DNA of 64,000 bases, from positions 3,732,001-3,796,000 of the forward strand of contig NZ_CP109487.1 of NCBI RefSeq assembly GCF_036227605.1. Direction: 5' to 3'. Positions 1 through 64,000 of the stretch are shown here, piece after piece; within the stretch, counting starts at the first letter, position 1, and every line of letters starts with the position of its first letter. Position numbers and translations under genes: made by a program. Origin of the DNA: Streptomyces sp. NBC_01439. Lineage in GTDB: Bacteria; Actinomycetota; Actinomycetes; Streptomycetales; Streptomycetaceae. The notes beneath the pieces were generated by a model. The model ran no database searches. It saw nothing but the letters and a program-made list of their open reading frames with translations, and was not told where the DNA came from.

Positions 1-69
1 CGTGAGCAGCGGCAGTGCGAGGACTCCCGAGGTCAGGAGCGCCAAGGACCTGCGCCTTCTCTGGGACAT
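1..69 (-). CDS. N-terminus of a secreted or lipoprotein-like protein (runs off window)
   Basis: Reading leftward from an ATG at 69, the first 23 residues are Met-Ser-Gln, four arginines, then a hydrophobic stretch (LALLTSGVLALPLLT). This has the charge and hydrophobicity pattern of an export signal. A GGAGG ribosome-binding site lies about 7 bases upstream of the ATG, which makes the start convincing. The rest of the gene is outside the window, so no function can be given. It diverges from the small coiled-coil gene at 415. Confidence 0.6.
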   Translation of the reverse strand, partial: MSQRRRRSLALLTSGVLALPLLT

Positions 70-414
70 GGGTGGTACCTCCGGGGCGGGGCGTGGGGGA
101 AGCATGATCACGTTCGGCGGTATATGGAGCTGATCACACCGGTTGCCGGAACCCACTGAAATAGACGGTCCGCCGCACCCCTCGCAGCCGCCTCTCGCCA
201 CGCCGCGAACCCCACCCGTGCGGACCAATCCCGCTTGCGCCGCAGGAGGCGTTCCCCCGGGAGAGGGATGAGAATGGGGGCAGGGAGGGGCGCACGGTTC
301 ACGCCTGCGCGCCCGCAATCGCTGCACGTCCCTTCACAACGGGGGACGGGAAGCGCGACACTCGCAGGCGCACATGAGCGTTGCCACCGCACCTGGCGGA
401 AGTGAGGGCAAGTC
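70..414. other. Intergenic region between divergent genes
   Basis: 345 bases between a leftward secreted-protein start and a rightward small gene. It must carry both promoters. Open frames crossing it on either strand have no good ribosome-binding site and are compositional. No hairpin or RNA gene is apparent. Confidence 0.4.
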
Positions 415-639
415 ATGTCCCTGCAAGACGATCTGAGTGCCGTACGGCGCAACCTGGACGAGCTGACGCGCAAGGTCGAGCGGCTGGAGCAGCAGGCCGC
501 CCGGCAGAAGCCGTCGACGACGGCGACGGGTCCGGACCCGTCCCGGATGGTGACGGTCCCGGACACCCCGTACGACAGCTCCCTGTGGACGGACTCCGAC
601 GACGAGGGCCTGGGCGCCCGCGACCGCCGCGCCCCCTGA
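415..639 (+). CDS. Small coiled-coil protein, function unknown
   Basis: A 74-residue protein starting MSLQDDLSAVRRNLDELTRK. The first 35 residues form a heptad-like amphipathic helix (leucines at regular spacing, alternating Glu/Arg), consistent with a short coiled coil. The remainder is acidic and probably disordered (DSDDEGLGARDRR). A GAGGG-like ribosome-binding site precedes the ATG. It sits just upstream of the succinate dehydrogenase operon, about 100 bases away, but nothing in the sequence ties it to that enzyme. It is not assigned to a known family. Confidence 0.6.
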   Translation: MSLQDDLSAVRRNLDELTRKVERLEQQAARQKPSTTATGPDPSRMVTVPDTPYDSSLWTDSDDEGLGARDRRAP

Positions 640-741
640 GGCAGCCTGTCCCGGACCCGCATCCACCCGCGCCCCGTCCGGTCCGGCCGTTCGCGTCCGG
701 GCCGGACGGGGCACCCTTCACCACTCCTCCCGGAGTCTTCT

Positions 742-1566
742 TTGGCCACAGGCACGGAACGACCCCAGCAGCGGCCCGGCGGCGTCCACGACGCCTCACG
801 GGCCGCGATCGCGGCCCGGCACCTGCGGACCGACCGGTGGTGGCTGGCCCCCGCCGGCACCGCGGCCGGGCTGTTCGCCTTCATCGTCTATTCGACCTGG
901 CGGGCCTTCGCGAACGCCGACTACTACGCGGCCCCGTACGTCTCCCCCTTCTACTCCCCGTGTCTCGCGGAGAACTGCGTCCCGATGAAGGGCGGGCCCA
1001 ACTGGGAGGTCTTCGGCAGCTGGTGGGGCCTCTCCCCCGCCCTGCTGATCCTGATCTTCCCGCTCGGCTTCCGGCTGACCTGCTACTACTACCGCAAGGC
1101 CTACTACCGGGGCTTCTGGGCCTCGCCGCCCGCCTGTGCGGTCGCCGAACCGCACACGAGGTACACCGGCGAAACCCGCTTCCCGCTGATCCTCCAGAAC
1201 GCGCACCGGTACTTCTTCTACGCGGCGGTCCCGGTCGCGGGCATCCTCACGTACGACACGGTGCTGACCTTCCGCGACGAGCACTACGACTGGGGCCACA
1301 TGGGCCTCGGGACCCTGCTGTTCCTGGTCAACATCACGCTGATCTGGGCCTACACCCTGTCCTGCCACTCCTGCCGGCACATCATGGGCGGCCGGCTCAA
1401 GCACTTCTCGAAGCACCCGGTGCGCTACCGGCTCTGGGGCTGGATCAGCCGGCTCAACGCCCGCCACATGCAACTGGCGTGGGCCTCCCTGATCAGCGTG
1501 GCCCTGTGCGACTTCTACGTGTACCTGCTGGCCAGCGGCGCCTTCACCGACCCGAGGATCTTTTGA
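742..1566 (+). CDS. Succinate dehydrogenase/fumarate reductase membrane anchor (cytochrome b-type) subunit
   Basis: A 274-residue membrane protein with about five hydrophobic segments (near residues 40-60, 92-110, 153-175, 187-210 and 238-262). Several histidines could ligate heme, and there is a CHSC motif in the fourth segment's loop. It is the first gene of an operon with the flavoprotein (1-base gap) and iron-sulfur subunit, so its role is to anchor the complex and pass electrons to quinone. The start is a TTG preceded by CGGAG; no ATG fits as well. Its single-protein anchor differs from the two small SdhC/SdhD proteins of the classical enzyme. Which heme type it carries cannot be read from sequence. 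Confidence 0.8.
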   Translation: MATGTERPQQRPGGVHDASRAAIAARHLRTDRWWLAPAGTAAGLFAFIVYSTWRAFANADYYAAPYVSPFYSPCLAENCVPMKGGPNWEVFGSWWGLSPALLILIFPLGFRLTCYYYRKAYYRGFWASPPACAVAEPHTRYTGETRFPLILQNAHRYFFYAAVPVAGILTYDTVLTFRDEHYDWGHMGLGTLLFLVNITLIWAYTLSCHSCRHIMGGRLKHFSKHPVRYRLWGWISRLNARHMQLAWASLISVALCDFYVYLLASGAFTDPRIF

Positions 1567-1567
1567 G

Positions 1568-3481
1568 ATGGCTCAAGTGGAACGGCAGCAGTGGGACGTG
1601 GTCGTGGTCGGCGCCGGGGGCGCCGGGCTGCGGGCCGCGATCGAGGCCCGTGAGCGCGGCGCCCGTACGGCCGTGATCTGCAAGTCCCTGTTCGGCAAGG
1701 CCCATACGGTGATGGCGGAGGGCGGGATCGCTGCCTCCATGGGCAACGTCAACGAGGGCGACAACTGGCAGGTGCACTTCCGCGACACCATGCGCGGGGG
1801 CAAGTTCCTCAACCAGTGGCGGATGGCGGAACTCCACGCGAAGGAGGCCCCCGACCGGGTCTGGGAGCTGGAGACCTGGGGCGCGCTCTTCGACCGGACG
1901 CCCGACGGGAAGATCTCCCAGCGCAACTTCGGCGGGCACGAGTACCCGCGCCTCGCGCACGTCGGCGACCGTACCGGCCTGGAACTGATCCGCACCCTCC
2001 AGCAGAAGATCGTCGCCCTCCAGCAGGAGGACTTCAAGGAGTGCGGGGACTACGAGGCCCGGCTCAAGGTCTTCCAGGAGTGCACGGTCACCAGGGTTCT
2101 GAAGGATCACGGTCCGAAGGACGGGGAGAGGGTCTCGGGGGCCTTCTGCTACGAGCGCGAGTCCGGCCGGTTCTTCGTGTTGGAGGCCCCGGCGGTCGTC
2201 CTGGCCACGGGCGGGATCGGCAAGTCCTTCAAGACCACCTCCAACTCCTGGGAGTACACGGGCGACGGCCACGCGCTGGCCCTGCTCGCGGGCGCGCCCC
2301 TGCTCAACATGGAGTTCGTGCAGTTCCACCCGACCGGCATGGTCTGGCCGCCGTCGGTCAAGGGCATCCTCGTCACCGAGTCCGTGCGCGGTGACGGCGG
2401 AGTGCTGCGCAACTCCGAGGGCAAGCGGTTCATGTTCGACTACGTCCCCGACGTCTTCAAGGAGAAGTACGCCGAGTCGGAGGCGGAGGGCGACCGCTGG
2501 TACGAGGACCCGGACCACAACCGGCGCCCGCCCGAGCTGCTGCCGCGCGACGAGGTGGCGCGGGCCATCAACTCCGAGGTGAAGGCGGGCCGCGGCTCAC
2601 CGCACGGCGGGGTCTTCCTCGACGTGTCCACCCGGATGCCGGCCGAGCGGATCAAGCGGCGGCTGCCGTCGATGTACCACCAGTTCAAGGAGCTGGCGGA
2701 CGTGGACATCACGGCGGAGCCGATGGAGGTGGGTCCGACCTGCCACTACGTGATGGGCGGGATCGCGGTCGACTCGGAGTCCGCCGCCACCGTCGGGGTG
2801 CCGGGGCTGTTCGCGGCGGGCGAGGTCGCGGGCGGGATGCACGGCTCGAACCGGCTCGGCGGCAACTCCCTCTCCGACCTGCTGGTCTTCGGACGGCGGG
2901 CCGGGCTGCACGCGGCGCAGTACGCCGCCGCCGCCGGACGCCCGGCGGTCGCCCAGTCGGAGGTCGACGCGGCGGCGACGGAGGCGCTGGCCCCCTTCCA
3001 CGCCGCCGAGGGCGCGGAGAACCCGTACACGCTCCACCAGGAACTGCAGACGACGATGAACGACCTCGTCGGCATCATCCGGCGCGCGGGCGAGATGACC
3101 GAGGCGTTGGAGAAGCTCGCGACCCTGCGCGTACGGGCCTCCCGGGCCGGTGTCGAGGGGCACCGGCAGTTCAACCCCGGCTGGCACCTCGCCCTGGACC
3201 TGCGGAACATGCTGCTGGTCAGCGAGTGCGTGGCCCGCGCGGCCCTGGAGCGCACCGAGAGCCGGGGCGGGCACACCCGCGAGGACTGTCCGTCGATGGA
3301 GCGCAGCTGGCGCCCGGTGAACCTGCTGTGCCGGCCGGTCGACCCGGTGCCGGCGGATCCGGCCGCCGACAAGATCGCCCTCGAACGGACCCGTACCGAG
3401 CCCATCCGTCCCGACCTGCTCGCGCTCTTCGAGAAGGAAGAGCTGGTCAAGTACCTCGCCGAAGAGGAGCTGTACCAATGA
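1568..3481 (+). CDS. sdhA: Succinate dehydrogenase/fumarate reductase flavoprotein subunit
   Basis: 637 residues. An N-terminal FAD-binding Rossmann motif (GAGGAGLRAAIEA, about residues 15-27) is followed by the HTVMAEGGIAA flavin-attachment region, where the histidine is the expected covalent FAD ligand. The catalytic-domain HPTG motif and the late SNRLGGNSLSDLLVFG signature are present. The C-terminal helical domain is complete. It oxidises succinate to fumarate on the cytoplasmic face of the membrane and hands electrons to the iron-sulfur subunit. It lies between the anchor gene (1-base gap) and the iron-sulfur gene (ATGA overlap), so the three are co-translated. Fumarate reductase activity cannot be excluded from sequence. 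Confidence 0.93.
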   Translation: MAQVERQQWDVVVVGAGGAGLRAAIEARERGARTAVICKSLFGKAHTVMAEGGIAASMGNVNEGDNWQVHFRDTMRGGKFLNQWRMAELHAKEAPDRVWELETWGALFDRTPDGKISQRNFGGHEYPRLAHVGDRTGLELIRTLQQKIVALQQEDFKECGDYEARLKVFQECTVTRVLKDHGPKDGERVSGAFCYERESGRFFVLEAPAVVLATGGIGKSFKTTSNSWEYTGDGHALALLAGAPLLNMEFVQFHPTGMVWPPSVKGILVTESVRGDGGVLRNSEGKRFMFDYVPDVFKEKYAESEAEGDRWYEDPDHNRRPPELLPRDEVARAINSEVKAGRGSPHGGVFLDVSTRMPAERIKRRLPSMYHQFKELADVDITAEPMEVGPTCHYVMGGIAVDSESAATVGVPGLFAAGEVAGGMHGSNRLGGNSLSDLLVFGRRAGLHAAQYAAAAGRPAVAQSEVDAAATEALAPFHAAEGAENPYTLHQELQTTMNDLVGIIRRAGEMTEALEKLATLRVRASRAGVEGHRQFNPGWHLALDLRNMLLVSECVARAALERTESRGGHTREDCPSMERSWRPVNLLCRPVDPVPADPAADKIALERTRTEPIRPDLLALFEKEELVKYLAEEELYQ

Positions 3482-4257
3482 GTGCGTACGACGCGAGCTT
3501 CCGGATCTGGCGGGGCAACGCGGAGGGCGGGGAACTGCGGGACTTCACCGTCGAGGTGCACGACGGGGAGGTGGTCCTGGACATCGTCCACCGGCTCCAG
3601 GCCACCCAGGCCTCGGACCTGGCGGTGCGCTGGAACTGCAAGGCGGGCAAGTGCGGCTCGTGCAGTGCGGAGGTCAACGGCCGGCCGCGGCTGATGTGCA
3701 TGACGCGCATGTCGACCTTCGAGCGGTCCGAGACGATCACCGTCACCCCGCTGCGCGCCTTCCCGATCGTCCGGGACCTGGTGACGGACGTGTCCTTCAA
3801 CTACGCGAAGGCGCGGGAGGTCCCGGCCTTCGTACCGCCGGAGGGGGTGGCCCCGGGCGCGTACCGGATGCAGCAGATCGACGTGGAGCGCTCGCAGGAG
3901 TTCAGGAAGTGCATCGAGTGCTTCTTGTGCCAGGACACCTGTCACGTGGTGCGCGACCACGAGGAGAACAAGGGCGCCTTCGCCGGCCCGCGCTTCCTGA
4001 TGCGGGTGGCGGAGCTGGACATGCACCCGCTGGACGCGGCGCAGGGGGCGGGCCTGGACCGCAAGCGCACCGCGCAGGAGGAGCACGGGCTCGGCTACTG
4101 CAACATCACCAAGTGCTGTACGGAGGTCTGCCCGGAGGGCATCAAGATCACCGACAATGCGCTGATCCCGCTGAAGGAGCGGGCGGTGGACCGCAAGTAC
4201 GACCCGCTGGTGTGGCTGGGCAACAAGATCGCCCGCCGGTCCGCCGACCCCCGGTAG
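3478..4257 (+). CDS. sdhB: Succinate dehydrogenase/fumarate reductase iron-sulfur subunit
   Basis: 259 residues starting at the ATG that overlaps the sdhA stop as ATGA. A longer frame upstream runs inside sdhA and is not used. The N-terminal half is a plant-type 2Fe-2S ferredoxin domain with CKAGKCGSC followed later by an isolated cysteine (MCM). The C-terminal half carries the cysteine clusters CIECFLCQDTC and CNITKCCTEVC, as expected for 4Fe-4S and 3Fe-4S centres. It relays electrons from FAD to the membrane anchor. The protein lacks extensions and matches the family's usual length. Confidence 0.92.
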   Translation: MSAYDASFRIWRGNAEGGELRDFTVEVHDGEVVLDIVHRLQATQASDLAVRWNCKAGKCGSCSAEVNGRPRLMCMTRMSTFERSETITVTPLRAFPIVRDLVTDVSFNYAKAREVPAFVPPEGVAPGAYRMQQIDVERSQEFRKCIECFLCQDTCHVVRDHEENKGAFAGPRFLMRVAELDMHPLDAAQGAGLDRKRTAQEEHGLGYCNITKCCTEVCPEGIKITDNALIPLKERAVDRKYDPLVWLGNKIARRSADPR

Positions 4258-4287
4258 TCCCGGACGTGCCGGACATCCCGGACGTCC

Positions 4288-4334
4288 CGCCGCCCGCGCC
4301 CACGGCGATCGTGCCGTCGTGGGTGCGGGCGGCG
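4288..4334. terminator. Strong hairpin after the sdh operon
   Basis: Inverted repeat with arms CGCCGCCCGCGCCCACG (4288-4304) and CGTGGGTGCGGGCGGCG (4318-4334), pairing at 16 of 17 positions, with an inner ACGGC/GCCGT extension. It lies between the ends of the rightward sdhB and the leftward gene at 4351, so it can terminate both. There is no T-tract, as is usual in Streptomyces. Confidence 0.7.
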
Positions 4335-4350
4335 GCGTCCCCCGGCGGGG

Positions 4351-4590
4351 TCAGCGCCCGGAGTGGTCGATGACGTTGCCGTTGGAGCAGTTGTTGGTGT
4401 GGTCGCCCACCCAGTCTCCCGCCACCGGGACCACGGCCACCTCCTGGAGGCAGACGGCGGCCGCGGTGAAGTTCCAGTTGTTGGCCGCGTTGACCCCGCC
4501 GCCGAAGTTGCTGTCGTCGTCGGCGTGGGCGGGCGTGGCGAGGGCGAGCGCGGCCACGGCGAGCGCGGCGGCGGAGATGATCTTCTTCAT
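4351..4590 (-). CDS. Small secreted protein, function unknown
   Basis: 79 residues starting MKKIISAAALAVAALALA, a clean Sec signal peptide with a predicted cut after AHA. The mature part is about 55 residues, rich in Asn, Gly and Val, with two cysteines that could form one disulfide, and ends NVIDHSGR. It is reminiscent of small Streptomyces surface or spent-medium proteins, but it lacks the chaplin signature, so no family is assigned. The leftward gene has its own promoter region, shared with the rightward TPM-domain gene. Confidence 0.65.
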   Translation of the reverse strand: MKKIISAAALAVAALALATPAHADDDSNFGGGVNAANNWNFTAAAVCLQEVAVVPVAGDWVGDHTNNCSNGNVIDHSGR

Positions 4591-4637
4591 GCCCTGCCAA
4601 CGAGGCGGGAGCGGGACGGTCACCGGAACGACTCCGC

Positions 4638-6773
4638 ATGCGGGTCCGGGAAACCCCCCATAACCTCCCAATTGTGATTCCGCCGAGAAGCAGGCCCCGC
4701 CGCAGGAGGTCCGTACGGGCCGGGCTCGCCCTGGCGGCCGGGCTGCTCGCGATCAGCGGCTGGGGTGCGGCCGGGGCGACGCCCGCGCGGGCCGAGGATC
4801 CCGTCGCCCTGTCCCAGCAGGGGCAGATCACCGACCTCGTGGGTGCCCTGGGCGACCGGCAGGGCGCCGTCACCGCCGCGCTCGACGAGCTGTACGCCGA
4901 CCGGAAGATCCAGCTCTTCGTCGTCTACGTACGGGACTTCTCCGGCCGCTCCGCCCAGAGCTGGGCCGACGCCACCGCGCAGCGCAACGGCCTCGGCCAG
5001 AACGACGTCCTGCTGGCCGTGGCGACCGGGGACCGCCAGTACGCCTATTCGGCCGATGTCGACTCCGGTTTCACCGAGCAGCAGCTGGCCACGGTCGCGC
5101 AGACCGCCATCGAGCCCGCCCTGAAGCAGAACGACTGGGCGGGCGCCGCCATCGGCGCGGCCAACGGCTACAACGCCGTCCTCGGTGGTCAGCCGGTCCC
5201 GGTGCCCACCATCACCCCCGGCCCGGCGAACCCCGGCGGCACGGGGAGCGGCGAGAGCGGGGCCGGGGACTTCGTGCTCCCGGTGGTCGCCGTCGGCGCG
5301 GCCGGGGCGCTCGCCGCGTACGCGTACACCCGCCGCAAGCGCAAGGACGCGGCCGCCGGCGGGCGCGGTACGACGACCGGGCCGGGCTGGCCCGAAGGGG
5401 CGCCCGACCGGCTCCCGCTGCCGGAGCTGGACGCCACGGCCAAGGCCCTGCTGGTGGAGACCGACGACGCGGTCCGCACCAGCACCGAGGAACTCGGTTT
5501 CGCGTCCGCCCAGTTCGGCGAGGAGGCGGCCCGCCCGTTCGTCGCGGCCGTCGCGTACGCCAAGGACGAGCTGACGCACGCCTTCCGGCTGCGCCAGCAG
5601 CTCGACGACGCCTACCCGGAGGACGACGCGACCCGGCGCCGGATGCTGGACGAGATCGTCGCCCGGTGCACCGGGGCGAACCGGCGCCTCGACGCCGAGT
5701 CGGCGGACTTCGACCGGCTGCGGGACCTGGAGAAGAACGCCCCGCAGGTCCTGGCGTCCGTGGAGGAGCGCTACCTGGAGCTGACCGGACGCACCACCAC
5801 CGCCGAGGCGACGCTGACCGCGCTGGCCCGGCGGTACGCGGATTCGGCGTCCGCGCCCGTCGCCTCCAACGCCGAACAGGCCAAGGACCGGCTGCTGTTC
5901 GCGGCGACCAACCTGGGCCTGGCCCACGCGGCCGTCGACGCCGGCGAGAACGGCACGGCGGCCGTGCACGTACGGTCCGCCGAGGGCGCGGTGGACCAGG
6001 CGGCCACCCTGATGGACGCGGTCGAGCGGCGGGCGCAGGAACTGGCGGAGGCGGCCGGGAAGCTGCCGGGCGCGCTGACCGAGACGGACACCGACCTCGC
6101 GGACGCCCGCGGGCTGCTCACCGGAACCGCGGAGGGCACCTCGACGGCGGACCTGCGCGGACGGATCGGCCGGGCGGAGGCCGTACTGGCCGACGTACGG
6201 CAGCAGGAGGCGGCCGGCCGGTACGACCCGATCGACGCCCTGCGCCGGATCGAGGAGGCCGACGCGGCCCTCGACGAGGCGCTGGCCGGGGCGCGGGAAC
6301 GGGAATCGGGGCGGCAGCGGGCGGTGGCCCTGCTCGACCAGGCCCTGCTGGCGGCGCGCAGCTCGATCGGTGCGGCGACGGACTACGTCACCACCACCCG
6401 GGGCGCGGTGGGCAGCCAGGCCCGCACCCGGCTGGCGGAAGCGGGCCGGCACCTGAAGCGGGCGGTGTCGGTGGCGGCGGCCGACCCGGCGGGGGCGCTG
6501 GCGGAGGCCCAGCGGGCGGACGGGCTGGCGCGGCAGGCGCAGCAGCTGGCGGAGCAGGACGTACGGGCGTACCAGGACCCGTACGCGGGTCGGCGGCATG
6601 GCGGCGGCCAGGGCGGCGCGGTACTCGGCGGGATCATCCTCGGCGAGATCCTGCGGGGCGGCCGGGGCGGGGGCTTCGGCGGCGGTTTCGGGGGCGGCGG
6701 GGGCGGCAGCGGTCCCGGCTCCTTCGGCGGCGGCGGGACGCGCGGCCGCATGGGCGGCGGCGGCCGCTTCTGA
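4638..6773 (+). CDS. TPM-domain membrane protein with long coiled-coil and glycine-rich tail
   Basis: 711 residues. A basic leader and signal-like helix (about 24-52) precede a TPM (TLP18.3/Psb32/MOLO-1) domain at about 55-185, recognisable by IQLFVVYVRDFSGRSAQSW and DVLLAVATGDRQYAYS. A transmembrane helix follows (about 212-232), then a basic stop, then about 400 residues of Ala/Glu/Arg-rich coiled coil. The last 70 residues are Gly-rich (GGGFGGGFGGGGGG type), as in many TPM proteins of this group. PspA begins 38 bases downstream, so the pair probably serves the envelope-stress or membrane-maintenance response. The exact start is uncertain: a GTG at 4674 is also in frame. Confidence 0.8.
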   Translation: MRVRETPHNLPIVIPPRSRPRRRRSVRAGLALAAGLLAISGWGAAGATPARAEDPVALSQQGQITDLVGALGDRQGAVTAALDELYADRKIQLFVVYVRDFSGRSAQSWADATAQRNGLGQNDVLLAVATGDRQYAYSADVDSGFTEQQLATVAQTAIEPALKQNDWAGAAIGAANGYNAVLGGQPVPVPTITPGPANPGGTGSGESGAGDFVLPVVAVGAAGALAAYAYTRRKRKDAAAGGRGTTTGPGWPEGAPDRLPLPELDATAKALLVETDDAVRTSTEELGFASAQFGEEAARPFVAAVAYAKDELTHAFRLRQQLDDAYPEDDATRRRMLDEIVARCTGANRRLDAESADFDRLRDLEKNAPQVLASVEERYLELTGRTTTAEATLTALARRYADSASAPVASNAEQAKDRLLFAATNLGLAHAAVDAGENGTAAVHVRSAEGAVDQAATLMDAVERRAQELAEAAGKLPGALTETDTDLADARGLLTGTAEGTSTADLRGRIGRAEAVLADVRQQEAAGRYDPIDALRRIEEADAALDEALAGARERESGRQRAVALLDQALLAARSSIGAATDYVTTTRGAVGSQARTRLAEAGRHLKRAVSVAAADPAGALAEAQRADGLARQAQQLAEQDVRAYQDPYAGRRHGGGQGGAVLGGIILGEILRGGRGGGFGGGFGGGGGGSGPGSFGGGGTRGRMGGGGRF

Positions 6774-6811
6774 ACGGCACACACATCGGCCCTGACCAGG
6801 AGGGACCCACC

Positions 6812-7531
6812 ATGAGCAAGCAGACCATCCTCGGCCGCGTCACCCAGCTCGCCAAGGCGAACATCAACGCGCTGCTGGACCAGGCGGAGGACCCGCAGAA
6901 GATGCTGGACCAGCTGATCCGCGACTACACGAACAACATCTCGGAGGCGGAACAGGCGGTCGCGACGACGATCGGCAACCTGCGGATGCTGGAGGCGGAC
7001 CACAAGGAGGACGTGGAGGCGGCCGCCGAGTGGGGCGGCAAGGCCCTGGCGGCGAGCAAGAAGGCGGACGAGCTGCGGGCGTCGGGGGCGACGGCGGAGG
7101 CCGATACGTTCGACAACCTCGCGAAGGTGGCGCTGGGCCGGCAGATCCAGTCCGAGAAGGAGGCGACCGTGGCGGAGCCGACGATCGCCGCCCAGACGGA
7201 GGTCGTCGACAAGCTCAAGTCGGGCCTGGACGCGATGCGGAACAAGCTGACGGAGCTGCAGGCGAAGCGTGACGAGCTGGTGGCCCGGGCGAAGACGGCC
7301 CAGGCGCAGAACACGATGCTGGACGCGGTGAAGAACATCGACGTCATGGACCCGACGAGCGACCTGGCACGCTTCGAGGACAAGGTGCGGCGGGAGGAGG
7401 CGCGGGCGCTGGGCAGGCAGGAGCTCGCCGCGTCCTCCCTGGACACCCAGTTCGAAGCCCTGGACGACCTGGGCAAGACCTCGGAGATCGAGGCCCGGCT
7501 CGCCGCCCTCAAATCCCGCGAGGCCGCCTAG
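6812..7531 (+). CDS. pspA: PspA/IM30 family phage-shock protein
   Basis: 239 residues starting MSKQTILGRVTQLAKANINA, the conserved amphipathic membrane-binding helix. Continuous coiled-coil helices make up the rest, with the family phrase EDPQKMLDQLIRDY. The start is set by AGGAGGG six bases before the ATG. PspA proteins are ESCRT-III-like and coat damaged membranes. Here the gene follows the TPM-domain protein in the same direction, suggesting a two-gene membrane-stress unit. Length matches the family. Confidence 0.92.
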   Translation: MSKQTILGRVTQLAKANINALLDQAEDPQKMLDQLIRDYTNNISEAEQAVATTIGNLRMLEADHKEDVEAAAEWGGKALAASKKADELRASGATAEADTFDNLAKVALGRQIQSEKEATVAEPTIAAQTEVVDKLKSGLDAMRNKLTELQAKRDELVARAKTAQAQNTMLDAVKNIDVMDPTSDLARFEDKVRREEARALGRQELAASSLDTQFEALDDLGKTSEIEARLAALKSREAA

Positions 7532-7546
7532 GGTCGCCGGGGCCGG

Positions 7547-8758
7547 CTAAGCCGGGAATCCCGCCGCCCGCTCCGCCGCGGCCGCCCGGACCTCCGGGTC
7601 CTCCATCGGGTCGTCGCGCAGCGCGGCCAGCCGCTCGCGCACCTCCGGAACGTCCGGAGCGTGCGCGGTGCCCAGCAGGCGCGCCTGCTGTTGGCAGTCC
7701 CAGAGGGATTCGGTGTGCACGTAGTCCAGGCCGGACGGGTCGATGGCGGCGAGCGCCTCCAGGTAGCCGGGCCGTTCGCTGGAGTGCGGGTTGCGCAGCC
7801 AATAGAGCCTCAGGTGGGGCACGGCCGGGGCGGCGGCGGGCCCGAAGCGGGCCAGCCGCCCGGCCGTCAGGACGGGGCCGCACCAGGCGCGTACCTCCCA
7901 CTGGTCCGCGAGCCGGCGGACGAGGGCGGGCAGTGCCTCGGCCTCCCCGTGGTCGGCCAGCACGTCCACCCCGAGTTCCGCCAGCCACTCCCGGTCGTCC
8001 GCCGCCCACCCGCGGGCGGCGGGCACGGCCCGGGTTCCGAGGCGTTCGACCGCCCGGCGCAGCGGCGCGAGCGGCCGTCCGCCGGGGGAGGCGCCGAGCA
8101 GCGGCACGAACGGGATCAGGTCCTCCGTGGCCGGCCGGTCGGCCAGCTCGCGCAGTGCGTCCGCCTTCGCCCGGTCGCTGGCGCGGACGTCGGCCAGCAG
8201 CGAGAGCAGTTCTCCGTCGCTGCGGTCGTCCGGGCCCCGGCGCGACCATGCCGGGACGCCCCGCGTCGCTATGCCGAACCGGATCCAGGGCTCGCGGGGC
8301 CACGGCGGCTCCGCCTGACCGCCCGTGCGGGCCCGGGCGACCTCGCCCAGGTCCTCCCACCAGTCGGCCGGCCAGCGGTCCGCGACCGACTCCAGTACGT
8401 CGGCCCAGTGCTCGCCCTCCCGGATGTGGGCCCGGAGCCCGTCCCGGGCCTCGACCGAACCCGAGAGCGCGAGCAGTTCCAGCACGCGGGCGGCCCGCAG
8501 GCATGCGTCCTCGTCCCCCGCCAGCTGGTCCACGATCGGCGTCGGGGACAGTTCCAGGTCCCGGACCAGGCGGGCCAGGTAGAGGGAGCGTTCGTCGATC
8601 CCGTCCCACCGCCAGTCCCGGCGGATCCCGTCGTACACGAACGGCGCGGCCGCCGCCGGGTCCCGCAGCGCCCTCGCGGCGCCCAGGCCCCGGCCGCGTT
8701 GCAGCAGACCCTCAAGACAGTCGTGGGGGGCGTAGAACATCTCGTCTTCGTCGCTCAT
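7547..8758 (-). CDS. HEAT-repeat-like protein, function unknown
   Basis: 403 residues from the ATG at 8758 (MSDEDEMFYAPHDCLEGLLQ); an in-frame extension upstream has no better start signal. The chain is alpha-helical with repeated Leu/Ala/Arg-rich helices (LRELADRPATEDLIPFVPLL, RRAVERLGTRAVPA, LPALVRRLADQWEVRAWCGP), consistent with HEAT or armadillo-like repeats used for protein binding. There is no catalytic motif, signal or membrane segment. It is transcribed toward pspA with only 15 bases between the stops. The role is unknown. Confidence 0.7.
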   Translation of the reverse strand: MSDEDEMFYAPHDCLEGLLQRGRGLGAARALRDPAAAAPFVYDGIRRDWRWDGIDERSLYLARLVRDLELSPTPIVDQLAGDEDACLRAARVLELLALSGSVEARDGLRAHIREGEHWADVLESVADRWPADWWEDLGEVARARTGGQAEPPWPREPWIRFGIATRGVPAWSRRGPDDRSDGELLSLLADVRASDRAKADALRELADRPATEDLIPFVPLLGASPGGRPLAPLRRAVERLGTRAVPAARGWAADDREWLAELGVDVLADHGEAEALPALVRRLADQWEVRAWCGPVLTAGRLARFGPAAAPAVPHLRLYWLRNPHSSERPGYLEALAAIDPSGLDYVHTESLWDCQQQARLLGTAHAPDVPEVRERLAALRDDPMEDPEVRAAAAERAAGFPA

Positions 8759-8800
8759 CGCCCCGCACCCTGCCCCGTCGCGGTACGGGGCCGCCACTCG

Positions 8801-11419
8801 TTATCCGTACATGCTCAGCAGCTGCTCCGCCGACAGTTCGGTGACGGCCTCCGACGCCGCGCCGGGCAGCGGGAGTTCGAACCAGACCGTCTTGCCGCGG
8901 TGGGTGCGGCGCGTGCCCCAGCCCGCCGACAGCAGGCCGACCAGCTGGAGGCCGCGGCCGCCCTCGTCGGTGTCGCGGGCGCGCCGGCGGCGGGGCTGGA
9001 CCAGGTTCGCGTCCCAGACCTCGCAGACCAGCGTGCGGTCCAGCAGCAGTCGCAGCCGGATCTCGCCCTCCCCGTACCGCAGGGCGTTGGTGACCAGTTC
9101 GCTGACCAGCAGTTCGGTCGTGTCCAGCAGGCCCTCCAGGCCCCAGGCCGGGAGTTTGGCCCGGGCCAGTTCGCGGGCCCGGCCCACCGAGCGGGCCTCG
9201 CGGGGCAGTTGCCAGTCGCCGACCGCGTCCAGCGGCAGGCCCTGCACCCGTGCCATGAGCAGGGCGATGTCGTCCTCGCCGTGCCGGGTGTCGAGGGTGT
9301 TCAGCACGTGGTCGCAGACGTCCTCCAGCGGCCGGACCGGATCGGCGAGGGCCGCTCGCAGTCCGCGCAGCCCTTCTTCCAGGGGATGGTCGCGGGATTC
9401 CACGAGCCCGTCCGTGTAGAGGGCCAACAGGGCGCCCTCCGGCAGGTCGACCTCGACCTCCTCGAAGGGTTCGCCGCCCACGCCCAGCGGCATCCCGGGC
9501 GGCACCTCCAGGAGCAGTGCGGGCCGCGGGACGCCGGCCTCGTCCGGGGGTTCGACCAGTACGGGCGGCATGTGGCCCGCGTTGGCGATCGTGCAGCGCC
9601 GCGTCACCGGGTCGTAGACCGCGTACACGCAGGTGGCCAGGTACACCTCGGAGCGGTCCGCGTCCCGCGAGTGCAGGGCCGCCCGGGAGGCCTGTTGGGA
9701 GCCGCCGGGGGCGCCGAGGCCGCGGGCGATCTCGTCGAGCGCGGTCAGTACCTCCGCCGGTTCGAGGTCCAGCAGGGCGAGGGTCCGTACGGCGGTCCGC
9801 AGTTCTCCCATGGCCACGGCGGCCCGAAGGCCGCGGCCCATGACGTCGCCGACGACCAGCGCGGTGCGGTGCCCGGGGAGCTCGATGACGTCGAACCAGT
9901 CCCCGCCGACCTCGGTGGCCGCGTTGCCGGGCAAGTACCGGCAGGCGATGTCGAGGCCGGCCGCCTCCGGGTCACCGGGGGGCAGCAGGCTGCGCTGCAG
10001 GATCAGCGCCCGCTCGTGCTCGCGCCGGTAGAGGCGGGCGTTGTCGATGCACACGGCGGCCCGTGCGGCCAGTTCGCCGGCCACCGCCCGGTCCCGTTCG
10101 CCGAAGGGTTCGCTGCCCTTGGTGCGGGAGAACTGCGCGAGCCCGACGACCGTGTCGTGGGCGACCATCGGCACGACCAGTGTGGACTGGACGAGGTCTT
10201 CCGGTCCGCCGCCCTCGATCAGCCGCGGTCGCGCCGTACGCAGGGCCAGCGCGCCCGGCGACGCGGCCGGGTAGCGGTGGACGTCGCCGACGGAGACCAG
10301 GGCGCCGGGTCCCGACAGCGGGGCGTCGGAGACGGCGGAGGCGAAGGCCACCCGGCGCAGGGCGGCCGAGGGCGTCCGCGCCGGGCCCTGGCCGGGCAGG
10401 CTGGGCACGCCCGGGCCCTGCGGCCGGGCCGGCCGGTCGTCGTCGCCGAGCAGCAGGCCCTGGTAGAGGTCGACGGCGGCCAGGTCGCAGAAGCCGGGGA
10501 CGGTGACGTCGAGGAGTTCGCGGGCGGTGGTCTCCAGGTCGAGGGAGTTGCCGATGCGGTGCCCGGCCTCGTTGAGGAGGGCCAGATTGCGCCGGACCCC
10601 GGCGGCCTCGCGGGCGGCGAGGTGGCGACGGGTGACGTCGGTGCCGATCCCGGCGACACCGATGGGGCGGCCGCTGCCGCCGTGGACGCGGTAGAGGTTG
10701 ATGGACCAGTGGCGGTTCTCCCGGCTGCGCGGGGTGGCGCCGGTGATCCGCAGATCGGTGACCGAGTCCCCGGTGTCCAGTACCCGGCGCAGGGCTTCGG
10801 TCATCCGGTCGGCCTCGTGCGCCGGCAAGTAGTCGTGCACGGTCCGGCCGCGGTGCTCCTCGACGGCGCCCCCGAAGACGGTGGCGAAGCGGCGGTTGGC
10901 CCGCTGCACGGTGAGGTCGGTGCCGAAGAGCAGGAACCCGAAGGGGGATTGGCCGAATATCGCTTGTGACGCCGCGAGGTCGGATTCGATCCGGCGCAGC
11001 GCGCGTACGTCGACGACGACACACAGCGCGGCCCGCTCGGAGGTCTCGGTCTGGGTGGGCATCACATAGATCTCGGCCACGCCGTGCGCGCCGTTGCCGC
11101 CCGGGATCCGGAAGGGGATCAGGCCCGTCCATTCCTTGCCGTCGAGGATCTCGGCGACCTTGCGGTGCGCGTCAGGACGCAGCTCGGGCGGCATGAAGGC
11201 GTCGACCGGGTCGCGGCCCACGACCTGGGAGGCGCCCAGCCCGAACAGTTCCTCGGCGCGCAGGCTCCACTGATCGATGAGCCCGTCGGGTCCGATCGAG
11301 AAGGATGCAACCTTTATGTAGTCATATATCGAGCCAGGCGGACTGCTGTGCCACAGGGCGTCGTGCCATGTCTCTCGCGGCACGTCGGTCTGATGTGCCT
11401 GCGCAGGTATCTCGCTCAC
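8801..11419 (-). CDS. PAS-GAF-SpoIIE phosphatase with C-terminal histidine-kinase-type ATPase
   Basis: 872 residues in four parts: two PAS domains (about 35-150 and 150-270), a GAF domain (about 290-480), a PP2C/SpoIIE serine phosphatase (about 500-725) and a C-terminal HATPase_c domain (about 740-862). The phosphatase shows the metal-binding motifs EVGGDWFDVI, GDVMGRGLRAA, YTDGL and EDDIALL. The ATPase shows ELVTNALRYG and DEGGRGLQLV. Such proteins control anti-sigma-factor antagonists in partner-switching stress or development circuits, sensing ligands through PAS and GAF. The next gene upstream encodes a lone anti-sigma-type ATPase of the same fold, a possible partner. Confidence 0.92.
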   Translation of the reverse strand: MSEIPAQAHQTDVPRETWHDALWHSSPPGSIYDYIKVASFSIGPDGLIDQWSLRAEELFGLGASQVVGRDPVDAFMPPELRPDAHRKVAEILDGKEWTGLIPFRIPGGNGAHGVAEIYVMPTQTETSERAALCVVVDVRALRRIESDLAASQAIFGQSPFGFLLFGTDLTVQRANRRFATVFGGAVEEHRGRTVHDYLPAHEADRMTEALRRVLDTGDSVTDLRITGATPRSRENRHWSINLYRVHGGSGRPIGVAGIGTDVTRRHLAAREAAGVRRNLALLNEAGHRIGNSLDLETTARELLDVTVPGFCDLAAVDLYQGLLLGDDDRPARPQGPGVPSLPGQGPARTPSAALRRVAFASAVSDAPLSGPGALVSVGDVHRYPAASPGALALRTARPRLIEGGGPEDLVQSTLVVPMVAHDTVVGLAQFSRTKGSEPFGERDRAVAGELAARAAVCIDNARLYRREHERALILQRSLLPPGDPEAAGLDIACRYLPGNAATEVGGDWFDVIELPGHRTALVVGDVMGRGLRAAVAMGELRTAVRTLALLDLEPAEVLTALDEIARGLGAPGGSQQASRAALHSRDADRSEVYLATCVYAVYDPVTRRCTIANAGHMPPVLVEPPDEAGVPRPALLLEVPPGMPLGVGGEPFEEVEVDLPEGALLALYTDGLVESRDHPLEEGLRGLRAALADPVRPLEDVCDHVLNTLDTRHGEDDIALLMARVQGLPLDAVGDWQLPREARSVGRARELARAKLPAWGLEGLLDTTELLVSELVTNALRYGEGEIRLRLLLDRTLVCEVWDANLVQPRRRRARDTDEGGRGLQLVGLLSAGWGTRRTHRGKTVWFELPLPGAASEAVTELSAEQLLSMYG

Positions 11420-11619
11420 GCGACCGTCCCCTCCAGCTCACCGCAACCGGACCGGCCATGACCGAAGTATTCAGCACCACGGCCCCGGACGGCACGGCGT
11501 TCACGATCACAGCACGGTCTCGATGATTTCGAGCCATCTCGCGCGATCCCTCCCGAGCACCTTCTCCCAGCTGCCGCCGGGAGGCGTTCTCGAAAGGTCA
11601 CACGCCACCGTTCTCCTTG

Positions 11620-12123
11620 TTACTCACCAGGAAGAGCCAATTCGAACCACACAGTCTTGCCCGATTTCCCGTGCCGGGTCCCCCAGCGCTGCGAGGAGGC
11701 GGCGACGAGGTGCAGGCCACGGCCCCCCTCGTCGTCGTGGTCGGCGACCCGTTCGCGGGGTGGATCCGGAAGCGGATCCGAAACCTCCACGAGCAGTGCG
11801 GGGCCGCCCGCGGGGCCGCCGGCGGCTGGATTGCGCCGTTCCAAGCGGACTCCGATGGGGCCGGAGGCGTACCGGAGGGAATTGGTGACGAGCTCGCTGA
11901 CCAGCAGGACGGTCACATCGCCCACGGCCTCCAGGCCCCAGTCGTGCAAGGTGCCGCGGACGGCGTGGCGGGCGGTGCGGACGGCACCGGGCTCGGCGGG
12001 AAAGGCCCACTCGGCGCACTCACCGTCTGTGTCGATCACGCCGATCACTTCCCGGGCCAACAGCGACCCCAGTCCGGTTCGTCTGGGACGAAAGGGGGAC
12101 GAGATAGGGATTAATAGCGACAT
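11620..12123 (-). CDS. Anti-sigma-factor-type ATP-binding protein (HATPase_c_2)
   Basis: 167 residues. The N box ELVTNSLRYA and the G box DDEGGRGLHLVAA identify a GHKL ATPase of the RsbW/SpoIIAB-like group. The C-terminus GKSGKTVWFELALPGE closely matches the end of the ATPase domain in the neighbouring SpoIIE protein. It has no histidine phosphorylation site, so it is not a sensor kinase. By family it would be a serine kinase or sigma-binding regulator in a partner-switching pathway, and the adjacent phosphatase could oppose it. The gap of 200 bases to that gene holds separate promoters. Confidence 0.85.
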   Translation of the reverse strand: MSLLIPISSPFRPRRTGLGSLLAREVIGVIDTDGECAEWAFPAEPGAVRTARHAVRGTLHDWGLEAVGDVTVLLVSELVTNSLRYASGPIGVRLERRNPAAGGPAGGPALLVEVSDPLPDPPRERVADHDDEGGRGLHLVAASSQRWGTRHGKSGKTVWFELALPGE

Positions 12124-12201
12124 ACCCGATATTCGGGGCGTCGTACCACTCGATCCCCGCCCACCGGCGCACTGTGGCGCAGACGGCCTAGACCGCGAGC
12201 G

Positions 12202-12612
12202 TCACGCGCCCCCGCCGGCGCCGTGGCGCAGCCTGCGTCCGGCCTCGGCCACCGCGGGCCGGTCCTGGTCCAGCCAGTCCACCGATTCCAGCTCCTCCGG
12301 CCCGAGCCAGCGCAGCTCGTCGTGGTCCTCCAGCGGGGCGGGCACTCCGGAGAGCAGCCGGGCCGTCCACACGTGCAGGACGAGCCCGGGACGCAGCGGC
12401 CACTCGCCCGGGATCCGCTCCAGCGGCTCGGCCTCCACGCCGAGCTCCTCGCGCAGTTCGCGCACCAGCGCGTCGGGGACGGACTCACCCGGTTCGGCCT
12501 TCCCGCCCGGCAGCTCCCAGCGGCCGGCGAGCTCGGGCGGTGCGCTGCGGCGGGCGGCCAGTAGGCGCCCCTCATGACAAAGGGCTCCGCCCACGACCAC
12601 TCGTACCGTCAT
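12202..12612 (-). CDS. NUDIX hydrolase, MutT-like
   Basis: 136 residues with a canonical NUDIX box (GGKAEPGES followed by RELREELGV, about residues 37-59). The N-terminal VVVGGALCHEGRLLAARR strand and the C-terminal DHDELRWLGPEELE segment match the MutT group that hydrolyses oxidised nucleotides such as 8-oxo-dGTP. A wider nucleoside-diphosphate substrate range is possible. It stands alone between the ATPase gene and the small SPOR-like gene. Confidence 0.85.
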   Translation of the reverse strand: MTVRVVVGGALCHEGRLLAARRSAPPELAGRWELPGGKAEPGESVPDALVRELREELGVEAEPLERIPGEWPLRPGLVLHVWTARLLSGVPAPLEDHDELRWLGPEELESVDWLDQDRPAVAEAGRRLRHGAGGGA

Positions 12613-12651
12613 GGGCGGAGCCTATGCCAGCGTCGCGGGGCGCTGCGACGC

Positions 12652-12837
12652 TCAGTTCATCGTGGCGGTCTGACCGATCCGCTCGACCCAGTAGAGCTGC
12701 TTGTGTCCTCGATCTTCGAGGCTGTCGGCAACCTTCTGGGCTTCGGCCCGGGTGGCGTACCGACCCACCCGGTAGCGGTTGCCGTTGTCGTCCTCGCGTA
12801 TGACCAACCACGGAAGCAGGGCACCGCTGTCGTTCAT
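12652..12837 (-). CDS. Small SPOR-like domain protein
   Basis: 61 residues, MNDSGALLPWLVIREDDNG onward, with YRVGRYATRAEAQKVADSLE. This pattern (aromatic strand, a helix beginning at the EAQ, then a closing strand ending in YWVERI) is that of a single SPOR domain, which binds denuded peptidoglycan glycan in other proteins. There is no signal peptide, so it may act in the cytoplasm or have a different ligand. Confidence 0.7.
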   Translation of the reverse strand: MNDSGALLPWLVIREDDNGNRYRVGRYATRAEAQKVADSLEDRGHKQLYWVERIGQTATMN

Positions 12838-13230
12838 TGCGTTTCACCCTCCGCCGACGTACCTGTCCGGGAAACCGCATTGCGCATATGCCCGAGCTTA
12901 CGCCCGACCTTTACGGAGCGGATACGGTTTTTCACGAAGAGGTACCTCACAGGCGTACGCATCCGGCCATGCGTACGAGCGGGCCGTGCGCGCCGGTCCG
13001 AACGGGGCGCGCGGGAGGCCCGGGCGGGACCGCAGCGCCGCCGCTCGGCCGCCATCCGCGCAGGTGGCGCCGAGGGGGGTGGCGGAGCGTCCGGCGCGCC
13101 GCCGGCCGGGGCGCCGGAGGCGGTGGTCCCGACATGCGGACCGAACGGTCCGGGGACGCCGGGGGCGGGTGGGCGCGGGCGTTCACCATCGCGCCGAAAT
13201 CCGCCGGGTCGCGGGCGTTGCGGCGGGCGC
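12838..13230. other. Intergenic region, no gene supported
   Basis: About 390 bases between the SPOR-like gene's start and the GntR gene's terminator. The part next to 12838 is less GC-rich and should hold the leftward promoter. The remainder is very GC-rich, and frames through it have no start signals or recognisable protein. Confidence 0.4.
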
Positions 13231-13265
13231 GTGCGAACCCCCGGGCGGCGCCCGGGGGTTCGCAC
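13231..13265. terminator. Perfect hairpin terminator of the GntR gene
   Basis: The 17-base arm GTGCGAACCCCCGGGCG (13231-13247) is followed after one base by its exact complement ending at 13265. It lies 14 bases past the leftward gene's stop at 13280. In practice the loop will open a few pairs. Confidence 0.85.
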
Positions 13266-13279
13266 GACAGCGGGGGCCG

Positions 13280-14032
13280 CTACCGCACCGGGAGGTGGTA
13301 CGCCAGGCGGTACCGGTCCGCCGGGACCACCACGTCGGCCGTCTCCACGGCGCGGCCGGAGGCGTAGTAGGTGCGGCCGATCACCAGCACCACGTGTCCC
13401 GGCACCCCGCCGAGGAGCAGGATCTCCTCCGCCAGACCGGGCCGTGCGCCGACCTCCTCGACCACGTTGTCCACGACGACGTCGATCGCGGCCATCCGGT
13501 CGACCACCCCGGAGCCGCCCAGCGGCCCTTCCTCCGGCAGCATCACGGGGGTCCGGCCGGTCACGGCCAGCGGCTCCCATGAGGTCGACAGCATCATCGT
13601 CTCGCCCGCGTCGCGGAAGACGTACCGCGTGCGCATCACGCGCTCGCCCGGCTCGATGCCGAGCCGCTTCGCGATCTCCGCGGGCGCGCCCGTCTGCTCG
13701 CTGCTCGACTCCCACGTGCCGCGCGCCTCGGCGTCGGCCTGCTCCTGCCGGAACGGCGTCGAGGCACCGCCCGTGCGGTAGCCGGCGCGGGCGACCCGCC
13801 GCGGGACCGGCTGCTCCCGCACGTACGTGCCGGATCCGGACCGGCCCTCGACCAGCCCCTCCGCCATGAGGACCTTGCGCGCCTCCAGGGCCACGGTGTC
13901 GGAGACCCCGTACTCCTCGCGGATGCGTGCCTGAGAGGGGAGCCGGGCGTGCGGGGGCAGAGAACCGTCGACGATCTTCCGTCGCAGATCCCCGGCCACG
14001 CGCAGATAGGCCGGCTGCTCACCGAAAGTCAC
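13280..14032 (-). CDS. GntR-family transcriptional regulator with UTRA domain (HutC subfamily)
   Basis: 250 residues from a GTG at 14032, with GGGAG seven bases upstream. The winged helix (about 10-75) shows LRRKIVDGSLPPHARLPSQ and a recognition helix around EYGVSDTVALEARKVL. The C-terminal UTRA ligand domain runs from about 95 to 245 (MRTRYVFRDAGETMMLSTSW, PADRYRLAYHLPVR). It should repress a nearby or distant operon until a small ligand binds. The 137-base gap upstream contains TTGACAGACAGCT, a reasonable promoter or operator region. Its target is not evident because neighbours point away. Confidence 0.88.
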   Translation of the reverse strand: MTFGEQPAYLRVAGDLRRKIVDGSLPPHARLPSQARIREEYGVSDTVALEARKVLMAEGLVEGRSGSGTYVREQPVPRRVARAGYRTGGASTPFRQEQADAEARGTWESSSEQTGAPAEIAKRLGIEPGERVMRTRYVFRDAGETMMLSTSWEPLAVTGRTPVMLPEEGPLGGSGVVDRMAAIDVVVDNVVEEVGARPGLAEEILLLGGVPGHVVLVIGRTYYASGRAVETADVVVPADRYRLAYHLPVR

Positions 14033-14169
14033 TGGCCACTCCCATCAGGTTGACAGACAGCTACACCCTGGCAACCGACGGTTGAAGACCGCAAGCAAGG
14101 GCCAGAGTTTCACTCGAAGTGATGAAGCCAGGTCACTCAAACCCGTTACCCTGCGTTACCTGTGCAACG

Positions 14170-15339
14170 TCACACCGACTCGGACGAGGGCCCCCCGCCG
14201 GTCCCGCCGTCCGAACCCTCCGGGTCGCTCTTGCTGTCCCGCATCCACTGCGGAATCACCGTCGAAAGCCCGTACGCACCGCGCAGCGCCCGCTCCGTCT
14301 CCAAGGACATCGCGGCCAGGGCCCGGTCCCACTGCTGGTCGAACTCCTCCGGCGTCCTGGCCTGCGAGGCGCGCTGCCACTGCACGCGCGCCGCCTCCAC
14401 TTCCCCCAGCTGCGCCGGAACGGCCTTCTCCAGCCCCGCCCGGGCCGCGTCCCCCTGGAGGAGCTTCGCCTCGGCGCCCAGCGCCGCGTGCACCTCGCGC
14501 GCCCACGCCCGGTACTCGGGCAGCACGTCCTCCACCTCGCCGTCCGGGGGCCGGCTCATGACGAACTCGGCGCTGTTGGCGGCCCGGAGGAAGGCCACCT
14601 GCTCGGGCGCCAGCATCCCGGCGTCCTTGCGCAGACTGCCCCGCCACTCCTCCTCGGTCGTACCGATCACGCAGAGCAGCGTCCGGTCCCCCTCGCGCCA
14701 GGACCGGCGCGAGGGGGCGTAGTAGAACATCTCCGCGTACTCGGGCAGCGCCCAGGTGTCCATCGCGTAGTCGTCCTGGGCCTTCCAGCACGCGTCCTCG
14801 GAGGCGCGGTCGGCCTCGCGCGATTCGGGGGCGTCCGGCACGTCCAGCGTCTTGGCCGCGGTGACCTCACCGTGGTGCACGCGCGCGCAGTCGATCCGGT
14901 ACGTCACCGGCCGCTCGTCGATCAGGTCCCCGCCGGGAACGTTGAAGCAGTCGCCCGCCCGCAGATCGCCCAGGTCCGTGAGGTCGCCCTCGACGTCGGC
15001 GTACTCGCTCAGCGCCGGGAACCGGTCGTCGGCGGCGCTCAGGACCCGCCCGGCGGTGAGGACCAGAGCGCCGGTCATCACCACCGACACCACCAGGCCC
15101 ACGATCGCCAGGGCCTTGCCCCGGTCCCCCCGCTTCGCGATCTGCACGAGGGCCGCGATGCCGAAGGCCATGCCGAGCGGCGGGAAGCACAGCAGCCCGG
15201 ACAGCAGCGAGGCCAGGGCGAAGCCGTTGAGCGCCGGCGGCTGCTGCCCGTAACCGGGGGGCGGACCCCAGCCCTGCCACGGGGGCGGCGGGGGCCAGGA
15301 GTGGCCCGGTCCGGGAGGAGGACTCGGCGGGGTGCTCAC
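14170..15339 (-). CDS. DUF4190-like membrane protein with extracytoplasmic C-terminal domain
   Basis: 389 residues from a GTG at 15339, with GGAG eight bases upstream. A Pro-rich cytoplasmic start (STPPSPPPGPGHSW, PPPGYGQQPP) precedes two membrane helices (about 41-62 and 76-98) typical of DUF4190. A long external region of about 285 residues follows, with four cysteines that could pair, including DLRAGDCFNVPGG and YRIDCARVHHGEV, a septum-formation-like arrangement. Longer frames upstream are not supported by a ribosome-binding site. Function unknown. It stands alone, diverging from the PLP-enzyme gene. Confidence 0.75.
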   Translation of the reverse strand: MSTPPSPPPGPGHSWPPPPPWQGWGPPPGYGQQPPALNGFALASLLSGLLCFPPLGMAFGIAALVQIAKRGDRGKALAIVGLVVSVVMTGALVLTAGRVLSAADDRFPALSEYADVEGDLTDLGDLRAGDCFNVPGGDLIDERPVTYRIDCARVHHGEVTAAKTLDVPDAPESREADRASEDACWKAQDDYAMDTWALPEYAEMFYYAPSRRSWREGDRTLLCVIGTTEEEWRGSLRKDAGMLAPEQVAFLRAANSAEFVMSRPPDGEVEDVLPEYRAWAREVHAALGAEAKLLQGDAARAGLEKAVPAQLGEVEAARVQWQRASQARTPEEFDQQWDRALAAMSLETERALRGAYGLSTVIPQWMRDSKSDPEGSDGGTGGGPSSESV

Positions 15340-15613
15340 GGGGCGGACTCCATCGCAGGGCGGCGTCGCAGGACGGCATCGCGGGGCGGCATCGCGGGGC
15401 GCGCCGCGGAAGGCGCGAACGAATGCGCGAACGGATGCGCGAAATAGTACGCAGCGGGGCGCCCGGCAGGACGGTCGCCCCCGCCGCCCCGCACGGCCCC
15501 GCCGGTGCCCGCGGCTCCCGCTCGGCGCCGCGCAACACTCACCCCGATCATGATCATCGGCACGTAACATCCTTGCTGTACACCGGCCATGACCGAGCAA
15601 AGGTGTTCCTCAC

Positions 15614-16708
15614 ATGACGCATGCACTCCCCGGCTACATCTGTTCCGAGGACGGCACCCGCGCGGACGTCCGCACCGCCCCCTGGGCGTGCCCGGTCTGC
15701 GGCGGACCCTGGGACCTCGACTTCACGCCGGACCCGGCCGCGGTACTGGAACCGGCCGCGGGACCGAATTCGCTGTGGCGGTACGGGTCCGTGCTGCCGC
15801 TGCCGGGAGCGTTCTCCGTATCGCTGGCCGAGGGGCACACCCCGCTGGTCCCGCTGGCGGAGCGGATCCACGCCAAACTCGACTTCCTGATGCCCACGCG
15901 GTCCTTCAAGGACCGGGGCGCGGTGATGCTCGTGGAGCTCGCCCGCCGGCTCGCACCGCAGCGGGTGGTGGCGGACAGCAGCGGCAACGCCGGGACGGCG
16001 GTGGCCGCGTACTGCGCGCGGGCCGGACTGAACTGCGAGATCTTCGTGCCCGAAGGCACCTCGGAGAAGAAGACGGAACGGATGCGGGCGCACGGCGCAG
16101 CCGTCCGGGTGATCCCCGGTGGCCGCGAGGACGCCGCCGAGGCCGCCCGGGCGACGGCGGACGCACCCGGGGTCTTCTACGCGAGCCACGTGTTCAACCC
16201 GTACTTCCTGCACGGGACCAAGACGTACGTGTACGAGGTGTGGGAGGAGCTGGGCGGCCGGCTCCCGGAGGCCCTGGTGGTCCCCGTGGGCAACGGCACC
16301 TTGCTGCTCGGGGCCGCCCTGGCCGTGGAGGAACTGGCCCGGCGCGGGGTCAGGCCGCCGGCCCTGATCGCGGTCCAGGCGGAGGCGGTGGCCCCGGTGG
16401 CGCAGGCCTTCGCGGCCGGCGCCGAGGAAGCCGCTCCGGTGGAACAGCGGCCGACCCTGGCCGAGGGGATCGCGATCCCGGCGCCGCCCCGCGCCCGCCA
16501 GATCCTGGCGGCGGTCCGCAAGTCCGGCGGCACCGTCCTGACCGTCCCGGACGACCGGCTGCACGAGGCCCAGCGGGACCTGGCCCGCCGCGGGCTCTCC
16601 GTGGAGCCGACCGCCGCGGCCTGTTGGGCCGCGGTGGGCCCGTCGGCCCCCGGGGATCCCCTGCAGGGCCGCACCGCCGTGCTCCCTCTGTGCGGCGCGG
16701 GCGGATAG
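15614..16708 (+). CDS. Threonine-synthase-like PLP-dependent enzyme
   Basis: 364 residues, fold-type II. The N-terminus carries C10 and a CPVC pair (26-29) suggesting a small zinc ribbon, as in some threonine synthases. The PLP lysine is K99 in SFKDRG, the phosphate-contact loop is SSGNAG (122-127), and the glycine-rich PVGNGTLLLGAAL loop is near residue 225. By family it performs beta-elimination or replacement on an amino-acid substrate. Threonine synthase is the closest label, but the bona fide ThrC normally sits with hom and thrB, which are absent here. An alternative amino-acid lyase role is therefore possible. Confidence 0.8.
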   Translation: MTHALPGYICSEDGTRADVRTAPWACPVCGGPWDLDFTPDPAAVLEPAAGPNSLWRYGSVLPLPGAFSVSLAEGHTPLVPLAERIHAKLDFLMPTRSFKDRGAVMLVELARRLAPQRVVADSSGNAGTAVAAYCARAGLNCEIFVPEGTSEKKTERMRAHGAAVRVIPGGREDAAEAARATADAPGVFYASHVFNPYFLHGTKTYVYEVWEELGGRLPEALVVPVGNGTLLLGAALAVEELARRGVRPPALIAVQAEAVAPVAQAFAAGAEEAAPVEQRPTLAEGIAIPAPPRARQILAAVRKSGGTVLTVPDDRLHEAQRDLARRGLSVEPTAAACWAAVGPSAPGDPLQGRTAVLPLCGAGG

Positions 16709-16730
16709 ACGGACGGGCGCGCCGGCGACG

Positions 16731-16786
<56 letters not shown>

Positions 16787-16921
16787 CGGACTGTGCACGG
16801 GCGGAGGGCCGACGGCCAGGTGGCGCGGCAGCGCGGCATCCGCGCCACGCCGCCCGCCCACGCCCACGCCCATGTCGGAATTCCGCGAGCCCGGACGCGT
16901 CCGGTCTGGTGAACTGAGCGC

Positions 16922-17740
16922 ATGACCACCCATGTTGATCTCGCCGCCAAGGCCGCCGCGTTCGCGGCCCTGCACACCCCCGCCGCCCCGCTCGCCCTCG
17001 CCAACGCCTGGGACGTGGCCAGCGCCCGCATCGTCGCGGCCGCCGGCGCCCCCGCCGTCGCCACCACCAGCGCAGGCGTCGCCTGGTCCCTCGGGTCCCC
17101 CGACGGCGACGCGCTCGCCCGGGACCGGGCCCTCGACCTCATCGCCCGCGTGGTCGCCGCCGTCCCCGTGCCCGTCACGGCCGACATCGAGGGCGGCTTC
17201 GGCGCCGACGCGGCCGCCGTGGGCGAGACCGTGACCGGGGTCCTCGCCGCCGGCGCGGTCGGCATCAACATCGAGGACGGCCACCGCGACCCCGCCGAGC
17301 AGGTCGAGCGCCTGGCCGCGGCCCGCGCCGCGGCCGACGCCGCCGGGGTCCCGCTCTACGTCAACGCCCGCATCGACACCTACCTGCGGGGCTTCGGCGA
17401 GGACGCCACCCGCCTGGACGACACCCTCGCCCGCGCCGCCGCGTACCTGCGGGCGGGAGCCACCGGCGTCTTCGTGCCCGGCGTCCTCGACCCGGACACC
17501 GTCGCCGAACTCGCCAAGGGCATCGACGCGCCCCTCAACATCCTGCTGGGCCCGGGCGCCCCGACCGTCGCCGCCTTCGGCGCCCTCGGCGTCTCCCGCG
17601 TCAGCCTCGGCTCCTGGGTCGCCGAAGCCGCGTACGCCGTCGTCCGCCGCGCCGCCGAGGAGCTGGTCTCGGGGGGCAGCTACGGAGCACTCGCGCACTC
17701 CCTCCCCTACGGCGAGCTGAACGACCTCCTCAAGGGTTGA
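16922..17740 (+). CDS. Isocitrate lyase/PEP mutase family protein
   Basis: 272 residues forming a TIM barrel of the PEP mutase/isocitrate lyase superfamily. Visible landmarks are PLALANAWDVASARI at the first strand, ATTSAGVAWSLG, VTADIEGGFG with the metal-binding Asp-Ile-Glu, GINIEDGH, and YVNARIDTYLRG. The specific cysteine motif of isocitrate lyase (KKCGH) is absent, so the enzyme is more likely a C-C or C-P bond-acting lyase of the phosphonomutase or oxaloacetate hydrolase type. No phosphonate genes adjoin it. The start lacks a strong ribosome-binding site. Confidence 0.8.
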   Translation: MTTHVDLAAKAAAFAALHTPAAPLALANAWDVASARIVAAAGAPAVATTSAGVAWSLGSPDGDALARDRALDLIARVVAAVPVPVTADIEGGFGADAAAVGETVTGVLAAGAVGINIEDGHRDPAEQVERLAAARAAADAAGVPLYVNARIDTYLRGFGEDATRLDDTLARAAAYLRAGATGVFVPGVLDPDTVAELAKGIDAPLNILLGPGAPTVAAFGALGVSRVSLGSWVAEAAYAVVRRAAEELVSGGSYGALAHSLPYGELNDLLKG

Positions 17741-17784
17741 GATATCCGGAAGCGTGCATGGGCCAACGACCTTAGGATCCGGGC

Positions 17785-18729
17785 ATGAGCACCTCCACAA
17801 CGGTCGACGGCAAGGCCGCCGGGCCGGCCACCGCCCCCCTCGGCAGGATCTCGGGCGCGGTCTGGGCCGCCCTCGCCCTCGTCTACGTGGTCTGGGGCTC
17901 GACCTACCTCGGCATCCGGGTCGTCGTCGAGACCATGCCGCCCTTCCTCTCCGCCGGAGCCCGGTTCATCACCGCCGGTCTGCTGCTGTCCGCCGTCGTC
18001 GCCTGGCGGTACGGTCCGGCCGCGCTGCGGGCCACCCGCGCACAGCTCGCCTCGGCGGCCCTGGTCGGGCTGCTGCTGATCCTCGGCGGGAACGGCCTGG
18101 TGGTCCTCGCCGAGACCTCGGTGCCGTCGGGCCTCGCCGCGCTGCTGGTGGCGGCGGTGCCGATGTGGGTGGTGGTGCTCCGGGCGAGCAGCGGGGACCG
18201 GCCCCCGCTGCGCACCCTGGCCGGGGTGCTGGTGGGCCTCTCCGGGCTCGCGGTGCTGACCAGCCCGGGGCTCAGCGGCTCGGTGCGGCTGTCGGGGGTG
18301 CTGATGGTCCTGGCGGCTTCGGTCCTGTGGTCGCTGGGCTCGTTCTCGGCGCCGCGGCTGAAGCTGCCGGACAACCCCCTCACGGGCAGCGCCTACCAGA
18401 TGTTCGTGGGCGGGGCCGCCGCCGTGGTCGTCGGCCTGCTGCGCGGCGAGCAGCGCGGCCTGGACCCGACGGCGTTCTCCACCGCCTCCTGGTGGGCCCT
18501 CGGGTATCTGACCGTCGTCGGTTCGCTCGTCGGTTTCACGGCGTACGTGTGGCTGCTCCAGGCCGCGCCGCTGTCGCTGGTGTCCACGTACGCGTACGTC
18601 AATCCGGTCGTCGCCGTGGCGCTCGGCACGCTGATCCTCGACGAGGCCCTGACCTGGCAGATCCTGGTCGGCGGTGCGATCGTCGTGGCGGCGGTGGGCG
18701 TGATCGTCAGTACCGAGCGGAAGAAGTAG
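17785..18729 (+). CDS. EamA/DMT-superfamily transporter
   Basis: 314 residues with ten hydrophobic helices in two EamA repeats. The first begins ALVYVVWGSTYLGIRVVVET and the second LMVLAASVLWSLGSFSAPR, each with the conserved VWGSTY or LWSLGS type signature. Such proteins export amino acids, metabolites or drugs in exchange for protons. It follows the PEP-mutase-family gene after 44 bases in the same direction and may be co-transcribed. The substrate is not deducible. Confidence 0.88.
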   Translation: MSTSTTVDGKAAGPATAPLGRISGAVWAALALVYVVWGSTYLGIRVVVETMPPFLSAGARFITAGLLLSAVVAWRYGPAALRATRAQLASAALVGLLLILGGNGLVVLAETSVPSGLAALLVAAVPMWVVVLRASSGDRPPLRTLAGVLVGLSGLAVLTSPGLSGSVRLSGVLMVLAASVLWSLGSFSAPRLKLPDNPLTGSAYQMFVGGAAAVVVGLLRGEQRGLDPTAFSTASWWALGYLTVVGSLVGFTAYVWLLQAAPLSLVSTYAYVNPVVAVALGTLILDEALTWQILVGGAIVVAAVGVIVSTERKK

Positions 18730-18759
18730 CGGCAGCAGTGCCGGCCCGGGCGGGCGGGC

Positions 18760-19551
18760 TCAGCCCCGCGCGGCCGCCTCGTACAGGGCCTTCGCGTGCT
18801 CGTCGAACAGCGCGGCCGTGGAGTCCACGTCCGTGTCCCCGCCGCTCAGCACCCCGATCAGCCGACCGGCCCGGTCCGGCCCGCCCCGGTCCGCGATCCA
18901 GGGGCTGCCGCTGGTCCCCGTCCAGAACCCGGCGCAGCTCATGTAGAGCATGTCGGGGTCGTCCTCGTCGTGGCGGGTCCGGGTGGTGCAGGAGACCGGC
19001 TTGTTCTGCGGGTTGTGCTCGGACTCCGGGTAGCCGACGACGGTCACCTCCCGCTCGTACCCCGAGGTCCACTCGGGCTTCGGGGCCTCGGCGCCGCCGC
19101 CGACCGCGTCCTGGATGCTGCGCCCGTCCTCGTCCGGCTCGATGGTGAGGAAGGCGAAGTCGGCGGTGTCCTCGCCCCATTTCGTCCAGCGGTCGTCCAC
19201 GTGGATCGACTTGACCTTCCACACGCCCAGCGGCCGGGTGCCGGCGCCCTCGCCGGAGAAGGCCGGGGCGAAGGAGAGCTCGCCGATGGCCAGCCCGTCA
19301 TGGGCCACCTCGCCCGGCTGCCCGTCCTCGCCCGCGGGGGCCACGCAGTGCGCGGCGGTGGCGACGACGTTGCCCCCGGGGCTGTCGACGACGCTCGCCG
19401 TGCACCAGTGCTCGCCGCCCGCCATGAGTACTCCGACGGTGGGGAAGGGGAACACCAGCCGCTCGCCGGGCACCTTGAGGAACGCGACGGCGAACACCGC
19501 CGCGACCCCCGCCGCGGCGGCCGCCGACGCCCCCTTCACCACCGTGCTCAT
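18760..19551 (-). CDS. Membrane-anchored trypsin-like serine protease
   Basis: 263 residues from the ATG at 19551, which overlaps the upstream stop as ATGA. One N-terminal hydrophobic helix (about 8-28) exports or anchors it. The trypsin-like triad reads H68 in ATAAHC, D131 in ADFAFL and S214 in GTSGSP. Several cysteines fit disulfides outside the cell. It is the last gene of a leftward unit with a secreted esterase, suggesting joint action on envelope or extracellular substrates. The usual GDSGGP is relaxed to GTSGSP, as in many actinobacterial secreted proteases of this group. Confidence 0.85.
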   Translation of the reverse strand: MSTVVKGASAAAAAGVAAVFAVAFLKVPGERLVFPFPTVGVLMAGGEHWCTASVVDSPGGNVVATAAHCVAPAGEDGQPGEVAHDGLAIGELSFAPAFSGEGAGTRPLGVWKVKSIHVDDRWTKWGEDTADFAFLTIEPDEDGRSIQDAVGGGAEAPKPEWTSGYEREVTVVGYPESEHNPQNKPVSCTTRTRHDEDDPDMLYMSCAGFWTGTSGSPWIADRGGPDRAGRLIGVLSGGDTDVDSTAALFDEHAKALYEAAARG

Positions 19552-20597
19552 CGCACGCCGGGGTCGGGTGTCGGTGCCTTCATCACCTTGCTGATCCACT
19601 CCAGAGCGCCCTCCCTCATACCGCGCACGTACGACTTTCCGTTGTGCTCACCATCCTGGATCACCTGGAGCGAGGTGTGCACGGGGCCCTTCCCGAAGTC
19701 GTTCATGAACTTCTCGGCCTTGTCGCGGCCGCTCTCCGCGGTGCCGATCTGGAAGTTGATGTAGACGTCCGGACCGCCCGCCGCGATCAGCTTCGCGGCG
19801 AGCTTCTCCGGGTTGTCGGCGTCCATGGCCTGCGTGTTCCCCTGCCACAGCGGGGAGTCGGGGACGATGTCGACCCCGCTCGCGATGGCCGCCTTGAACC
19901 GGTCGGGGTGCTTGAGGACGTGCTTGAAGGCGCCGAATCCGCCCGCGGAGGAGCCCATGAAGGCCCAGCCGTCGCGTGAGGTGAAGGTCCGGAAATTGGC
20001 CTTCGTGAAATCCGGGATGTCTTCGACCATCCAGGTGCCCATCTTGGGCTGGCCGGGGATGTCGGAGGCGTCGAAGTGGTGCTTGGTGTCCGCGTTGTGC
20101 ACCGGCATGATCAGGATGAAGGGCAGGCTGGTGCCGGCCTTGGCGCCGTCGCTGACGGCTTTCTGGAGGCCGAGGCCGGGACCCGTACCCCAGTAGTTGG
20201 TGGGGTAGCCGCGACCGCCCGGCAGGGAGATCAGGACCGGGAAGCCGCTCTTGGCGTACCGCGGGTCGTCGTACTCCTTGGGCACCCACACCCACACGTC
20301 ACCCGTGAAGCCGGACTTCTTGCCGGTGAGGGTGGTGCGGCCGATCTGCGTTCCGTCCGGCAGCCGGGAGGTGCGGACGAACGAGGCCTTCGGCCCGGTC
20401 GGCATCTGCACCTCGGGCGGCAGCTCGGCGGTCGCGCCGGCCTTCTCCTGGGCCTGGCCGAAGGAGACCGGATCCCCTATGTCCGAGAAGAGGCCGAACT
20501 TGTACGCGGCGGTTCCGCCTGCGGCGAGGGTGAGCGCGAGCCCGCCGCTGATCAGGATCATGCGCAGGCGATGGGGGCGACGGCCGCCCTCGGTCAT
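19548..20597 (-). CDS. Membrane-anchored esterase (alpha/beta hydrolase, antigen-85/esterase D-like)
   Basis: 349 residues from the ATG at 20597; a GTG at 20663 is also in frame and the choice is uncertain. A short cytoplasmic tail and one transmembrane helix (about 13-33) precede an extracellular alpha/beta hydrolase domain. The nucleophile elbow is in FMGSSAGGFGAF, and an HNG near the C-terminus (DGEHNGKSYV) fits the catalytic histidine. It resembles the putative-esterase family that includes mycolyltransferases. The neighbouring gene at 20806 is a clear paralogue. It overlaps the protease gene by four bases. Confidence 0.83.
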   Translation of the reverse strand: MTEGGRRPHRLRMILISGGLALTLAAGGTAAYKFGLFSDIGDPVSFGQAQEKAGATAELPPEVQMPTGPKASFVRTSRLPDGTQIGRTTLTGKKSGFTGDVWVWVPKEYDDPRYAKSGFPVLISLPGGRGYPTNYWGTGPGLGLQKAVSDGAKAGTSLPFILIMPVHNADTKHHFDASDIPGQPKMGTWMVEDIPDFTKANFRTFTSRDGWAFMGSSAGGFGAFKHVLKHPDRFKAAIASGVDIVPDSPLWQGNTQAMDADNPEKLAAKLIAAGGPDVYINFQIGTAESGRDKAEKFMNDFGKGPVHTSLQVIQDGEHNGKSYVRGMREGALEWISKVMKAPTPDPGVR

Positions 20598-20805
20598 GGG
20601 GCTGCCGTCGCCTTGCTGGTCTTGCTGCACGGTTTCTTGTCCCGTTCCTTCTCCGGCGCCCACCAGGAGCGCGGGTCGGACCGATCGGTCCCCCTTACAC
20701 CCTTTACAGAGGTATGAACGACGGGATGGGTTGCCTGGGACGGGGGTGACGTGGCGAGCGCCACGCGGCCGGCCGGGACGCGCGTCTGCGGCGTGGCCGG
20801 GCAGG

Positions 20806-22035
20806 TCAGCCGGCTTCGGGCTTCGGCCCCTTCAGGACCTTGCTGACCCACTCCAGGGAGCCTTCCTTCATGCCCCGGACGTAGTGCCAGCCGTTGTGCT
20901 CGCCGTTCTGGATGTCGCGGATGGTCATCTTGACGGGCCCCTTGCCGTACTGCTGCTGGAACTTCGTCATCCGCTCCTTCCCGCTCTCCTTGGTGCCGAT
21001 CTGGAAGTTGATGTAGACCTCGGGGCCCTTGCTATCAATCAGCTTCTGGGCGAGCTTCTCCGGGTTGTTCGCGTCCATCTCGACCTGGTGGCCCTTCCAG
21101 AGCGGGGAGTCCGGAACGATCTCGCCGCCGCTGGCGATCACGGCCTTGAACCGGTCCGGGTGCTGCAGGACGGTCTTCATGCCGACGAAGGCGCCGGAGG
21201 AGGAGCCCATGAAGGCCCAGCCGTCACGGGACTTGTACGTACGGAAGTTGGCCTTGACGAAGTCCGGTACGTCCTCGGCGATCCACGTGCCCATCTTGGC
21301 CTGGCCGGGGATGTCGGAGCCGTCGTAGTAGTACTTGGCGTCCGGGTTGAGCACCGGCATGATCACGACGAACGGCAGGCTGGTGCCCGCCTTGGCGCCG
21401 TCGCTGATGGCCTTCTGGAGGCCGAGGCTGCGGTCGGACCAGTAGTTGTCCGGGAAGCCGTTGCCGCCGGGGAGCGCGATAAGGACCGGGAAGCCGCTCT
21501 TGGCGTATTTGGGGTCGTCGTACTCCTTGGGCGCCCACACCCATACGTCGCCCTCGAAGCCGGACTTCGCGCCGGCGAGGCGGGTCTTGGCGATGATCGT
21601 GCCGTCGTCGAGCTTGGTGGTCTGCTTGAAGCCGGACTTGGGGCCGGTCGGCAGGGCCACGTCCGGGTCGCCCGAGGGCGTGGCGGCGGTCGCCGGGGCG
21701 CTGGGGTCCGTCTTGCCCGTGGCCGGGGGCGGGGTGCCCTTCCCGAAGCTCACCTCCTCGCCGTTGCCGGCGAACCAGTCGAGCTTCCAGGAGGCGAACC
21801 CGCCGCCGCCGAGCAGGAGCGCGAGGGCGAGGGCCGCGCCGATCCATATTCGGCGCCGGGAGCGCTTCGGCTGCGGGGTCCGGACGGAGGCGGGCTGCTC
21901 GCCGTACGGCGGGTGCTGCTGCGCCGGGCCCGGGTATCCGGGGAAGTCCTGGTGCCCCTGGTACGGCTCCTGGGGCGGGTACTCCTGGTACGACGGCTGC
22001 TCGTCAGGCCGCGGGCGCTGCGGGTACTGGTGCAC
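20806..22035 (-). CDS. Membrane-anchored esterase, paralogue of the adjacent gene
   Basis: 409 residues from a GTG at 22035 with GGAG eight to nine bases upstream. The first 60 residues are a Pro/Gln/Tyr-rich cytoplasmic tail, followed by a transmembrane helix (about 63-83) and an extracellular alpha/beta hydrolase domain. Nucleophile motif FMGSSSGAF and C-terminal GEHNGWHYV match the downstream paralogue almost position for position, for example DVWVW.PKEYDDP and YAKSGFPVLI. The two genes are about 200 bases apart and look like a tandem duplication with diverged N-terminal tails. Confidence 0.85.
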   Translation of the reverse strand: MHQYPQRPRPDEQPSYQEYPPQEPYQGHQDFPGYPGPAQQHPPYGEQPASVRTPQPKRSRRRIWIGAALALALLLGGGGFASWKLDWFAGNGEEVSFGKGTPPPATGKTDPSAPATAATPSGDPDVALPTGPKSGFKQTTKLDDGTIIAKTRLAGAKSGFEGDVWVWAPKEYDDPKYAKSGFPVLIALPGGNGFPDNYWSDRSLGLQKAISDGAKAGTSLPFVVIMPVLNPDAKYYYDGSDIPGQAKMGTWIAEDVPDFVKANFRTYKSRDGWAFMGSSSGAFVGMKTVLQHPDRFKAVIASGGEIVPDSPLWKGHQVEMDANNPEKLAQKLIDSKGPEVYINFQIGTKESGKERMTKFQQQYGKGPVKMTIRDIQNGEHNGWHYVRGMKEGSLEWVSKVLKGPKPEAG

Positions 22036-22331
22036 GGACTTCGCTCCGAACGGTCATGCTGCCCCCGAGGGCAGAACGGCTGGCATCCCCGAGGAGGCGT
22101 CCTGCCGGCCGGGCCGGGCTCGCGACGCCCGGCACGCGTGCCCACCGCGTTCTCGTCGGTCGCCGACGCTCCGCGTCGACTCCCTCCGCGGCCTTGCGAT
22201 CGCACGCGCCGGACACCGCTCCCCGATCCGGCCCGACCGGCAAGGCGCCCCCATTGTTCTGATGTGAGGAACCCCAACACAGTTCCAAGACGGAGCAAAA
22301 TCCTGCCGTGGGTCTCGGCGGGCCGGCCGTC

Positions 22332-22769
22332 TCAGCGCTGGGCTTCGAGCACCTCCGCACACCGCCCGAGCAGCTGGATCAGCACCTCCCGCTCCTCACG
22401 GGTGAATGCGGCGGCGAGCGCCCGCTCCACCCGCACCGCGCCGGAGTCCGCCAGCTCCATCGCCGTGCGCCCCTCGTCGGTGAGCCGGGTCTCCAACACG
22501 TTGCGGTGCCATTCGTGGGGGGTCCGCTCGATGAGCCCGCGCTCCTGGAGGTTCTTCAGCACGGTGTTCATGGTCGGCGGCGTCACCCCGCACAGGCGGG
22601 CGAGCGCAGCGGCGGAGATGCCGGGCTTCTCGGCCAGCCAGAGCAGCGCAGCGTATTGCGGAACCGTTACTGCGGCCGGCTTGCACGCCGTGTTCTTCGC
22701 CGCGAGAAGCGCCTGCTCAGCACGCTTGAGGTGAGAGCCGATCCGCTCCTCGGGGGCCATGGAGGTCAT
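22332..22769 (-). CDS. MarR-family transcriptional regulator
   Basis: 145 residues with a winged-helix core: the recognition helix near LARLCGVTPPTMNTVLKNLQ and the wing at ERGLIERTPH..RNVLETRLTDEG. Flanking helices at both ends form the dimer interface. It diverges from the SMP-30-like gene with 79 bases between the starts, the usual layout for a MarR repressor controlling its neighbour. Confidence 0.88.
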   Translation of the reverse strand: MTSMAPEERIGSHLKRAEQALLAAKNTACKPAAVTVPQYAALLWLAEKPGISAAALARLCGVTPPTMNTVLKNLQERGLIERTPHEWHRNVLETRLTDEGRTAMELADSGAVRVERALAAAFTREEREVLIQLLGRCAEVLEAQR

Positions 22770-22848
22770 GTCCGCATCTTACGGCCACCCTTGCAAGCAT
22801 TAGAGCTCTCACATAGATTCGATCTCACCTTCTCACTAGAGGACATTC
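22770..22848. promoter_or_regulatory. Divergent promoter and probable MarR operator
   Basis: The gap between the two divergent starts is clearly AT-richer than its surroundings. It contains the palindromes CTTGCAAG and GAGCTC within about 20 bases (near 22790-22812). MarR dimers bind such short inverted repeats. The assignment is by position and symmetry only. Confidence 0.45.
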
Positions 22849-23835
22849 ATGAAGACGAAGTCGTCTCTTCTCGCCGCCCTGGCCGTGACCCTCACGCTGG
22901 GAGCGGCCCCGGCGCAGGCGCACGCCCCGGCGGGCGACGCCCGGATATCCACGGCCTTCACCCTGCCCGGCGCGAAGGTCTACCCGGAGGGCATCGCCAC
23001 CGACCCCCGCACCCGCACCGTCTACGTCGGCTCGTACGCGGACGGCACCGTCTACCGGGCCCGCCCCGGCCGGTCCGAGGCCGAGGTGTTCCTGCCCTCC
23101 GGAACCGACGGCCGCCGCACGGCGAACGGCCTGCGCGTCGACGCGCTCGGCCGCCTGTGGGTCACCGACTCCACCACGGGCGTGGCGGTCTACGACACCA
23201 CCAGCGGGTCCCGGCTGGCCCACTTCGAGGTGGCCCGGGGCGCAGGAGCCCCCGCCCGCTTCGTCAACGACCTGGCCCTGACCCCGGACGGCACCGCCTA
23301 CCTCACGGACAGCATCCGCGGCGTGATCTACCGGGTGACCCCCGAGCAGTTGGCCGCCGGGAGCGGCACCCTGACCGAGGCCTACGACCTCTCCGGGGCC
23401 CTGCGCCCCCGGCCGGCGGGCGGCTTCAGCCTCAACGGCATCGTTGCCGACCGGGCGGGCCGCTACCTCCTCACCGTCGACATGCCGGAGGGCGACCTCT
23501 ACCGCGTGGACCTGCGCACCGGTGCCGTCCGCCGCGTCGACCTCGGCGGCGGCGACCTGAAGGCGGCCGACGGCCTCGACCTCTCCCCCGACGGCACCCT
23601 GCGCGTGGCGCACAACGTCACCAACACGCTGACCCGCTGGCAGGTCTGCGCGGACGGCACCCGCGCCCGCCTGACGCGCACGATCGCGGACCCGTCCCTG
23701 CAGATCCCCACGACCCTCGCGCACACCCCGGGCCGCACGCTGGTGGTCCGCTCCCAGTTCGACAAGGGCGGCCCCATGTCCCCGGGCTCGGGCACCCCGA
23801 CCACGTTCACGGTCGCCGCGGTCCGCGGCCTGTGA
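22849..23835 (+). CDS. Secreted SMP-30/gluconolactonase-like beta-propeller protein
   Basis: 328 residues. The signal peptide MKTKSSLLAALAVTLTLGAA ends near AQA at residue 24. The mature chain is a six-bladed propeller of the SMP-30/strictosidine-synthase type, with repeated blade phrases such as PEGIATDPRTRTVYVGSY, ANGLRVDALGRLWVTDS and NGIVADRAGRYLLTVDM. The conserved Glu after GAKVYP and Asn/Asp in the later blades fit metal binding. It may hydrolyse a lactone outside the cell. It is probably controlled by the divergent MarR protein. Confidence 0.8.
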   Translation: MKTKSSLLAALAVTLTLGAAPAQAHAPAGDARISTAFTLPGAKVYPEGIATDPRTRTVYVGSYADGTVYRARPGRSEAEVFLPSGTDGRRTANGLRVDALGRLWVTDSTTGVAVYDTTSGSRLAHFEVARGAGAPARFVNDLALTPDGTAYLTDSIRGVIYRVTPEQLAAGSGTLTEAYDLSGALRPRPAGGFSLNGIVADRAGRYLLTVDMPEGDLYRVDLRTGAVRRVDLGGGDLKAADGLDLSPDGTLRVAHNVTNTLTRWQVCADGTRARLTRTIADPSLQIPTTLAHTPGRTLVVRSQFDKGGPMSPGSGTPTTFTVAAVRGL

Positions 23836-23978
23836 CCGGCGCCGGTGCGGGTGCCGGTGCGGGTGCTGCTGAGGGTGCGGGAGCGGGTGCGGGTGACGGC
23901 GATGGCGGTGGCGGCCCCGGTCCCGGCGGATCGGCGCACGGAACGGCCGCCGGGCCCGGACGCATCGTCACATCGTCT

Positions 23979-24554
23979 TCAGAACGGCTGAGTTGATGCG
24001 TTCTTGGCCTTGCGGTGGGACCGGAAGTCGGCGAATGCGTACGGCAGCCCGGGCAGCAGCAGGAGCATCGCGCCCCACAGCGGGAGCGTGAACAGCACCC
24101 CGTCTCCGCTCAGCCACTTGGTGAGGAGCGTCACGGGCAGGCCGACGGCAAAGAAGAGCAGCCAATGCTGGTGCGTGCGCATGCGGCCCCGGCGCAGCTC
24201 CCAGGCGACGGTGATCGAGCCCATGGCCACCCAGAAGGCGAGGTAGTCGGCGGTCACGGGCAGTTGGACGGTCCACCGGACCAGGTGCGAGAGGACCGGC
24301 AGGACGCCGAGGATGAAGCAGGCCATGGCCGCCGTGCGCAGGGCCCGCTGGGCGAACGGGGCGCGCTCGCGCGCCCAGGCCGCGGCGAAGGCACGTACGT
24401 CCGGGCCGACGACGTCCTGCGCGGTGCGCCCGGCGGCTTCCGCGTCCTCCAGGTGCGCGGAGAGCTCGTCGAGCATCTCCCGCGCGGCGGCGTCACTGAC
24501 GCCGCGGTACTCCCAGTTGCTGCGGCAGGCCGCGAGTATCTGCTCGTTCGTCAT
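23979..24554 (-). CDS. Membrane protein with N-terminal HAAS-like domain
   Basis: 191 residues from the ATG at 24554, overlapping the PadR stop as ATGA. The first 75 residues are cytoplasmic and helical (MLDELSAHLEDAEAAGRTAQ), resembling the HAAS/DUF1700 adaptor found downstream of PadR regulators. Four hydrophobic helices then follow (about 84-104, 112-130, 141-158 and 165-183). Products of such PadR-linked genes are thought to signal or resist envelope stress. The last residues are basic. Confidence 0.75.
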   Translation of the reverse strand: MTNEQILAACRSNWEYRGVSDAAAREMLDELSAHLEDAEAAGRTAQDVVGPDVRAFAAAWARERAPFAQRALRTAAMACFILGVLPVLSHLVRWTVQLPVTADYLAFWVAMGSITVAWELRRGRMRTHQHWLLFFAVGLPVTLLTKWLSGDGVLFTLPLWGAMLLLLPGLPYAFADFRSHRKAKNASTQPF

Positions 24555-24931
24555 GGCGCGTCTTCCCCCGTGGAGTGCGTACCGGTGCTCAGGATCCGGC
24601 CGATGGGCCCGGCGAAGGCCTGCCAGTCGGCCCGCCCCCCGGCCAGCTCGGCGTGCCCGGCCCCGGTCGGTCGGTAGTACTTGCGCGGGGCGCCGCCGCT
24701 GGGGGACGGGGCACGGTACGAGGAGATGAGCCCCGCCCGTTCCATCCGTGCGAGCAGCGGATAGATGCTGCCTTCGCTGACGAGGTCGAGGCCGGCATCG
24801 GCGAGCGCCTGGGCGAACTCGAAGCCGTACCTGGGCCGTTCGGCGATGAGGGACAGCAGGCAGAGGTCGAGCACTCCGCGCAGGAGCTGGCTGCGCCGTT
24901 GGTCGGCGGGCGCGGTCGGCTCCTTTGTCAT
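24551..24931 (-). CDS. PadR-family transcriptional regulator
   Basis: 126 residues from the internal ATG at 24931 (MTKEPTAPADQRRSQLLRGV). The PadR winged helix is clear: LDLCLLSLIAERPRYGFEFA, SEGSIYPLLARMERAGLISS and a wing with PRKYYRPTGAG. It overlaps the membrane-protein gene by four bases, so the two are coupled. It should repress its own operon. Confidence 0.88.
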   Translation of the reverse strand: MTKEPTAPADQRRSQLLRGVLDLCLLSLIAERPRYGFEFAQALADAGLDLVSEGSIYPLLARMERAGLISSYRAPSPSGGAPRKYYRPTGAGHAELAGGRADWQAFAGPIGRILSTGTHSTGEDAP

Positions 24932-25029
24932 GCGGTACAAGATAGTCAGCAACTTCCTTGCACCGCAAGACAATCTCACGCCGGGCACGCTGGTCACGCT
25001 GGTCACACTGGTCGCTCCGGTCCGGCGTC

Positions 25030-27195
25030 CTACCGGCCGATCGTGCCCAGCCGCGCCTGCTCCTCCTCGACGATCTGGCGGGCCATCGCGACGTCCGACA
25101 CGTCGACCGCGTCCGGTGTGGACTCGGCGACGGCGCTGCGCCGCGCGTACGCGTCGAACAGGCGGCTCTTGTTCTTCAGGATCCGCACCATCCGCTCGTC
25201 CACTCCGCGCGGGGCGAGCAGCCGGTGCACCCGGACCGGGCGCACCTGCCCCATCCGGTGGGCCCGCGCCACGGCCTGGTTCTCGATGGTCGGCTTGACC
25301 TGGGGCTCACAGATGATCACTACGGAGGCGGCCTGCACGTTGAGCCCCACTCCCGCCGCCTCGATCTGCGCCACCAGCACCGCGTGACCCGGCGCGGCGG
25401 CGAACTCGTCCACCACCTGCTGGCGGCGGGCGGGCGGCACGCTCCCCGAGAGCGGACCGAACACCCGGCCACCGCCGGGACCCGGCGCGGCCTCCAGGGA
25501 ATCCTTCACCACCCCCAGGACCTGCCGGAAGTTGGAGAACACCACCACCTTCAGACCGTTCTCGGCGGCGTCCTCGACGATCTCGCGCAGCCGGTTGAGC
25601 TTCGCCGACCCCTCGGGGTGCGCGTACGCAGCCCTGCGCATCGCCATGAAGTTGCCGGAGCGCACGGCCTCGCGGTAGGCGGACTCGTCGGAGGCGCTCA
25701 GCTCCTCCCACTCGTCCGTGTGCTGCAGTGCGGGCAGTTCGGTCAGCACGTCCTGCTGGTTGCGGCGCAGGTAGACCGGGGCGACGGCCTTCCGGAAGGC
25801 TTTGGAGCCGGCCACGCCGTCCCGGTCACCGACGGCCGCGGCCAGGTCGGGCTGGAGGATGTGCACCAGGCTGCGGAACTCGGAGACCCGGTTCTCCATC
25901 GGCGTCCCGGTCATGAACAGGACGCGGTCGCAGCGCCCGGACCATTCGGTGACCGCCTGGGCCCGCCGGGTCTTCGGGTTCTTCACGTAGTGCGCCTCGT
26001 CCACGACCAGCATCCCGATCTCGCCGCCGCCGGGCGCGGGAAATCCGCGCAGGGCGTCGAAGGTGGTCACCGCGACCCCGCCCCGTCCCTTCCAGTCGGC
26101 GAACGCCTCCTGCCGGTCCGGGCCGTGCAGGCACATCGCGCGCAGCTTGCTGCGGGCCTCGATCTCCCGCGCCCAGTTGATCAGGACGCTGGCCGGGCAG
26201 ACGACCACGAAGTGGCTCTGCCCTTCGGCGGCGAGGTGGGACAGGGCGGCGATGGCCTGGATGGTCTTTCCGAGCCCCATCTCGTCCCCGAGGATCACCT
26301 TGCGTTGCGCCAGGGCGAACCGCGCCCCGAAGGACTGGTAGCCGCGGAGCGACACCCTGCGGTGCGTGTCGTCGAGCAGCTGGCGGCGGACCCGCTCGGC
26401 CACCTCGTCGGGCAGGAACCCTTCGGCGGCGGCCGCGTCGGGGCTGCGGCTGGAGATCTCCGCGAGGAGGCTGTAGTACTCGGCGGACCGCAGCTCGAAG
26501 TCGACCCAGGCCGCCACTTCGGTCGAGGGGCCGCGCAGCAGGTCCACCGAAGCCTGCGCGAGCAGCTCGGGCACCGCCCCCTGCACCGCCTCCTCGGTCA
26601 GGCCGCGGACCTCGGCGACGGCGCCGAGCACCCGGTCCCGCTTGGCCTGCCCCACCAGCAACATCCGCAACCGCCCGGTGGCCGGCTTGGCCTCGGCGAG
26701 CAGCGGGCCCAGCCGCTCCGCGAGCACCACGGCCGCGTCGAGGGCGCGCTGCACGTCGGGGCCCGCCTCCACCAGGACGTGCAGGGCCGTGACGAGCGCG
26801 GTGGTCCGGGGCTCCGGCCGGTCCACGTCGATGTGGACGGCGATGGTCTCCCGGACGGCATCGGAGATCTGGCGTGCCGCCGCGATGACCTGCTCGGCGG
26901 TCCGCTGGCCCACGCCGGGAATCTGGCGCAGCCGGTACGACCCGGCGTCGAGCACCTGCCCGACCGAGCGCAGCCCGCTCCGTTCGACCTCCCCGAGTCG
27001 GAGGCGGCCCTCGGTGACCTCCTTCAGCCGGGCCACCGGGATGGTCGCCAGAGCCTGCTCCGCCGCCGCGTCGTGGATCGGCTTCAGGGCCTCCCGAACC
27101 GCGTCGACGGCCTGCCGGTGGTCACCAGCCACCGCCTGCGCGGCCGCGTACAGCCGCTCTCCTCCGGCGACCGCCTCCCGCTCCCTGCGCCCCAT
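25030..27195 (-). CDS. SNF2-family DEAD/DEAH helicase-like ATPase with N-terminal HhH region
   Basis: 721 residues from the ATG at 27195, with a GAGAGG ribosome-binding site upstream; another ATG at 27228 is in frame. The N-terminal 270 residues include a helix-hairpin-helix phrase (RLRQIPGVGQRTAEQVIAA). The SNF2 motor follows: motif I GDEMGLGKTIQ, motif II VVDEAHYVKN, motif III LFMTGTPMEN and a C-terminal lobe with VFSNFRQVL and NQAVARAHRMGQ. Such ATPases translocate on double-stranded DNA and remodel protein-DNA complexes. No nuclease domain or R-M partner is next to it. It looks like backbone repair or recombination machinery. Confidence 0.88.
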   Translation of the reverse strand: MGRREREAVAGGERLYAAAQAVAGDHRQAVDAVREALKPIHDAAAEQALATIPVARLKEVTEGRLRLGEVERSGLRSVGQVLDAGSYRLRQIPGVGQRTAEQVIAAARQISDAVRETIAVHIDVDRPEPRTTALVTALHVLVEAGPDVQRALDAAVVLAERLGPLLAEAKPATGRLRMLLVGQAKRDRVLGAVAEVRGLTEEAVQGAVPELLAQASVDLLRGPSTEVAAWVDFELRSAEYYSLLAEISSRSPDAAAAEGFLPDEVAERVRRQLLDDTHRRVSLRGYQSFGARFALAQRKVILGDEMGLGKTIQAIAALSHLAAEGQSHFVVVCPASVLINWAREIEARSKLRAMCLHGPDRQEAFADWKGRGGVAVTTFDALRGFPAPGGGEIGMLVVDEAHYVKNPKTRRAQAVTEWSGRCDRVLFMTGTPMENRVSEFRSLVHILQPDLAAAVGDRDGVAGSKAFRKAVAPVYLRRNQQDVLTELPALQHTDEWEELSASDESAYREAVRSGNFMAMRRAAYAHPEGSAKLNRLREIVEDAAENGLKVVVFSNFRQVLGVVKDSLEAAPGPGGGRVFGPLSGSVPPARRQQVVDEFAAAPGHAVLVAQIEAAGVGLNVQAASVVIICEPQVKPTIENQAVARAHRMGQVRPVRVHRLLAPRGVDERMVRILKNKSRLFDAYARRSAVAESTPDAVDVSDVAMARQIVEEEQARLGTIGR

Positions 27196-27415
27196 CCGGC
27201 CCCGGCCTCTCTCTCCGTTTCCCCGCATCCTCCCACCGCCGTCCCGCAACGCCGAAAGGGCAGGTCCCGGCCGGATCCGACGGTGACCGGCCACCGCGAC
27301 CGCCGTGGGCGGACATACGGGATCGGGCGCAGCCGTCCGATCCCGTAGAAGTGCCTGGTTCGTCCGGCGGGCGGGCGGCTCAATGGAAGTCCATCCGAAC
27401 CGCGTTGGAGGTTCC

Positions 27416-27955
27416 GTGACATCCAGCCCGCCCACCGCACGCACGGCGGTGCCCGCCCCCGTCCAGGGTGCGCCCGGCCTCGCCCCGCGCACGATGCTGA
27501 CCGTCCTGCAGACGACGCACCAACACGCCGACGCCAAGGCCGGCATCCTCTCCGCCGTGCAGGCGGCACTCGTGGGGACGGCGGGCGCATGGAGCGAGGC
27601 GGCGCTCGACGGCTGGCGGCGCGGCGGCCCGGTCGGTGCTCTGGCGGGGGTGCTGCTGGTCCTCTTCGCCTGCGGTCTCTTCGGCGGTGCGGCCTCGCTC
27701 GCACTGGCGATCCGGCCGCGCGTCTGGCGGCCCACCGGCCCCAACGACTACAGCTTCGTCTGGCTGGCCGCCGCCTCGGATCCGTCGCCGCCCACCAACG
27801 CCGCCGAGGACGAGCGGCAGTTGCACGCGATGATCCGCTTCCTCTCCGACGTGGCCCTGCGGAAGTACCGCTGCGTCACCACCGCCGTGGTGTGCACCGC
27901 GGTGATGGGTACCACCGCCGGCTTCTGCCTGCTGTTACGGCCGCTGCTCGGCTGA
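27416..27955 (+). CDS. Pycsar-effector-like (PycTM/DUF5706-type) membrane protein
   Basis: 179 residues from a GTG at 27416 with GGAGG six bases upstream. A helix TMLTVLQTTHQHADAKAGI leads into a first membrane segment (SAVQAALVGTAG). A second segment follows at about residue 74 and a third near the C-terminus (VVCTAVMGTTAGFCLLLRP). The HADAKAGI-type phrase and spacing resemble the PycTM effector family, which disrupts membranes on binding cyclic UMP or CMP in Pycsar defence. No pyrimidine cyclase gene is within view, so a defence role is unproven. Its 3' end overlaps the convergent Crp gene by 21 bases. Confidence 0.6.
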   Translation: MTSSPPTARTAVPAPVQGAPGLAPRTMLTVLQTTHQHADAKAGILSAVQAALVGTAGAWSEAALDGWRRGGPVGALAGVLLVLFACGLFGGAASLALAIRPRVWRPTGPNDYSFVWLAAASDPSPPTNAAEDERQLHAMIRFLSDVALRKYRCVTTAVVCTAVMGTTAGFCLLLRPLLG

Positions 27956-28687
27956 CCCCGGGGGCCGGCGCGGCGCGGGCGGCGCCACGGGCCCGGCGAG
28001 TTCGGCCACCCGGGCCAGCCGGGCCAGGTCGTGCACGGTGGTCGTCCGGTATCCGGTGCCGAGCAGCCCCTCGTCCCGCAGCTCGCGCAATCCCTTGTGC
28101 ACGGTGGTCTCCGCGGCGCCGGTGAGCGCGGCGAGTTCGGGCTGGGTGAGCTGGAAGCCGATCACGTGACCGCCCGCCGCCCCGGGCCGCCCGTAGGCCA
28201 CGGCGAGCTCCACCAGGAGCCGCGCGAGGCGCACCTTGACCGGATACCCGCGGAACTCCAGCCGCCGCCGGTTGGCCCAGCGCAGCCGGTCGGCCACGAT
28301 CCGGGTCAGCGCCACCGCCACCTCGGGCCGCCGCACCATGAGCCCGTGCAGGGCCCCGGGCCCGATCACCCGCGCCCGCAACGGCCCGCAGGCCACCACC
28401 CCGGCCGACCGCGGCGCACCGTCGAGGGCGGCCATCTCACCCACGCTGTCCCCGCCGACCCGGACGGCGAGCAGCGACTCCTGCCCGTTCTCGACGGTCG
28501 CGGTGACCTTGGCGAACCCGCGGAGAATCACGTACAGATGCCGATCGGTGGCGCCTTCGGTGAGCAGCACGCCGCCGGAGCCGAGCGTCAACTCCGTACC
28601 CAACCCGAGCAATTCCGCCCGCGCGGGCGCGGACAGCACCCCGAGCAGGCTCCGACCCGGCCATTCCCCCCGCTCACCCGGCCCCAC
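27935..28687 (-). CDS. Crp/Fnr-family regulator with cyclic-nucleotide-binding domain
   Basis: 250 residues from a GTG at 28687 with GGAGGGG six bases upstream; upstream in-frame codons run through a simple repeat and are unlikely to be used. The N-terminal beta-roll (about 20-135) contains LTEGATDRHLYVILRGFAKV and GDSVGEMAALDGAPRSA, the region where cyclic nucleotide binds in the family. The C-terminal HTH_Crp domain has LTQPELAALTGAAETTVHKG. It converges on and overlaps the Pycsar-effector-like gene. Whether it senses cAMP or another ligand is not decidable. Confidence 0.85.
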   Translation of the reverse strand: MGPGERGEWPGRSLLGVLSAPARAELLGLGTELTLGSGGVLLTEGATDRHLYVILRGFAKVTATVENGQESLLAVRVGGDSVGEMAALDGAPRSAGVVACGPLRARVIGPGALHGLMVRRPEVAVALTRIVADRLRWANRRRLEFRGYPVKVRLARLLVELAVAYGRPGAAGGHVIGFQLTQPELAALTGAAETTVHKGLRELRDEGLLGTGYRTTTVHDLARLARVAELAGPVAPPAPRRPPGSAEQRP

Positions 28688-28718
28688 GCCCACCCCTCCG
28701 CCCGCCGCACCCGCACCC

Positions 28719-28781
28719 GCGCCCCGCGCCCCGCGCCCCGCGCCCCGCGCCCCGCGCCCCGCGCCCCGCGCCCCGCGCCCC
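28719..28781. repeat. Nine tandem copies of GCGCCCC
   Basis: Exact heptanucleotide repeats totalling 63 bases, 32 bases upstream of the Crp-gene start, in its leader. The unit is not a multiple of three. If the true start were upstream, copy number would change the reading frame. Confidence 0.9.
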
Positions 28782-29064
28782 GCCCAGGCTAGGCCTTCCC
28801 CCACCGGATGCGCCCGCCCGCGCGCCACTGCCCAACAGCCGGTGCGGCAGCGGGCAACGCGCGACGGGCGGGAAGCCCCCACGCACCCCACCCGAAGCGG
28901 CCGTGTCCGCACGGTTGCCCACGGCCCCTTGAGTAGCCGTTTCTCCGCCGGTGTCCGCCGGGACCAGACGAGTGCCCGGAGGCCCGGCTGCTACGGACCG
29001 GCCAGGGGTACCGGGGCGGAGAAACCCGTGGCGCACCGGCCGGACCTCCAACGAGACTGCGCGG

Positions 29065-29417
29065 GTGAGCGACCGCTACCCCTGTCCCTGCTGCGGGCAC
29101 CGCGTGCTCGACGCCATGCCCGGCTCCTACGAGATCTGCCCCGTCTGCTTCTGGGAGGACGACGGGGTCCAGTTCCGCTGGCCGACCACGCCCAGGCGAT
29201 CCTCTACTCCCAGTTCTGGCGGGTGGACGCCGGCCGCACGTACGGCATCTCTGGCACCGGCCTGGACTGGGAACTCGACTGGACCGCGCCCTGGGAGCAC
29301 CTGGTCGACGAGGCCCGCACGTGGTCGCTTCTGGAGGCCTCCGAAGCCCCTGTCGGCGACAACATCTTCGTCGCCCCCACCTGGATCGACCGTACCGACC
29401 TGTACCCAGAGAGGTGA
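29065..29417 (+). pseudogene. Broken CPCC-type cysteine-rich protein gene
   Basis: The 5' part encodes VSDRYPCPCCGHRVLD and then YEICPVCFWEDDGVQFRWP, the double CPCC/CPVC zinc-knuckle-like signature of CPCC-family proteins. The frame then closes early in low-complexity codons. From about 29183 a neighbouring frame continues with DHAQAILYSQFWRVDAGRTY to a stop at 29417, only three bases before the next gene. Either a frameshift or a fusion of two remnants explains this. The second part does not look like the usual C-terminus of CPCC proteins, so a fusion is at least as likely. Confidence 0.55.
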
Positions 29418-29420
29418 CCG

Positions 29421-30098
29421 ATGCCGTTCCAGCACCCCGAGGAGATCGGCTACGGCTACGTGATCGAGCGCTACGCGGCGAGGAAGGACTCAAGCCACGC
29501 CCGCTACCTCGTCCTGAAAAGTGGTCGATTCCTGCGACCCGAGTGGCCTCACGCCGAACATTTCGCCCGTCACCTCATCGACGACTCGGCCACGATCACC
29601 GATGTTGAGCTGGAGGCCCTTCTCGGCTACGAGTGGCGCTCACGCCTCACCGCCGCCTGGCTGATCGGCGTAGGCCGACGCGCCACGTTCCGTGAACGCA
29701 TCGGCGACCTGCTCCTGGCCAGCGAGTTCTGCTTCTCCGGCAGCGCCTACTGCTTCGCCCTGGCCCGCTTCGGCACCCACGCGGACGCCGAGATCCTCAC
29801 CGCCTACCTCGACCACTACCTTCCCCGCACAGACCTCCGCTACGACCAGCCCGCCGCCTTGGGCGCCCTCCTCCGCCTCGACGCCCACCTCGGCACCAAC
29901 CACGCCGACCGCTTCACCCAGCCCGACGGCCTCTGGGACCAGTGGGTCAATGCCCTGGCCCACCTCCGCGACCACCCCGCCTACACCCCCGTCGAGCGTC
30001 GCCGCTGGACGGACCTCCAATGCGACTTCGCCAACGGCTGGTCCCGCTCCTCGCCCCCGAACCCGTCTCTCGACCGACCTGCAGACTCCGTGTCCTAG
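29421..30098 (+). CDS. DUF6000-like protein
   Basis: 225 residues, mostly alpha-helical. Landmarks are RYLVLKSGRFLRPEWPH, the phrase EALLGYEWRSRLTAAWLIG, then RERIGDLLLASEFCFSG and AEILTAYLDHYLPR. These match my memory of the Streptomyces DUF6000 family, whose role is unknown; related proteins sit near immunity-type genes. There is no signal or membrane helix. A decayed copy of its 3' end is seen at 35668-35710 inside the island, so this gene marks the chromosomal or oldest edge beside the insertion site. Confidence 0.7.
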   Translation: MPFQHPEEIGYGYVIERYAARKDSSHARYLVLKSGRFLRPEWPHAEHFARHLIDDSATITDVELEALLGYEWRSRLTAAWLIGVGRRATFRERIGDLLLASEFCFSGSAYCFALARFGTHADAEILTAYLDHYLPRTDLRYDQPAALGALLRLDAHLGTNHADRFTQPDGLWDQWVNALAHLRDHPAYTPVERRRWTDLQCDFANGWSRSSPPNPSLDRPADSVS

Positions 30099-30276
30099 CG
30101 CGCGAGCAACCTGCCGCGCATGCCCGCCAGTTGAGCAGAGACCTCCCGGTCGAAGCCAACCATCGCTGCGCCGCCCCGACCTGCCGCACAACCCCCATGG
30201 GCCTCGGCGGCACCGGCAAGCGTTCCGAACCCGCCGGTCCGCCGATGCCCAGCCACAAATCGGCGAGAAGACGCAG

Positions 30277-30333
30277 CCGCTCCACCGCAGGTCAGGCGAC
30301 CTTTCGCCGAACGCATCGGACGTCGAAGCGGAA
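30277..30333. repeat. Left outer att-like repeat (displaced ychF tail)
   Basis: Matches 59196-59252 at 49 of 57 positions, including CCTTTCGCCGAACG and GAAGCGGAA. All eight differences are transitions. The part equivalent to the ychF stop has mutated (TTA to TCG on the + strand), as expected for a displaced, non-selected gene end. Confidence 0.8.
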
Positions 30334-30431
30334 TGCCTGCGGCGGAGCCCAGCAGACTGCCCCGACCAGGTGCTTCTCCGTTGGCGCGCATCGGGTCCCG
30401 ACGGTCGCTCACGGGTGTCATGCGGGCTGGC

Positions 30432-30725
30432 CTACGGGGTCTCGACGGAGTCGAGGTGCCGGCGCAGCTCCGTCGCGAGCTCTTCCTCGCCACCCTCGGA
30501 CGGCAGTGGCCAGGGATCCTGCTCTCCGTTCGCCACGGCAAGGCTGCTCGCGAACCGGACGAGGTGGGGTGCCCGGAATCCCGCCGGCGCCGCCCATCCG
30601 TCGCCCAGCTCTTGGAGCAGGTCGAGCGCCGCTTCCCACTCTTCGCGCGCCAGGTGGTCCCAGACGTCGGATACGGAGATGTCCCGGTCCGTGGCGGCAT
30701 CCTCGGGCACCAGCAAGGAGGCGGC
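30432..30725 (-). pseudogene. Mosaic of two gene relics
   Basis: Read leftward, 30725 to about 30565 encodes LLVPEDAATDRDISVSDVWD and DLLQELGDGWAAPAGF, a helical Streptomyces-type protein fragment. It is then fused to the tail SSLAVANGEQDPWPLPSEGG ending at 30432. The same tail ends the pseudogene at 32308, so this stretch is a truncated duplicate. The region between the repeat at 30277 and here shows no intact gene. Confidence 0.55.
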
Positions 30726-31228
30726 TTCGAGGACCTCGACCGCCTCCCCGAGGCACCCCGCCACACCGAGCTGATCGACGGAGCCCTCGTATTCATGCTG
30801 TCGCCCCAGCGGTCCTGGCATGGTCGCCTCGTCACCGCTCTGACCACCACCCTCATGGCGCAGGCGCCGGACGGCTTCGAGGTCGAGCGTGAGATGACGA
30901 TCCGCCTCGATGCCCGCAACCGGCTCGAGCCGGACCTCCTGCTGACGAACCTGGCCTATGACCCCGACCGCACCTGGTACGCCCTGGAGGACGTGAAGCT
31001 CGTCGTGGAGACGGTCTCACCCGAGTCCGCCCATCGCGATCGCACAGTAAAGCTCCGCAAGTACGCGGAGGCCGGTACCCCGCACTACTGGCGCATCGAG
31101 GAGTGCCCGTGGTCCACGTCTACGAGCTCGACGAACCCGCCGGCATCTTCCGCGGCACCCTCCAGCGCCCGGTGCCCTTCGAGATCAGCACGGACCTCGA
31201 CAAACTCACGCCACCCCGAAGCAGCTGA
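30726..31228 (+). pseudogene. Uma2-family endonuclease relic, copy 1
   Basis: In frame from EDLDRLPEAPRHTELIDGAL through LEPDLLLTNLAYDPDRTWY, DVKLVVETVSPESAHRDRT and EAGTPHYWRIEE. These are the PD-(D/E)XK-like Uma2 (DUF820) landmarks: the metal-site Asp in EPDLLL and Glu/Lys later. The N-terminal start found in copy 2 is missing. Near 31107 a small deletion shifts the frame: continuing in the next frame restores VVHVYELDEPAGIFRG and PFEISTDLDKLTP. It is therefore broken at both ends. Confidence 0.75.
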
Positions 31229-31230
31229 AA

Positions 31231-31292
31231 GTCAGCACCAAGTCAGTACGGGAGTACAGAAGGGGTCGGACTCGACAGAGTTCGACCCCTTC
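31231..31292. repeat. Cassette boundary A: conserved leader plus hairpin
   Basis: GTCAGCACCAAGTCAG followed by a hairpin with arms GAAGGGGTCGGACTC (31259-31273) and GAGTTCGACCCCTTC (31278-31292). The first 43 bases differ from boundary C at 34595 at only two positions. A ychF-tail relic follows 51 bases later. Confidence 0.8.
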
Positions 31293-31343
31293 CTACCTGC
31301 ATGCTTGGCGAAACCGACTAACTTGCAGCAATGAGACGACTAC

Positions 31344-31362
31344 ACGTTGAAGCGGAACTCGA
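31344..31362. repeat. ychF-tail relic 1
   Basis: ACGTTGAAGCGGAACTCGA, a 19-base exact match to the last codons of ychF at 59239-59257. It marks a former attachment-site junction. Confidence 0.8.
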
Positions 31363-31432
31363 GCGCAGAGCTGCGACCTGCGGAAACGTCGTTTCGGAGG
31401 GGCCTCTCCCAGCACCATCCCAGCACGGGCGG

Positions 31433-31687
31433 TCAGTAGTGATACCGAGCCGCGAGGATGATGACCTCCTTCTCCGTCACCAGGTAGACGAGGCGGTGCT
31501 CGTCGTCGATTCGCCGCGACCACGCGCCGGGCAGGTGGTACTTCAAGGGTTCGGGCTTGCCGATCCCTGAGAACGGGTCACGCCTGACGTCCTCGATGAG
31601 CTTGTTGATCCGGGCGAGCATCTTGCGGTCGTTCTTGAGCCAGGACGTGTAGTCCTCCCAGCCCTGATCCTCAAAGACAAGCCTCAC
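31433..31687 (-). CDS. yoeB: YoeB-family toxin (ribosome-dependent mRNA endonuclease)
   Basis: 84 residues, the same length as the characterised YoeB. The catalytic positions known for that family, Glu46, Arg65 and His83, are all present ([17 protein letters not shown] and the terminal RYHY), so the toxin should be active. It cleaves mRNA in the ribosomal A site. Its start overlaps the end of the antitoxin gene by four bases, the normal antitoxin-first order. The pair forms one cassette of the island, between ychF-tail relics at 31344 and 32167. Confidence 0.93.
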
Positions 31688-31965
31688 GCGGCACCCGCAC
31701 CCGCGTCCGCCGAGTCCGGATCAATCAGCTCGCGCTCCGACACGTTGATGCTCGCCAGGGCGTTCTCGTACGCCTTGAGCAGCCGGCGGGCGTTCGCCGG
31801 GGAGCGCAGCAGGTACGAGCCCTCGCGCAGCGCCGCGTAGTCCTCGGCCGAGACGAGCACGGCGTTGCCGTGCTTGGAGACGATCTCGATGGCCTCGTGA
31901 TTCTCGTTGACCTTCTTGATCAGCGGAAAGAGTTCCTTGCGGGCTTCGCTCGCGGTTATGGACAT
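31684..31965 (-). CDS. yefM: YefM/Phd-family antitoxin
   Basis: 93 residues. The N-terminal [19 protein letters not shown] and [20 protein letters not shown] are the Phd/YefM DNA-binding fold, and the C-terminal flexible part wraps the toxin. It is the first gene of the pair and should repress the operon through the palindrome at 31984-32007. The C-terminus is Ala/Asp-rich and a little longer than in E. coli YefM. Confidence 0.92.
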
Positions 31966-31983
31966 GGCCGACCTCTCCCCTCA

Positions 31984-32007
31984 AGTGGTACCTAATAACG
32001 TACCACT
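31984..32007. promoter_or_regulatory. Palindromic operator of the yefM-yoeB operon
   Basis: Perfect inverted repeat AGTGGTAC (31984-31991) and GTACCACT (32000-32007) with an 8-base spacer, 18 bases upstream of the yefM start. YefM-type antitoxins bind such sites for autoregulation. Confidence 0.75.
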
Positions 32008-32082
32008 CTCGACGTCCATCGGGCGGGTCAAATGGCTGACGGCTAGCCAGATTTCCCAGCACCATCCCAGCACGGGAAACAC

Positions 32083-32116
32083 GAAGGGGCCGACCCCTGG
32101 AGGAGTCGACCCCTTC
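32083..32116. repeat. Cassette boundary B hairpin
   Basis: Arms begin GAAGGGGCCGACCCC and end GGAGTCGACCCCTTC, with a CTGACCTGCAT tail as in the other boundaries. CCAGCACCATCCCAGCACGG precedes it. The arms are less perfect than in boundary C. Confidence 0.7.
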
Positions 32117-32166
32117 TGACCTGCATGTTTGACATGTCAGTGACGTGGTGTTACTTTATCCGCTCA

Positions 32167-32181
32167 GACGTTGAAGCGGAA
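32167..32181. repeat. ychF-tail relic 2
   Basis: GACGTTGAAGCGGAA, identical to 59238-59252. It is followed by the same kind of flank (CCTGACCTGCGGCGGAG) that follows the relic at 35437. Confidence 0.75.
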
Positions 32182-32307
32182 TGCCTGAAGCCTGGTCCTG
32201 ACCTGCGGCGGAGTCGCATTCAACACCCTGAACAGGCATCTCCGCGTTGGCTACATTGGGCTCCGACGGTCGCTTACGGGTGCCCCACGGACTCTCTGCG
32301 GACCGAC

Positions 32308-32732
32308 CTACAGGGTCTCGACGGAGGCGAGGTGCCTGCGCAGCCCCGCCGCGAGCTCCTCCTCGCCGCCCTCGGCCGGCAGTGGCCAGGGATCCTGCTC
32401 TCCGTTCGCCACGGCAAGGCTGCTCCGGAGCCACCGCGCGAAGACAGCGGCTTCGTCCGCGGTCACATCGGTCAATGTGATGTAGGCATGGTCGGGCTTG
32501 GGCATCGACGCCGTCCCGTCGATCCATACGCCCGACACCAGCTCGATCTCGAAATCAAGGACCGGCATACCGTGGATCCCGGAGATTCGATACTCCACCC
32601 GGAATCGGGGAAGGCCTCCCTCAGAGCCGTCTCCAAAGCCTCGGCAGTGGCACGCCACGCTCCATCATCTCCCTTGGGCGGGTAGAAGGCGAAGCTGGTG
32701 CGGATGTTCCGTTCAGTGGGCACGGTCTTCAA
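32308..32732 (-). pseudogene. Frameshifted small gene, immunity-like, unknown family
   Basis: Leftward from about 32732, one frame gives FAFYPPKGDDGAWRATAEAL and LREAFPDSGWSIE. The adjacent frame then takes over with YRISGIHGMPVLDFEIEL, DHAYITLTDVTADEAAVFAR and a tail ending ASVETL at 32308. The two halves read as one about 140-residue protein broken by a single-base shift near 32580-32600. Its 3' third is duplicated at 30432. No recognised family; the size and helical acidic character resemble immunity proteins. Confidence 0.55.
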
Positions 32733-32861
32733 TCAAGAGGCGCACAGGATCCAGTTCGGGCGCTCCCCCGTCTCTTTCGAGCATCCCGACGACGTCCATG
32801 CGCCCATTGTGGATCAGCTGCACACCCCCCTCGTGACGGCCGCAATCGCTAGGGTTGCCCA

Positions 32862-33362
32862 ATGACCGCGCTCCCCGACTGGATGCGCCCGCCGCGCGCG
32901 GAAGGCTGGTTCGCGGAGGACCTCGATCACCTCCCCGAGGCACCCCGCCACACCGAGCTGATCGACGGAGCCCTCGTCTTCATGACGTCGCCCCAGCGGT
33001 CCTGGCACGGCCGCCTCGTCACCGCCCTGACCACCACCCTCATGGCGCAGGCGTCGGACACCTTCGAGGCCGCCTCGATGCCCGCAACCGGCCCGAGCCG
33101 GACCTCCTGCTGACGAACCTGGCCTATGACCCAGACCGCACCTGGTACGACCTGGAGGACGTGAAGCTCGTCGTGGAGACGGTCTCACCCGAGTCCGCCC
33201 ATCGCGATCGCACAGTAAAGCTCCGCAAGTACGCGGAGGCCGGTACCCCGCACTACTGGTGCATCGAGGACGAGGGCGGGGCACCCGTGGTCCACGCACC
33301 CGCCGGCATCTTCCAGCGCCCGGTGCCCTTCGAGATCAGCGTGGACCTCGACAAACTCACGC
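32862..33362 (+). pseudogene. Uma2-family endonuclease relic, copy 2
   Basis: Starts with an intact ATG and MTALPDWMRPPRAEGWFAED, then closely matches copy 1 at 30726. Near 33073 it lacks 19 bases present in copy 1 (between TTCGAGG and CCTCGATGCCCG), which throws the frame and ends it at 33112. The correct reading resumes in the next frame as RPEPDLLLTNLAYDPDRTW to KLTPP. It is then joined to an antitoxin fragment. Confidence 0.8.
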
Positions 33363-33451
33363 CACCCTGGCGGAGGTCGTGGAGCGGGCCGATCGCGACA
33401 ATGTGCCCGCGGTGATCAAGCGCCGGGGCAAGGCAGTCGCCACCTTCAGTA
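33363..33451 (+). pseudogene. YefM/Phd antitoxin fragment
   Basis: Encodes TLAEVVERADRDNVPAVIKR then RGKAVATFSNAA, nearly identical to residues 15-47 of the intact antitoxin at 34774 (HLAEVVERADRDDVPTVITR). Both ends and its toxin are gone. It shows that another toxin-antitoxin cassette once stood here. Confidence 0.75.
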
Positions 33452-33913
33452 ACGCGGCATGTTCGGGATCGCCTTCTCCGCGAGCTCGACGAGCGCCTCC
33501 ACCTTCGCCAAGTCGGCCGTGACCTCCTCCGGCGTCACGGCGGGGGCCTCCGACGACCGGTACTCGACTTCGTTTCGCCGGGCTCGCATGCGGTTGAAAG
33601 GACGCAGCATGGAACCGAGTGGCGGGTCGAGCTGCGCCCGCACAGCCTCGTAGATGACGGTATGGCCGCCACGACTGGTCGCACGCAGTCCCTGGTTCTG
33701 CAATACCGCGGCTAGCGCTCTACGCGCGGCGTCGTAGGCCAGCGTGTACGCACCCTCCGGGTCCGTGGCCGCCAACTGCCGCGCGGAGCCGACATGGGTA
33801 CGCGCCCGGACCAGTTCCGCTTCGGCCGCCTCCCGAGAAGCGGGGACTCGCTCAAGTCCGCCACCGGCGATGAGCGCGTCAACCGTCGACCGCCCTTGAT
33901 TCCAGCGCGTCAT
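33446..33913 (-). CDS. HEPN-domain protein of a HEPN-MNT pair
   Basis: 155 residues from the ATG at 33913, overlapping the MNT stop as ATGA. It is an all-helical HEPN domain: GAYTLAYDAARRALAAVLQN, a central TSRGGHTVIYEAV segment and MRARRNEVEYRS, an RN-x2-EY variant of the usual R-x4-6-H motif. It resembles the SAV_6107-like HEPN group. In HEPN-MNT systems the HEPN member is the toxin (RNase) and MNT neutralises it. The changed motif means catalytic activity is uncertain. Confidence 0.8.
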   Translation of the reverse strand: MTRWNQGRSTVDALIAGGGLERVPASREAAEAELVRARTHVGSARQLAATDPEGAYTLAYDAARRALAAVLQNQGLRATSRGGHTVIYEAVRAQLDPPLGSMLRPFNRMRARRNEVEYRSSEAPAVTPEEVTADLAKVEALVELAEKAIPNMPRY

Positions 33914-34500
33914 TGCGCCTCCAAGTCGGGATTCAGCTGTACCAGAGGACGTTCGCGAACGCTGGTGAGGAACGGATCGTCCGTACGGGCCTCCCACGAC
34001 TCGACGGAGACCCGATGAACGTTGACCTCACGACGCAAGCGCCGTGAAGCCTCCTCGGCCAGGTCGAAGAGCGCGTCGGCATCGGGGGCACCCACAACGA
34101 GGACATCCACATCGGCAGGCGGCAGCCCCGGCTCACCGTTGTACCGAGCGGCCCACGAGCCATAGATATAGGCGCGCTCCACGCCTTCGAGTCCGGCGAG
34201 CGCATCGGTGAGCACGGGCACGGGGCCGAAGGAGACGGCCATGAGCTCGCTCAGCGGACGGTACAGCGGAGTATCCGTGCGGGCCTTGACGAGGCGACTG
34301 CGCCCCACTCGCCGATCGGCCAGGATTCCACCGCCTGCCAACCGGTCAACCTCCCGCAGGACAGCAGTGGGCGTCACGCCGACCTCGGCCGCGAGCTCAG
34401 TGATGCTGTACTCGCGGTCCGGGTGCAGGAGCACCAGCGCGAGGAGCTCGCCTTGCATGCGAGACCGGAGGATGGGAAGCAGGCTTGGCGATACTTTCAT
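33910..34500 (-). CDS. HTH-nucleotidyltransferase (MNT) antitoxin of a HEPN-MNT pair
   Basis: 196 residues from the ATG at 34500. An N-terminal winged helix (about 1-75; EYSITELAAEVGVTPTAVLR) is fused to a minimal nucleotidyltransferase with YIYGSWAARYNG and PADVDVLVVG, the GS...DxD catalytic signature. It can act as antitoxin by AMPylating or binding HEPN, and as an autorepressor through its HTH. The 42-bp palindrome at 34492-34533 covers the start codon, fitting that role. Confidence 0.85.
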   Translation of the reverse strand: MKVSPSLLPILRSRMQGELLALVLLHPDREYSITELAAEVGVTPTAVLREVDRLAGGGILADRRVGRSRLVKARTDTPLYRPLSELMAVSFGPVPVLTDALAGLEGVERAYIYGSWAARYNGEPGLPPADVDVLVVGAPDADALFDLAEEASRRLRREVNVHRVSVESWEARTDDPFLTSVRERPLVQLNPDLEAQ

Positions 34501-34533
34501 TGGACGCAGGATATCAAGCGCCCAATGAAAGTA
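34492..34533. promoter_or_regulatory. 42-bp palindromic operator of the HEPN-MNT operon
   Basis: Perfect 12-base arms TACTTTCATTGG and CCAATGAAAGTA, centred exactly on GATATC (34510-34515), with partial symmetry between. It overlaps the MNT start codon, so binding would block transcription or translation initiation. Confidence 0.75.
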
Positions 34534-34594
34534 ACAATCTGCACCCGCACGCTCACCGGCGCGCTCATTGGCGCCTACCGCGAGGCGCCCCCAG

Positions 34595-34656
34595 GTCAGC
34601 ACCAAGTCAGCACGGGAATACAGAAGGGGTCGGACTCCCTGGAGTCCGACCCCTTC
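34595..34656. repeat. Cassette boundary C: conserved leader plus perfect hairpin
   Basis: GTCAGCACCAAGTCAGCACG, then arms GAAGGGGTCGGACTCC (34623-34638) and GGAGTCCGACCCCTTC (34641-34656), a perfect 16-bp stem, then TGACCTGCA. The ychF-tail relic expected after it is decayed (around 34680-34700). Confidence 0.85.
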
Positions 34657-34738
34657 TGACCTGCACGCTTGATGAAACTATCCAACGTGCAGCACGCGCA
34701 GCTGCAACGGAGGAGGCCCACCCTCCACCCCTATCTGT

Positions 34739-34748
34739 TGTGTACACA
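34739..34748. promoter_or_regulatory. Probable operator of the yefM-relE operon
   Basis: Palindrome TGTGTACACA about 25 bases before the antitoxin start. The TGTACA core is the known recognition element of YefM-type antitoxins. Confidence 0.55.
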
Positions 34749-34773
34749 TGGGACACTCGGTACCCTTGGGTGC

Positions 34774-35043
34774 ATGACACAGCCGCTGCCCATAGAGTCC
34801 ATCCGCGACGTGCGTGCGCATTTGGCGGAGGTCGTGGAGCGCGCCGATCGCGACGACGTGCCCACCGTGATCACGCGCCGCGGCAAGGAAGTCGCCGCCG
34901 TCGTCTCCATCGAGGTACTGCGCAAGTACCAGGAGTGGGAAGAGCGCGAGATCAATCGGATCATCGACGAGCGCATGGCCAACCCCGCACCCGGCATCCC
35001 GATCGAGGACATCATGAGGGAGACGCTGGCGCGCGGTGAGTGA
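34774..35043 (+). CDS. YefM/Phd-family antitoxin
   Basis: 89 residues from the ATG at 34774 (MTQPLPIESIRDVRAHLAEV). The Phd fold is evident in RDDVPTVITRRGKEVAAVVS and the helix EVLRKYQEWEEREINRII. The toxin gene starts inside its last codons (8-base overlap). It should bind the toxin and repress through the TGTGTACACA palindrome. It is only distantly similar to the YefM protein at 31684, so the two pairs arrived independently. Confidence 0.88.
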   Translation: MTQPLPIESIRDVRAHLAEVVERADRDDVPTVITRRGKEVAAVVSIEVLRKYQEWEEREINRIIDERMANPAPGIPIEDIMRETLARGE

Positions 35044-35272
35044 GTACCGAACCGTCTTCCGCCCCGAGGCGCAGGCCGAGCTTCGGAAGATCCCGCGCGA
35101 GATGGCGCTGCGCATCCTGGCCAAGCTGACCGAGCTGGAAAGCGATCCGCTCGGCTTCAACACCACCGCACTCGTGTCCCAGCCAGACCGCCGGCGGCTA
35201 CGGATTGGCGACTACCGCGTCGTCTACACGATCGGCAACGGGGAACTGGTGGTCGGGGTCGTTCACGTGTGA
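35036..35272 (+). CDS. RelE/ParE-family toxin
   Basis: 78 residues from a GTG. MSEYRTVFRPEAQAELRKIP, a helix, then RRLRIGDYRVVYTIGNGELV is the RelE fold with the conserved Arg-rich strand. It lacks the YoeB-type terminal His, so the exact cleavage chemistry may differ. It overlaps its antitoxin gene. The stop is followed within about 80 bases by cassette boundary D. Confidence 0.88.
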   Translation: MSEYRTVFRPEAQAELRKIPREMALRILAKLTELESDPLGFNTTALVSQPDRRRLRIGDYRVVYTIGNGELVVGVVHV

Positions 35273-35352
35273 CACCGGTCCACCGTTTACGACACCTGAC
35301 CACCGCTGACCATACGTCAGAATATCCAGCACCCATCCAGCACGGTGACGGC

Positions 35353-35386
35353 GAAGGGGTCGAACTCGACAGAGTCCGACCCCTTC
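35353..35386. repeat. Cassette boundary D hairpin
   Basis: Arms GAAGGGGTCGAACTC (35353-35367) and GAGTCCGACCCCTTC (35372-35386), preceded by ATCCAGCACGG and followed by TGAGCTGC. It has the same layout as boundaries A to C. Confidence 0.75.
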
Positions 35387-35436
35387 TGAGCTGCGCGTTT
35401 GACCCAATGCCTCACGTGCAGTAAGAGAACGACTAC

Positions 35437-35450
35437 ACGTTGAAGCGGAA
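35437..35450. repeat. ychF-tail relic 3
   Basis: ACGTTGAAGCGGAA, identical to 59239-59252, 50 bases after hairpin D. The right flank (CCTGACCTGCGGCGGAGCC) matches those of the relics at 30319 and 32167. Confidence 0.75.
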
Positions 35451-35667
35451 TGTCTGCCACCCAATCCTGACCTGCGGCGGAGCCCCGCCCAGGGCCCTGA
35501 CCTGGGATTTCCTCGTTGGCTGCGTTGGCTCCCGACGGCTGTTTACGGGTGTCCTGCGGACTGGCTGCGGACTGGCCGGGTACGCCGAGGCAGAGAAATC
35601 CATGGCACACAGGCGGGACATGCGACCAGCACAGCCGGCGGTACGTCCGCCCGCTGGCCAAGGACGC

Positions 35668-35710
35668 GCCGCTGGATAGACCTCCACTGCGACCTCGCCA
35701 GCATTTGGTC
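35668..35710 (+). pseudogene. Fragment of a DUF6000-like gene 3' end
   Basis: Matches 30001-30043 at 35 of 43 positions (GCCGCTGGA, GACCTCCA, TCGCCA shared). It is a short decayed copy of the chromosomal DUF6000 gene at 29421, now inside the island. Confidence 0.6.
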
Positions 35711-35827
35711 CATCCGTGGCCACGCCTCTCCCCCGTCCAGCGGTGCTTGAGTGCTAGCAGCCTCGCCCTGGACTTCAGAGGGCCTTACCCGCCAGCCCCT
35801 CCAGCAGCATTGCCCGATTGATTCAAA

Positions 35828-37138
35828 TCAGTCCACAACCTCTGGCCCGTCATCGCCTTCAATTGCTTCACCTTCAGGAGCAGCGACTCCTTCAGCGCTT
35901 CCCTGAACTAGCTGCAATGCCGGGCGGTACAAGAACGGAACCCAAAATTCGAGAGACGCGCGCTTCTCAAAGAAACCGACGTCCACCAACCGCAGAGCGA
36001 TGACCTTTGCTTCCTCCTCGGAAACCTCCCAAATGACCGCCAGGCTCTGCACGCTATGGTTGGTCTTCTGCCCCTCCAGCGAACTAATCCTCGGACGGAG
36101 ATCAGGATGCTCGGCGTACAGCGTCTTGGTAAGTCGGGTCGCGGAAACCGAAGGAAGAGCGGCCTTCAAGGACCCGCCGTCAAAGAGGCATTCACCTACG
36201 GGCTCAGGTTCGCCGAGTTCCTGCCGTCGGAGCTGCACGTTTCGGGCTTCACTCAGCAGGTGAATCAGTTCCCTGGGCGCGGTCTGCTTACTTCCGTCAC
36301 GCGTGCGCCCCAGACACCAATCGAACGTCTTGGGTTTGTTCGGCCCGTTTTCTACTTGCTCCGGATAAACACGCCGGAACAGGGCTTCCTGGCCGGCAAC
36401 CGAGGTGACGCCATCAACCGGGAGGCTATAGAAGCCCGCCAATGCAGGGTTGCGCACGAGTCGCTGGGTGACAAGCTGCATCAGCGCGGCCCTGTCCCAC
36501 TGGAGCGTCAGCTCGCGCGTGATATGACTGGCCTCGCGAAACCCGCTCTCCGTGATCGCCTTCCAAATATCGCTCCGCAAGAAAATCTTCAGCCTGATCT
36601 GATGATTGTTTCCAATATCCAGGTACACCTTGAAGAGTGCGCGCAACGCTAGCTGTTCAAGTTCAGGCCTGCCTGCGAACGCCACATCCAAACGATCGAG
36701 CAGCAGCCACAGCTTCATACCGGCCCGCTTCAGCCCCCTATCAGCGGCTTCAAGCAGGTCGTCGACATGAACCACACCCTGGTCCCTCTGGGCCATATCA
36801 GGCTCACGAAAAGTGATACGGGTTCCCGCATCAACGATCCCTGCAAGAGAGAAGTTAGGCTCGATTTCTGTCGGGTAGAAGAAGTGCCGCACGTAGGCTC
36901 TGGCGTTTGCAAGCTTCTGACGAAGAGATGTCCCCTTCCCGGGGAGCATTTTCGCGTCAGCAAGCGTCCGGATTACGCGCTTGACATCCTCCCCGTCGAG
37001 CTTGTAATCCTCGAAGGTATCGGCGATGACCGACAGGAAGTAGAGCTTCCAGAGGCTGACGAACTCGTCTTCATTCGCTGGCGGGTTTTCAGCAAGGCTC
37101 GCAAACGCTGCGGCCCCCTGGGGCGACTCAGCAGGAGT
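35828..37138 (-). pseudogene. Sll1717-type P-loop ATPase, C-terminal part (split by IS)
   Basis: About 437 residues from TPAESPQGAAAFASLAENPP to the stop at 35828. Landmarks: KLWLLLDRLDVAFAG (probable Walker B region), IRLKIFLRSDIWKAITESGF, DWCLGRTRDG and APRELIHLLSEARNVQL, as in the Sll1717-family P-loop ATPases. The Walker A part lies beyond the IS at 38012-38221. Joining the halves across one copy of the AGT target repeat restores a single frame. Codon use is less GC-biased than its neighbours, pointing to recent acquisition. Any product from this half alone would lack ATP binding. Confidence 0.85.
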
Positions 37139-38011
37139 GAGCTTCTTCGATGTGGCCACCGATCGGGTGACGGTCCGTGAAGCGAAACGAGCGAGGCCCC
37201 CGGGCTGTTGATCGAGATGTCTGACGTCTCAATTACGTTGCTCGGGGGCCTCGTTGGTCGTCCATCCTGCCGCAATCGACCTGCCGCACGCACTCGTGGA
37301 GTGGGTCACCATGCTGATCGTCACCCGTGAGGGCGACCGGCGCTGCAAGCTCCGTCCGTCCCAGCGCGCGATGGTGGCACTGGTGTACCTGCGCGAGCAC
37401 ACCACTTTGGCGAAGATCGCCGCCGGGTTCGGGATCAGCGAGTCCACCGCCCATGCCTACATCAGCGCGGTCGTCGACCTGCTCGCCGCGCGTGCGCCGG
37501 GTCTGCTGAGGACGCTGCGCGAGCATGATCCCGACTTCGTCCTGCTCGACGGGACCCTCGCCGAGTGCGACCGGGTCGGCGACGGCCGGGCCGACTACTC
37601 CCACAAGCACCGGCGCCACGGCGTGAACGTGCAGGTCGTCACCGATCCCGGCGGCCGGCTGCTGTGGCTCTCGCCCGCCCTGCCGGGCCGCACTCACGAC
37701 CTGACCGCCGCCCGCACCCACCGGATCATCCGCATCTGCGAGCGCCAGGGCGTTCCCATCGTGGCCGATCTCGCCTACCAGGGCGCCGGTCCGTGGCTGA
37801 CCACGGGCATCAAACGCAGGCCCCTGCAGGAACTGACCCCCACTGAGAAGACCCGCAACCGTGCCCTGGCCGCCACACGGGCACCCGTCGAACGCGGCGT
37901 CGCCCGCCTGAAGTCCTGGCGGATCTTCCGCAGGTCCCGATGCAGTCCCAACCGCATGACGTCAATCGCCAAGGCCGTCCTCACACTGGAGCTGCAACGC
38001 TGAAGAAGCTC
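37139..38011. mobile_element. IS5-type insertion sequence (873 bp)
   Basis: Bounded by terminal inverted repeats GAGCTTCTTC (37139-37148) and GAAGAAGCTC (38002-38011), with the 3-bp target duplication AGT on both sides (37136-37138 and 38012-38014). It carries one transposase gene filling most of its length. Size and organisation recall IS112-like elements of Streptomyces, but the relation is not tested. Confidence 0.88.
37254..38003 (+). CDS. IS5-family (DDE_Tnp_4-like) transposase
   Basis: 249 residues. A helix-turn-helix ([20 protein letters not shown]) precedes a DDE catalytic core: first Asp in [10 protein letters not shown], second in [11 protein letters not shown] and Glu in [13 protein letters not shown]. 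The start is a TTG after GGGGG; an ATG at 37311 is also possible. The reading frame is intact, so the element may still be active. The gene points opposite to the interrupted ATPase. Confidence 0.88.
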
Positions 38012-38221
38012 AGTGATCAAAATGTCACGGTCAAATAGCTGCGACTCTCGCGCGACGAGAGTGGCATAGATCGCGCTCTTACCCGACCCCTTCGGTCCAT
38101 AGACGATGTCTACCTCGTCTTGCCAGACCTGGTTCCATTGCTCAGTCTCGACGAAGTATGACGCCAGCGCGTCAGCTTCCTCTTCTGCAACCCTCGCCCC
38201 GAGTGACAGTCCTCGCAGCAC
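38012..38221 (-). pseudogene. Sll1717-type P-loop ATPase, N-terminal part (split by IS)
   Basis: From a GTG at 38221: LRGLSLGARVAEEEADALAS, YFVETEQWNQVWQDEV, then DIVYGPKGSGKSAIYATLVA with an intact Walker A, ending ...LFDRDILIT at the IS. The real start may be a few codons upstream, since the frame stays open through KEN. ATPases of this family often accompany defence or signalling genes. Here the protein is interrupted about 70 residues in and should be non-functional. Confidence 0.82.
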
Positions 38222-38339
38222 GTTCTCTTTAATGGTCGCCCGCCTCCACTCGCCGCTACACCAGTCTCACGAAGATTACCGCCACCTCTTGATCAACCCC
38301 AGGGATACGCAAGGTACTCCCACGAGTCAGTCGAGCTGA

Positions 38340-38876
38340 TCAGTGTGAATGCCACCCGTCGAGGGAGACCTGGGTGCCATGAGCGAGGTAGGAGCAGAGC
38401 GCGCTCGAAGTGGTGTCCACGAACTCCCCGGGGATGGCGTCGGCATCGACCCAGCAGACCTGGGCGTGCTTGCGGGGTTCGCGGTTTTCGGGTTCGCCGG
38501 TCCATTCGTGGGCGGCGAAGACGACCGTGAGGAAGCCGTTCGGGGCTTCGACGCCCCAGGCGCCGTGGATGATGTGGGCGACCTTGAGGGACTCGGGCTT
38601 CACCGTGAGGCCGGTCTCCTCGTAGAGCTCGCGGACTGCCGTCTCGGTGATCGGTTCGCCCGGTTCACTCTTGCCGACTGGGAGGTCCCACAGGCCCTGA
38701 GCGAACTTCGCGTTCTCGCTGCGCTGGAGGAGGACGACGCGGTTGGTGGCCTTGTCGTGGACGATGACGGCCGCGACCAGCAGGGTCATCGATTCGAGCG
38801 CCGGCTTGAGGGCTTGAGAGCGGTCGTCGGTCTGCTGGGCCACGGTGTTCCCTTCGTCGGGCGGGTTGTTGGGCAT
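38340..38876 (-). CDS. NUDIX hydrolase
   Basis: 178 residues. The NUDIX box reads GKSEPGEPITETAVRELYEE followed by TGL (about residues 68-90). Before it, MTLLVAAVIVHDKATNRVVL is the usual first strand pair. It resembles ADP-ribose or nucleotide-sugar NUDIX hydrolases of Streptomyces. It ends the leftward unit that starts with the XRE-TPR regulator, one base downstream of that gene's stop, so the two are co-transcribed. Confidence 0.85.
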   Translation of the reverse strand: MPNNPPDEGNTVAQQTDDRSQALKPALESMTLLVAAVIVHDKATNRVVLLQRSENAKFAQGLWDLPVGKSEPGEPITETAVRELYEETGLTVKPESLKVAHIIHGAWGVEAPNGFLTVVFAAHEWTGEPENREPRKHAQVCWVDADAIPGEFVDTTSSALCSYLAHGTQVSLDGWHSH

Positions 38877-38877
38877 G

Positions 38878-40233
38878 TTAGGCGAGGGCCTCGCGGGCGC
38901 GGCGGGCGAGCTCGGCGGCGCCAGGAACGCGGCGGCGCTGGTAGACCGCGAGCGTGGAGCGGATCGAAGTGATCGCCTTACGGGTGCGGTCGGAGGTCAT
39001 GCCCTCCATGAGGACCAGGGCCTGGGTCCAGGCGGCGACAGCCTCGTCAGCGCGGGCCTGGGCGGCGAGGCTGTCGCCGAGGTCGGCGTGGGTGAGGGCG
39101 TGGACGCGCTTGTACTTCTCGGGGTCCCAGCGGGTGAGGGCGTCGCGGTGCTGGTGTTCGGTGCCGATGTGGTCGGCGAGGTCGGTCAGGGTACGGGCGG
39201 TGTGGCTGGCCACGGTGCCGGCGGCGGGGCCGCTGACGCGGGAGTAGCTGGGCTGGGGGCCATCGTCCCGTAGCAGGGCGTCTTCGGCGGCGAGGAGGGC
39301 ACGTGCGGCTGAGGGGCTCGCGTCCGTGGCGGCGTAGGCGCGGGCGTGAGTGATGTGGAGGAGGGCCTCGGTCTGGCCGTCGACGTGGCCGAGGCCGCTT
39401 CGCAGGGCGCCTTCAACGAGGTCGACGCAGTGGTGGGGCTGCTTGAGGCTCAGGGCCTGGTGGGCGAGGGCGCGCATCATCCAGGCGGCGTGGCCGTGGG
39501 GGTCGGCTTCGCAGGCGAGTTGATAGCCGACCTGGTAATAGCGCTGGGCGGCGCCTTCATGGCCCAGGTCGTGGTGCTTCCATCCGGCGAGGTAAGCGAG
39601 TTCGGCGACGGCGCCGAAGGCGGCATGACGTAACGGTTCCGAGGGGAAGCGTCCCCGGAGCATTGGGGCGGCGGTGTCGGCGAGGTACGCGGTGACGGTG
39701 GTCAGGCCGTGGCCGCCGCCCAGGCGTTCGTCGGCGGCGCTGAAGGCCGCGGTGATCTGGCGTACGACGTCGATGTCCTCGCCACCGATGAGGGAGCGGC
39801 CGGTGCGGGCGCGGAGCATCCGGGAGGTGGCTTCGTGGTCGTGGAGCAGCGGCATGGCGACGCCGGCCGTGGTGAAGGCGGCGATGGCGAGGAAGCGGCG
39901 GCGTTCGACGTCGGCACGGCCGAGGTCGGTGACGGTTACGACCGGATCGCCGTTCGAGGTGTCTTCCGCGTCACCGGGCTGGAGGCCGATCTCGGTCGGG
40001 GTGACGACGCGGCCCAGCCGGCGGGAGAGGGCTTCGGCGAGGTATTGGCCGGCCTGGCCTGAGGGCGCCCGGGCGCCCTTGGCCCAGTGGGAAATCGCAG
40101 ACTTGTTGGTCTGGAGGAGTTCGCCGTTCTCAGCGGCGATGCGGCGGACGTCCTTGGCGAGGGCTTCGTACGTACATCCGGCCGCGTGGATCGTCTCGCG
40201 CAGACGGGAGTTGGCGTCGGTCGGCGCTGGCAC
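38878..40233 (-). CDS. XRE-type regulator with TPR-like C-terminal domain
   Basis: 451 residues from a GTG at 40233 with GGAGG before it. The N-terminal HTH (about 10-70; YEALAKDVRRIAAENGELLQ, NKSAISHWAKGARAP) is followed by a hydrophobic linker (FLAIAAFTTAGVAMPLLHDH). About 300 residues of helical repeats then follow (AAWMMRALAHQALSLKQPHH, ARALLAAEDALLRDDGP, AWTQALVLMEGM). This layout is common in Streptomyces regulators that may sense a peptide or metabolite through TPRs. It diverges from the four-gene operon at 40426 and probably controls it. Confidence 0.85.
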   Translation of the reverse strand: MPAPTDANSRLRETIHAAGCTYEALAKDVRRIAAENGELLQTNKSAISHWAKGARAPSGQAGQYLAEALSRRLGRVVTPTEIGLQPGDAEDTSNGDPVVTVTDLGRADVERRRFLAIAAFTTAGVAMPLLHDHEATSRMLRARTGRSLIGGEDIDVVRQITAAFSAADERLGGGHGLTTVTAYLADTAAPMLRGRFPSEPLRHAAFGAVAELAYLAGWKHHDLGHEGAAQRYYQVGYQLACEADPHGHAAWMMRALAHQALSLKQPHHCVDLVEGALRSGLGHVDGQTEALLHITHARAYAATDASPSAARALLAAEDALLRDDGPQPSYSRVSGPAAGTVASHTARTLTDLADHIGTEHQHRDALTRWDPEKYKRVHALTHADLGDSLAAQARADEAVAAWTQALVLMEGMTSDRTRKAITSIRSTLAVYQRRRVPGAAELARRAREALA

Positions 40234-40425
40234 ATTCCTCCGTCCCGGAGCTGTAAACCGCGTATACCGCTTGGGCTCGGTCACACCGTACCCACTCTGC
40301 GTAGCGGGCGGTTCACTTATCGACAGCCGCCCCACTCTCGGGCCGGGCGGCCCCCACGTTCCGTACGCCCTACCAGGCTCGGGCATTCCTATGCCCTGGC
40401 CCGGACGATCAGAGACGGAGAAACG

Positions 40426-41175
40426 GTGACCACCATCGACACCGCGACCATCACGGTCGAGCTGCCCGACGCCTTCGACCCGCGCTGGAGCCGCCTGCCC
40501 GGCATCCGTGTGGACGGCCAGCGCCTCACCATCGACCCGGCCGAGTACTTCTTCCGCTTCGAGTCCAACACCTGGCTCGTCGCTGACTGGGAGCTGGTCA
40601 AGGCCCAGCTCCTGGACGTGGACGAGACGACCGAGAGCGCGGTCGAGCAGCTGGCGCTCGACTTCATCAAGAACCACGGCGAGTCCACCTCTGACGCCGC
40701 CCGCGTCCTGGCCACCGCGTACGAGGTGTACGCGTACCTCTTCCGCGAGGAGCACCTCGCCGGCCTCGGTCTGCCGCAGATCACCACCGACCACCTGCGG
40801 ATGCTCCACGAGGCCGCCACGCTCATGGCGCTCAACAAGGTCGAACTGGACGGACACATCTCCAACGTCGGCCCGTGCTGGTTCTTCCCCGCCGCCACCT
40901 CCGTCGTCTTCGACCTGAACGACGAAACGGGCGGGATGCTCGACGAGGTCTACCACGGCGGCTGGTTCAACGAGCACCGCCGGATCGAGTCCATCAAGGC
41001 CCACGCCGCCCTCGGCGGCCGGCTCGTGCACGGCTGCCAGTCCGTGCCGGACCAGTCGGGCGGCGTCGTCGCGCCCTACGGTGCCTCGATGGCCAACTTC
41101 CGTGACGACCTGGCCGCGTTCAAGGCGGGCTGGATCGAGCAGGTCTACGCCCACCGCGTGACCGCGGCCGAGTAG
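40426..41175 (+). CDS. Conserved protein of unknown function heading the operon
   Basis: 249 residues from a GTG with GGAG upstream. No motif is recognised. The chain is mixed alpha/beta and soluble, with notable phrases EYFFRFESNTWLVADWELVK, VGPCWFFPAATSVVFDLND and VYHGGWFNEHRRIESIKAHA. The last is rich in His and aromatic residues and could be a binding site. It is the first gene of a rightward operon with kinase-like, methyltransferase and HAD-like genes and diverges from the XRE-TPR regulator (192-base gap). A novel catalytic or carrier role is possible but not shown. Confidence 0.7.
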   Translation: MTTIDTATITVELPDAFDPRWSRLPGIRVDGQRLTIDPAEYFFRFESNTWLVADWELVKAQLLDVDETTESAVEQLALDFIKNHGESTSDAARVLATAYEVYAYLFREEHLAGLGLPQITTDHLRMLHEAATLMALNKVELDGHISNVGPCWFFPAATSVVFDLNDETGGMLDEVYHGGWFNEHRRIESIKAHAALGGRLVHGCQSVPDQSGGVVAPYGASMANFRDDLAAFKAGWIEQVYAHRVTAAE

Positions 41176-41252
41176 CCCCACCCCACTACGGCTCCAGGGC
41201 GGGCCGGCACGTTCGCCCGCCCTGGAGCCCACCAGCCCCTGGAGACACCCCC

Positions 41253-42164
41253 ATGGACCAGAGCCTGACCGCCGCCCTGCTGGACGACCTGTGTGCCCTC
41301 ATCCGCAAGCCCCTCCCCGAACGCGCGGAGATCCGCGTCTGGGGCATGTCCGGAGTCGAGCGCGTCACCTTCCCCGACGGCACCACGGCCGTCTTCAAGT
41401 ACGCCAAGGAGCCCTTCGACCGCGAGGCCCAGGCCCTGCGGATCGCCCACCACCGCGGGCTGCCGGTCCCCGAGCTCCACGCCACCGCCATGCAGGACAA
41501 GTGGCTCGGGATGCTCATGGACGACCTCGGCACCCCCGTACGGGACGCCGACGACCTCGACGGCGTCGCCGCCGCCGTGATGCTCCACGCCGCCCGCCCG
41601 GCCAGCGGTCTGCCCTTCCTCGACGGCGCGGGCCTCGCGGCCCTGCCCGGCCGGGCCCTCGACCACCTCCAGCGGCTTCGGAAGGCCAGCCGGTGGACGG
41701 ACTGCGACGACATCGAGACCACGCTGGGGAAGGTCTCCGCAGCATCCGAGGCCCGCGCCCAGGGGGCGACGCTCGACCCCTTCGGCTGGGTGCACTCCGA
41801 GTTCCACCCCACGAGCGTCCACATCGGGGAGGAGGGCTGGCACCTCCTCGACTTCGCCCGCGCCTTCACCGGCCCCGGCCTGATCGACCTCGCCTCCTAC
41901 CACGGCACCACCGAGACGCCCAGCCCCGTCCGACTGCGGGTGTTCCTGGAGCAGTACGTCGCCGCCGGAGGGCACGAGGACGCCCTCGCCGCCCGGGGCG
42001 GCCTGACCGCCGAGGCATGGGCCCTGGGTTGGCACCGCATGTGGGCCGTCGAGTGGTTCATGGAGCAGGCGATCCGCTGGATCAACGACCCGACCAGGGA
42101 CTTCGCGTACATCCCCGTCGTCCGCCGCCACCTGAACGACGTGGTCCAACTCCTGGAGGTCTAG
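41253..42164 (+). CDS. Aminoglycoside-phosphotransferase-like (APH fold) protein
   Basis: 303 residues with an APH/choline-kinase-like fold. The ATP lysine is K49 in AVFKYAK. The catalytic loop reads HSEFHPTS (181-188) in place of the usual HxDxxxxN, so Asp is replaced by Glu and Asn by Ser. The metal-site segment is LLDFARAFTGPG near D200. It could be a small-molecule kinase with unusual chemistry or a non-catalytic binder. The stop is adjacent to the methyltransferase start with no gap, so the pair is tightly coupled. Confidence 0.78.
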   Translation: MDQSLTAALLDDLCALIRKPLPERAEIRVWGMSGVERVTFPDGTTAVFKYAKEPFDREAQALRIAHHRGLPVPELHATAMQDKWLGMLMDDLGTPVRDADDLDGVAAAVMLHAARPASGLPFLDGAGLAALPGRALDHLQRLRKASRWTDCDDIETTLGKVSAASEARAQGATLDPFGWVHSEFHPTSVHIGEEGWHLLDFARAFTGPGLIDLASYHGTTETPSPVRLRVFLEQYVAAGGHEDALAARGGLTAEAWALGWHRMWAVEWFMEQAIRWINDPTRDFAYIPVVRRHLNDVVQLLEV

Positions 42165-42857
42165 GTGCTCGCCCAGGTCTCCCCCTGGTACGCCCACGCC
42201 GCCCAGCGTCTCGCCACCGCACCGGCCCACGCGCTCGTTCCTCCGGCACGGATGGAGTGGAGTACCCACCCCGGTCTGGGCCCCGGCGCGGAGATCCTCG
42301 GCCGGGACCTGCGCGGCAAGCGCCTCCTGGAGCTGGGCTGCGGTCCCGGCCACAACGTCGCCCACCTCGCCCAGCACCACCGGGCCCACGCCACAGGAGT
42401 CGACCTGGTGGGCCTCCAGGTACGGCGAGCGCGGTCGCACTACGGCCACATCAAGGGCGCCACCTTCTCCGCCGGCCATGCGCTGCACCACCTCCAGGCC
42501 ACCGGCCAGACCTTCGACGCGGTCTACTCGGTATTCGGCGCCGTCGGCCTGGTCGCTCCGGAGCTTCTGCTCGCCGCAATCTCCCGCCACCTCGTGCCCG
42601 GCGGCGTACTGGCCTTCTCCGTACCCCACCCGGCACGGGCCGGAAGACATCCTTCGACGGACGACCGTCCCCGCGAGGACTACGTCACCATGCCCGACCG
42701 CACCCGGCTGCCCATCGCCCGCTGGGAGTACGACGCCCACCGCTGGGCCGCCCATCTCTCCCGGACCGGCCTGCGGATCACCTCGGCCATCGAGCTGCGG
42801 CACCCGCGTCTCGACCCGTGGCCCACCACTCTCCTGATCACCGCCCGGAAACGCTGA
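42165..42857 (+). CDS. Class I SAM-dependent methyltransferase
   Basis: 230 residues. The SAM-binding motif I is LLELGCGPGHNVAHLAQ (about residues 53-69), with an acidic GVDLVGLQ strand after it, YSVFGAVGLV and the post-motif VPGGVLAFSVPHP. A GTG start follows immediately after the previous stop. It probably methylates the product or substrate of the neighbouring kinase-like protein. The substrate is unknown. Confidence 0.87.
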   Translation: MLAQVSPWYAHAAQRLATAPAHALVPPARMEWSTHPGLGPGAEILGRDLRGKRLLELGCGPGHNVAHLAQHHRAHATGVDLVGLQVRRARSHYGHIKGATFSAGHALHHLQATGQTFDAVYSVFGAVGLVAPELLLAAISRHLVPGGVLAFSVPHPARAGRHPSTDDRPREDYVTMPDRTRLPIARWEYDAHRWAAHLSRTGLRITSAIELRHPRLDPWPTTLLITARKR

Positions 42858-42872
42858 CCGACGGAGGCAACG

Positions 42873-43415
42873 ATGCCCTTGCCCTACCTCCTGCTCGACA
42901 TCGACGGCGTCCTCATATCGTTCCCGGCGTCCGACGGCAGCACCCCACCCACCCACGTCCGCCACACCGTCCTGCCCGCGGGCCGCGACCCCGACAACCC
43001 GGTACCGATCTGGCTCAGCCCCGCCCACGGCCCGTTGCTCGCCGGCTTCCTGACCAGCGGCCTCGCCCCCGTGTGGTGCACGAGCTGGCGCAAGGACGCC
43101 ACCACCATCGTCGGGCCGCTCCTCGGGCTGCCGGAGTTCCCGTACCTCGATCTCCCCCGCCCCGAGATCACCACCAGCCACCCCAACGGCTACCTCTGGA
43201 AGCGCGACCACGTCGAACCGTGGCTCGGCGGGTCGGCGGTCGCCTGGGTTGACGACGACTTCACCGACCTCGATCACGCCTGGGCGGCGGAGCGGACCGC
43301 AAAGGGCATGCCGACTCTCCTCGTTCAGCCCGACCCGCACCTCGGACTGCAGCCCGAGCACCTGACCGAGGTCACAACGTGGGTCTCGCAGCTGCCCAGA
43401 GCCCGGGTCGCGTGA
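42873..43415 (+). CDS. HAD-like protein
   Basis: 180 residues. [10 protein letters not shown] at residues 5-14 is HAD motif I (DxDGV), WCTSWRKDA suits motif II, and [14 protein letters not shown] is motif IV. The cap domain is minimal. HAD proteins of this size dephosphorylate small metabolites or act as structural partners. It is the last gene before the perfect terminator at 43419, so it closes the operon. Confidence 0.8.
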
Positions 43416-43418
43416 CAA

Positions 43419-43455
43419 CTGATGCCCTCGCTGCCACAGGCAGCGAGGGCATCAG
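43419..43455. terminator. Perfect hairpin terminator of the four-gene operon
   Basis: Arms CTGATGCCCTCGCTGCC (43419-43435) and GGCAGCGAGGGCATCAG (43439-43455) with an ACA loop, four bases after the HAD gene stop. Confidence 0.9.
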
Positions 43456-43611
43456 GGTGCGATGTAGTCCCTGCCTGTACCTGGGCGCGGTTCAGTTTCT
43501 GAACGGGATAGCCGTTGGTTGGCATCTATCAACCATCCAGGGGACTTGACCCAATACCTGCAGATTCCGGCGATCACGTGAGATGCTCCGCTAACTGATC
43601 ACCGAGGAACA

Positions 43612-45198
43612 TCAGGGCCCGAAATAAAATCCAGACCGATATGCAGAAATCATTGCGTCGATCTGATCTTCATACCGCTCCAGGAATGTATCGAGCGAGT
43701 AGACCCCGTTCCAGCCAGCATCGCGCAACTGCGACCCATCGCAGGGGATCGGTAATGTGCAGAGGTCCGCGCCTTGTACGAAATGAAGTCGGAGTTCGTG
43801 CGCCTCGGAGAGACTCAATGGATTTCCTCCGATCTGCTCGATGAGTACGTAACGAAGCCCGAGCAGGCCAAGAAGATCAAGATCGGTGACCCAGGCCGCA
43901 TCCATGAGGCGATGAGTCTGCCAGTGCATAGCGTCGCGATACACCAACCTCGCTCGGCCAGCCACATCCGCGTGAGGAATGCCGTCCCAGTAGAGCGAGC
44001 CATGGATCGTGCGATCGACGCCGTCCTGGGTAAGTGCCGTTCCAAAGGTCATAGGAACAAGGTTTGAGAGCTTGTCAGGCCACCCGTGCACCAGAGATCG
44101 GATCAAGTCGCAGGGGTTATACACATGGAGCATGACGTCGCACTCCACTCCATCAGCCGAGACGTCGTCCAGCCACCGCGCCACGAGCCTCTCCCAATCG
44201 GGGTTCCCCGCAAAGCACATCCTGCTCTCCTCCCGGAAAGCCGGCCATCTTCCACGATCCGTGGTACGCGCTGAGCCTGTATAGAGGACTTCACCGATCC
44301 CCTCTTCGTCACCGTTCAATTCGCGGAGGAGATCCCGCTCGTCCAGTGAAGTGCGCTTCGCGAATTTACCAGCCGCCCGATAGCCCTCAATTTCCCATTG
44401 TGGGTTCTCCGCCAGATGCCGGAGTACGCCGGGGCGGGCCGAATCATAGCCAGCCGCGAAGACATGCTTGGTGATGTGGCAGAGGGCCGAGTACTCCAAG
44501 GGGTACCCCCCGGTTTCCTCGTACGAATCCACCCCACTGCCATCAAGCCATGCCGGCGCCTCTTCTGGGTCCAGACGCCCGATTGCGAAATAGAGACCGT
44601 ACGGTGCGACCACAAGGTCTCTCTGCGAGATGCGACGGAAGTCCGCTGCGAGGAGATCATGCGCTCCGGCCTCGACGGCTCTGCCCAGAATTTCATGCCA
44701 GCCTTGCGTTCGCCCCTCCGGAGAGTTGTAAAAGTAGATGAAATGGTGCGGGGTCACCCGCGGCGGTACCGCCGCTTCGAGAAATTCCACCCGGTCCGCA
44801 CGCACAGGAACGCCATTGTCGTCCAATGTCAGCTGGTACCCGCGGAGATCGTGGGACCAGTCTCGCGCCATGTTGCTCACCGGGACGCGCAGTTCGCGCC
44901 AAGTGGTGGAGACGATCATCGCGCGGATGCGGTCCTTACGGAGCCCCATCTCCTGCTGCAACAGCTCGGCGTACTTCGTGACCTCATGAAGGGCTCGAGC
45001 CGAAGTCGAGTCCGATCGCTTCAATTCGATCACCACCCACGACCCGTGGCCGTCTCGGGCGAGGATGTCTATACGCCCGCGCGTTCCATGAGCATTGGGA
45101 AGCGGGTACTCCGTGCCAATCAACCGAAGACTCGGCTCGATGAGAGGAAGGCGATTGGCCAGCATGTCACGCAGTCGCGCCTCGTACGGAACATCCAT
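43612..45198 (-). CDS. NucS-like PD-(D/E)XK nuclease with large unknown C-terminal region
   Basis: 528 residues from the ATG at 45198, with GAGGAG six bases upstream. The N-terminal 120 residues contain RGRIDILARDGHGSWVVIEL then KRSDSTSARALHEVTKYAEL. The Asp, the Glu-x-Lys (IELKR) and the downstream Tyr fit the PD-(D/E)XK core of the NucS/DUF91 group. About 390 further residues have no recognised domain (for example WLDDVSADGVECDVMLHVYN, YGLYFAIGRLDPEE). Codon use is clearly AT-richer than the surroundings. Located among mobile and defence genes, it may be a solitary defence nuclease. Confidence 0.72.
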   Translation of the reverse strand: MDVPYEARLRDMLANRLPLIEPSLRLIGTEYPLPNAHGTRGRIDILARDGHGSWVVIELKRSDSTSARALHEVTKYAELLQQEMGLRKDRIRAMIVSTTWRELRVPVSNMARDWSHDLRGYQLTLDDNGVPVRADRVEFLEAAVPPRVTPHHFIYFYNSPEGRTQGWHEILGRAVEAGAHDLLAADFRRISQRDLVVAPYGLYFAIGRLDPEEAPAWLDGSGVDSYEETGGYPLEYSALCHITKHVFAAGYDSARPGVLRHLAENPQWEIEGYRAAGKFAKRTSLDERDLLRELNGDEEGIGEVLYTGSARTTDRGRWPAFREESRMCFAGNPDWERLVARWLDDVSADGVECDVMLHVYNPCDLIRSLVHGWPDKLSNLVPMTFGTALTQDGVDRTIHGSLYWDGIPHADVAGRARLVYRDAMHWQTHRLMDAAWVTDLDLLGLLGLRYVLIEQIGGNPLSLSEAHELRLHFVQGADLCTLPIPCDGSQLRDAGWNGVYSLDTFLERYEDQIDAMISAYRSGFYFGP

Positions 45199-45462
45199 GT
45201 CGCGCTCCTCAAACAAGTCGCGTGCCTAAGAGGTCAGTTGATAGACGATCAGGGTCTGACAGTAGGTGATCGGTCCGACAACCCTGACCCCTTCTCGGCC
45301 TCGACCTAGCAAAGCCCGGGATTCCCCGACGCCAAGGACTGCCAGAAGGTCCGCCACCTGGATGAGCTCTCGCGTAGGCCCGAGCAGTGGAGATCACTGC
45401 ATGAAGCTCTACCGTTGATCCCGATGCCCCACCACGACGCGTGGCGGGGCATCGAGCCGGGG
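45199..45462. other. Intergenic region with terminator
   Basis: 264 bases between the nuclease gene's start and the relaxase gene's stop. It should carry the nuclease promoter and the relaxase terminator. Short frames crossing it are not supported. Confidence 0.4.
45423..45453. terminator. Hairpin downstream of the relaxase gene
   Basis: GATGCCCC and GGGGCATC arms with an inner CCAC/GTGG extension, ten bases beyond the leftward stop at 45463. Confidence 0.7.
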
Positions 45463-47160
45463 TCAGCGGTGTCGACTGTGGTCTTCGGGCCTCGTGGCCA
45501 CTGGTGTGAGCAGCGGATGCTGCGGGGCAGACCTGGCCGAGGTGCCGCTGATGGTGCTTTGCCTGCGAGCGGCTTGCGCCCGCCGGTTCGGTTGAGCGGT
45601 GATGCGCCAGTTGAGGACCTCGGCGGGGTGCTCGGCGCTGTCGAGCTCTCGTTGAGTGCCCACCTCGGTCAGGAGACGACGGGAGCTGTGGCCGGCGGTC
45701 TCGGCGTGGGCGAGGGTTGTGGTCAGGGCGGTCCAAGCGGGGTCGGCGAGGATCCGGTCAGCGTGGTCGGGGAGGGTCGCGCGAACGTCCTGCTCGAAGC
45801 GACGGACAGTTGCGGCTCGTGGTGCGCGGCGGGTCAGGTCAGCCAAGACGGGTGTGGCGGCCTGCTGGTAGCCCGCCTGGAAGTGGCGGAGGGCTTCTTC
45901 GGCCGCAGCGGCCTGCTGTTCGTGGCCGCGCTGCTCGTGCCACTTGGCGGCGGCGCGGGCCAGGTGCAGGGTGGCGAAGAGCAGGGCGATGGCGAGTCCG
46001 CCCGGCTCGGTGGAGGCGTAGGCGAGTTCCTTGGCGGCCTTGCGCAGGGCGGTGGCGGCCTGGTGGTCGGCGCGGGTGGCGGAGCGGCGGGCGCGGTTGA
46101 ACGCCGTCGCCGCCGCCCGTAGTTCCGCCCGGTGTGGGCCGGTCGTGGCGCTTGCGATGTTGTACAGGGCGTCGCCGAAGGCGGCCAGGTGGCCCTGGGC
46201 GGCGGCATCGTCGCCGGAGTCGAGGACGGTGCGTGCCACCTGTATGGCGGTGGTGGTGTGACGCCATGGGTCGGCGGGGTCCGCCGCATACCGCGGGCGG
46301 TCGGCTACCTCCTGGTCAAGGAGGCGTTCGCGTAGGCGGTTGATGGAGAGGTCGGGGGCGAGTTTCGAGCCGCCGTACCAGACGGGCTCGTCGGCCGCGT
46401 TGGTGTCGCCAGGTGCGGCGAGGCTGTAGCCGATCACGTCGCCGGTCTCGGGGCCGAGGCGTGTTTTGACCTTGATGCCGAGGGACTGCAGCACGGTGAA
46501 GTAGTCGGCTTCATTGCGTACGGCGGCGGCGACCGCGTAGGCCTGCTCGCGCAGCCACTGCCGTGCCGTGGCCGTCTGGCCCTGGCGCTCGGCCTTGGCA
46601 CGTTCGGCGCCGGTGGGAGTGCGGGGCGCGGTGAGGTCGCCGGACTTCAGGCGGCGCAGACCGAACTCGGCTTCGATCTTGCGGCACTCGGCTTGGGCCC
46701 GCTGTCCGTCGTGGTGGGTGCGCGGGCGGCGTCCGTCGGCGCGGACGGTGGTGGCCATGATGTGGATGTGGTCGTCAGCGTGGCGTACCGCGATCCACCG
46801 GCATGCCTTCTCGTCACCTTCGGGGGCGATGCCGGCAGCGTGAACGATGCGGCGGGCGACCTCGGCCCACTCGGCGTCGGTGAGGTAGCGGTCGCCGGGC
46901 GCGGTACGGACCGGACAGTGCCAGACGTGCCGAGGCGGCTTCTTACCGCCCAGCTCGCGGGTGCGCAGGTCGACGTGGTGGTCGAGGCGCTTGGCGAGGA
47001 GGGTGTAGCTGGCCTCGGGGTCGCGGCCAGGGTCGGGGGCGCCGACCACGTCCCAGGCGGCGACGATGTGCGGGTCGGTGTGTTCGTCGCGGCGGCCGGC
47101 GCCGAAGAGGTAGACGATCAGTCCGCGGGTGTTGGAGCCGGTAGAGACGTCAGGAACCAT
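45463..47160 (-). CDS. MOB-type relaxase (MobA/VirD2-like)
   Basis: 565 residues. The HUH metal site is RHADDHIHIM (H127, H131 and H133), preceded by a HVWHCPV strand and followed by TTVRADGRRPRTH. A catalytic tyrosine in the N-terminal part is plausible but not certain. The remaining 350 residues are long helices. It would nick an origin of transfer and lead the strand into a recipient. Its start overlaps mobC by 11 bases. No conjugation pore or TraB/FtsK translocase is nearby, so the element is mobilisable rather than self-transmissible. Confidence 0.85.
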   Translation of the reverse strand: MVPDVSTGSNTRGLIVYLFGAGRRDEHTDPHIVAAWDVVGAPDPGRDPEASYTLLAKRLDHHVDLRTRELGGKKPPRHVWHCPVRTAPGDRYLTDAEWAEVARRIVHAAGIAPEGDEKACRWIAVRHADDHIHIMATTVRADGRRPRTHHDGQRAQAECRKIEAEFGLRRLKSGDLTAPRTPTGAERAKAERQGQTATARQWLREQAYAVAAAVRNEADYFTVLQSLGIKVKTRLGPETGDVIGYSLAAPGDTNAADEPVWYGGSKLAPDLSINRLRERLLDQEVADRPRYAADPADPWRHTTTAIQVARTVLDSGDDAAAQGHLAAFGDALYNIASATTGPHRAELRAAATAFNRARRSATRADHQAATALRKAAKELAYASTEPGGLAIALLFATLHLARAAAKWHEQRGHEQQAAAAEEALRHFQAGYQQAATPVLADLTRRAPRAATVRRFEQDVRATLPDHADRILADPAWTALTTTLAHAETAGHSSRRLLTEVGTQRELDSAEHPAEVLNWRITAQPNRRAQAARRQSTISGTSARSAPQHPLLTPVATRPEDHSRHR

Positions 47161-47860
47161 GCGCAGTGCCTGCCGCCAGGAGCTGGTCGATCAGTCGGTA
47201 GCTGCTCTCGGCCGCTTGCTCGACGCGGTCCAGCACCGCCTCGGCACGCTCGGGCACTGTTCCTCGGTGGATGGCTGCGGTGATCTGGTTGAGGTTGCCT
47301 CCGATGCGGTTCAGCGCGACTGTGTGTGCCTCGACGGCCTCGATCAGCGGGCGGAGAGGATCGTCCTCCGGGCTGCCGACCAGTCCTGCCTTGCCCAGGG
47401 CGACGGCCAGAGCGGCGTCCCCGACGAATCCGGCGAACTTCTGACCGCGCTGGTGGGCGGCGGCGCTGATCACGCGGACCGCAGTCCGCGTGAAGCGGAT
47501 GGTCTTCTCCTGGTCGCGCTTCTCCACCGTGCGCTTGCGGTTCATCAACGCGGGCAGGACGGGGGCATCGAGGTCCCGCCAGGACGGCTGCTCGACAGGC
47601 GGTTGGACATCGGTCGGCAGCTGAGTGCTCGGGTCGACGGAGTCGGGTGCGGGCGGACAGTTGGTCTCGCCTATGCCTTCCTCCGGCTCGGGCGCCCCTT
47701 GGCGCTCGGCCTTCTCCTCCGCCACCCCTGGGGCGGGGGCAAGCACGGACGAAGCCTCGTTAGAGGCTCGTTCGCTCCAGCTTGCTGCTGATCGGCGGGT
47801 CAGGCCGAAGAACGCCTTACGGCGGCGGGTGGGGGCGTTGTCGGTGGTCGATTCGGGCAT
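47150..47860 (-). CDS. MobC-family mobilisation protein
   Basis: 236 residues. The first 110 are Pro/Glu-rich and disordered. The C-terminal half has a ribbon-helix-helix-like start (RTVEKRDQEKTIRFTRTAV), and ALNRIGGNLNQITAAIHRG carries the MobC signature N-x-N-Q. It helps relaxase open oriT. It is co-transcribed with the relaxase gene, and the inverted repeats just upstream are a likely oriT. Confidence 0.87.
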   Translation of the reverse strand: MPESTTDNAPTRRRKAFFGLTRRSAASWSERASNEASSVLAPAPGVAEEKAERQGAPEPEEGIGETNCPPAPDSVDPSTQLPTDVQPPVEQPSWRDLDAPVLPALMNRKRTVEKRDQEKTIRFTRTAVRVISAAAHQRGQKFAGFVGDAALAVALGKAGLVGSPEDDPLRPLIEAVEAHTVALNRIGGNLNQITAAIHRGTVPERAEAVLDRVEQAAESSYRLIDQLLAAGTAHGS

Positions 47861-48040
47861 GGTGATGCTCCGGTAGTCGTGTGGGGTGGGGCTTCGTCAC
47901 GTCCGTTGCATCCGTCCCGTAGCTGGTCAGGACAGGTACGGAGACGGTCGCAGGTACGGACTGATCCGTATCGGCAAGGAACTCCGTCCCCGTGCTGACC
48001 TGCGCGGGGACGGATGCGACGGATTGATACGGAGCTGGTG
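47861..48040. promoter_or_regulatory. Candidate origin of transfer (oriT) and divided-operon spacer
   Basis: A 180-base gap upstream of mobC, rich in symmetric elements. GTTGCATCCGTCCC (47905-47918) pairs with GGGACGGATGCGAC (48007-48020) at 13 of 14 positions, and TACGGA/TCCGTA forms a small hairpin at 47955-47970. Related GGTACGGA and GATACGGA words repeat between them. Inverted repeats beside mobC-relaxase genes are typical of oriT; the nick site is not identified. Confidence 0.5.
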
Positions 48041-49708
48041 TCAGCGAGTGAGCCTGGGGCCGGCAGGCCCGCCAGGCGGACCGATGGGCAGCGTTCCGGA
48101 TGGAGGGGCCGGTGGCTTGCCCGAGGCTCGACGTGCGGGCACGGCCTCCTCGGCTGTGGGCACAGGTGGGGCGGGGTCGGGGCAGTACCGGGCCCAGGCG
48201 TCGGGGAACTGATTACGGGCGTACGCCTTCGCCTGCCTGCCGTTCTCGAAACGGTGGTTGGCCGGACTGATGCCGAAGTCGCGGAGCAGGTTGGCCAGGT
48301 GGTAGGCGTTCAGGCCCTTCGTCCCGTACTCGGCCCAGGGCGCCTCCGCGTCCTGGACGAGGGCGGCGAGCAGGTCGTGGCTGCGCAGCGCCTCCTTGTC
48401 GCCCTGTTGCTCGAAGACGCGGCGGATGTCCCGGAGCAGCCGGGTCTTCAGTGTCGTCTGCTCGTCCTGGACCACCTCGTTCCGGGTCATCGCCAGGCAG
48501 GCGGCACGGGCATGGGCGGGCCAGTGGCCGCCGGCCAGGTCGGCGACGATGACCAAGGGCTCCCAGGTGTCTGCGGCCCGGTCTTCGACCGGCATAGGTG
48601 GCACCAGCCGGTGCGCTGCCCCGCGCAGTGGGGTCAGCCACGCGGCCAGCCGGTCGCGCAGGGCGTTCAGTTCCGGGACGGAGTGCCGGGAGCGGAAGGG
48701 AGCGACCTTCTCGCCGGGCTTGCGTTTCTGCATGCGGAGCACGACGGCGCGGTCCATGATCGTGTCCGGAAGGTCGCCGATGCCTGCCAGCGCAGCCATG
48801 GCGAAAGTCGGGAACGCGGTCGGCTTGTGCTCCGGGCCGAAGATCCGCCACGCGGGGCGGTTGCGCTGGTGTCCGGCGTTCAGCAGGCCACGGAGGTCCT
48901 CCTTGTCCCCGGCCTTGGGGCCGAAGATGGTGTCGGCCTCGTCCACCAGTAGCGTCGGCGGGTCCTCGCCGATGATCCGGAAGATCACCGCCGGCGAGGT
49001 GTTCACCGTCATCATCGGTCGGGACACGGTCTCGTGGAGCACGTCCAGGACACGCGACTTGCCGCAGCCCTTGGTCGGCCCCACCACCGCCAGGCGCGGA
49101 GCGTGCTGGAGGGCGGGCTGAATGTGGGAGGCCGCCACCCACAGGGTGACCGCAGTCAGTGCCTCCTCGCTCGGCAGTACGACGTACCGGCCGATCGCGG
49201 CGCGCAGCTCGTCCAGTACGACGGTCCCGTCCTGGTCCCAATCCGCCTTGAGGCCAGCGCGCTCCCGGTCCCCAGTCCCCGGTCCGGGTTCCGGGACCAT
49301 CCCAGCAGCACCGTGGTCAACCCCGACCGACGGTCCGGGTTCGACAAGCGACTGACCGGAACTCTCCGCCCGGTCCCCAGCATCTGGTCCGGCCCCATCC
49401 GGACCGGACGGGTGGTCCGGGTTGTTGGTCCGGTCCGGTAGGCCGCTGAGCTGTGCGTTCTCCGCCGGTCCGGGTTCCTGGTCCGGGTTGTCCGGAACTC
49501 CGGTCCGGGTTTCGGTCGCGGGTCGGTCCGGTTCCGGACCGACCGGACCAGCGGCACGGTCCGGTCGATCGCCGGTCCCCGAAGAGGTGGACCGGACGTT
49601 TGCTCGGTCCGGACCGCGCCACGGGATGCCCTGGCCGGGGACCGCGACCGGCGGCCAACCGCCTGCAGCGGAAGCGGTCGACAGGATGGGGGAGGAGGTG
49701 TCCTCCAT
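48041..49708 (-). CDS. DUF3631-type ATPase/helicase of an integrative element
   Basis: 555 residues from the ATG at 49708, with AAGGA nearby. The first 150 residues are Pro/Asp/Gly-rich and disordered. The ATPase domain has Walker A VVGPTKGCGKSR and Walker B LLVDEADTIFGPK, followed by the DUF3631 region (MDRAVVLRMQKRKPGEKV). Such proteins accompany integrases in actinobacterial elements and probably unwind or replicate element DNA. It follows the excisionase-like gene in one leftward unit. Confidence 0.85.
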   Translation of the reverse strand: MEDTSSPILSTASAAGGWPPVAVPGQGIPWRGPDRANVRSTSSGTGDRPDRAAGPVGPEPDRPATETRTGVPDNPDQEPGPAENAQLSGLPDRTNNPDHPSGPDGAGPDAGDRAESSGQSLVEPGPSVGVDHGAAGMVPEPGPGTGDRERAGLKADWDQDGTVVLDELRAAIGRYVVLPSEEALTAVTLWVAASHIQPALQHAPRLAVVGPTKGCGKSRVLDVLHETVSRPMMTVNTSPAVIFRIIGEDPPTLLVDEADTIFGPKAGDKEDLRGLLNAGHQRNRPAWRIFGPEHKPTAFPTFAMAALAGIGDLPDTIMDRAVVLRMQKRKPGEKVAPFRSRHSVPELNALRDRLAAWLTPLRGAAHRLVPPMPVEDRAADTWEPLVIVADLAGGHWPAHARAACLAMTRNEVVQDEQTTLKTRLLRDIRRVFEQQGDKEALRSHDLLAALVQDAEAPWAEYGTKGLNAYHLANLLRDFGISPANHRFENGRQAKAYARNQFPDAWARYCPDPAPPVPTAEEAVPARRASGKPPAPPSGTLPIGPPGGPAGPRLTR

Positions 49709-49811
49709 AGGCGTTCCTTTCTGGCGAGGGGCGGAGCGGGACCTGGTCCGCCTTCTCGTCGGTTGGTCGTTCAGCGGTGGGTGGAGGGCCCCGGCAGCTT
49801 CGGGTCTGTGG

Positions 49812-50006
49812 CTACGCGGCCAGACCCCACTCGTCCTGGCCATCGATCAGCGCTCGCTCGTACCGCAGCAGCTCGGCCTCGGGGTACAGCACCCGCTTCC
49901 CGACCTTGATGCCGCGCGGCCCCTTCCTGATGTGGCGCCAGTAGCGGACGGTGCTCTCGGCCGTGCGGTAGCGCTCGGCGACCTCGGCGGTGGTCAGGTA
50001 TCGCAT
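49812..50006 (-). CDS. Excisionase-like helix-turn-helix protein (AlpA/MerR type)
   Basis: 64 residues, MRYLTTAEVAERYRTAESTV then a recognition helix and wing (KVGKRVLYPEAELLRYERAL). This is the HTH_17/AlpA arrangement of recombination directionality factors. Placed between the DUF3631 gene and the divergent XRE regulator/integrase genes, it likely controls excision. Confidence 0.85.
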   Translation of the reverse strand: MRYLTTAEVAERYRTAESTVRYWRHIRKGPRGIKVGKRVLYPEAELLRYERALIDGQDEWGLAA

Positions 50007-50131
50007 ACATTCCCATTCGACTAGGTGACGTTTCGGATCTGAATAATGCTGTACCTGGCGATCCCCGGTTACCTAAATCGGGAAGTCCATGTTTCAATCT
50101 GCATAGCGAGGATGGTTGCGATGGAGGTGCG

Positions 50132-50632
50132 ATGGCAGGCGACAGGCCCGAGTCCGGCGAGGTGCCGCTGCTCTACAGCGAGGGGAACGTGGCCGCACGC
50201 GTCGCCCTGGAGCGCGAGGTCAGGGGATGGAGCACGACGGAACTGGCGGAACAGGTCACGCGGGCCGGGGTGAAGATGAACCAGACGGCTGTCTGGCGCA
50301 TTGAGAACGGCACCCCGCGCCGACGTATCAACCTCGACGAGGCCCTCGCCTTCTCCCGCGTCTTCGAGCTCCCCCTCGAAGAGCTGATGTCCCCGCGTCT
50401 GGAGGGGCTCGACATCGACAGCCGGCGCCTCGTCCAAGAGGCCGTCGAAGCGTTCTACGAGGCCCGAGACGCGCGCGACCGTCTCCATCACGCCGTGGTC
50501 GCCATCGCCGACCACATCAAGGCCCATCCCGACAGCTCGCGGGCCATCCACGAGCAGTGCCTCCGCCTCATGGGCGACGAGCGGGACGCTCGCACGCTCA
50601 GCAGCGACATCGAGGACGGTGGCCACTACTGA
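50132..50632 (+). CDS. XRE-family regulator preceding the integrase
   Basis: 166 residues, GGAGG ribosome-binding site before the ATG. The HTH spans about 20-80 (ARVALEREVRGWSTTELAEQ, MNQTAVWRIENGTPRRRINL). The C-terminal half is helical and probably dimerises. It starts 125 bases from the divergent excisionase gene and ends 24 bases before the integrase, so it is suited to regulate both. Confidence 0.85.
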   Translation: MAGDRPESGEVPLLYSEGNVAARVALEREVRGWSTTELAEQVTRAGVKMNQTAVWRIENGTPRRRINLDEALAFSRVFELPLEELMSPRLEGLDIDSRRLVQEAVEAFYEARDARDRLHHAVVAIADHIKAHPDSSRAIHEQCLRLMGDERDARTLSSDIEDGGHY

Positions 50633-50656
50633 CAACCGACACGAAGGAGAAGCCGC

Positions 50657-51775
50657 TTGGCCAACATCCAGAAGCGCCCCAACGGCAAATGGCGGGCCCG
50701 CTACCGCGACCTCGACGGCAAGGAGCACGCCCGCCACTTCAACCGCAAGGTCGACGCCCAGCGGTGGATCGACGAGGTCACGGCCAGCCTGGTCACCGGC
50801 CAGTACGTCGACCCCCGGTCGGCGAAGAAGCCCTTCAAGGAGTACGCGGAGGAGTGGCGGGGCATCCAGCCGCACCGGCCTTCCACGGCCAAGGCGGTGG
50901 CCCAGCACCTGCGCTGCTACGTCTACCCGGCCTGGGAGAAGCGGTCACTCGGCGCCATCAAGCCCGGCGATGTACAGAGCTGGATCACCAGCCTGACCAC
51001 CACGCACGGGCTGGCCGCCAGCACCGCACGGACGGTCTTCAACACGGTCAACGCCGTCTTCCGGGCGGCCGTCCGTGACCGGATGCTCCCTCACAACCCG
51101 TGTGCCGAGGCGAAGCTGCCCTCAGTGCGCCGGAAGAAGGTCGTGCCGCTGGCCGTCGAGCAGGTACGGACGCTGTCCGAGGAGATTCCCGCCCGCTACA
51201 AGGGCCTCGTGCTGCTCGGCGCGGCCACCGGACTCCGCCCCGGTGAGCTGTTCGGCCTCCAGGTGCGTCACCTCGACCTGCTGCATGCCACGGTCTCGGT
51301 CGAGCAGCAGATCCAGCAGACCGCCAAGCACGGCGTGTACGTCTGCCCGCCCAAGACCGCCCGCTCGCACCGCACGGTTCCGCTCCCCCGCGTGGCGGTG
51401 GACGCAATGAAGGCCCACCTGGGGGACTTCCCCGCCGATGGGCCCGAGAGCTGGGTCTTCACGGCGCCGCAGGGCGGGCCCGTGGTCTACACGCACTTCA
51501 TGGACGGGTCCTGGCGGCCCGCCTGCGCGAAGGCCGGCATAGCGAAGGGCACCGGACCTCATGCCCTGCGGCACCACTACGCCAGCCTGCTGATCAAGTA
51601 CGGGGAGTCGGTGAAGACCGTCTCCGAGCGCCTCGGTCACACCAATGCGGCCATGACGCTGAACATCTACACCCACCTGTGGCCCGACTCCGAGGAGCGG
51701 ACCCGGGCCGCCGTCGACAAGGCGTACGCAGACTGCTCTGCGGACGACGAGACGCTTGCCACTGAAGCGGCATAG
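50657..51775 (+). CDS. int: Tyrosine-type site-specific integrase
   Basis: 372 residues from a TTG with AAGGAG seven bases upstream. N-terminal arm-binding domain (KRPNGKWRARYRDLDGKEHA), core-binding helices (about 60-150) and a catalytic domain. The expected catalytic residues are Arg194 (TGLRPGE), His302 and Arg305 (HALRHHYAS), His328 (ERLGH) and Tyr338 (LNIYTHLW). All are present, so it should be active. The stop is followed by GTCAGCACG and a 37-bp repeat shared with the ychF-proximal end, which suggests that its attachment site is the ychF tail. Confidence 0.94.
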   Translation: MANIQKRPNGKWRARYRDLDGKEHARHFNRKVDAQRWIDEVTASLVTGQYVDPRSAKKPFKEYAEEWRGIQPHRPSTAKAVAQHLRCYVYPAWEKRSLGAIKPGDVQSWITSLTTTHGLAASTARTVFNTVNAVFRAAVRDRMLPHNPCAEAKLPSVRRKKVVPLAVEQVRTLSEEIPARYKGLVLLGAATGLRPGELFGLQVRHLDLLHATVSVEQQIQQTAKHGVYVCPPKTARSHRTVPLPRVAVDAMKAHLGDFPADGPESWVFTAPQGGPVVYTHFMDGSWRPACAKAGIAKGTGPHALRHHYASLLIKYGESVKTVSERLGHTNAAMTLNIYTHLWPDSEERTRAAVDKAYADCSADDETLATEAA

Positions 51776-51818
51776 CGGCTGCCCCGGCTGACCAAAGTCA
51801 GCACGCTGCCAACTCGGT

Positions 51819-51855
51819 GCGGACCGTGAAGGCCGCCCGACCTGCTCCGCTGCAG
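51819..51855. repeat. 37-bp direct repeat left of the R-M operon
   Basis: GCGGACCGTGAAGGCCGCCC followed by GACCTGCTCCGCTGCAG. It matches 59173-59209 at 32 of 37 positions, with all five differences transitions. It lies between the integrase and hsdR. Confidence 0.85.
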
Positions 51856-51898
51856 ATTCCCCGCAGTGGAGCCTGAGACTCCCAGGACTTCGGCGACT

Positions 51899-54838
51899 CT
51901 AGTAGTACTCCCGGATGTATCCCAGCGCCCTCCCGAAGACATCCTGGTCGCGGATCTTGAACTTGATGTAGAGCGCCTTGCGAAGTGCCTGCTGGACAAG
52001 GCGATCGCCTTCGTTGGTGTCCTGCCAGCCGACAAAGCGGACGGTACGGACGACGGAGTCGACCTCGTCGACAACCTTCTCGGCGATGATCGGGGTCTCC
52101 TCGCCCTTGAGTGACTCGAAGAGCTCTGTCAAGGCAGCCTTTCCGCGCTCCTCGCGGGGCACCTCAGCGGCAGCCTTCTCCGCTGCGACCGTGTCTCGCG
52201 CGAGTGCGAAGAGCTCCTTGAGAAACTCCAGCGAGGCCTGCTGAGAGTGGGAGTACTTCTCCCGCAGAGCATTCAACCGCTGGCCAAGCTCGATGAAGGC
52301 CGGGTTGCCGACATGCTTGGCAATGCGGACGGTGATCCACTTCTCGACCTCGACAGGGTCGATGTCTTTGCGGTTACCGTTCATCAGGTCCTCGATGACC
52401 TGCGCATCGAGGACGATGGTCTCCAGGTCGGTGCGCGGGACCTCGACGGTGACGTGCTCGTTTATGAGCTCAAGGGTCTTGGCACCCAGCGTGTGCCAGA
52501 CCAGCCGGCCGGTGACGTCGGTGGGTTGCACGGACTGGTATACGTCGGTCAGCCACCGGTATTCCGACTCGCGCTCGGACAGGATCGGGTCCGGGGACAG
52601 GGTCTCCCACAGCTGGGCGACGACGCTGTACGCAGCTCCGAAGGCGTCACGGGACTCGTCAGAGTCGATCGCAGTCTGTGCCTGGATCAAGCCCTCATAA
52701 CCGCCGACGGTGCGGTCGACGCCCGGGAAGAACGCCAGAGCAGCCTCAATCGCGGGTCCGAGCTGCTCGCGGAGTACAGCAATGTTGGAGATGACCTGCT
52801 GGACGGACTTGTCGTCGAACTCGAAGGCCTTGGCGACGTCGTCGAAAATGCCGAGGTAGTCCACTATGAGGCCGTGGGTCTTCGCGGGCGGGTAGACCCG
52901 ATTCGTGCGGCAGATTGCTTGGAGCAGGGTGTGCTCGTACAGGGGCTTGTCAATGTACTGGGCATAGAGGATCGGGGCATCGAAGCCGGTGAGCAGCTTC
53001 GCGGTCACAATGATGATCTTCAACGGGTCCGCCGGGTCGTTGAAGCGGGCGGTGATTCGCTCCAGCTCCTCCCGACCAGGTGTCCAATGCTTCCACGTTG
53101 GCTTGTCACCTCGGCTGGTGGACATCACGATCGTGGACGTGTCCGGGCCGAGCAGGCGGTCAAGCTCTTCCTTGTACGCCACGCAGGTGGCCTTGTCGTA
53201 GACCACGACCTGCGCCTTGAAGCCCTGCGGCTCGACCTTCGTGGTGAAGTGCCCGGCGATGTCGGCGGCGATCTTGCGGACCCGGTCGGGGGCTTTGATC
53301 AGCACCTCCAGGGAGGCGGCCTTCTTCGACAGGGTGGTGCGGTCTTCCTCATTGAGCCCGTGACGGTCGGCGAGCTCGGCGAAGGCCGCGTCGATCGACT
53401 CCTCATCCAGGTGGATCTCCGAAAGGCGCGGCTCGAAGTGCAGCGGCAGGGTGGCGCCGTCGCGGATGGAGTCGGAGAAGGAGTAACGCGAGAGATACCC
53501 GTGCTCGTCGGCCTCGCCTCCGAACCACATGAACGTGTTGCGGTCACGCTTGTTGATCGGCGTCCCGGTCAGCCCGAACAGGAACGCGTTGGGCAGCGCC
53601 TCGCGCATCTTGCGGCCGTAGTCGCCCTCCTGGGAGCGGTGGGCCTCGTCGACCATCACGATGATGTTGTCGCGCGCGTCCAACACGCCCGGGGCCTCGC
53701 CGAACTTGTGGATCGTGGTGATGATGATCTTCCGCGCGCCCGCAGCCAGGAGCTCCTGCAGCTCCTTGCGGGACTCCGTTGAGACGAGGTTCGGTACGTC
53801 CGAGGCGTTGAACGTCGCGGTGATCTGGGTGTCCAGGTCGATCCGGTCGACCACGATGATCACCGTCGGCGAGGTTAGCCCCGCCGTTGCGCGCAACTTC
53901 TGCGCAGTGAACACCATCAGCAGCGACTTCCCCGACCCCTGGAAGTGCCAGATCAGCCCTTGCTTGATCTGCCCGTGCAGCACCCGCTCCACGATCAGGT
54001 TGGTCGCCTGGAGCTGCTGGTACCTCGCGATCACCTTGATCTTGCGGTGCTTCTTGTCGGTCGCGAACAGAGTGAAGAACCACAGGAAATCCAAGATCGC
54101 GTCCGGATCCAGAACGCCCTCGACCGCCTCCTTGACCGCCGAGAGGCCTACCTTCACCGGCGTATGGTCGTCACCGGACTCATCCGCCCGCCACGGCCCC
54201 CACAGCTCCACCGGCATCCCGACCGAGCCGTAGCGGAAGTCCTTGCCCTCGGTGGCGAAGTTGAGCACGTTCGGCACGAAGAACGCCGGCACGTTGACCT
54301 CGTAGTCCTCCTTGACCTGCGCGGCAGCGTCGATCCAGGAGTACGCCGGCCGCACCGGCGACTTCGCCTCCCCCACGACTAGAGGGAACCCGTTGCACCA
54401 GATCACCAGGTCGAAGCGCCTCTCCAGTCGCCCGGCCCCGTAGGGCACCTCGGTGGAGACGGTCCAGTCGTTCGCGCTGCGCTCGCCGGGGTGGTCGAAG
54501 TCGATCAGCTTGACAGTCACATGCTCGCCGTCGGGCCCGAAGGGCATCGACTTCTGCCCCGTGAGCCACGCCGCGAACTCCTCGTTCGCCACCACCGGAT
54601 TCGGTGTGTTGCGCGCGGAAACCAGGATCGCGCGCAGCCGGTAGATCACCTCAGCGGCCAGACGCGGATCCGCCTCGATGGTCGGGTTGAGGCGGATTAA
54701 CGCCTCCCGCACCTGCTGCTCCAGCAACACCTCACTGGTGCGGCGCGGCAGCTGACTCCCCGGCACGAACCGCACATCGACCGACTCCACCAGATCCCGG
54801 ACGAAGTCCCGGACGCTATTGGCTTCGTTGAAGGTCAT
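51899..54838 (-). CDS. hsdR: Type I restriction endonuclease subunit R
   Basis: 979 residues from the ATG at 54838, overlapping the hsdS stop as ATGA. The N-terminal nuclease domain has D143 in RFDLVIWCNG and E157-x-K159 in GEAKSP. The motor domain has Walker A GSGKS (301-305), DEAH box (397-400), LFGLTGTPINKRD and a C-terminal lobe with TGFDAP and QAICRTNR. It cleaves unmodified DNA after translocation when bound to the M and S subunits. Length and motifs are those of a complete HsdR. Confidence 0.94.
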   Translation of the reverse strand: MTFNEANSVRDFVRDLVESVDVRFVPGSQLPRRTSEVLLEQQVREALIRLNPTIEADPRLAAEVIYRLRAILVSARNTPNPVVANEEFAAWLTGQKSMPFGPDGEHVTVKLIDFDHPGERSANDWTVSTEVPYGAGRLERRFDLVIWCNGFPLVVGEAKSPVRPAYSWIDAAAQVKEDYEVNVPAFFVPNVLNFATEGKDFRYGSVGMPVELWGPWRADESGDDHTPVKVGLSAVKEAVEGVLDPDAILDFLWFFTLFATDKKHRKIKVIARYQQLQATNLIVERVLHGQIKQGLIWHFQGSGKSLLMVFTAQKLRATAGLTSPTVIIVVDRIDLDTQITATFNASDVPNLVSTESRKELQELLAAGARKIIITTIHKFGEAPGVLDARDNIIVMVDEAHRSQEGDYGRKMREALPNAFLFGLTGTPINKRDRNTFMWFGGEADEHGYLSRYSFSDSIRDGATLPLHFEPRLSEIHLDEESIDAAFAELADRHGLNEEDRTTLSKKAASLEVLIKAPDRVRKIAADIAGHFTTKVEPQGFKAQVVVYDKATCVAYKEELDRLLGPDTSTIVMSTSRGDKPTWKHWTPGREELERITARFNDPADPLKIIIVTAKLLTGFDAPILYAQYIDKPLYEHTLLQAICRTNRVYPPAKTHGLIVDYLGIFDDVAKAFEFDDKSVQQVISNIAVLREQLGPAIEAALAFFPGVDRTVGGYEGLIQAQTAIDSDESRDAFGAAYSVVAQLWETLSPDPILSERESEYRWLTDVYQSVQPTDVTGRLVWHTLGAKTLELINEHVTVEVPRTDLETIVLDAQVIEDLMNGNRKDIDPVEVEKWITVRIAKHVGNPAFIELGQRLNALREKYSHSQQASLEFLKELFALARDTVAAEKAAAEVPREERGKAALTELFESLKGEETPIIAEKVVDEVDSVVRTVRFVGWQDTNEGDRLVQQALRKALYIKFKIRDQDVFGRALGYIREYY

Positions 54839-56010
54839 TTGACACCTCCAAAGATTTCGGAGGTGACAGTCTGCTTGAGAGTGGACACAGTTCGCGCCTC
54901 GTGCGCGACCGAATCCATCGCGCGGGTCCAACTCGCTACTTCCGCAACGATCTCGGCCTGAACGTCCTCCGACGGGAACGGCAGGGGGTAATCCTCGATG
55001 TGGCGCCAATGCATGTGCTTCACCTTCGACCCCTCGCTCCTGCGCGCGACCCAAGCCGAGAAGGCAGGAGTTCGAAGCGCAATATGCAGAAACTCCGGCG
55101 TGATTCCTTGCACCGGCGTCAAGCGACCGATTCGCTGATTCAGAAATGCCGCATCGTGCATCCGACACACACGCCCGAGAAAACGATCCTCGAGGGACTG
55201 AGCAGTCATATTGATCACTAGGTCACCAGGGGACAGTGAGCAGTCAGCATTTTCCTCTGTGAACGATGCAGGGATTCGCACGGATGAATCGGTCCACTGT
55301 GTGCGCCCGTTCGGCTTCATGTCACCAGGGCGAAGCAGCGCAACGCCTACATCTCCATAAAGATTACTCGGCACGGGTCGCCCGTGCTGCAAGCGGACGA
55401 TCTCACCGAGATGGCGGGTAGTCTGTCCCGAAAGCTTTTTCTCGAGCCACGACTCGTAGGCGAGTCCAAGCGACGCAGCAAGTACACCCCGACTATTTTG
55501 ATGGGCCTCCACGGACCACATAAGGTCCGCGAAGCGTTTCTGCTCATCCAGTGGCGGGAGGGCGAACTCGTAGCGCTGCATCTGGCCCCAGAGCAGGCGC
55601 GGGTTCATCGAACCGGTCGCCTCGGCGGTCGCGTAGGCGATGAAATGGTCGGAGGCAAGAAGGAAGGGAAGAAATTCCTGCAGCAGTCCATTCTCGGGGG
55701 CGGCGTCGAGGACGTAGGTCTTGTCGGCGACGACGCCCGAAAAATTCACGATGCCGGACTTGCGAAGGTAGGGACGTGCCGAGACGAAGAGGATCTGGCC
55801 GGGCTGGAAGAGGTAGGTAAAGGTCGAGCCCATCTGGCCGTCGTTGACGTCGCCGAATCGCTCGATGGCAAGGCTGTCGCTGTCGATGTGCCCGCCGCCG
55901 ACGTAACGGTCGATATCGACGCTGCCCGGGGTGACCTGGGTACGGGAGCGTCGGATGACGTCGCCGAGTCGTACTCGCTTCCAGGTGGTCTTGCAGAGGT
56001 TGAGGCTCAT
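54835..56010 (-). CDS. hsdS: Type I R-M specificity subunit S
   Basis: 391 residues with two target-recognition domains. The first ends near MQRYEFALPPLDEQKRFADL and the second at WRHIEDYPLPFPSEDVQAEI, each followed by a conserved coiled-coil helix (DEQ.RFADLMWSVEAHQN and VAEVASWTRAMDSV). It sets the two-part DNA target of the enzyme. The TRD sequences are unlike each other, as expected for a bipartite site. It overlaps hsdR and hsdM by four bases each. Confidence 0.9.
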   Translation of the reverse strand: MSLNLCKTTWKRVRLGDVIRRSRTQVTPGSVDIDRYVGGGHIDSDSLAIERFGDVNDGQMGSTFTYLFQPGQILFVSARPYLRKSGIVNFSGVVADKTYVLDAAPENGLLQEFLPFLLASDHFIAYATAEATGSMNPRLLWGQMQRYEFALPPLDEQKRFADLMWSVEAHQNSRGVLAASLGLAYESWLEKKLSGQTTRHLGEIVRLQHGRPVPSNLYGDVGVALLRPGDMKPNGRTQWTDSSVRIPASFTEENADCSLSPGDLVINMTAQSLEDRFLGRVCRMHDAAFLNQRIGRLTPVQGITPEFLHIALRTPAFSAWVARRSEGSKVKHMHWRHIEDYPLPFPSEDVQAEIVAEVASWTRAMDSVAHEARTVSTLKQTVTSEIFGGVK

Positions 56011-57515
56011 CGGGCAACCTCCGCACGCAGCAGGCCGAGAAAGTCATCGACTGCTACGTCTGCCACTGCCGCGGCCTCGCGCCATCCTGTGAGTGCCGCT
56101 GCGATTGAGTCAGTGTGCGTCGGCCCACGGCCTGGTGCGGCAGGTGTGACGTACTGCGGGATGGCCATGTTGCCGTTGTTGGCGCGGATCTCGTCGATGG
56201 TGGCGACTTGGGCGAAGCCGGGCACGTTGGCGAAGTTCTGATACGCGTGCAGGATCTTCTGCTGATGTGTCTCGGAGAGGAAGGACTGGACGCCTGCTCG
56301 GTAGAACTCCTTCTTTGCGTCGATGAAGAGCACCTTGTGCTTGCGGCCAGCTGGCTTCTGCTTTCGGAGGACCAAGACGACCGCTTCCATGCCCGAGTTG
56401 TAGAAGAGCCCGTGGGCCAGGCCGATCACCGCCTCAACAGCGTCGGCGTCGAGCATGGCCTTACGAACCGTTGCCTCCCCGATCCGGTTCAGAACCCCGT
56501 GAGGCAGCAGGATTGCGGCACGACCAGTCGTGGGATCGAGGCTCGCCTCGATGTGCTGGATGAAGGCGTAGTCCGCAGCGTTCTGGGGCGGTACGCCCCA
56601 CATGCTGCGGCCGTAGGGGTCTTTGGCGAAAGCGGCCCGGTTCCAGGTCTTGATGGAGTACGGCGGGTTGGCCATGACGACGTCGAAGGTCCGCAGCCGG
56701 CCGTGGGCGTCGAGGAAGGCCGGCTTTGCGAGGGTGTCGCCGTGGGCGGTGTTGCCGTCGGCGATGCCGTGAAGGAAGAGGTTCATCTTCGCGATCGCCG
56801 AGGTGCCGTAGTTGAGCTCCTGGCCGTACAAACGCAGGTTGCGCCACTCCTTGCCCCGGCGCTTGAGCTCGGCGACCGTGGAGATCAGCATGCCGCCGGT
56901 GCCGCAGGTGGGGTCGTAGATCGACTCCCCCGGCTCGGGCTGGAGCATCATCGTCATCAGGTGCACCAGGGTGCGGTTGGTGTAGAACTCCTGGGCGGTG
57001 TGGCCGGAGTCGTCGGCGAACTTTTTGATCAGGTACTCATAGCCCTGCCCGAGCTCGTCCTCGGGCAGGTTCGCCACCGACAGCGTCTTGGTCGAGAAGT
57101 GCTCGATCAGGTCCGAGAGAGTCGAGTCGGGGAGCAGATCCTTATTGGTCCACTCGCCGTCGCCAAAGACGCCAGGGAGGGTGTCGGGATTGGCGGACTC
57201 GATGGCCCGCATCGCGGCCTTGAGCGCGGTGCCGACATTGCTGGTGACCTTGCGCAGGTCCGCCCAGTGGGCGCCGTCGGGGATGGCGAAGCGGTGGTTC
57301 TCCGGGAGGTCGGCGAGTTCCTCTTCGCCGTATGCCTCCAGGGCGGCGGCGTGCTCCTCGTCGTAGACGTCGGAGAGACGCTTGAGGAAGACGAGCGGGA
57401 AGATGTACTGCTTGTAGTCACCGGCGTCGATCAGACCCCTCAGCAGCACTGCGGCGCCCCACAGGTAGGACTCCAGTTCCCGCTGGGTGATCCGCTTCGG
57501 ACTCGTCGCGGTCAT
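56007..57515 (-). CDS. hsdM: Type I R-M methyltransferase subunit M (first of two)
   Basis: 502 residues. The N-terminal helical domain (ELESYLWGAAVLLRGLIDAG) is followed by a gamma-class N6-adenine methyltransferase with SAM motif DPTCGTGG (191-198) and catalytic NPPY (273-276). It methylates adenine in the HsdS target on the host genome. It overlaps hsdS and the second hsdM by four bases each, in one operon. It is clearly different from the second HsdM (see 57512). Confidence 0.92.
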   Translation of the reverse strand: MTATSPKRITQRELESYLWGAAVLLRGLIDAGDYKQYIFPLVFLKRLSDVYDEEHAAALEAYGEEELADLPENHRFAIPDGAHWADLRKVTSNVGTALKAAMRAIESANPDTLPGVFGDGEWTNKDLLPDSTLSDLIEHFSTKTLSVANLPEDELGQGYEYLIKKFADDSGHTAQEFYTNRTLVHLMTMMLQPEPGESIYDPTCGTGGMLISTVAELKRRGKEWRNLRLYGQELNYGTSAIAKMNLFLHGIADGNTAHGDTLAKPAFLDAHGRLRTFDVVMANPPYSIKTWNRAAFAKDPYGRSMWGVPPQNAADYAFIQHIEASLDPTTGRAAILLPHGVLNRIGEATVRKAMLDADAVEAVIGLAHGLFYNSGMEAVVLVLRKQKPAGRKHKVLFIDAKKEFYRAGVQSFLSETHQQKILHAYQNFANVPGFAQVATIDEIRANNGNMAIPQYVTPAAPGRGPTHTDSIAAALTGWREAAAVADVAVDDFLGLLRAEVAR

Positions 57516-59005
57516 GCGCCCAGCCCCCAGTTCGCCAGCTCGGCCTCCAGCGCTGCGCGGGTCTCACGAGCCTTCGCGTGCGCGGTCTCCAGGTCGGCCA
57601 AGGCCTGCTCCAGGGTGATCTGCTCCCCGGCCTCGGCTGGCTCGACGTACAACGGGATGTTCAGGTTCCAGCCGTTGGTCTTGATGTCGTCCAAGGTCGC
57701 GACCGCGGCCAGACCGGGCTGGTCGGCGTACTCCTGATACGCCTTCAGGAGGGTCTCTGCGTGGTCAGGCTCGAGGGTGTTCTGGTTGCGGCCGCGCTTG
57801 AAGAGCGACTCTCCATTGACGAAGAGCACCTTGTCCTGCTGCTCGGCGGGGCGCTGGCGACGCAGGATCAGCAGGCAGGCGGCCAGGCCGGTGCCGTAGA
57901 ACAGGTTGGGTGCCAGGCCGATGACGGCCTCTACGAAACCGGCTTTGAGGACGTGCTCGCGAACGCGGCCCTCGGCGCCCTGGCGGAACAGGGCGCCCTG
58001 CGGGAGGACGACCGCGACCCTTCCTCCAGTAGGTGCAGCGGAGGTGAGCATGTGCTGGGCCCAGGCCCAGTCGGCGTACCCCTTCGGAGGCACCCCGCCC
58101 AACTCATTGCGGCCCCACGAATCGGAGGCCCACTGCTCGTGGCCCCAGTTCTTCAATGAGAACGGCGGGTTGGCGATCACACAGTCGAACCTGGCCAACC
58201 GGTCGTGGTCGAAGTAGGCCGGGTCGCGGAGCGTGTCGCCGCGCTCGACGTGGAAGTCCTCCATACCGTGCAGCAGCAGGTTCATCCGGGCGATAGCGGA
58301 GGTGGTAAGCACCTTCTCCTGGCCGTACAGCCTTCCGAGCACGGTCTTCGGGTCACCGCCGCGGGCCTTGATGTGCTGGATGACCTCGATCAGCATGCCG
58401 CCAGTGCCACAGGCCGGGTCGTAGACCGTCTCCCCCTCTTGGGGGTCGAGGATCTTGACCAGTAGGGCGACCACCTCGCGCGGGGTGTAGTACTCGCCAG
58501 CCTTCTTGTTGGACTGGTCGGCGAACCGCTTGATCAGGTATTCGTACGCCTGCCCCAGCACGTCAGGAGCGGCTTGGGAGATCGAAAGGGTCTTGATCGA
58601 GAAGTGCTCGATCAGGTCAATCAGCTTGCTGTCTGGCAGCTTGTCCTTGTTGGTCCAGGTCGCGCCGCCGAAGATGCCGTACAGCGTGCCCTGGTTGGCC
58701 TGCTCGATACCGCGGAAGGCGGTTTTGAGGGCCTCACCGACGTTCTCGGTGCGTTCGCGTACGTCTGCCCAGTGGCAGCCATCAGGGATGGTGAACCGGT
58801 GGTTCTCCTCGAACGCCGCATACGTGTGGTCACCACCAGACTCGTCCAGCGCTCGGGCGTACTCCTCGTCGTACACATCGCTGATCCGCTTGAAGAACAT
58901 CAACGGGAAGATGTACGCCTTGAAGTCCGCTTGATCGATGCTGCCCCGCAGCAGATCAGCCGCCTTCGCCAGATACGACTCCAGCTCCCCCAGCGTCAAA
59001 GGCAT
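57512..59005 (-). CDS. hsdM: Type I R-M methyltransferase subunit M (second, operon-leading)
   Basis: 497 residues from the ATG at 59005, with GGAG at the right spacing; an in-frame ATG at 59068 is less likely. SAM motif DPACGTGG (186-193) and catalytic NPPF (269-272). It shares the N-terminal plan with its neighbour (SYLAKAADLLRGSIDQADFK) but many positions differ, so this is an old paralogue pair, not a recent copy. Two M genes with a single S gene suggest either a heteromeric M2S or one dedicated partner. It leads the operon. Confidence 0.9.
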   Translation of the reverse strand: MPLTLGELESYLAKAADLLRGSIDQADFKAYIFPLMFFKRISDVYDEEYARALDESGGDHTYAAFEENHRFTIPDGCHWADVRERTENVGEALKTAFRGIEQANQGTLYGIFGGATWTNKDKLPDSKLIDLIEHFSIKTLSISQAAPDVLGQAYEYLIKRFADQSNKKAGEYYTPREVVALLVKILDPQEGETVYDPACGTGGMLIEVIQHIKARGGDPKTVLGRLYGQEKVLTTSAIARMNLLLHGMEDFHVERGDTLRDPAYFDHDRLARFDCVIANPPFSLKNWGHEQWASDSWGRNELGGVPPKGYADWAWAQHMLTSAAPTGGRVAVVLPQGALFRQGAEGRVREHVLKAGFVEAVIGLAPNLFYGTGLAACLLILRRQRPAEQQDKVLFVNGESLFKRGRNQNTLEPDHAETLLKAYQEYADQPGLAAVATLDDIKTNGWNLNIPLYVEPAEAGEQITLEQALADLETAHAKARETRAALEAELANWGLGA

Positions 59006-59172
59006 CGGAAGCTCCTGCTCCCCCACACCGACCGCACTCGACCCCACTCGATCACTGCTCGTTTCCATACTCTGCCTGGCTGGCTCGCCGTCCCGGCGAC
59101 CACGTGTCGGAGCGTAGCGGGATCCGCCAGGTCTGTACTGAATACGCGTCAAACGTACGCTGCGGACTCTGC

Positions 59173-59195
59173 GCGGACCGCGAAGGCCGCCCAAC

Positions 59196-59209
<14 letters not shown>
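59173..59209. repeat. 37-bp direct repeat right of the R-M operon
   Basis: GCGGACCGCGAAGGCCGCCC followed by AACCCGCTCCGTCGCAG. It is the partner of 51819-51855 and runs into the outer att-like repeat at 59196. The R-M operon therefore sits between two copies of the same integrase-proximal end. Confidence 0.85.
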
Positions 59210-60323
<1,114 letters not shown>

Positions 60324-60458
60324 GTTGGCGACTTCCCGTAGCTGGAGGGGGCGGCGGCCCGGGAGTGGGCCACCGGACAGTTTACTTTCCGATGAGCGGG
60401 GGTGGATGTACGCGTGTCCGGGGCCCGATCCGGCCCGCTCCCCGCCTAGTTTGGTGGG

Positions 60459-60980
60459 GTGGAGCAATACAGCACGCGATCGGCCCCTCACCAGCAGCGA
60501 CCTCCGGCCCAGCGCCAGGGGCCCCGGCCCGCCTCGGTGCCCGCCCAGGCCGGCGGCGGTCCGCGGCGGTCCTCGCTCGCGCGGCGGATGCCCCGGCCCC
60601 GGCTGACCGGGCTCGGTGGCGGGCTGTTCGCTTGCACCGCCATGGTGCTGGTGGGCGGGATCTGCTGGCTGCTGTTCGGTTCCTCGCTCTTCGTCTACGG
60701 ACTGCTCTTCCTGCCCGTCGCGGCCGCCACCGCGCTCTGGGTCCGGCCCGCCGACCTGATCACCGCACCGATCAGCGTGCCCATCGCCTTCGCCGCCGGA
60801 GTGTGGCCCATCTCGGGCGGCTCCGGCGGCATCGGCGGGCAGCTGATGGGGCTGGTGTCCGCGCTGTCCCTGCACGCCGGCTGGCTGTACGCCGGGACGC
60901 TGGTCGCCGCGCTGATCGCCGTCGTGCGCAAGGCCGTACTGATCGGCAGGCGGCGGACGCCCCGCCGTCTCACCCCGTAG
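60459..60980 (+). CDS. Small membrane protein (DUF6542-like)
   Basis: 173 residues from a GTG. The first 50 are a Gln/Pro/Arg-rich cytoplasmic tail. Three to four hydrophobic helices follow (about 52-72, 75-92, 103-120 and 137-155), ending in a basic tail [11 protein letters not shown]6542 is my best family guess. It diverges from ychF with 135 bases between starts. Function unknown. Confidence 0.7.
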
Positions 60981-60989
60981 GTCCGACCT

Positions 60990-61787
60990 CTATCTGCCCA
61001 CAGCCTTCGTCGCCTTCGTCGCCTTCTTCGCCACCGTCGCCTTCGCATCCTTCGCCGCCATCGCCGCTCCCACGATGCCCGCGTTGTTCTGCAGCTTCGC
61101 CGGGACGATCTCGGCCCGCACGCCCTCGATCAGCGGCAGGAACTTCTCCGGCTTGCGGCTGACTCCGCCACCGATGATGAAGAGGTCCGGGGAGAACAGC
61201 ATCTCCACGTGCTGGAGGTACTTCTGCACGCGGTGCGCCCAGCGTTCCCACGTGAGGTCGTGGTCCTCCTTCGCCTTCACCGACGCCCGGGTCTCCGCGT
61301 CGTGGCCCTTCAGCTCCAGGTGACCGAGCTCCGAGTTGGCGACCAGCCGCCCGTCCGTGAACAGGGCGCTCCCGATGCCCGTCCCCAGGGTGAGCAGGAG
61401 AACGGTGCCGCCCCGCCCGCGCCCGGCCCCGTACGTCATCTCGGCGACGCCCGCCGCGTCCGCGTCGTTCAGCACCGTGACCGGCGCTCCGCCCAGCTCG
61501 CGCGCGATCAGCGCCGCCGCGTCGACGCCGATCCAGGACTTGTCCATGTTGGCCGCCGAACGGATGACGCCGCCCGTGACCACGCCCGGGAAGGTGACCC
61601 CGAGCGGCCCGTCCCAGTCGAAGTGGCGCACCACCTCGCCCACGCACTCGGCCACCCCCTCGGGGGTGGCCGGATGCGGTGTCAGTACTTTGTGGCGCTC
61701 CTGAGCCAGGTCGCCGCGCTCCAGGTCCACGGGAGCGCCCTTGATCCCGGTTCCGCCGATGTCCACACCGAAGATCTGCATGGACAT
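60990..61787 (-). CDS. ppgK: Polyphosphate glucokinase
   Basis: 265 residues, a ROK-type sugar kinase. [18 protein letters not shown] is the phosphate-1 loop, [17 protein letters not shown] holds the catalytic Asp, and [15 protein letters not shown] is the phosphate-2 region. The polyphosphate-type insert is visible as [14 protein letters not shown]. It phosphorylates glucose with polyphosphate (and ATP). The C-terminal Ala/Lys-rich tail ([13 protein letters not shown]) is typical of Streptomyces orthologues. Confidence 0.93.
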
Positions 61788-61802
61788 ACCGTACGAAAGG
61801 AG

Positions 61803-62798
61803 TTACTTGTCGGCGACCAGTTCGGCGGCCTCGGCGCGCAGATCGCGGCGGAGTTCCTTCGGCAGCGAGAAGACGATCGACTCCTCGGCGGTCTTGACGA
61901 TCTCCACGTCCGCGTAGCCGCGCACCGTCAGCCACTCCAGGACCTCTTCGACCAGGACCTCCGGCACCGAGGCGCCCGAGGTGAGGCCGACCGTGGTGAC
62001 GCCCTCCAGCCAGGCCTCGTCGATCTCGCTCGCGAAGTCGACCAGGTACGCGGCCTTGGCGCCGGCGTCCTTGGCGACCTCGACGAGCCGGATCGAGTTC
62101 GAGGAGTTCTTCGAACCGACCACGATGACCAGGTCGGAGTCGGCGCCCATCACCTTGACGGCGGCCTGCCGGTTCGAGGTGGCGTAGCAGATGTCGTCGC
62201 TCGGCGGCGAGACCAGCAGCGGGAACTTGGTCTTCAGCGCGTCGACCGTCTCCATCGTCTCGTCGACCGAGAGGGTGGTCTGGGAGAGCCAGACGACCTT
62301 GGACTCGTCACGGACGGTGACCTTCTCCACGTCGTGCGGGCCGTCGACGATCGTGATGTGGTCCGGGGCCTCGCCGGAGGTGCCGATGACCTCCTCGTGG
62401 CCCTCGTGGCCGATGAGGAGGATGTCGAAGTCCTCGTTCGCGTACCGGATGGCTTCCTTGTGCACCTTGGTGACCAGCGGACAGGTCGCGTCGATCGTCG
62501 CGAGCTTGCCGCGCGCCGCCTCCTCGTGCACCACCGGCGCCACGCCGTGTGCGGAGAACATCACGATGGAGCCCTCGGGCACCTCCTCCGTCCGCTCGAC
62601 GAAGATGGCCCCCTTCTTTTCCAGGGTCTGGACGACGTACTTGTTGTGCACGATCTCGTGGCGGACGTACACCGGCGCACCGTACTGCTCGAGGGCTTTC
62701 TCGACGGCGATCACGGCTCGGTCCACGCCCGCGCAGTAGCCGCGGGGCGCGGCGAGCAGGACACGGCGGGAAGCAGGAGCGGGGGCGGGAGCAGTCAT
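61803..62798 (-). CDS. ispH: 4-hydroxy-3-methylbut-2-enyl diphosphate reductase
   Basis: 331 residues from the ATG at 62798; an ATG at 62807 is an alternative. The three cysteines that hold the iron-sulfur cluster are visible in [18 protein letters not shown] and [21 protein letters not shown] and FSAHGVAP are further family motifs. It makes IPP and DMAPP as the last step of the MEP isoprenoid pathway. Short gaps link it to ppgK on the same strand. Confidence 0.95.
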
Positions 62799-62903
62799 GT
62801 GCTCCATCGTACGGGGGTCTCCAGGAGGCCGGGCGTCCCCCGTACGGCACACACTGGCCCGACAGCCCGTACCCCGCACACCTGCCCCTACCCCGGAGGA
62901 CGG

Positions 62904-64000
62904 ATGGCTTCCGTTACGGATCCCGGCGCGGCGGCGCCCGCGGCGCTGCGGCGCAGCCTCGGCTTCCGGGATCTGGTCGTCTACGGCCTGCTGTTCATCG
63001 CCCCCATGGCCCCGGTCGGGGTGTTCGGCACGCTCGATGCGAAGTCGCACGGCGCCGTCGCCCTCGTCTACCTCTGCGCGACCGTCGCGATGTCCTTCAC
63101 GGCCTTCAGCTACGCGCAGATGGTGCGGGTCGCCCCACAGGCCGGGTCGGTCTTCACGTACGCCCGGAAGGGTCTCGGCGAGGGCGCCGGGCTGATCGCC
63201 GGGTGGATGGCGATGCTCGACTACCTGTTGATCCCGGCGGTCGCGTACCTCTTCTCCGGGATCGCGATGAACGCGTTGGTTCCGGAGGTCTCCCGGTGGG
63301 TGTGGACGGCCCTGGCCGTGGTGATCACCACCCTGCTGAACCTGTGGGGCGTACGGGCGGCCGCCCGCGTGGGTTTCGCCGTGCTGGCCATGGAGCTGGT
63401 GGTCCTGCTCGTCTTCGTGGTCGCCGCGGTGACCGTGCTGGTCGGGGGCGGGGCGCGGCGCGGCTGGTTGTCCCCGCTGACCGGCGACGGCTCGCTCGGC
63501 TTCAGCACGGCGGCGGTGCTGGGCGCGGTGTCGGTCGCGGTCCTGTCCTACCTCGGCTTCGACGCGATCGCCTCCTTCGCCGAGGAGGTTACGGGCGGAT
63601 CGGAGCGGGTGGCGCGGGCGGTGCTGTTCTGCCTGGCGCTGGCCGGCGTGCTGTTCATCGCCCAGAGCTATTTGGCGGCGCTGCTCGTGCCCGTGTCCGC
63701 GGCGGAGCTGGCGGCCGAGCCGGAGCTGCAGGGACCGGCCTTCTACGACGCGGTGGAGTCCGCGGTCGGCTCCTGGCTGCACGACCTGGTGGCGGTCAGC
63801 AAGGCGATCGGGGCGGCCTTCGCGGCGCTGGCCGGGCAGGCGGCGGCCGGCCGGCTGGTCTTCGCGATGGCCCGCGAGCGGCGGCTGCCCCGGGCGCTCG
63901 CCCGGGCCTCGGACGGCACCCCGCGACCCGCGCTGCTGGTGGCGGCCGCCATCACCCTGGTCGCGGCCGTATGGGCGGCCCGGCGCGACGACGGGCTCGA
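62904..64000 (+). CDS. APC-family amino-acid permease (runs off window)
   Basis: At least 365 residues from the ATG at 62904, with GGAGG five bases upstream, still open at the window end. Eight or more membrane helices are visible, beginning [20 protein letters not shown] with the APC phrase [25 protein letters not shown] is the usual central motif, and [12 protein letters not shown] lies on a cytoplasmic loop. It probably imports amino acids or related amines by proton symport. It is divergent from ispH. Confidence 0.9.

Follow-up and report, generated by a model that had tools for sequence, protein, structure and literature searches.

Does the array of small gene modules downstream of ychF in this DNA represent an integron-like store of toxin-antitoxin genes, or the left-over ends of successive integrative elements that lost their integrases? 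Both had been proposed in an earlier note made from the sequence alone. We analyzed the window, i.e., the whole stretch of 64,000 nucleotides from Streptomyces sp. NBC_01439, and found that the region is very probably a tandem stack of integrative elements and integrase-less derivatives, inserted by tyrosine integrases at one 14-base core at the 3' end of ychF (Table 1). The ychF gene of the window is 98% identical to its best named relatives. The four boundaries described earlier do exist, as a 76-nt direct-repeat family (D2) at 31233, 32057, 34597, and 35327, and the copies at 31233, 32057, and 35327 are 72-86% identical to the reference copy at 34597. The three ychF-tail copies reported were recovered, exact over 14 bases (31344, 32168, and 35437), and two others had been overlooked, namely the true ychF 3' end (59239) and a copy at 30320 that has one mismatch; the array is larger than described. 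The 14 bases are common to the end of ychF itself and the internal cores; the stop codon falls outside them, on the side of the element. Five core matches with at most two mismatches were found in the window, against 0.24 expected, and this number was reached in 0 of 100 shuffles. In the genome of 9,578,283 bases, ACGTYGAAGCGGAA occurred exactly five times, all at this locus and on a single strand, and its reversed pattern did not occur; allowing one mismatch gave 31 extra matches, scattered over both strands, against 12 with the reversed pattern. Dispersed cassettes elsewhere in the genome were ruled out for the exact core and the hairpin, both confined to this locus, a verdict that does not cover the 31 one-mismatch cores individually. 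We read the ychF 3' end as the putative attachment site, and its repeats as candidate att cores of integrative elements. In near-empty sites of other species, the start of a gntR gene lies 86 bp (L106) and 85 bp (L112) past the ychF stop; the counterpart of this gene in the window (GntR/UTRA; 74-87% similar) lies 45.2 kb from ychF.

Table 1. Features of the ychF locus, in coordinates of the window.
Feature	Position	Strand	Evidence or remark
ychF with stop codon, target gene	59235-60323	minus	Pfam YchF-GTPase_C 8.5e-39
Core 0, true ychF tail, ACGTTGAAGCGGAA (ychF sense TTCCGCTTCAACGT)	59239-59252	+	
G-type right end adjoining ychF	59140-59238		No H-kind hairpin; closely similar to IntG-element right ends of L073, L074, L124
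Type I restriction-modification genes (R, S, two M)	51899-59194	minus	Pfam/PADLOC; between two G-type right ends
Second, core-less G-type right end	51776-51855		Directly after integrase; window alignments with L124, L073, L074, beginning at base 49 of these stretches
IntG, intact tyrosine integrase, 372 aa	50657-51775	+	PF00589 1.8e-23
DUF3631 protein of IntG element	48041-49843	minus	PF12307 2.7e-73
MobA/VirD2-like relaxase of IntG element	45463-47160	minus	PF03432 9.3e-10
G-type left end of IntG element	35451-35580		Same sequence class as L073, L074 left ends
Core copy	35437-35450	+	
H-type right end	35327-35436		Arm-like repeats 35327-35345, hairpin 35353-35388
YefM + RelE/ParE toxin	34669-35272 (YefM ORF 34669-35043; RelE/ParE 35036-35272)	+	Pfam PhdYeFM_antitox 6.9e-13, ParE_toxin 1.8e-10
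H-type right end without core	34597-34672		Hairpin 34621-34658
HEPN + MNT pair	33446-34605 (HEPN 33446-33997; MNT 33910-34605)	minus	PADLOC PDC-M05A 1.8e-53, PDC-M05B 1.8e-14
Uma2 copy b, partly deleted	32855-33415	+	PF05685 4.9e-12
G-type left end	32182-32310		
Core copy, right-hand limit of complete 824-bp YoeB unit	32168-32181	+	
H-type right end	32057-32167		Hairpin 32083-32118, arm-like repeats 32057-32073
YefM + YoeB, intact	31433-31965 (YefM 31684-31965; YoeB 31433-31687)	minus	Pfam YoeB_toxin 1.2e-40, PhdYeFM 8.7e-14
H-type left end with arm-like repeats CCCAGCACCATCCCAGCACGGG	31358-31432		Same class as IntH loci
Core copy, left-hand limit of 824-bp YoeB unit	31344-31357	+	
H-like right end	31233-31343		Hairpin 31257-31292; scored "hairpin without arm pair" by script because one repeat deviates
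Uma2 copy a	30333-31334	+	PF05685 9.6e-21
G-like left end, shortened near core	30334-30430		Classed by eye; unclassified by script
Core copy, 1 mismatch	30320-30333	+	
G-type right end of most distal recognised unit	30277-30319		
DUF6000 protein of distal unit	29421-30098	+	PF19463 7.1e-77

The sequences flanking the cores were of two types. In H-type right ends, a conserved hairpin with flanking GTGCTG repeats lies about 65 nt past the core. These repeats, carried at the ends of IntH elements, are what had been described as a leader; right ends of the IntG family have no hairpin of this kind. The left ends fell into two classes matching the two integrases, and both small units and integrase-bearing elements share them. 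The hairpin is a covarying 13-bp stem with a 4-nt loop in 46/46 sequences, and 96.3% of the stem cells were paired against 83.6% in shuffled sequences (maximum 86.0; n = 46), a figure favored by picking the stem position for best pairing in each sequence. A run of at least four T followed it in only 12 of the 46. The loop is 59-68 nt away from the core, and the hairpin is not the shared 14-bp junction. In the genome of the window, the hairpin query matched this locus only. Among 49 hairpin loci inspected (29 + 20, from among matches in 154 genomes), a ychF-tail core lay no more than 200 bp away in 43, compared with 17 of 567 control windows; a hairpin unlinked to ychF tails, which would have spoken against the earlier proposal, was thereby ruled out, such a core being absent only from L053, L057, L058, L061, L070, and L191. 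By eye, Uma2-like sequence lies beside the hairpin in L053, L057, L058, and L061, and L191 looks unrelated.

The idea that the elements lost their integrases was only partly right, since IntG, overlooked before, is intact in this array. Pfam searches of the large minus-strand ORFs gave no integrase, and IntG was located through its relatives. In three other species (L073, L074, and L124), genes of its family lie at a distance of 84-108 bp from the stop codon of ychF, and L073 holds a core-to-core element of 11.93 kb with G-type ends. The IntG element of the window has both its own integrase and a relaxase. IntG and IntH are unrelated tyrosine integrases, 24% identical, both with the core beside them, and the end of a highly conserved gene is a chromosomal site where the two converge. 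A tyrosine-integrase motif search of the ychF-downstream ORFs of at least 80 aa, in the stretches examined, returned IntG-family genes only. No IntG relative with at least 60% identity was found among 2364 matching phage records (best-ranked 34.4%) or among the 5000 best-scoring plasmid records (36.2%); for IntH, there was none among 1017 matching phage records (32.6%).

Of 392 genomes, each from a different species of the genus, 40 had IntH homologues (E <= 1e-60), and none at this threshold was found in the genome of the window. IntH and the distal core are about 90-165 bp apart, and the leader repeats lie between them. We examined 30 IntH loci of 46 matches listed; an exact core was found past the integrase 3' end in 14, always on the strand of the integrase, and was absent beside it in 16. 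At least two GTGCTG-type repeats preceded the core in 13 of the 14 core-bearing loci, and a different block lay beside it in six (L214, L215, L217, L218, L221, and L224). In G157, the one case on which the prophage assignment is based, the IntH element encodes a terminase (3.3e-82), major head (3.3e-65), tape measure (2e-164), and integrase (1.3e-53); its cores lie at C81:130286 and at ychF, and its gene content was taken from 126000-183000. These integrase-bearing relatives at the same core support serial insertion and left-over ends of successive elements, as the earlier note had proposed.

Between successive cores, we found units without integrase, several with one intact module: YefM-RelE, YefM-YoeB, MNT-HEPN, Uma2, or VapBC. 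The single modules described for the window (Uma2, YefM-YoeB, HEPN-MNT, and YefM-RelE/ParE) were all recognized. The HEPN-MNT pair gave Pfam matches below the cut-off, and a unit of this kind also adjoins ychF in L113. For a 130-aa family in L079 and L075, a PIN label was dropped as it had no Pfam support; VapB and PIN were found in L082 and L093. The 824-bp unit of the window (31344-32181) consists of an H right end, an H left end, two cores, and YefM-YoeB as its only cargo. Intervals of 824-857 bp made up 7 of 44 core-to-core intervals, in seven genomes (six outside the window), and all were scored H/H; these loci were chosen for several tails or hairpins, so that the counts are not from a random sample, and the interval script marked 15 loci as duplicates to be removed, of which L048 and L052 had no duplicate named. 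Five of the seven units hold YefM-RelE and two YefM-YoeB, with nothing else between complete IntH-type ends. The boundary at 34595 has no ychF tail. Counted from 59258 downwards, homology to the RelE units of other species ends at 24521 and that of the next unit begins at about 24567; therefore, the core and its neighborhood were probably lost at this boundary.

Related units were found in other species in different positions and permuted orders; by gene positions, both orders were seen for each pair (RelE/YoeB, RelE/Uma2, and YoeB/Uma2). Unit permutation could also come from homologous recombination between repeated ends. The YoeB unit of the window shows 91.4% identity core to core with its G051 counterpart, against 87.2% for ychF; with L072, the figures are 90.5% for the unit and 97.3% for ychF. 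Unit identity exceeded ychF identity in 3 of 13 distinct genomes for RelE and in 2 of 9 for YoeB, among the matches listed with alignments above 500 bp. The RelE family was inspected in 75 of 78 genomes (G112, G198, and G278 left out): a core lay no more than 600 bp away at 46 of 75 loci, always in the expected and never in the opposite orientation, and 29 were without one, after four loci were dropped as the same genomes were present with longer flanks, and with flank lengths that vary between loci. In intact units, synonymous and non-synonymous codon changes numbered 9 vs. 2 in YoeB, 10 vs. 1 in the RelE-linked YefM, and 4 vs. 4 in RelE (one pair counted). No excision circle was seen. No precise insertion pair was found between sister species (window vs. 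L072), nor a strain-level presence/absence pair among the genomes sampled, one per species.

Single-module units in permuted order at one site, a hairpin at each H-type boundary, and entry beside one fixed gene could all be taken for a true integron or a relative, in which an IntI-type integrase, attI, and attC hairpins capture toxin-antitoxin cassettes. However, both integrases match phrog_1 integrases best, and that of the window scored 72 bits against a cut-off of 265, and 48 against 435, far below what defines an integron integrase. Moreover, the core that is repeated is part of ychF, a host gene, and has repeats on both sides, the hairpin lies outside the core, and complete units are bounded by two cores and long arms, an arrangement not known for attC cassettes. 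The integron, which we regard as highly improbable, was rejected on integrase and site architecture; "integron-like" describes well the organization, with single-module, permutable units at one site, but not the kind, the boundaries looking like att sites of phage or IME type with arm repeats. It is equally hard to credit that the hairpin is only the native terminator of ychF and the repeats a tandem duplication of its downstream region, with no mobile elements. A terminator-like hairpin with a T-run does lie at about +50 in the near-empty L106 and L112, and hairpin-type right ends are common after ychF (hairpin and arms in 22, hairpin only in 19 of 80 named loci, these being the best ychF matches and not a random set). 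Nevertheless, integrases accompany these ends at this core, cores enclose an 11.93-kb element and a prophage, IntG-family right ends are without this hairpin, and the two left-end classes match the integrases. Tandem duplication is already contradicted by the integrase-bearing elements, and only the terminator role survives: the hairpin is most likely a ychF terminator brought by the element.

Decay alone deserves more weight and is a substantial possibility, if somewhat short of even: the units would be dead relics of larger elements, their orders differing because of deletions and of homologous recombination among the repeated ends. Part of the stack has decayed or been rearranged, as indicated by some window units with an H right and a G left end, the core lost at 34595, and an IntG right end split by the restriction-modification genes; one Uma2 copy is partly deleted, and most unit pairs are less similar than ychF. 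Several observations speak against decay as the whole account: seven genomes hold units of near-equal length that have complete H/H ends and carry toxin-antitoxin genes, changes are mostly synonymous in two of the three genes counted, unit identity exceeds that of ychF in some distant pairs, and all three module pairs compared are found in both orders. Returning to the tandem stack, every insertion would rebuild the ychF tail, leaving a fresh site for the next, and the hairpin would stop ychF transcription, shielding ychF from convergent cargo. The GTGCTG repeats are putative integrase arm sites. Small units would derive from IntH or IntG elements by deletion, and would move when an integrase of either type recombines their two cores, alone or with a neighboring element; movement by integrases in trans is plausible. 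Toxin-antitoxin pairs may be retained because a cell that loses them incurs a cost. Tentatively, and with not far from an even chance, we propose a Streptomyces cassette system: integrases that incoming temperate phages or IMEs supply in trans would excise toxin-antitoxin or defence modules, down to 0.82 kb between complete phage-integrase arms, and insert them at the ychF tail; hosts would share and reorder addiction and defence modules across species, phage integrases would do the shuffling, and the ychF stop codon and terminator would be rebuilt at each step. If the units move, they show concretely how small toxin-antitoxin pairs on the chromosome can spread and build up with neither transposase nor integron. 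The 824-bp unit is complete and small enough for a direct plasmid assay, and IntG and IntH would be new integration tools for Streptomyces.

Att-bounded units with one toxin-antitoxin pair are smaller than any that we know of. Chromosomal integrons likewise are a one-locus store of single-module cassettes including toxin-antitoxin pairs; in the ychF stack, by contrast, no IntI was found, and the sites are phage-type and double-ended. In the titles and abstract beginnings searched, with subscription journals outside the scope, we found no paper joining ychF, integrase, Streptomyces, and attachment site, and no report of a ychF site in Streptomyces. The pneumococcal prophage PPH005, with its attB between a DUF951 gene and ychF (PMC8637289), is similar in its insertion in the ychF neighborhood, but differs in att sequence and organism, and the available part of that account describes neither a tandem stack nor toxin-antitoxin units. 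PAISt of Streptomyces turgidiscabies shares with the ychF stack the genus, a tyrosine integrase, a gene 3' end, and several att copies; according to the sections available, it has an 8-bp palindrome core at another gene, the bacA 3' end, and modules of 105-674 kb, and its modular excision was shown by nested PCR (PMC4057263), whereas the ychF stack is known from sequence. The closest parallel is tandem accretion, in which, as set out in the available portion of PMC5704250, a new element enters an att site containing a gene end, the integrases of stacked elements share a target though distantly related, and ICESt1-type CIMEs are integrase-less segments that keep attL and attR and are stacked with elements. 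The ychF array is tandem accretion with very small CIME-like units: the 824-bp unit keeps both att ends and is without integration and transfer genes, an IntG element lies in the same stack, and IntG and IntH elements occur at the same core elsewhere. Unlike the ICESt1-type case in that portion of the source, the target gene here is the Streptomyces ychF, one lineage is a prophage and the other a relaxase-bearing element, the minimal units hold one toxin-antitoxin pair in about 0.83 kb and are permuted between species, and the H-type ends bring a conserved hairpin.

Repeat analysis and pattern search of the window bore out the four boundaries and the three exact ychF-tail copies claimed by the earlier note. 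The exact 14-base stretch of the ychF 3' end, read here as the attachment-site core of integrative elements, occurred five times in the whole genome, all inside the window stretch and on a single strand; one-mismatch matches were scattered over the genome, and the hairpin query matched this locus alone in that genome. The confinement of exact core and hairpin to this locus ruled out a reading of the repeats as dispersed cassettes. Given the position and strand of ychF, the whole interval from about 30277 to 59235 lies directly downstream of its 3' end, its true tail being the fifth copy. We propose that successive site-specific insertions at this tail built the stack, each one rebuilding the tail and leaving a new site, and that decay and recombination between repeated ends account for the ends of mixed type, for the core missing at 34595 and for the placement of restriction-modification genes inside the IntG right end.

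Layout of the stack in the window, from ychF outwards (right ends follow a core on the ychF side, left ends precede the distal core; G and H refer to the integrases IntG and IntH)
Order	Feature	Position (nt)	Strand
	ychF	59235-60323	minus
1	Core, G-type right end	59239 (core)	
2	Type I restriction-modification genes		
3	Second G-type right end, without core		
4	IntG, DUF3631 protein, relaxase, further cargo	50657-51775 (IntG)	
5	G-type left end, core	35437 (core)	
6	H-type right end, RelE/YefM		
7	H-type right end without core, MNT/HEPN, Uma2 b		
8	G-type left end, core	32168 (core)	
9	H-type right end, YoeB/YefM, H-type left end, core	31344 (core)	
10	H-like right end (hairpin, one deviant repeat), Uma2 a		
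11	G-like left end (classed by eye), core	30320 (core)	
12	G-type right end, DUF6000		

The two Uma2 copies had 201 nt in common at 98% (30902-31102 and 33070-33270), pointing to a recent duplication within the stack. By eye, the stretch 35600-35740 resembled a copy, cut down by deletion, of the CPCC-DUF6000 module lying around 29000-30100. The IntG element carried as cargo an NsdA-family regulator (2.3e-104) and an Sll1717-type ATPase (4.7e-35), at 38878-41232 and 35828-37159 (minus), and a tandem C/G-rich repeat (CCCCGCG units, family D7) was observed at 28694-28777, in the upstream part of a CRP-like ORF as listed.

Two tyrosine integrase lineages were found with the core beside them. The first, IntG, emerged from the DNA downstream of ychF in 20 stretches and 80 further loci of other Streptomyces. 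In L073, L074 and L124 (S. narbonensis) it ended 84-108 bp away from the stop of ychF; it was present as a piece in L075 and broken in L084, and was intact in the window (PF00589, 1.8e-23). In L073 it belonged to a core-to-core element of 11.93 kb with G-type ends. The second, IntH, only 24% identical to IntG, is a 426-aa integrase from a hairpin-plus-core locus of genome G157. There it adjoins the distal core of a segment some 55 kb long that has genes for terminase, head and tape measure; at the opposite end of this segment lies ychF with a hairpin of its own. Among 392 genomes, one per species of the genus, 40 had an IntH relative at E <= 1e-60, and this search found none in the window's own genome. 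The exact core lay about 90-165 bp past the 3' end of IntH-family genes, in uniform orientation, at 14 of the 30 loci examined among 46 matches listed. Two IntH homologues (L201 in G295, L202 in G248) had an in-frame TAG within the match, each adjoining the core variant TTCCGCTTCAATGT.

The sequence just before the distal core fell into two main classes. LE-H, with several GTGCTG repeats, was found at IntH loci (in part of them with CGTTTCCGCAGGT or a near variant as inner block, in 6 of 14 with another block in its place), and also at small units (L100, L120, L137, L087, L088, L095 and window 31344). LE-G, with the block GGCTCCGCCGCAGGTCAGG, marked two window ends, those at 35437 and 32168, as well as the IntG elements L073 and L074; the left end at 30320 was LE-G-like but shortened. 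H-type right ends consisted of the hairpin plus two GTGCTG repeats. Since repeats of this kind flank the short core of lambda-type attP sites on either side, we read them as putative integrase arm sites.

Right after ychF, the 80 loci showed H-type ends with arms (22), a hairpin without the arm pair (19), G-type ends (6), arms only (1) or none of these (32), and 12 of them had a second core within the stretch examined, 10 kb at most. Over 99 loci, RelE was the gene cluster most often found downstream of ychF (22), followed by its YefM (19), the chromosomal gntR (18, at about 0.1 to 45.2 kb beyond ychF) and Uma2 (15); YoeB and its YefM (10 loci each) ranked behind several unidentified clusters. 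The window has restriction-modification and candidate-defence genes besides. In L078 (G013; oriented stretch 3074-13257) a core copy had beside it four large genes, of 714, 443, 925 and 1309 aa, whose sizes and order may indicate a multi-gene defence system.

Hairpin statistics were drawn from 46 non-redundant right ends, out of 67 chosen by flanking motifs. The loop was 4 nt in all 46 and started 59-68 nt past the core. The 13-bp stem was 96.3% paired versus 83.6% in shuffled sets (maximum 86.0), in a shuffle that ignores relatedness and with the stem position chosen per sequence for best pairing; several pair types occurred at most positions. Judged from these sequences, the hairpin is under constraint. 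Because the near-empty sites L106 and L112 have a T-run hairpin at about +50 after ychF, with gntR next, at 86 and 85 bp past the stop of ychF, we infer that the hairpin most likely provides the ychF terminator, though only 12 of the 46 right ends had at least four consecutive T after it. The L112 record is titled Streptosporangium nondiastaticum; its ychF is 92% identical to that of the window and its ychF-gntR order is as in S. roseoverticillatus, and the taxon label may be wrong. At L173 (G368:C1:4809588), about 904 kb from the ychF-adjacent copy, and L175 (G343:C1:29531), hairpin and core copies had no ychF found adjoining; either the chromosome was rearranged or a second place has been used for insertion.

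Seven of 44 core-to-core intervals were units of 824-857 bp, all scored as H right plus H left: five YefM-RelE (L100, L120, L095, L137, L087) and two YefM-YoeB (window, L088), the two kinds in opposite orientation. Other single-module units held MNT-HEPN (L113, 1396 bp, H/H ends), Uma2 (L049, 874 bp, with arms and an H-type left end), VapBC (L082 with unclassified ends, L093 with a G left end; Pfam identified VapB and PIN) or a 130-aa protein that matched no Pfam family (L079, L075). Units lying inside the window's stack stood first after ychF elsewhere, with homology beginning at the core: RelE in L137, L115 and L060, YoeB in L088 and L081, Uma2 in L080 and L083. By gene positions, both orders were found for RelE/YoeB, RelE/Uma2 and YoeB/Uma2; YoeB preceded Uma2 in the window and L075 only, with YoeB reversed in L075. 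The RelE family was present in 78 of 392 genomes, and a core lay within 600 bp in the expected orientation at 46 of 75 loci inspected and in the opposite one at none; the other 29 had no core within 600 bp, many of them being without ychF in the stretch examined.

Given the size, completeness and permutation of the toxin-antitoxin units, we regard it as a serious if tentative possibility that phage or IME integrases move them in trans. The complete YoeB unit of the window was 91.4% identical core to core to that of G051 versus 87.2% for ychF, and the RelE units of L137 and L115 reached 91.9% and 91.3% (ychF 87.4% and 88.8%). In most other pairs the unit was less similar than ychF, as in L072 from an S. 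avidinii genome (YoeB unit 90.5%, ychF 97.3%). Synonymous versus non-synonymous codon differences were 9 versus 2 for YoeB, 10 versus 1 for the YefM of RelE and 4 versus 4 for RelE. The units may instead be static relics shuffled by homologous recombination, a reading that we also hold only tentatively, on data of one genome per species. As to the share of toxin-antitoxin genes, addiction genes likely resist deletion once an element has lost its integrase; alternatively, selection for phage defence would explain it and would predict resistance phenotypes.

Built by successive insertions as proposed, the stack conforms to what has been described as tandem accretion with CIMEs (PMC5704250), and it resembles PAISt (PMC4057263). 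Beyond this pattern go the minimal toxin-antitoxin units of the ychF stack, in their size and completeness and in their permutation among species.
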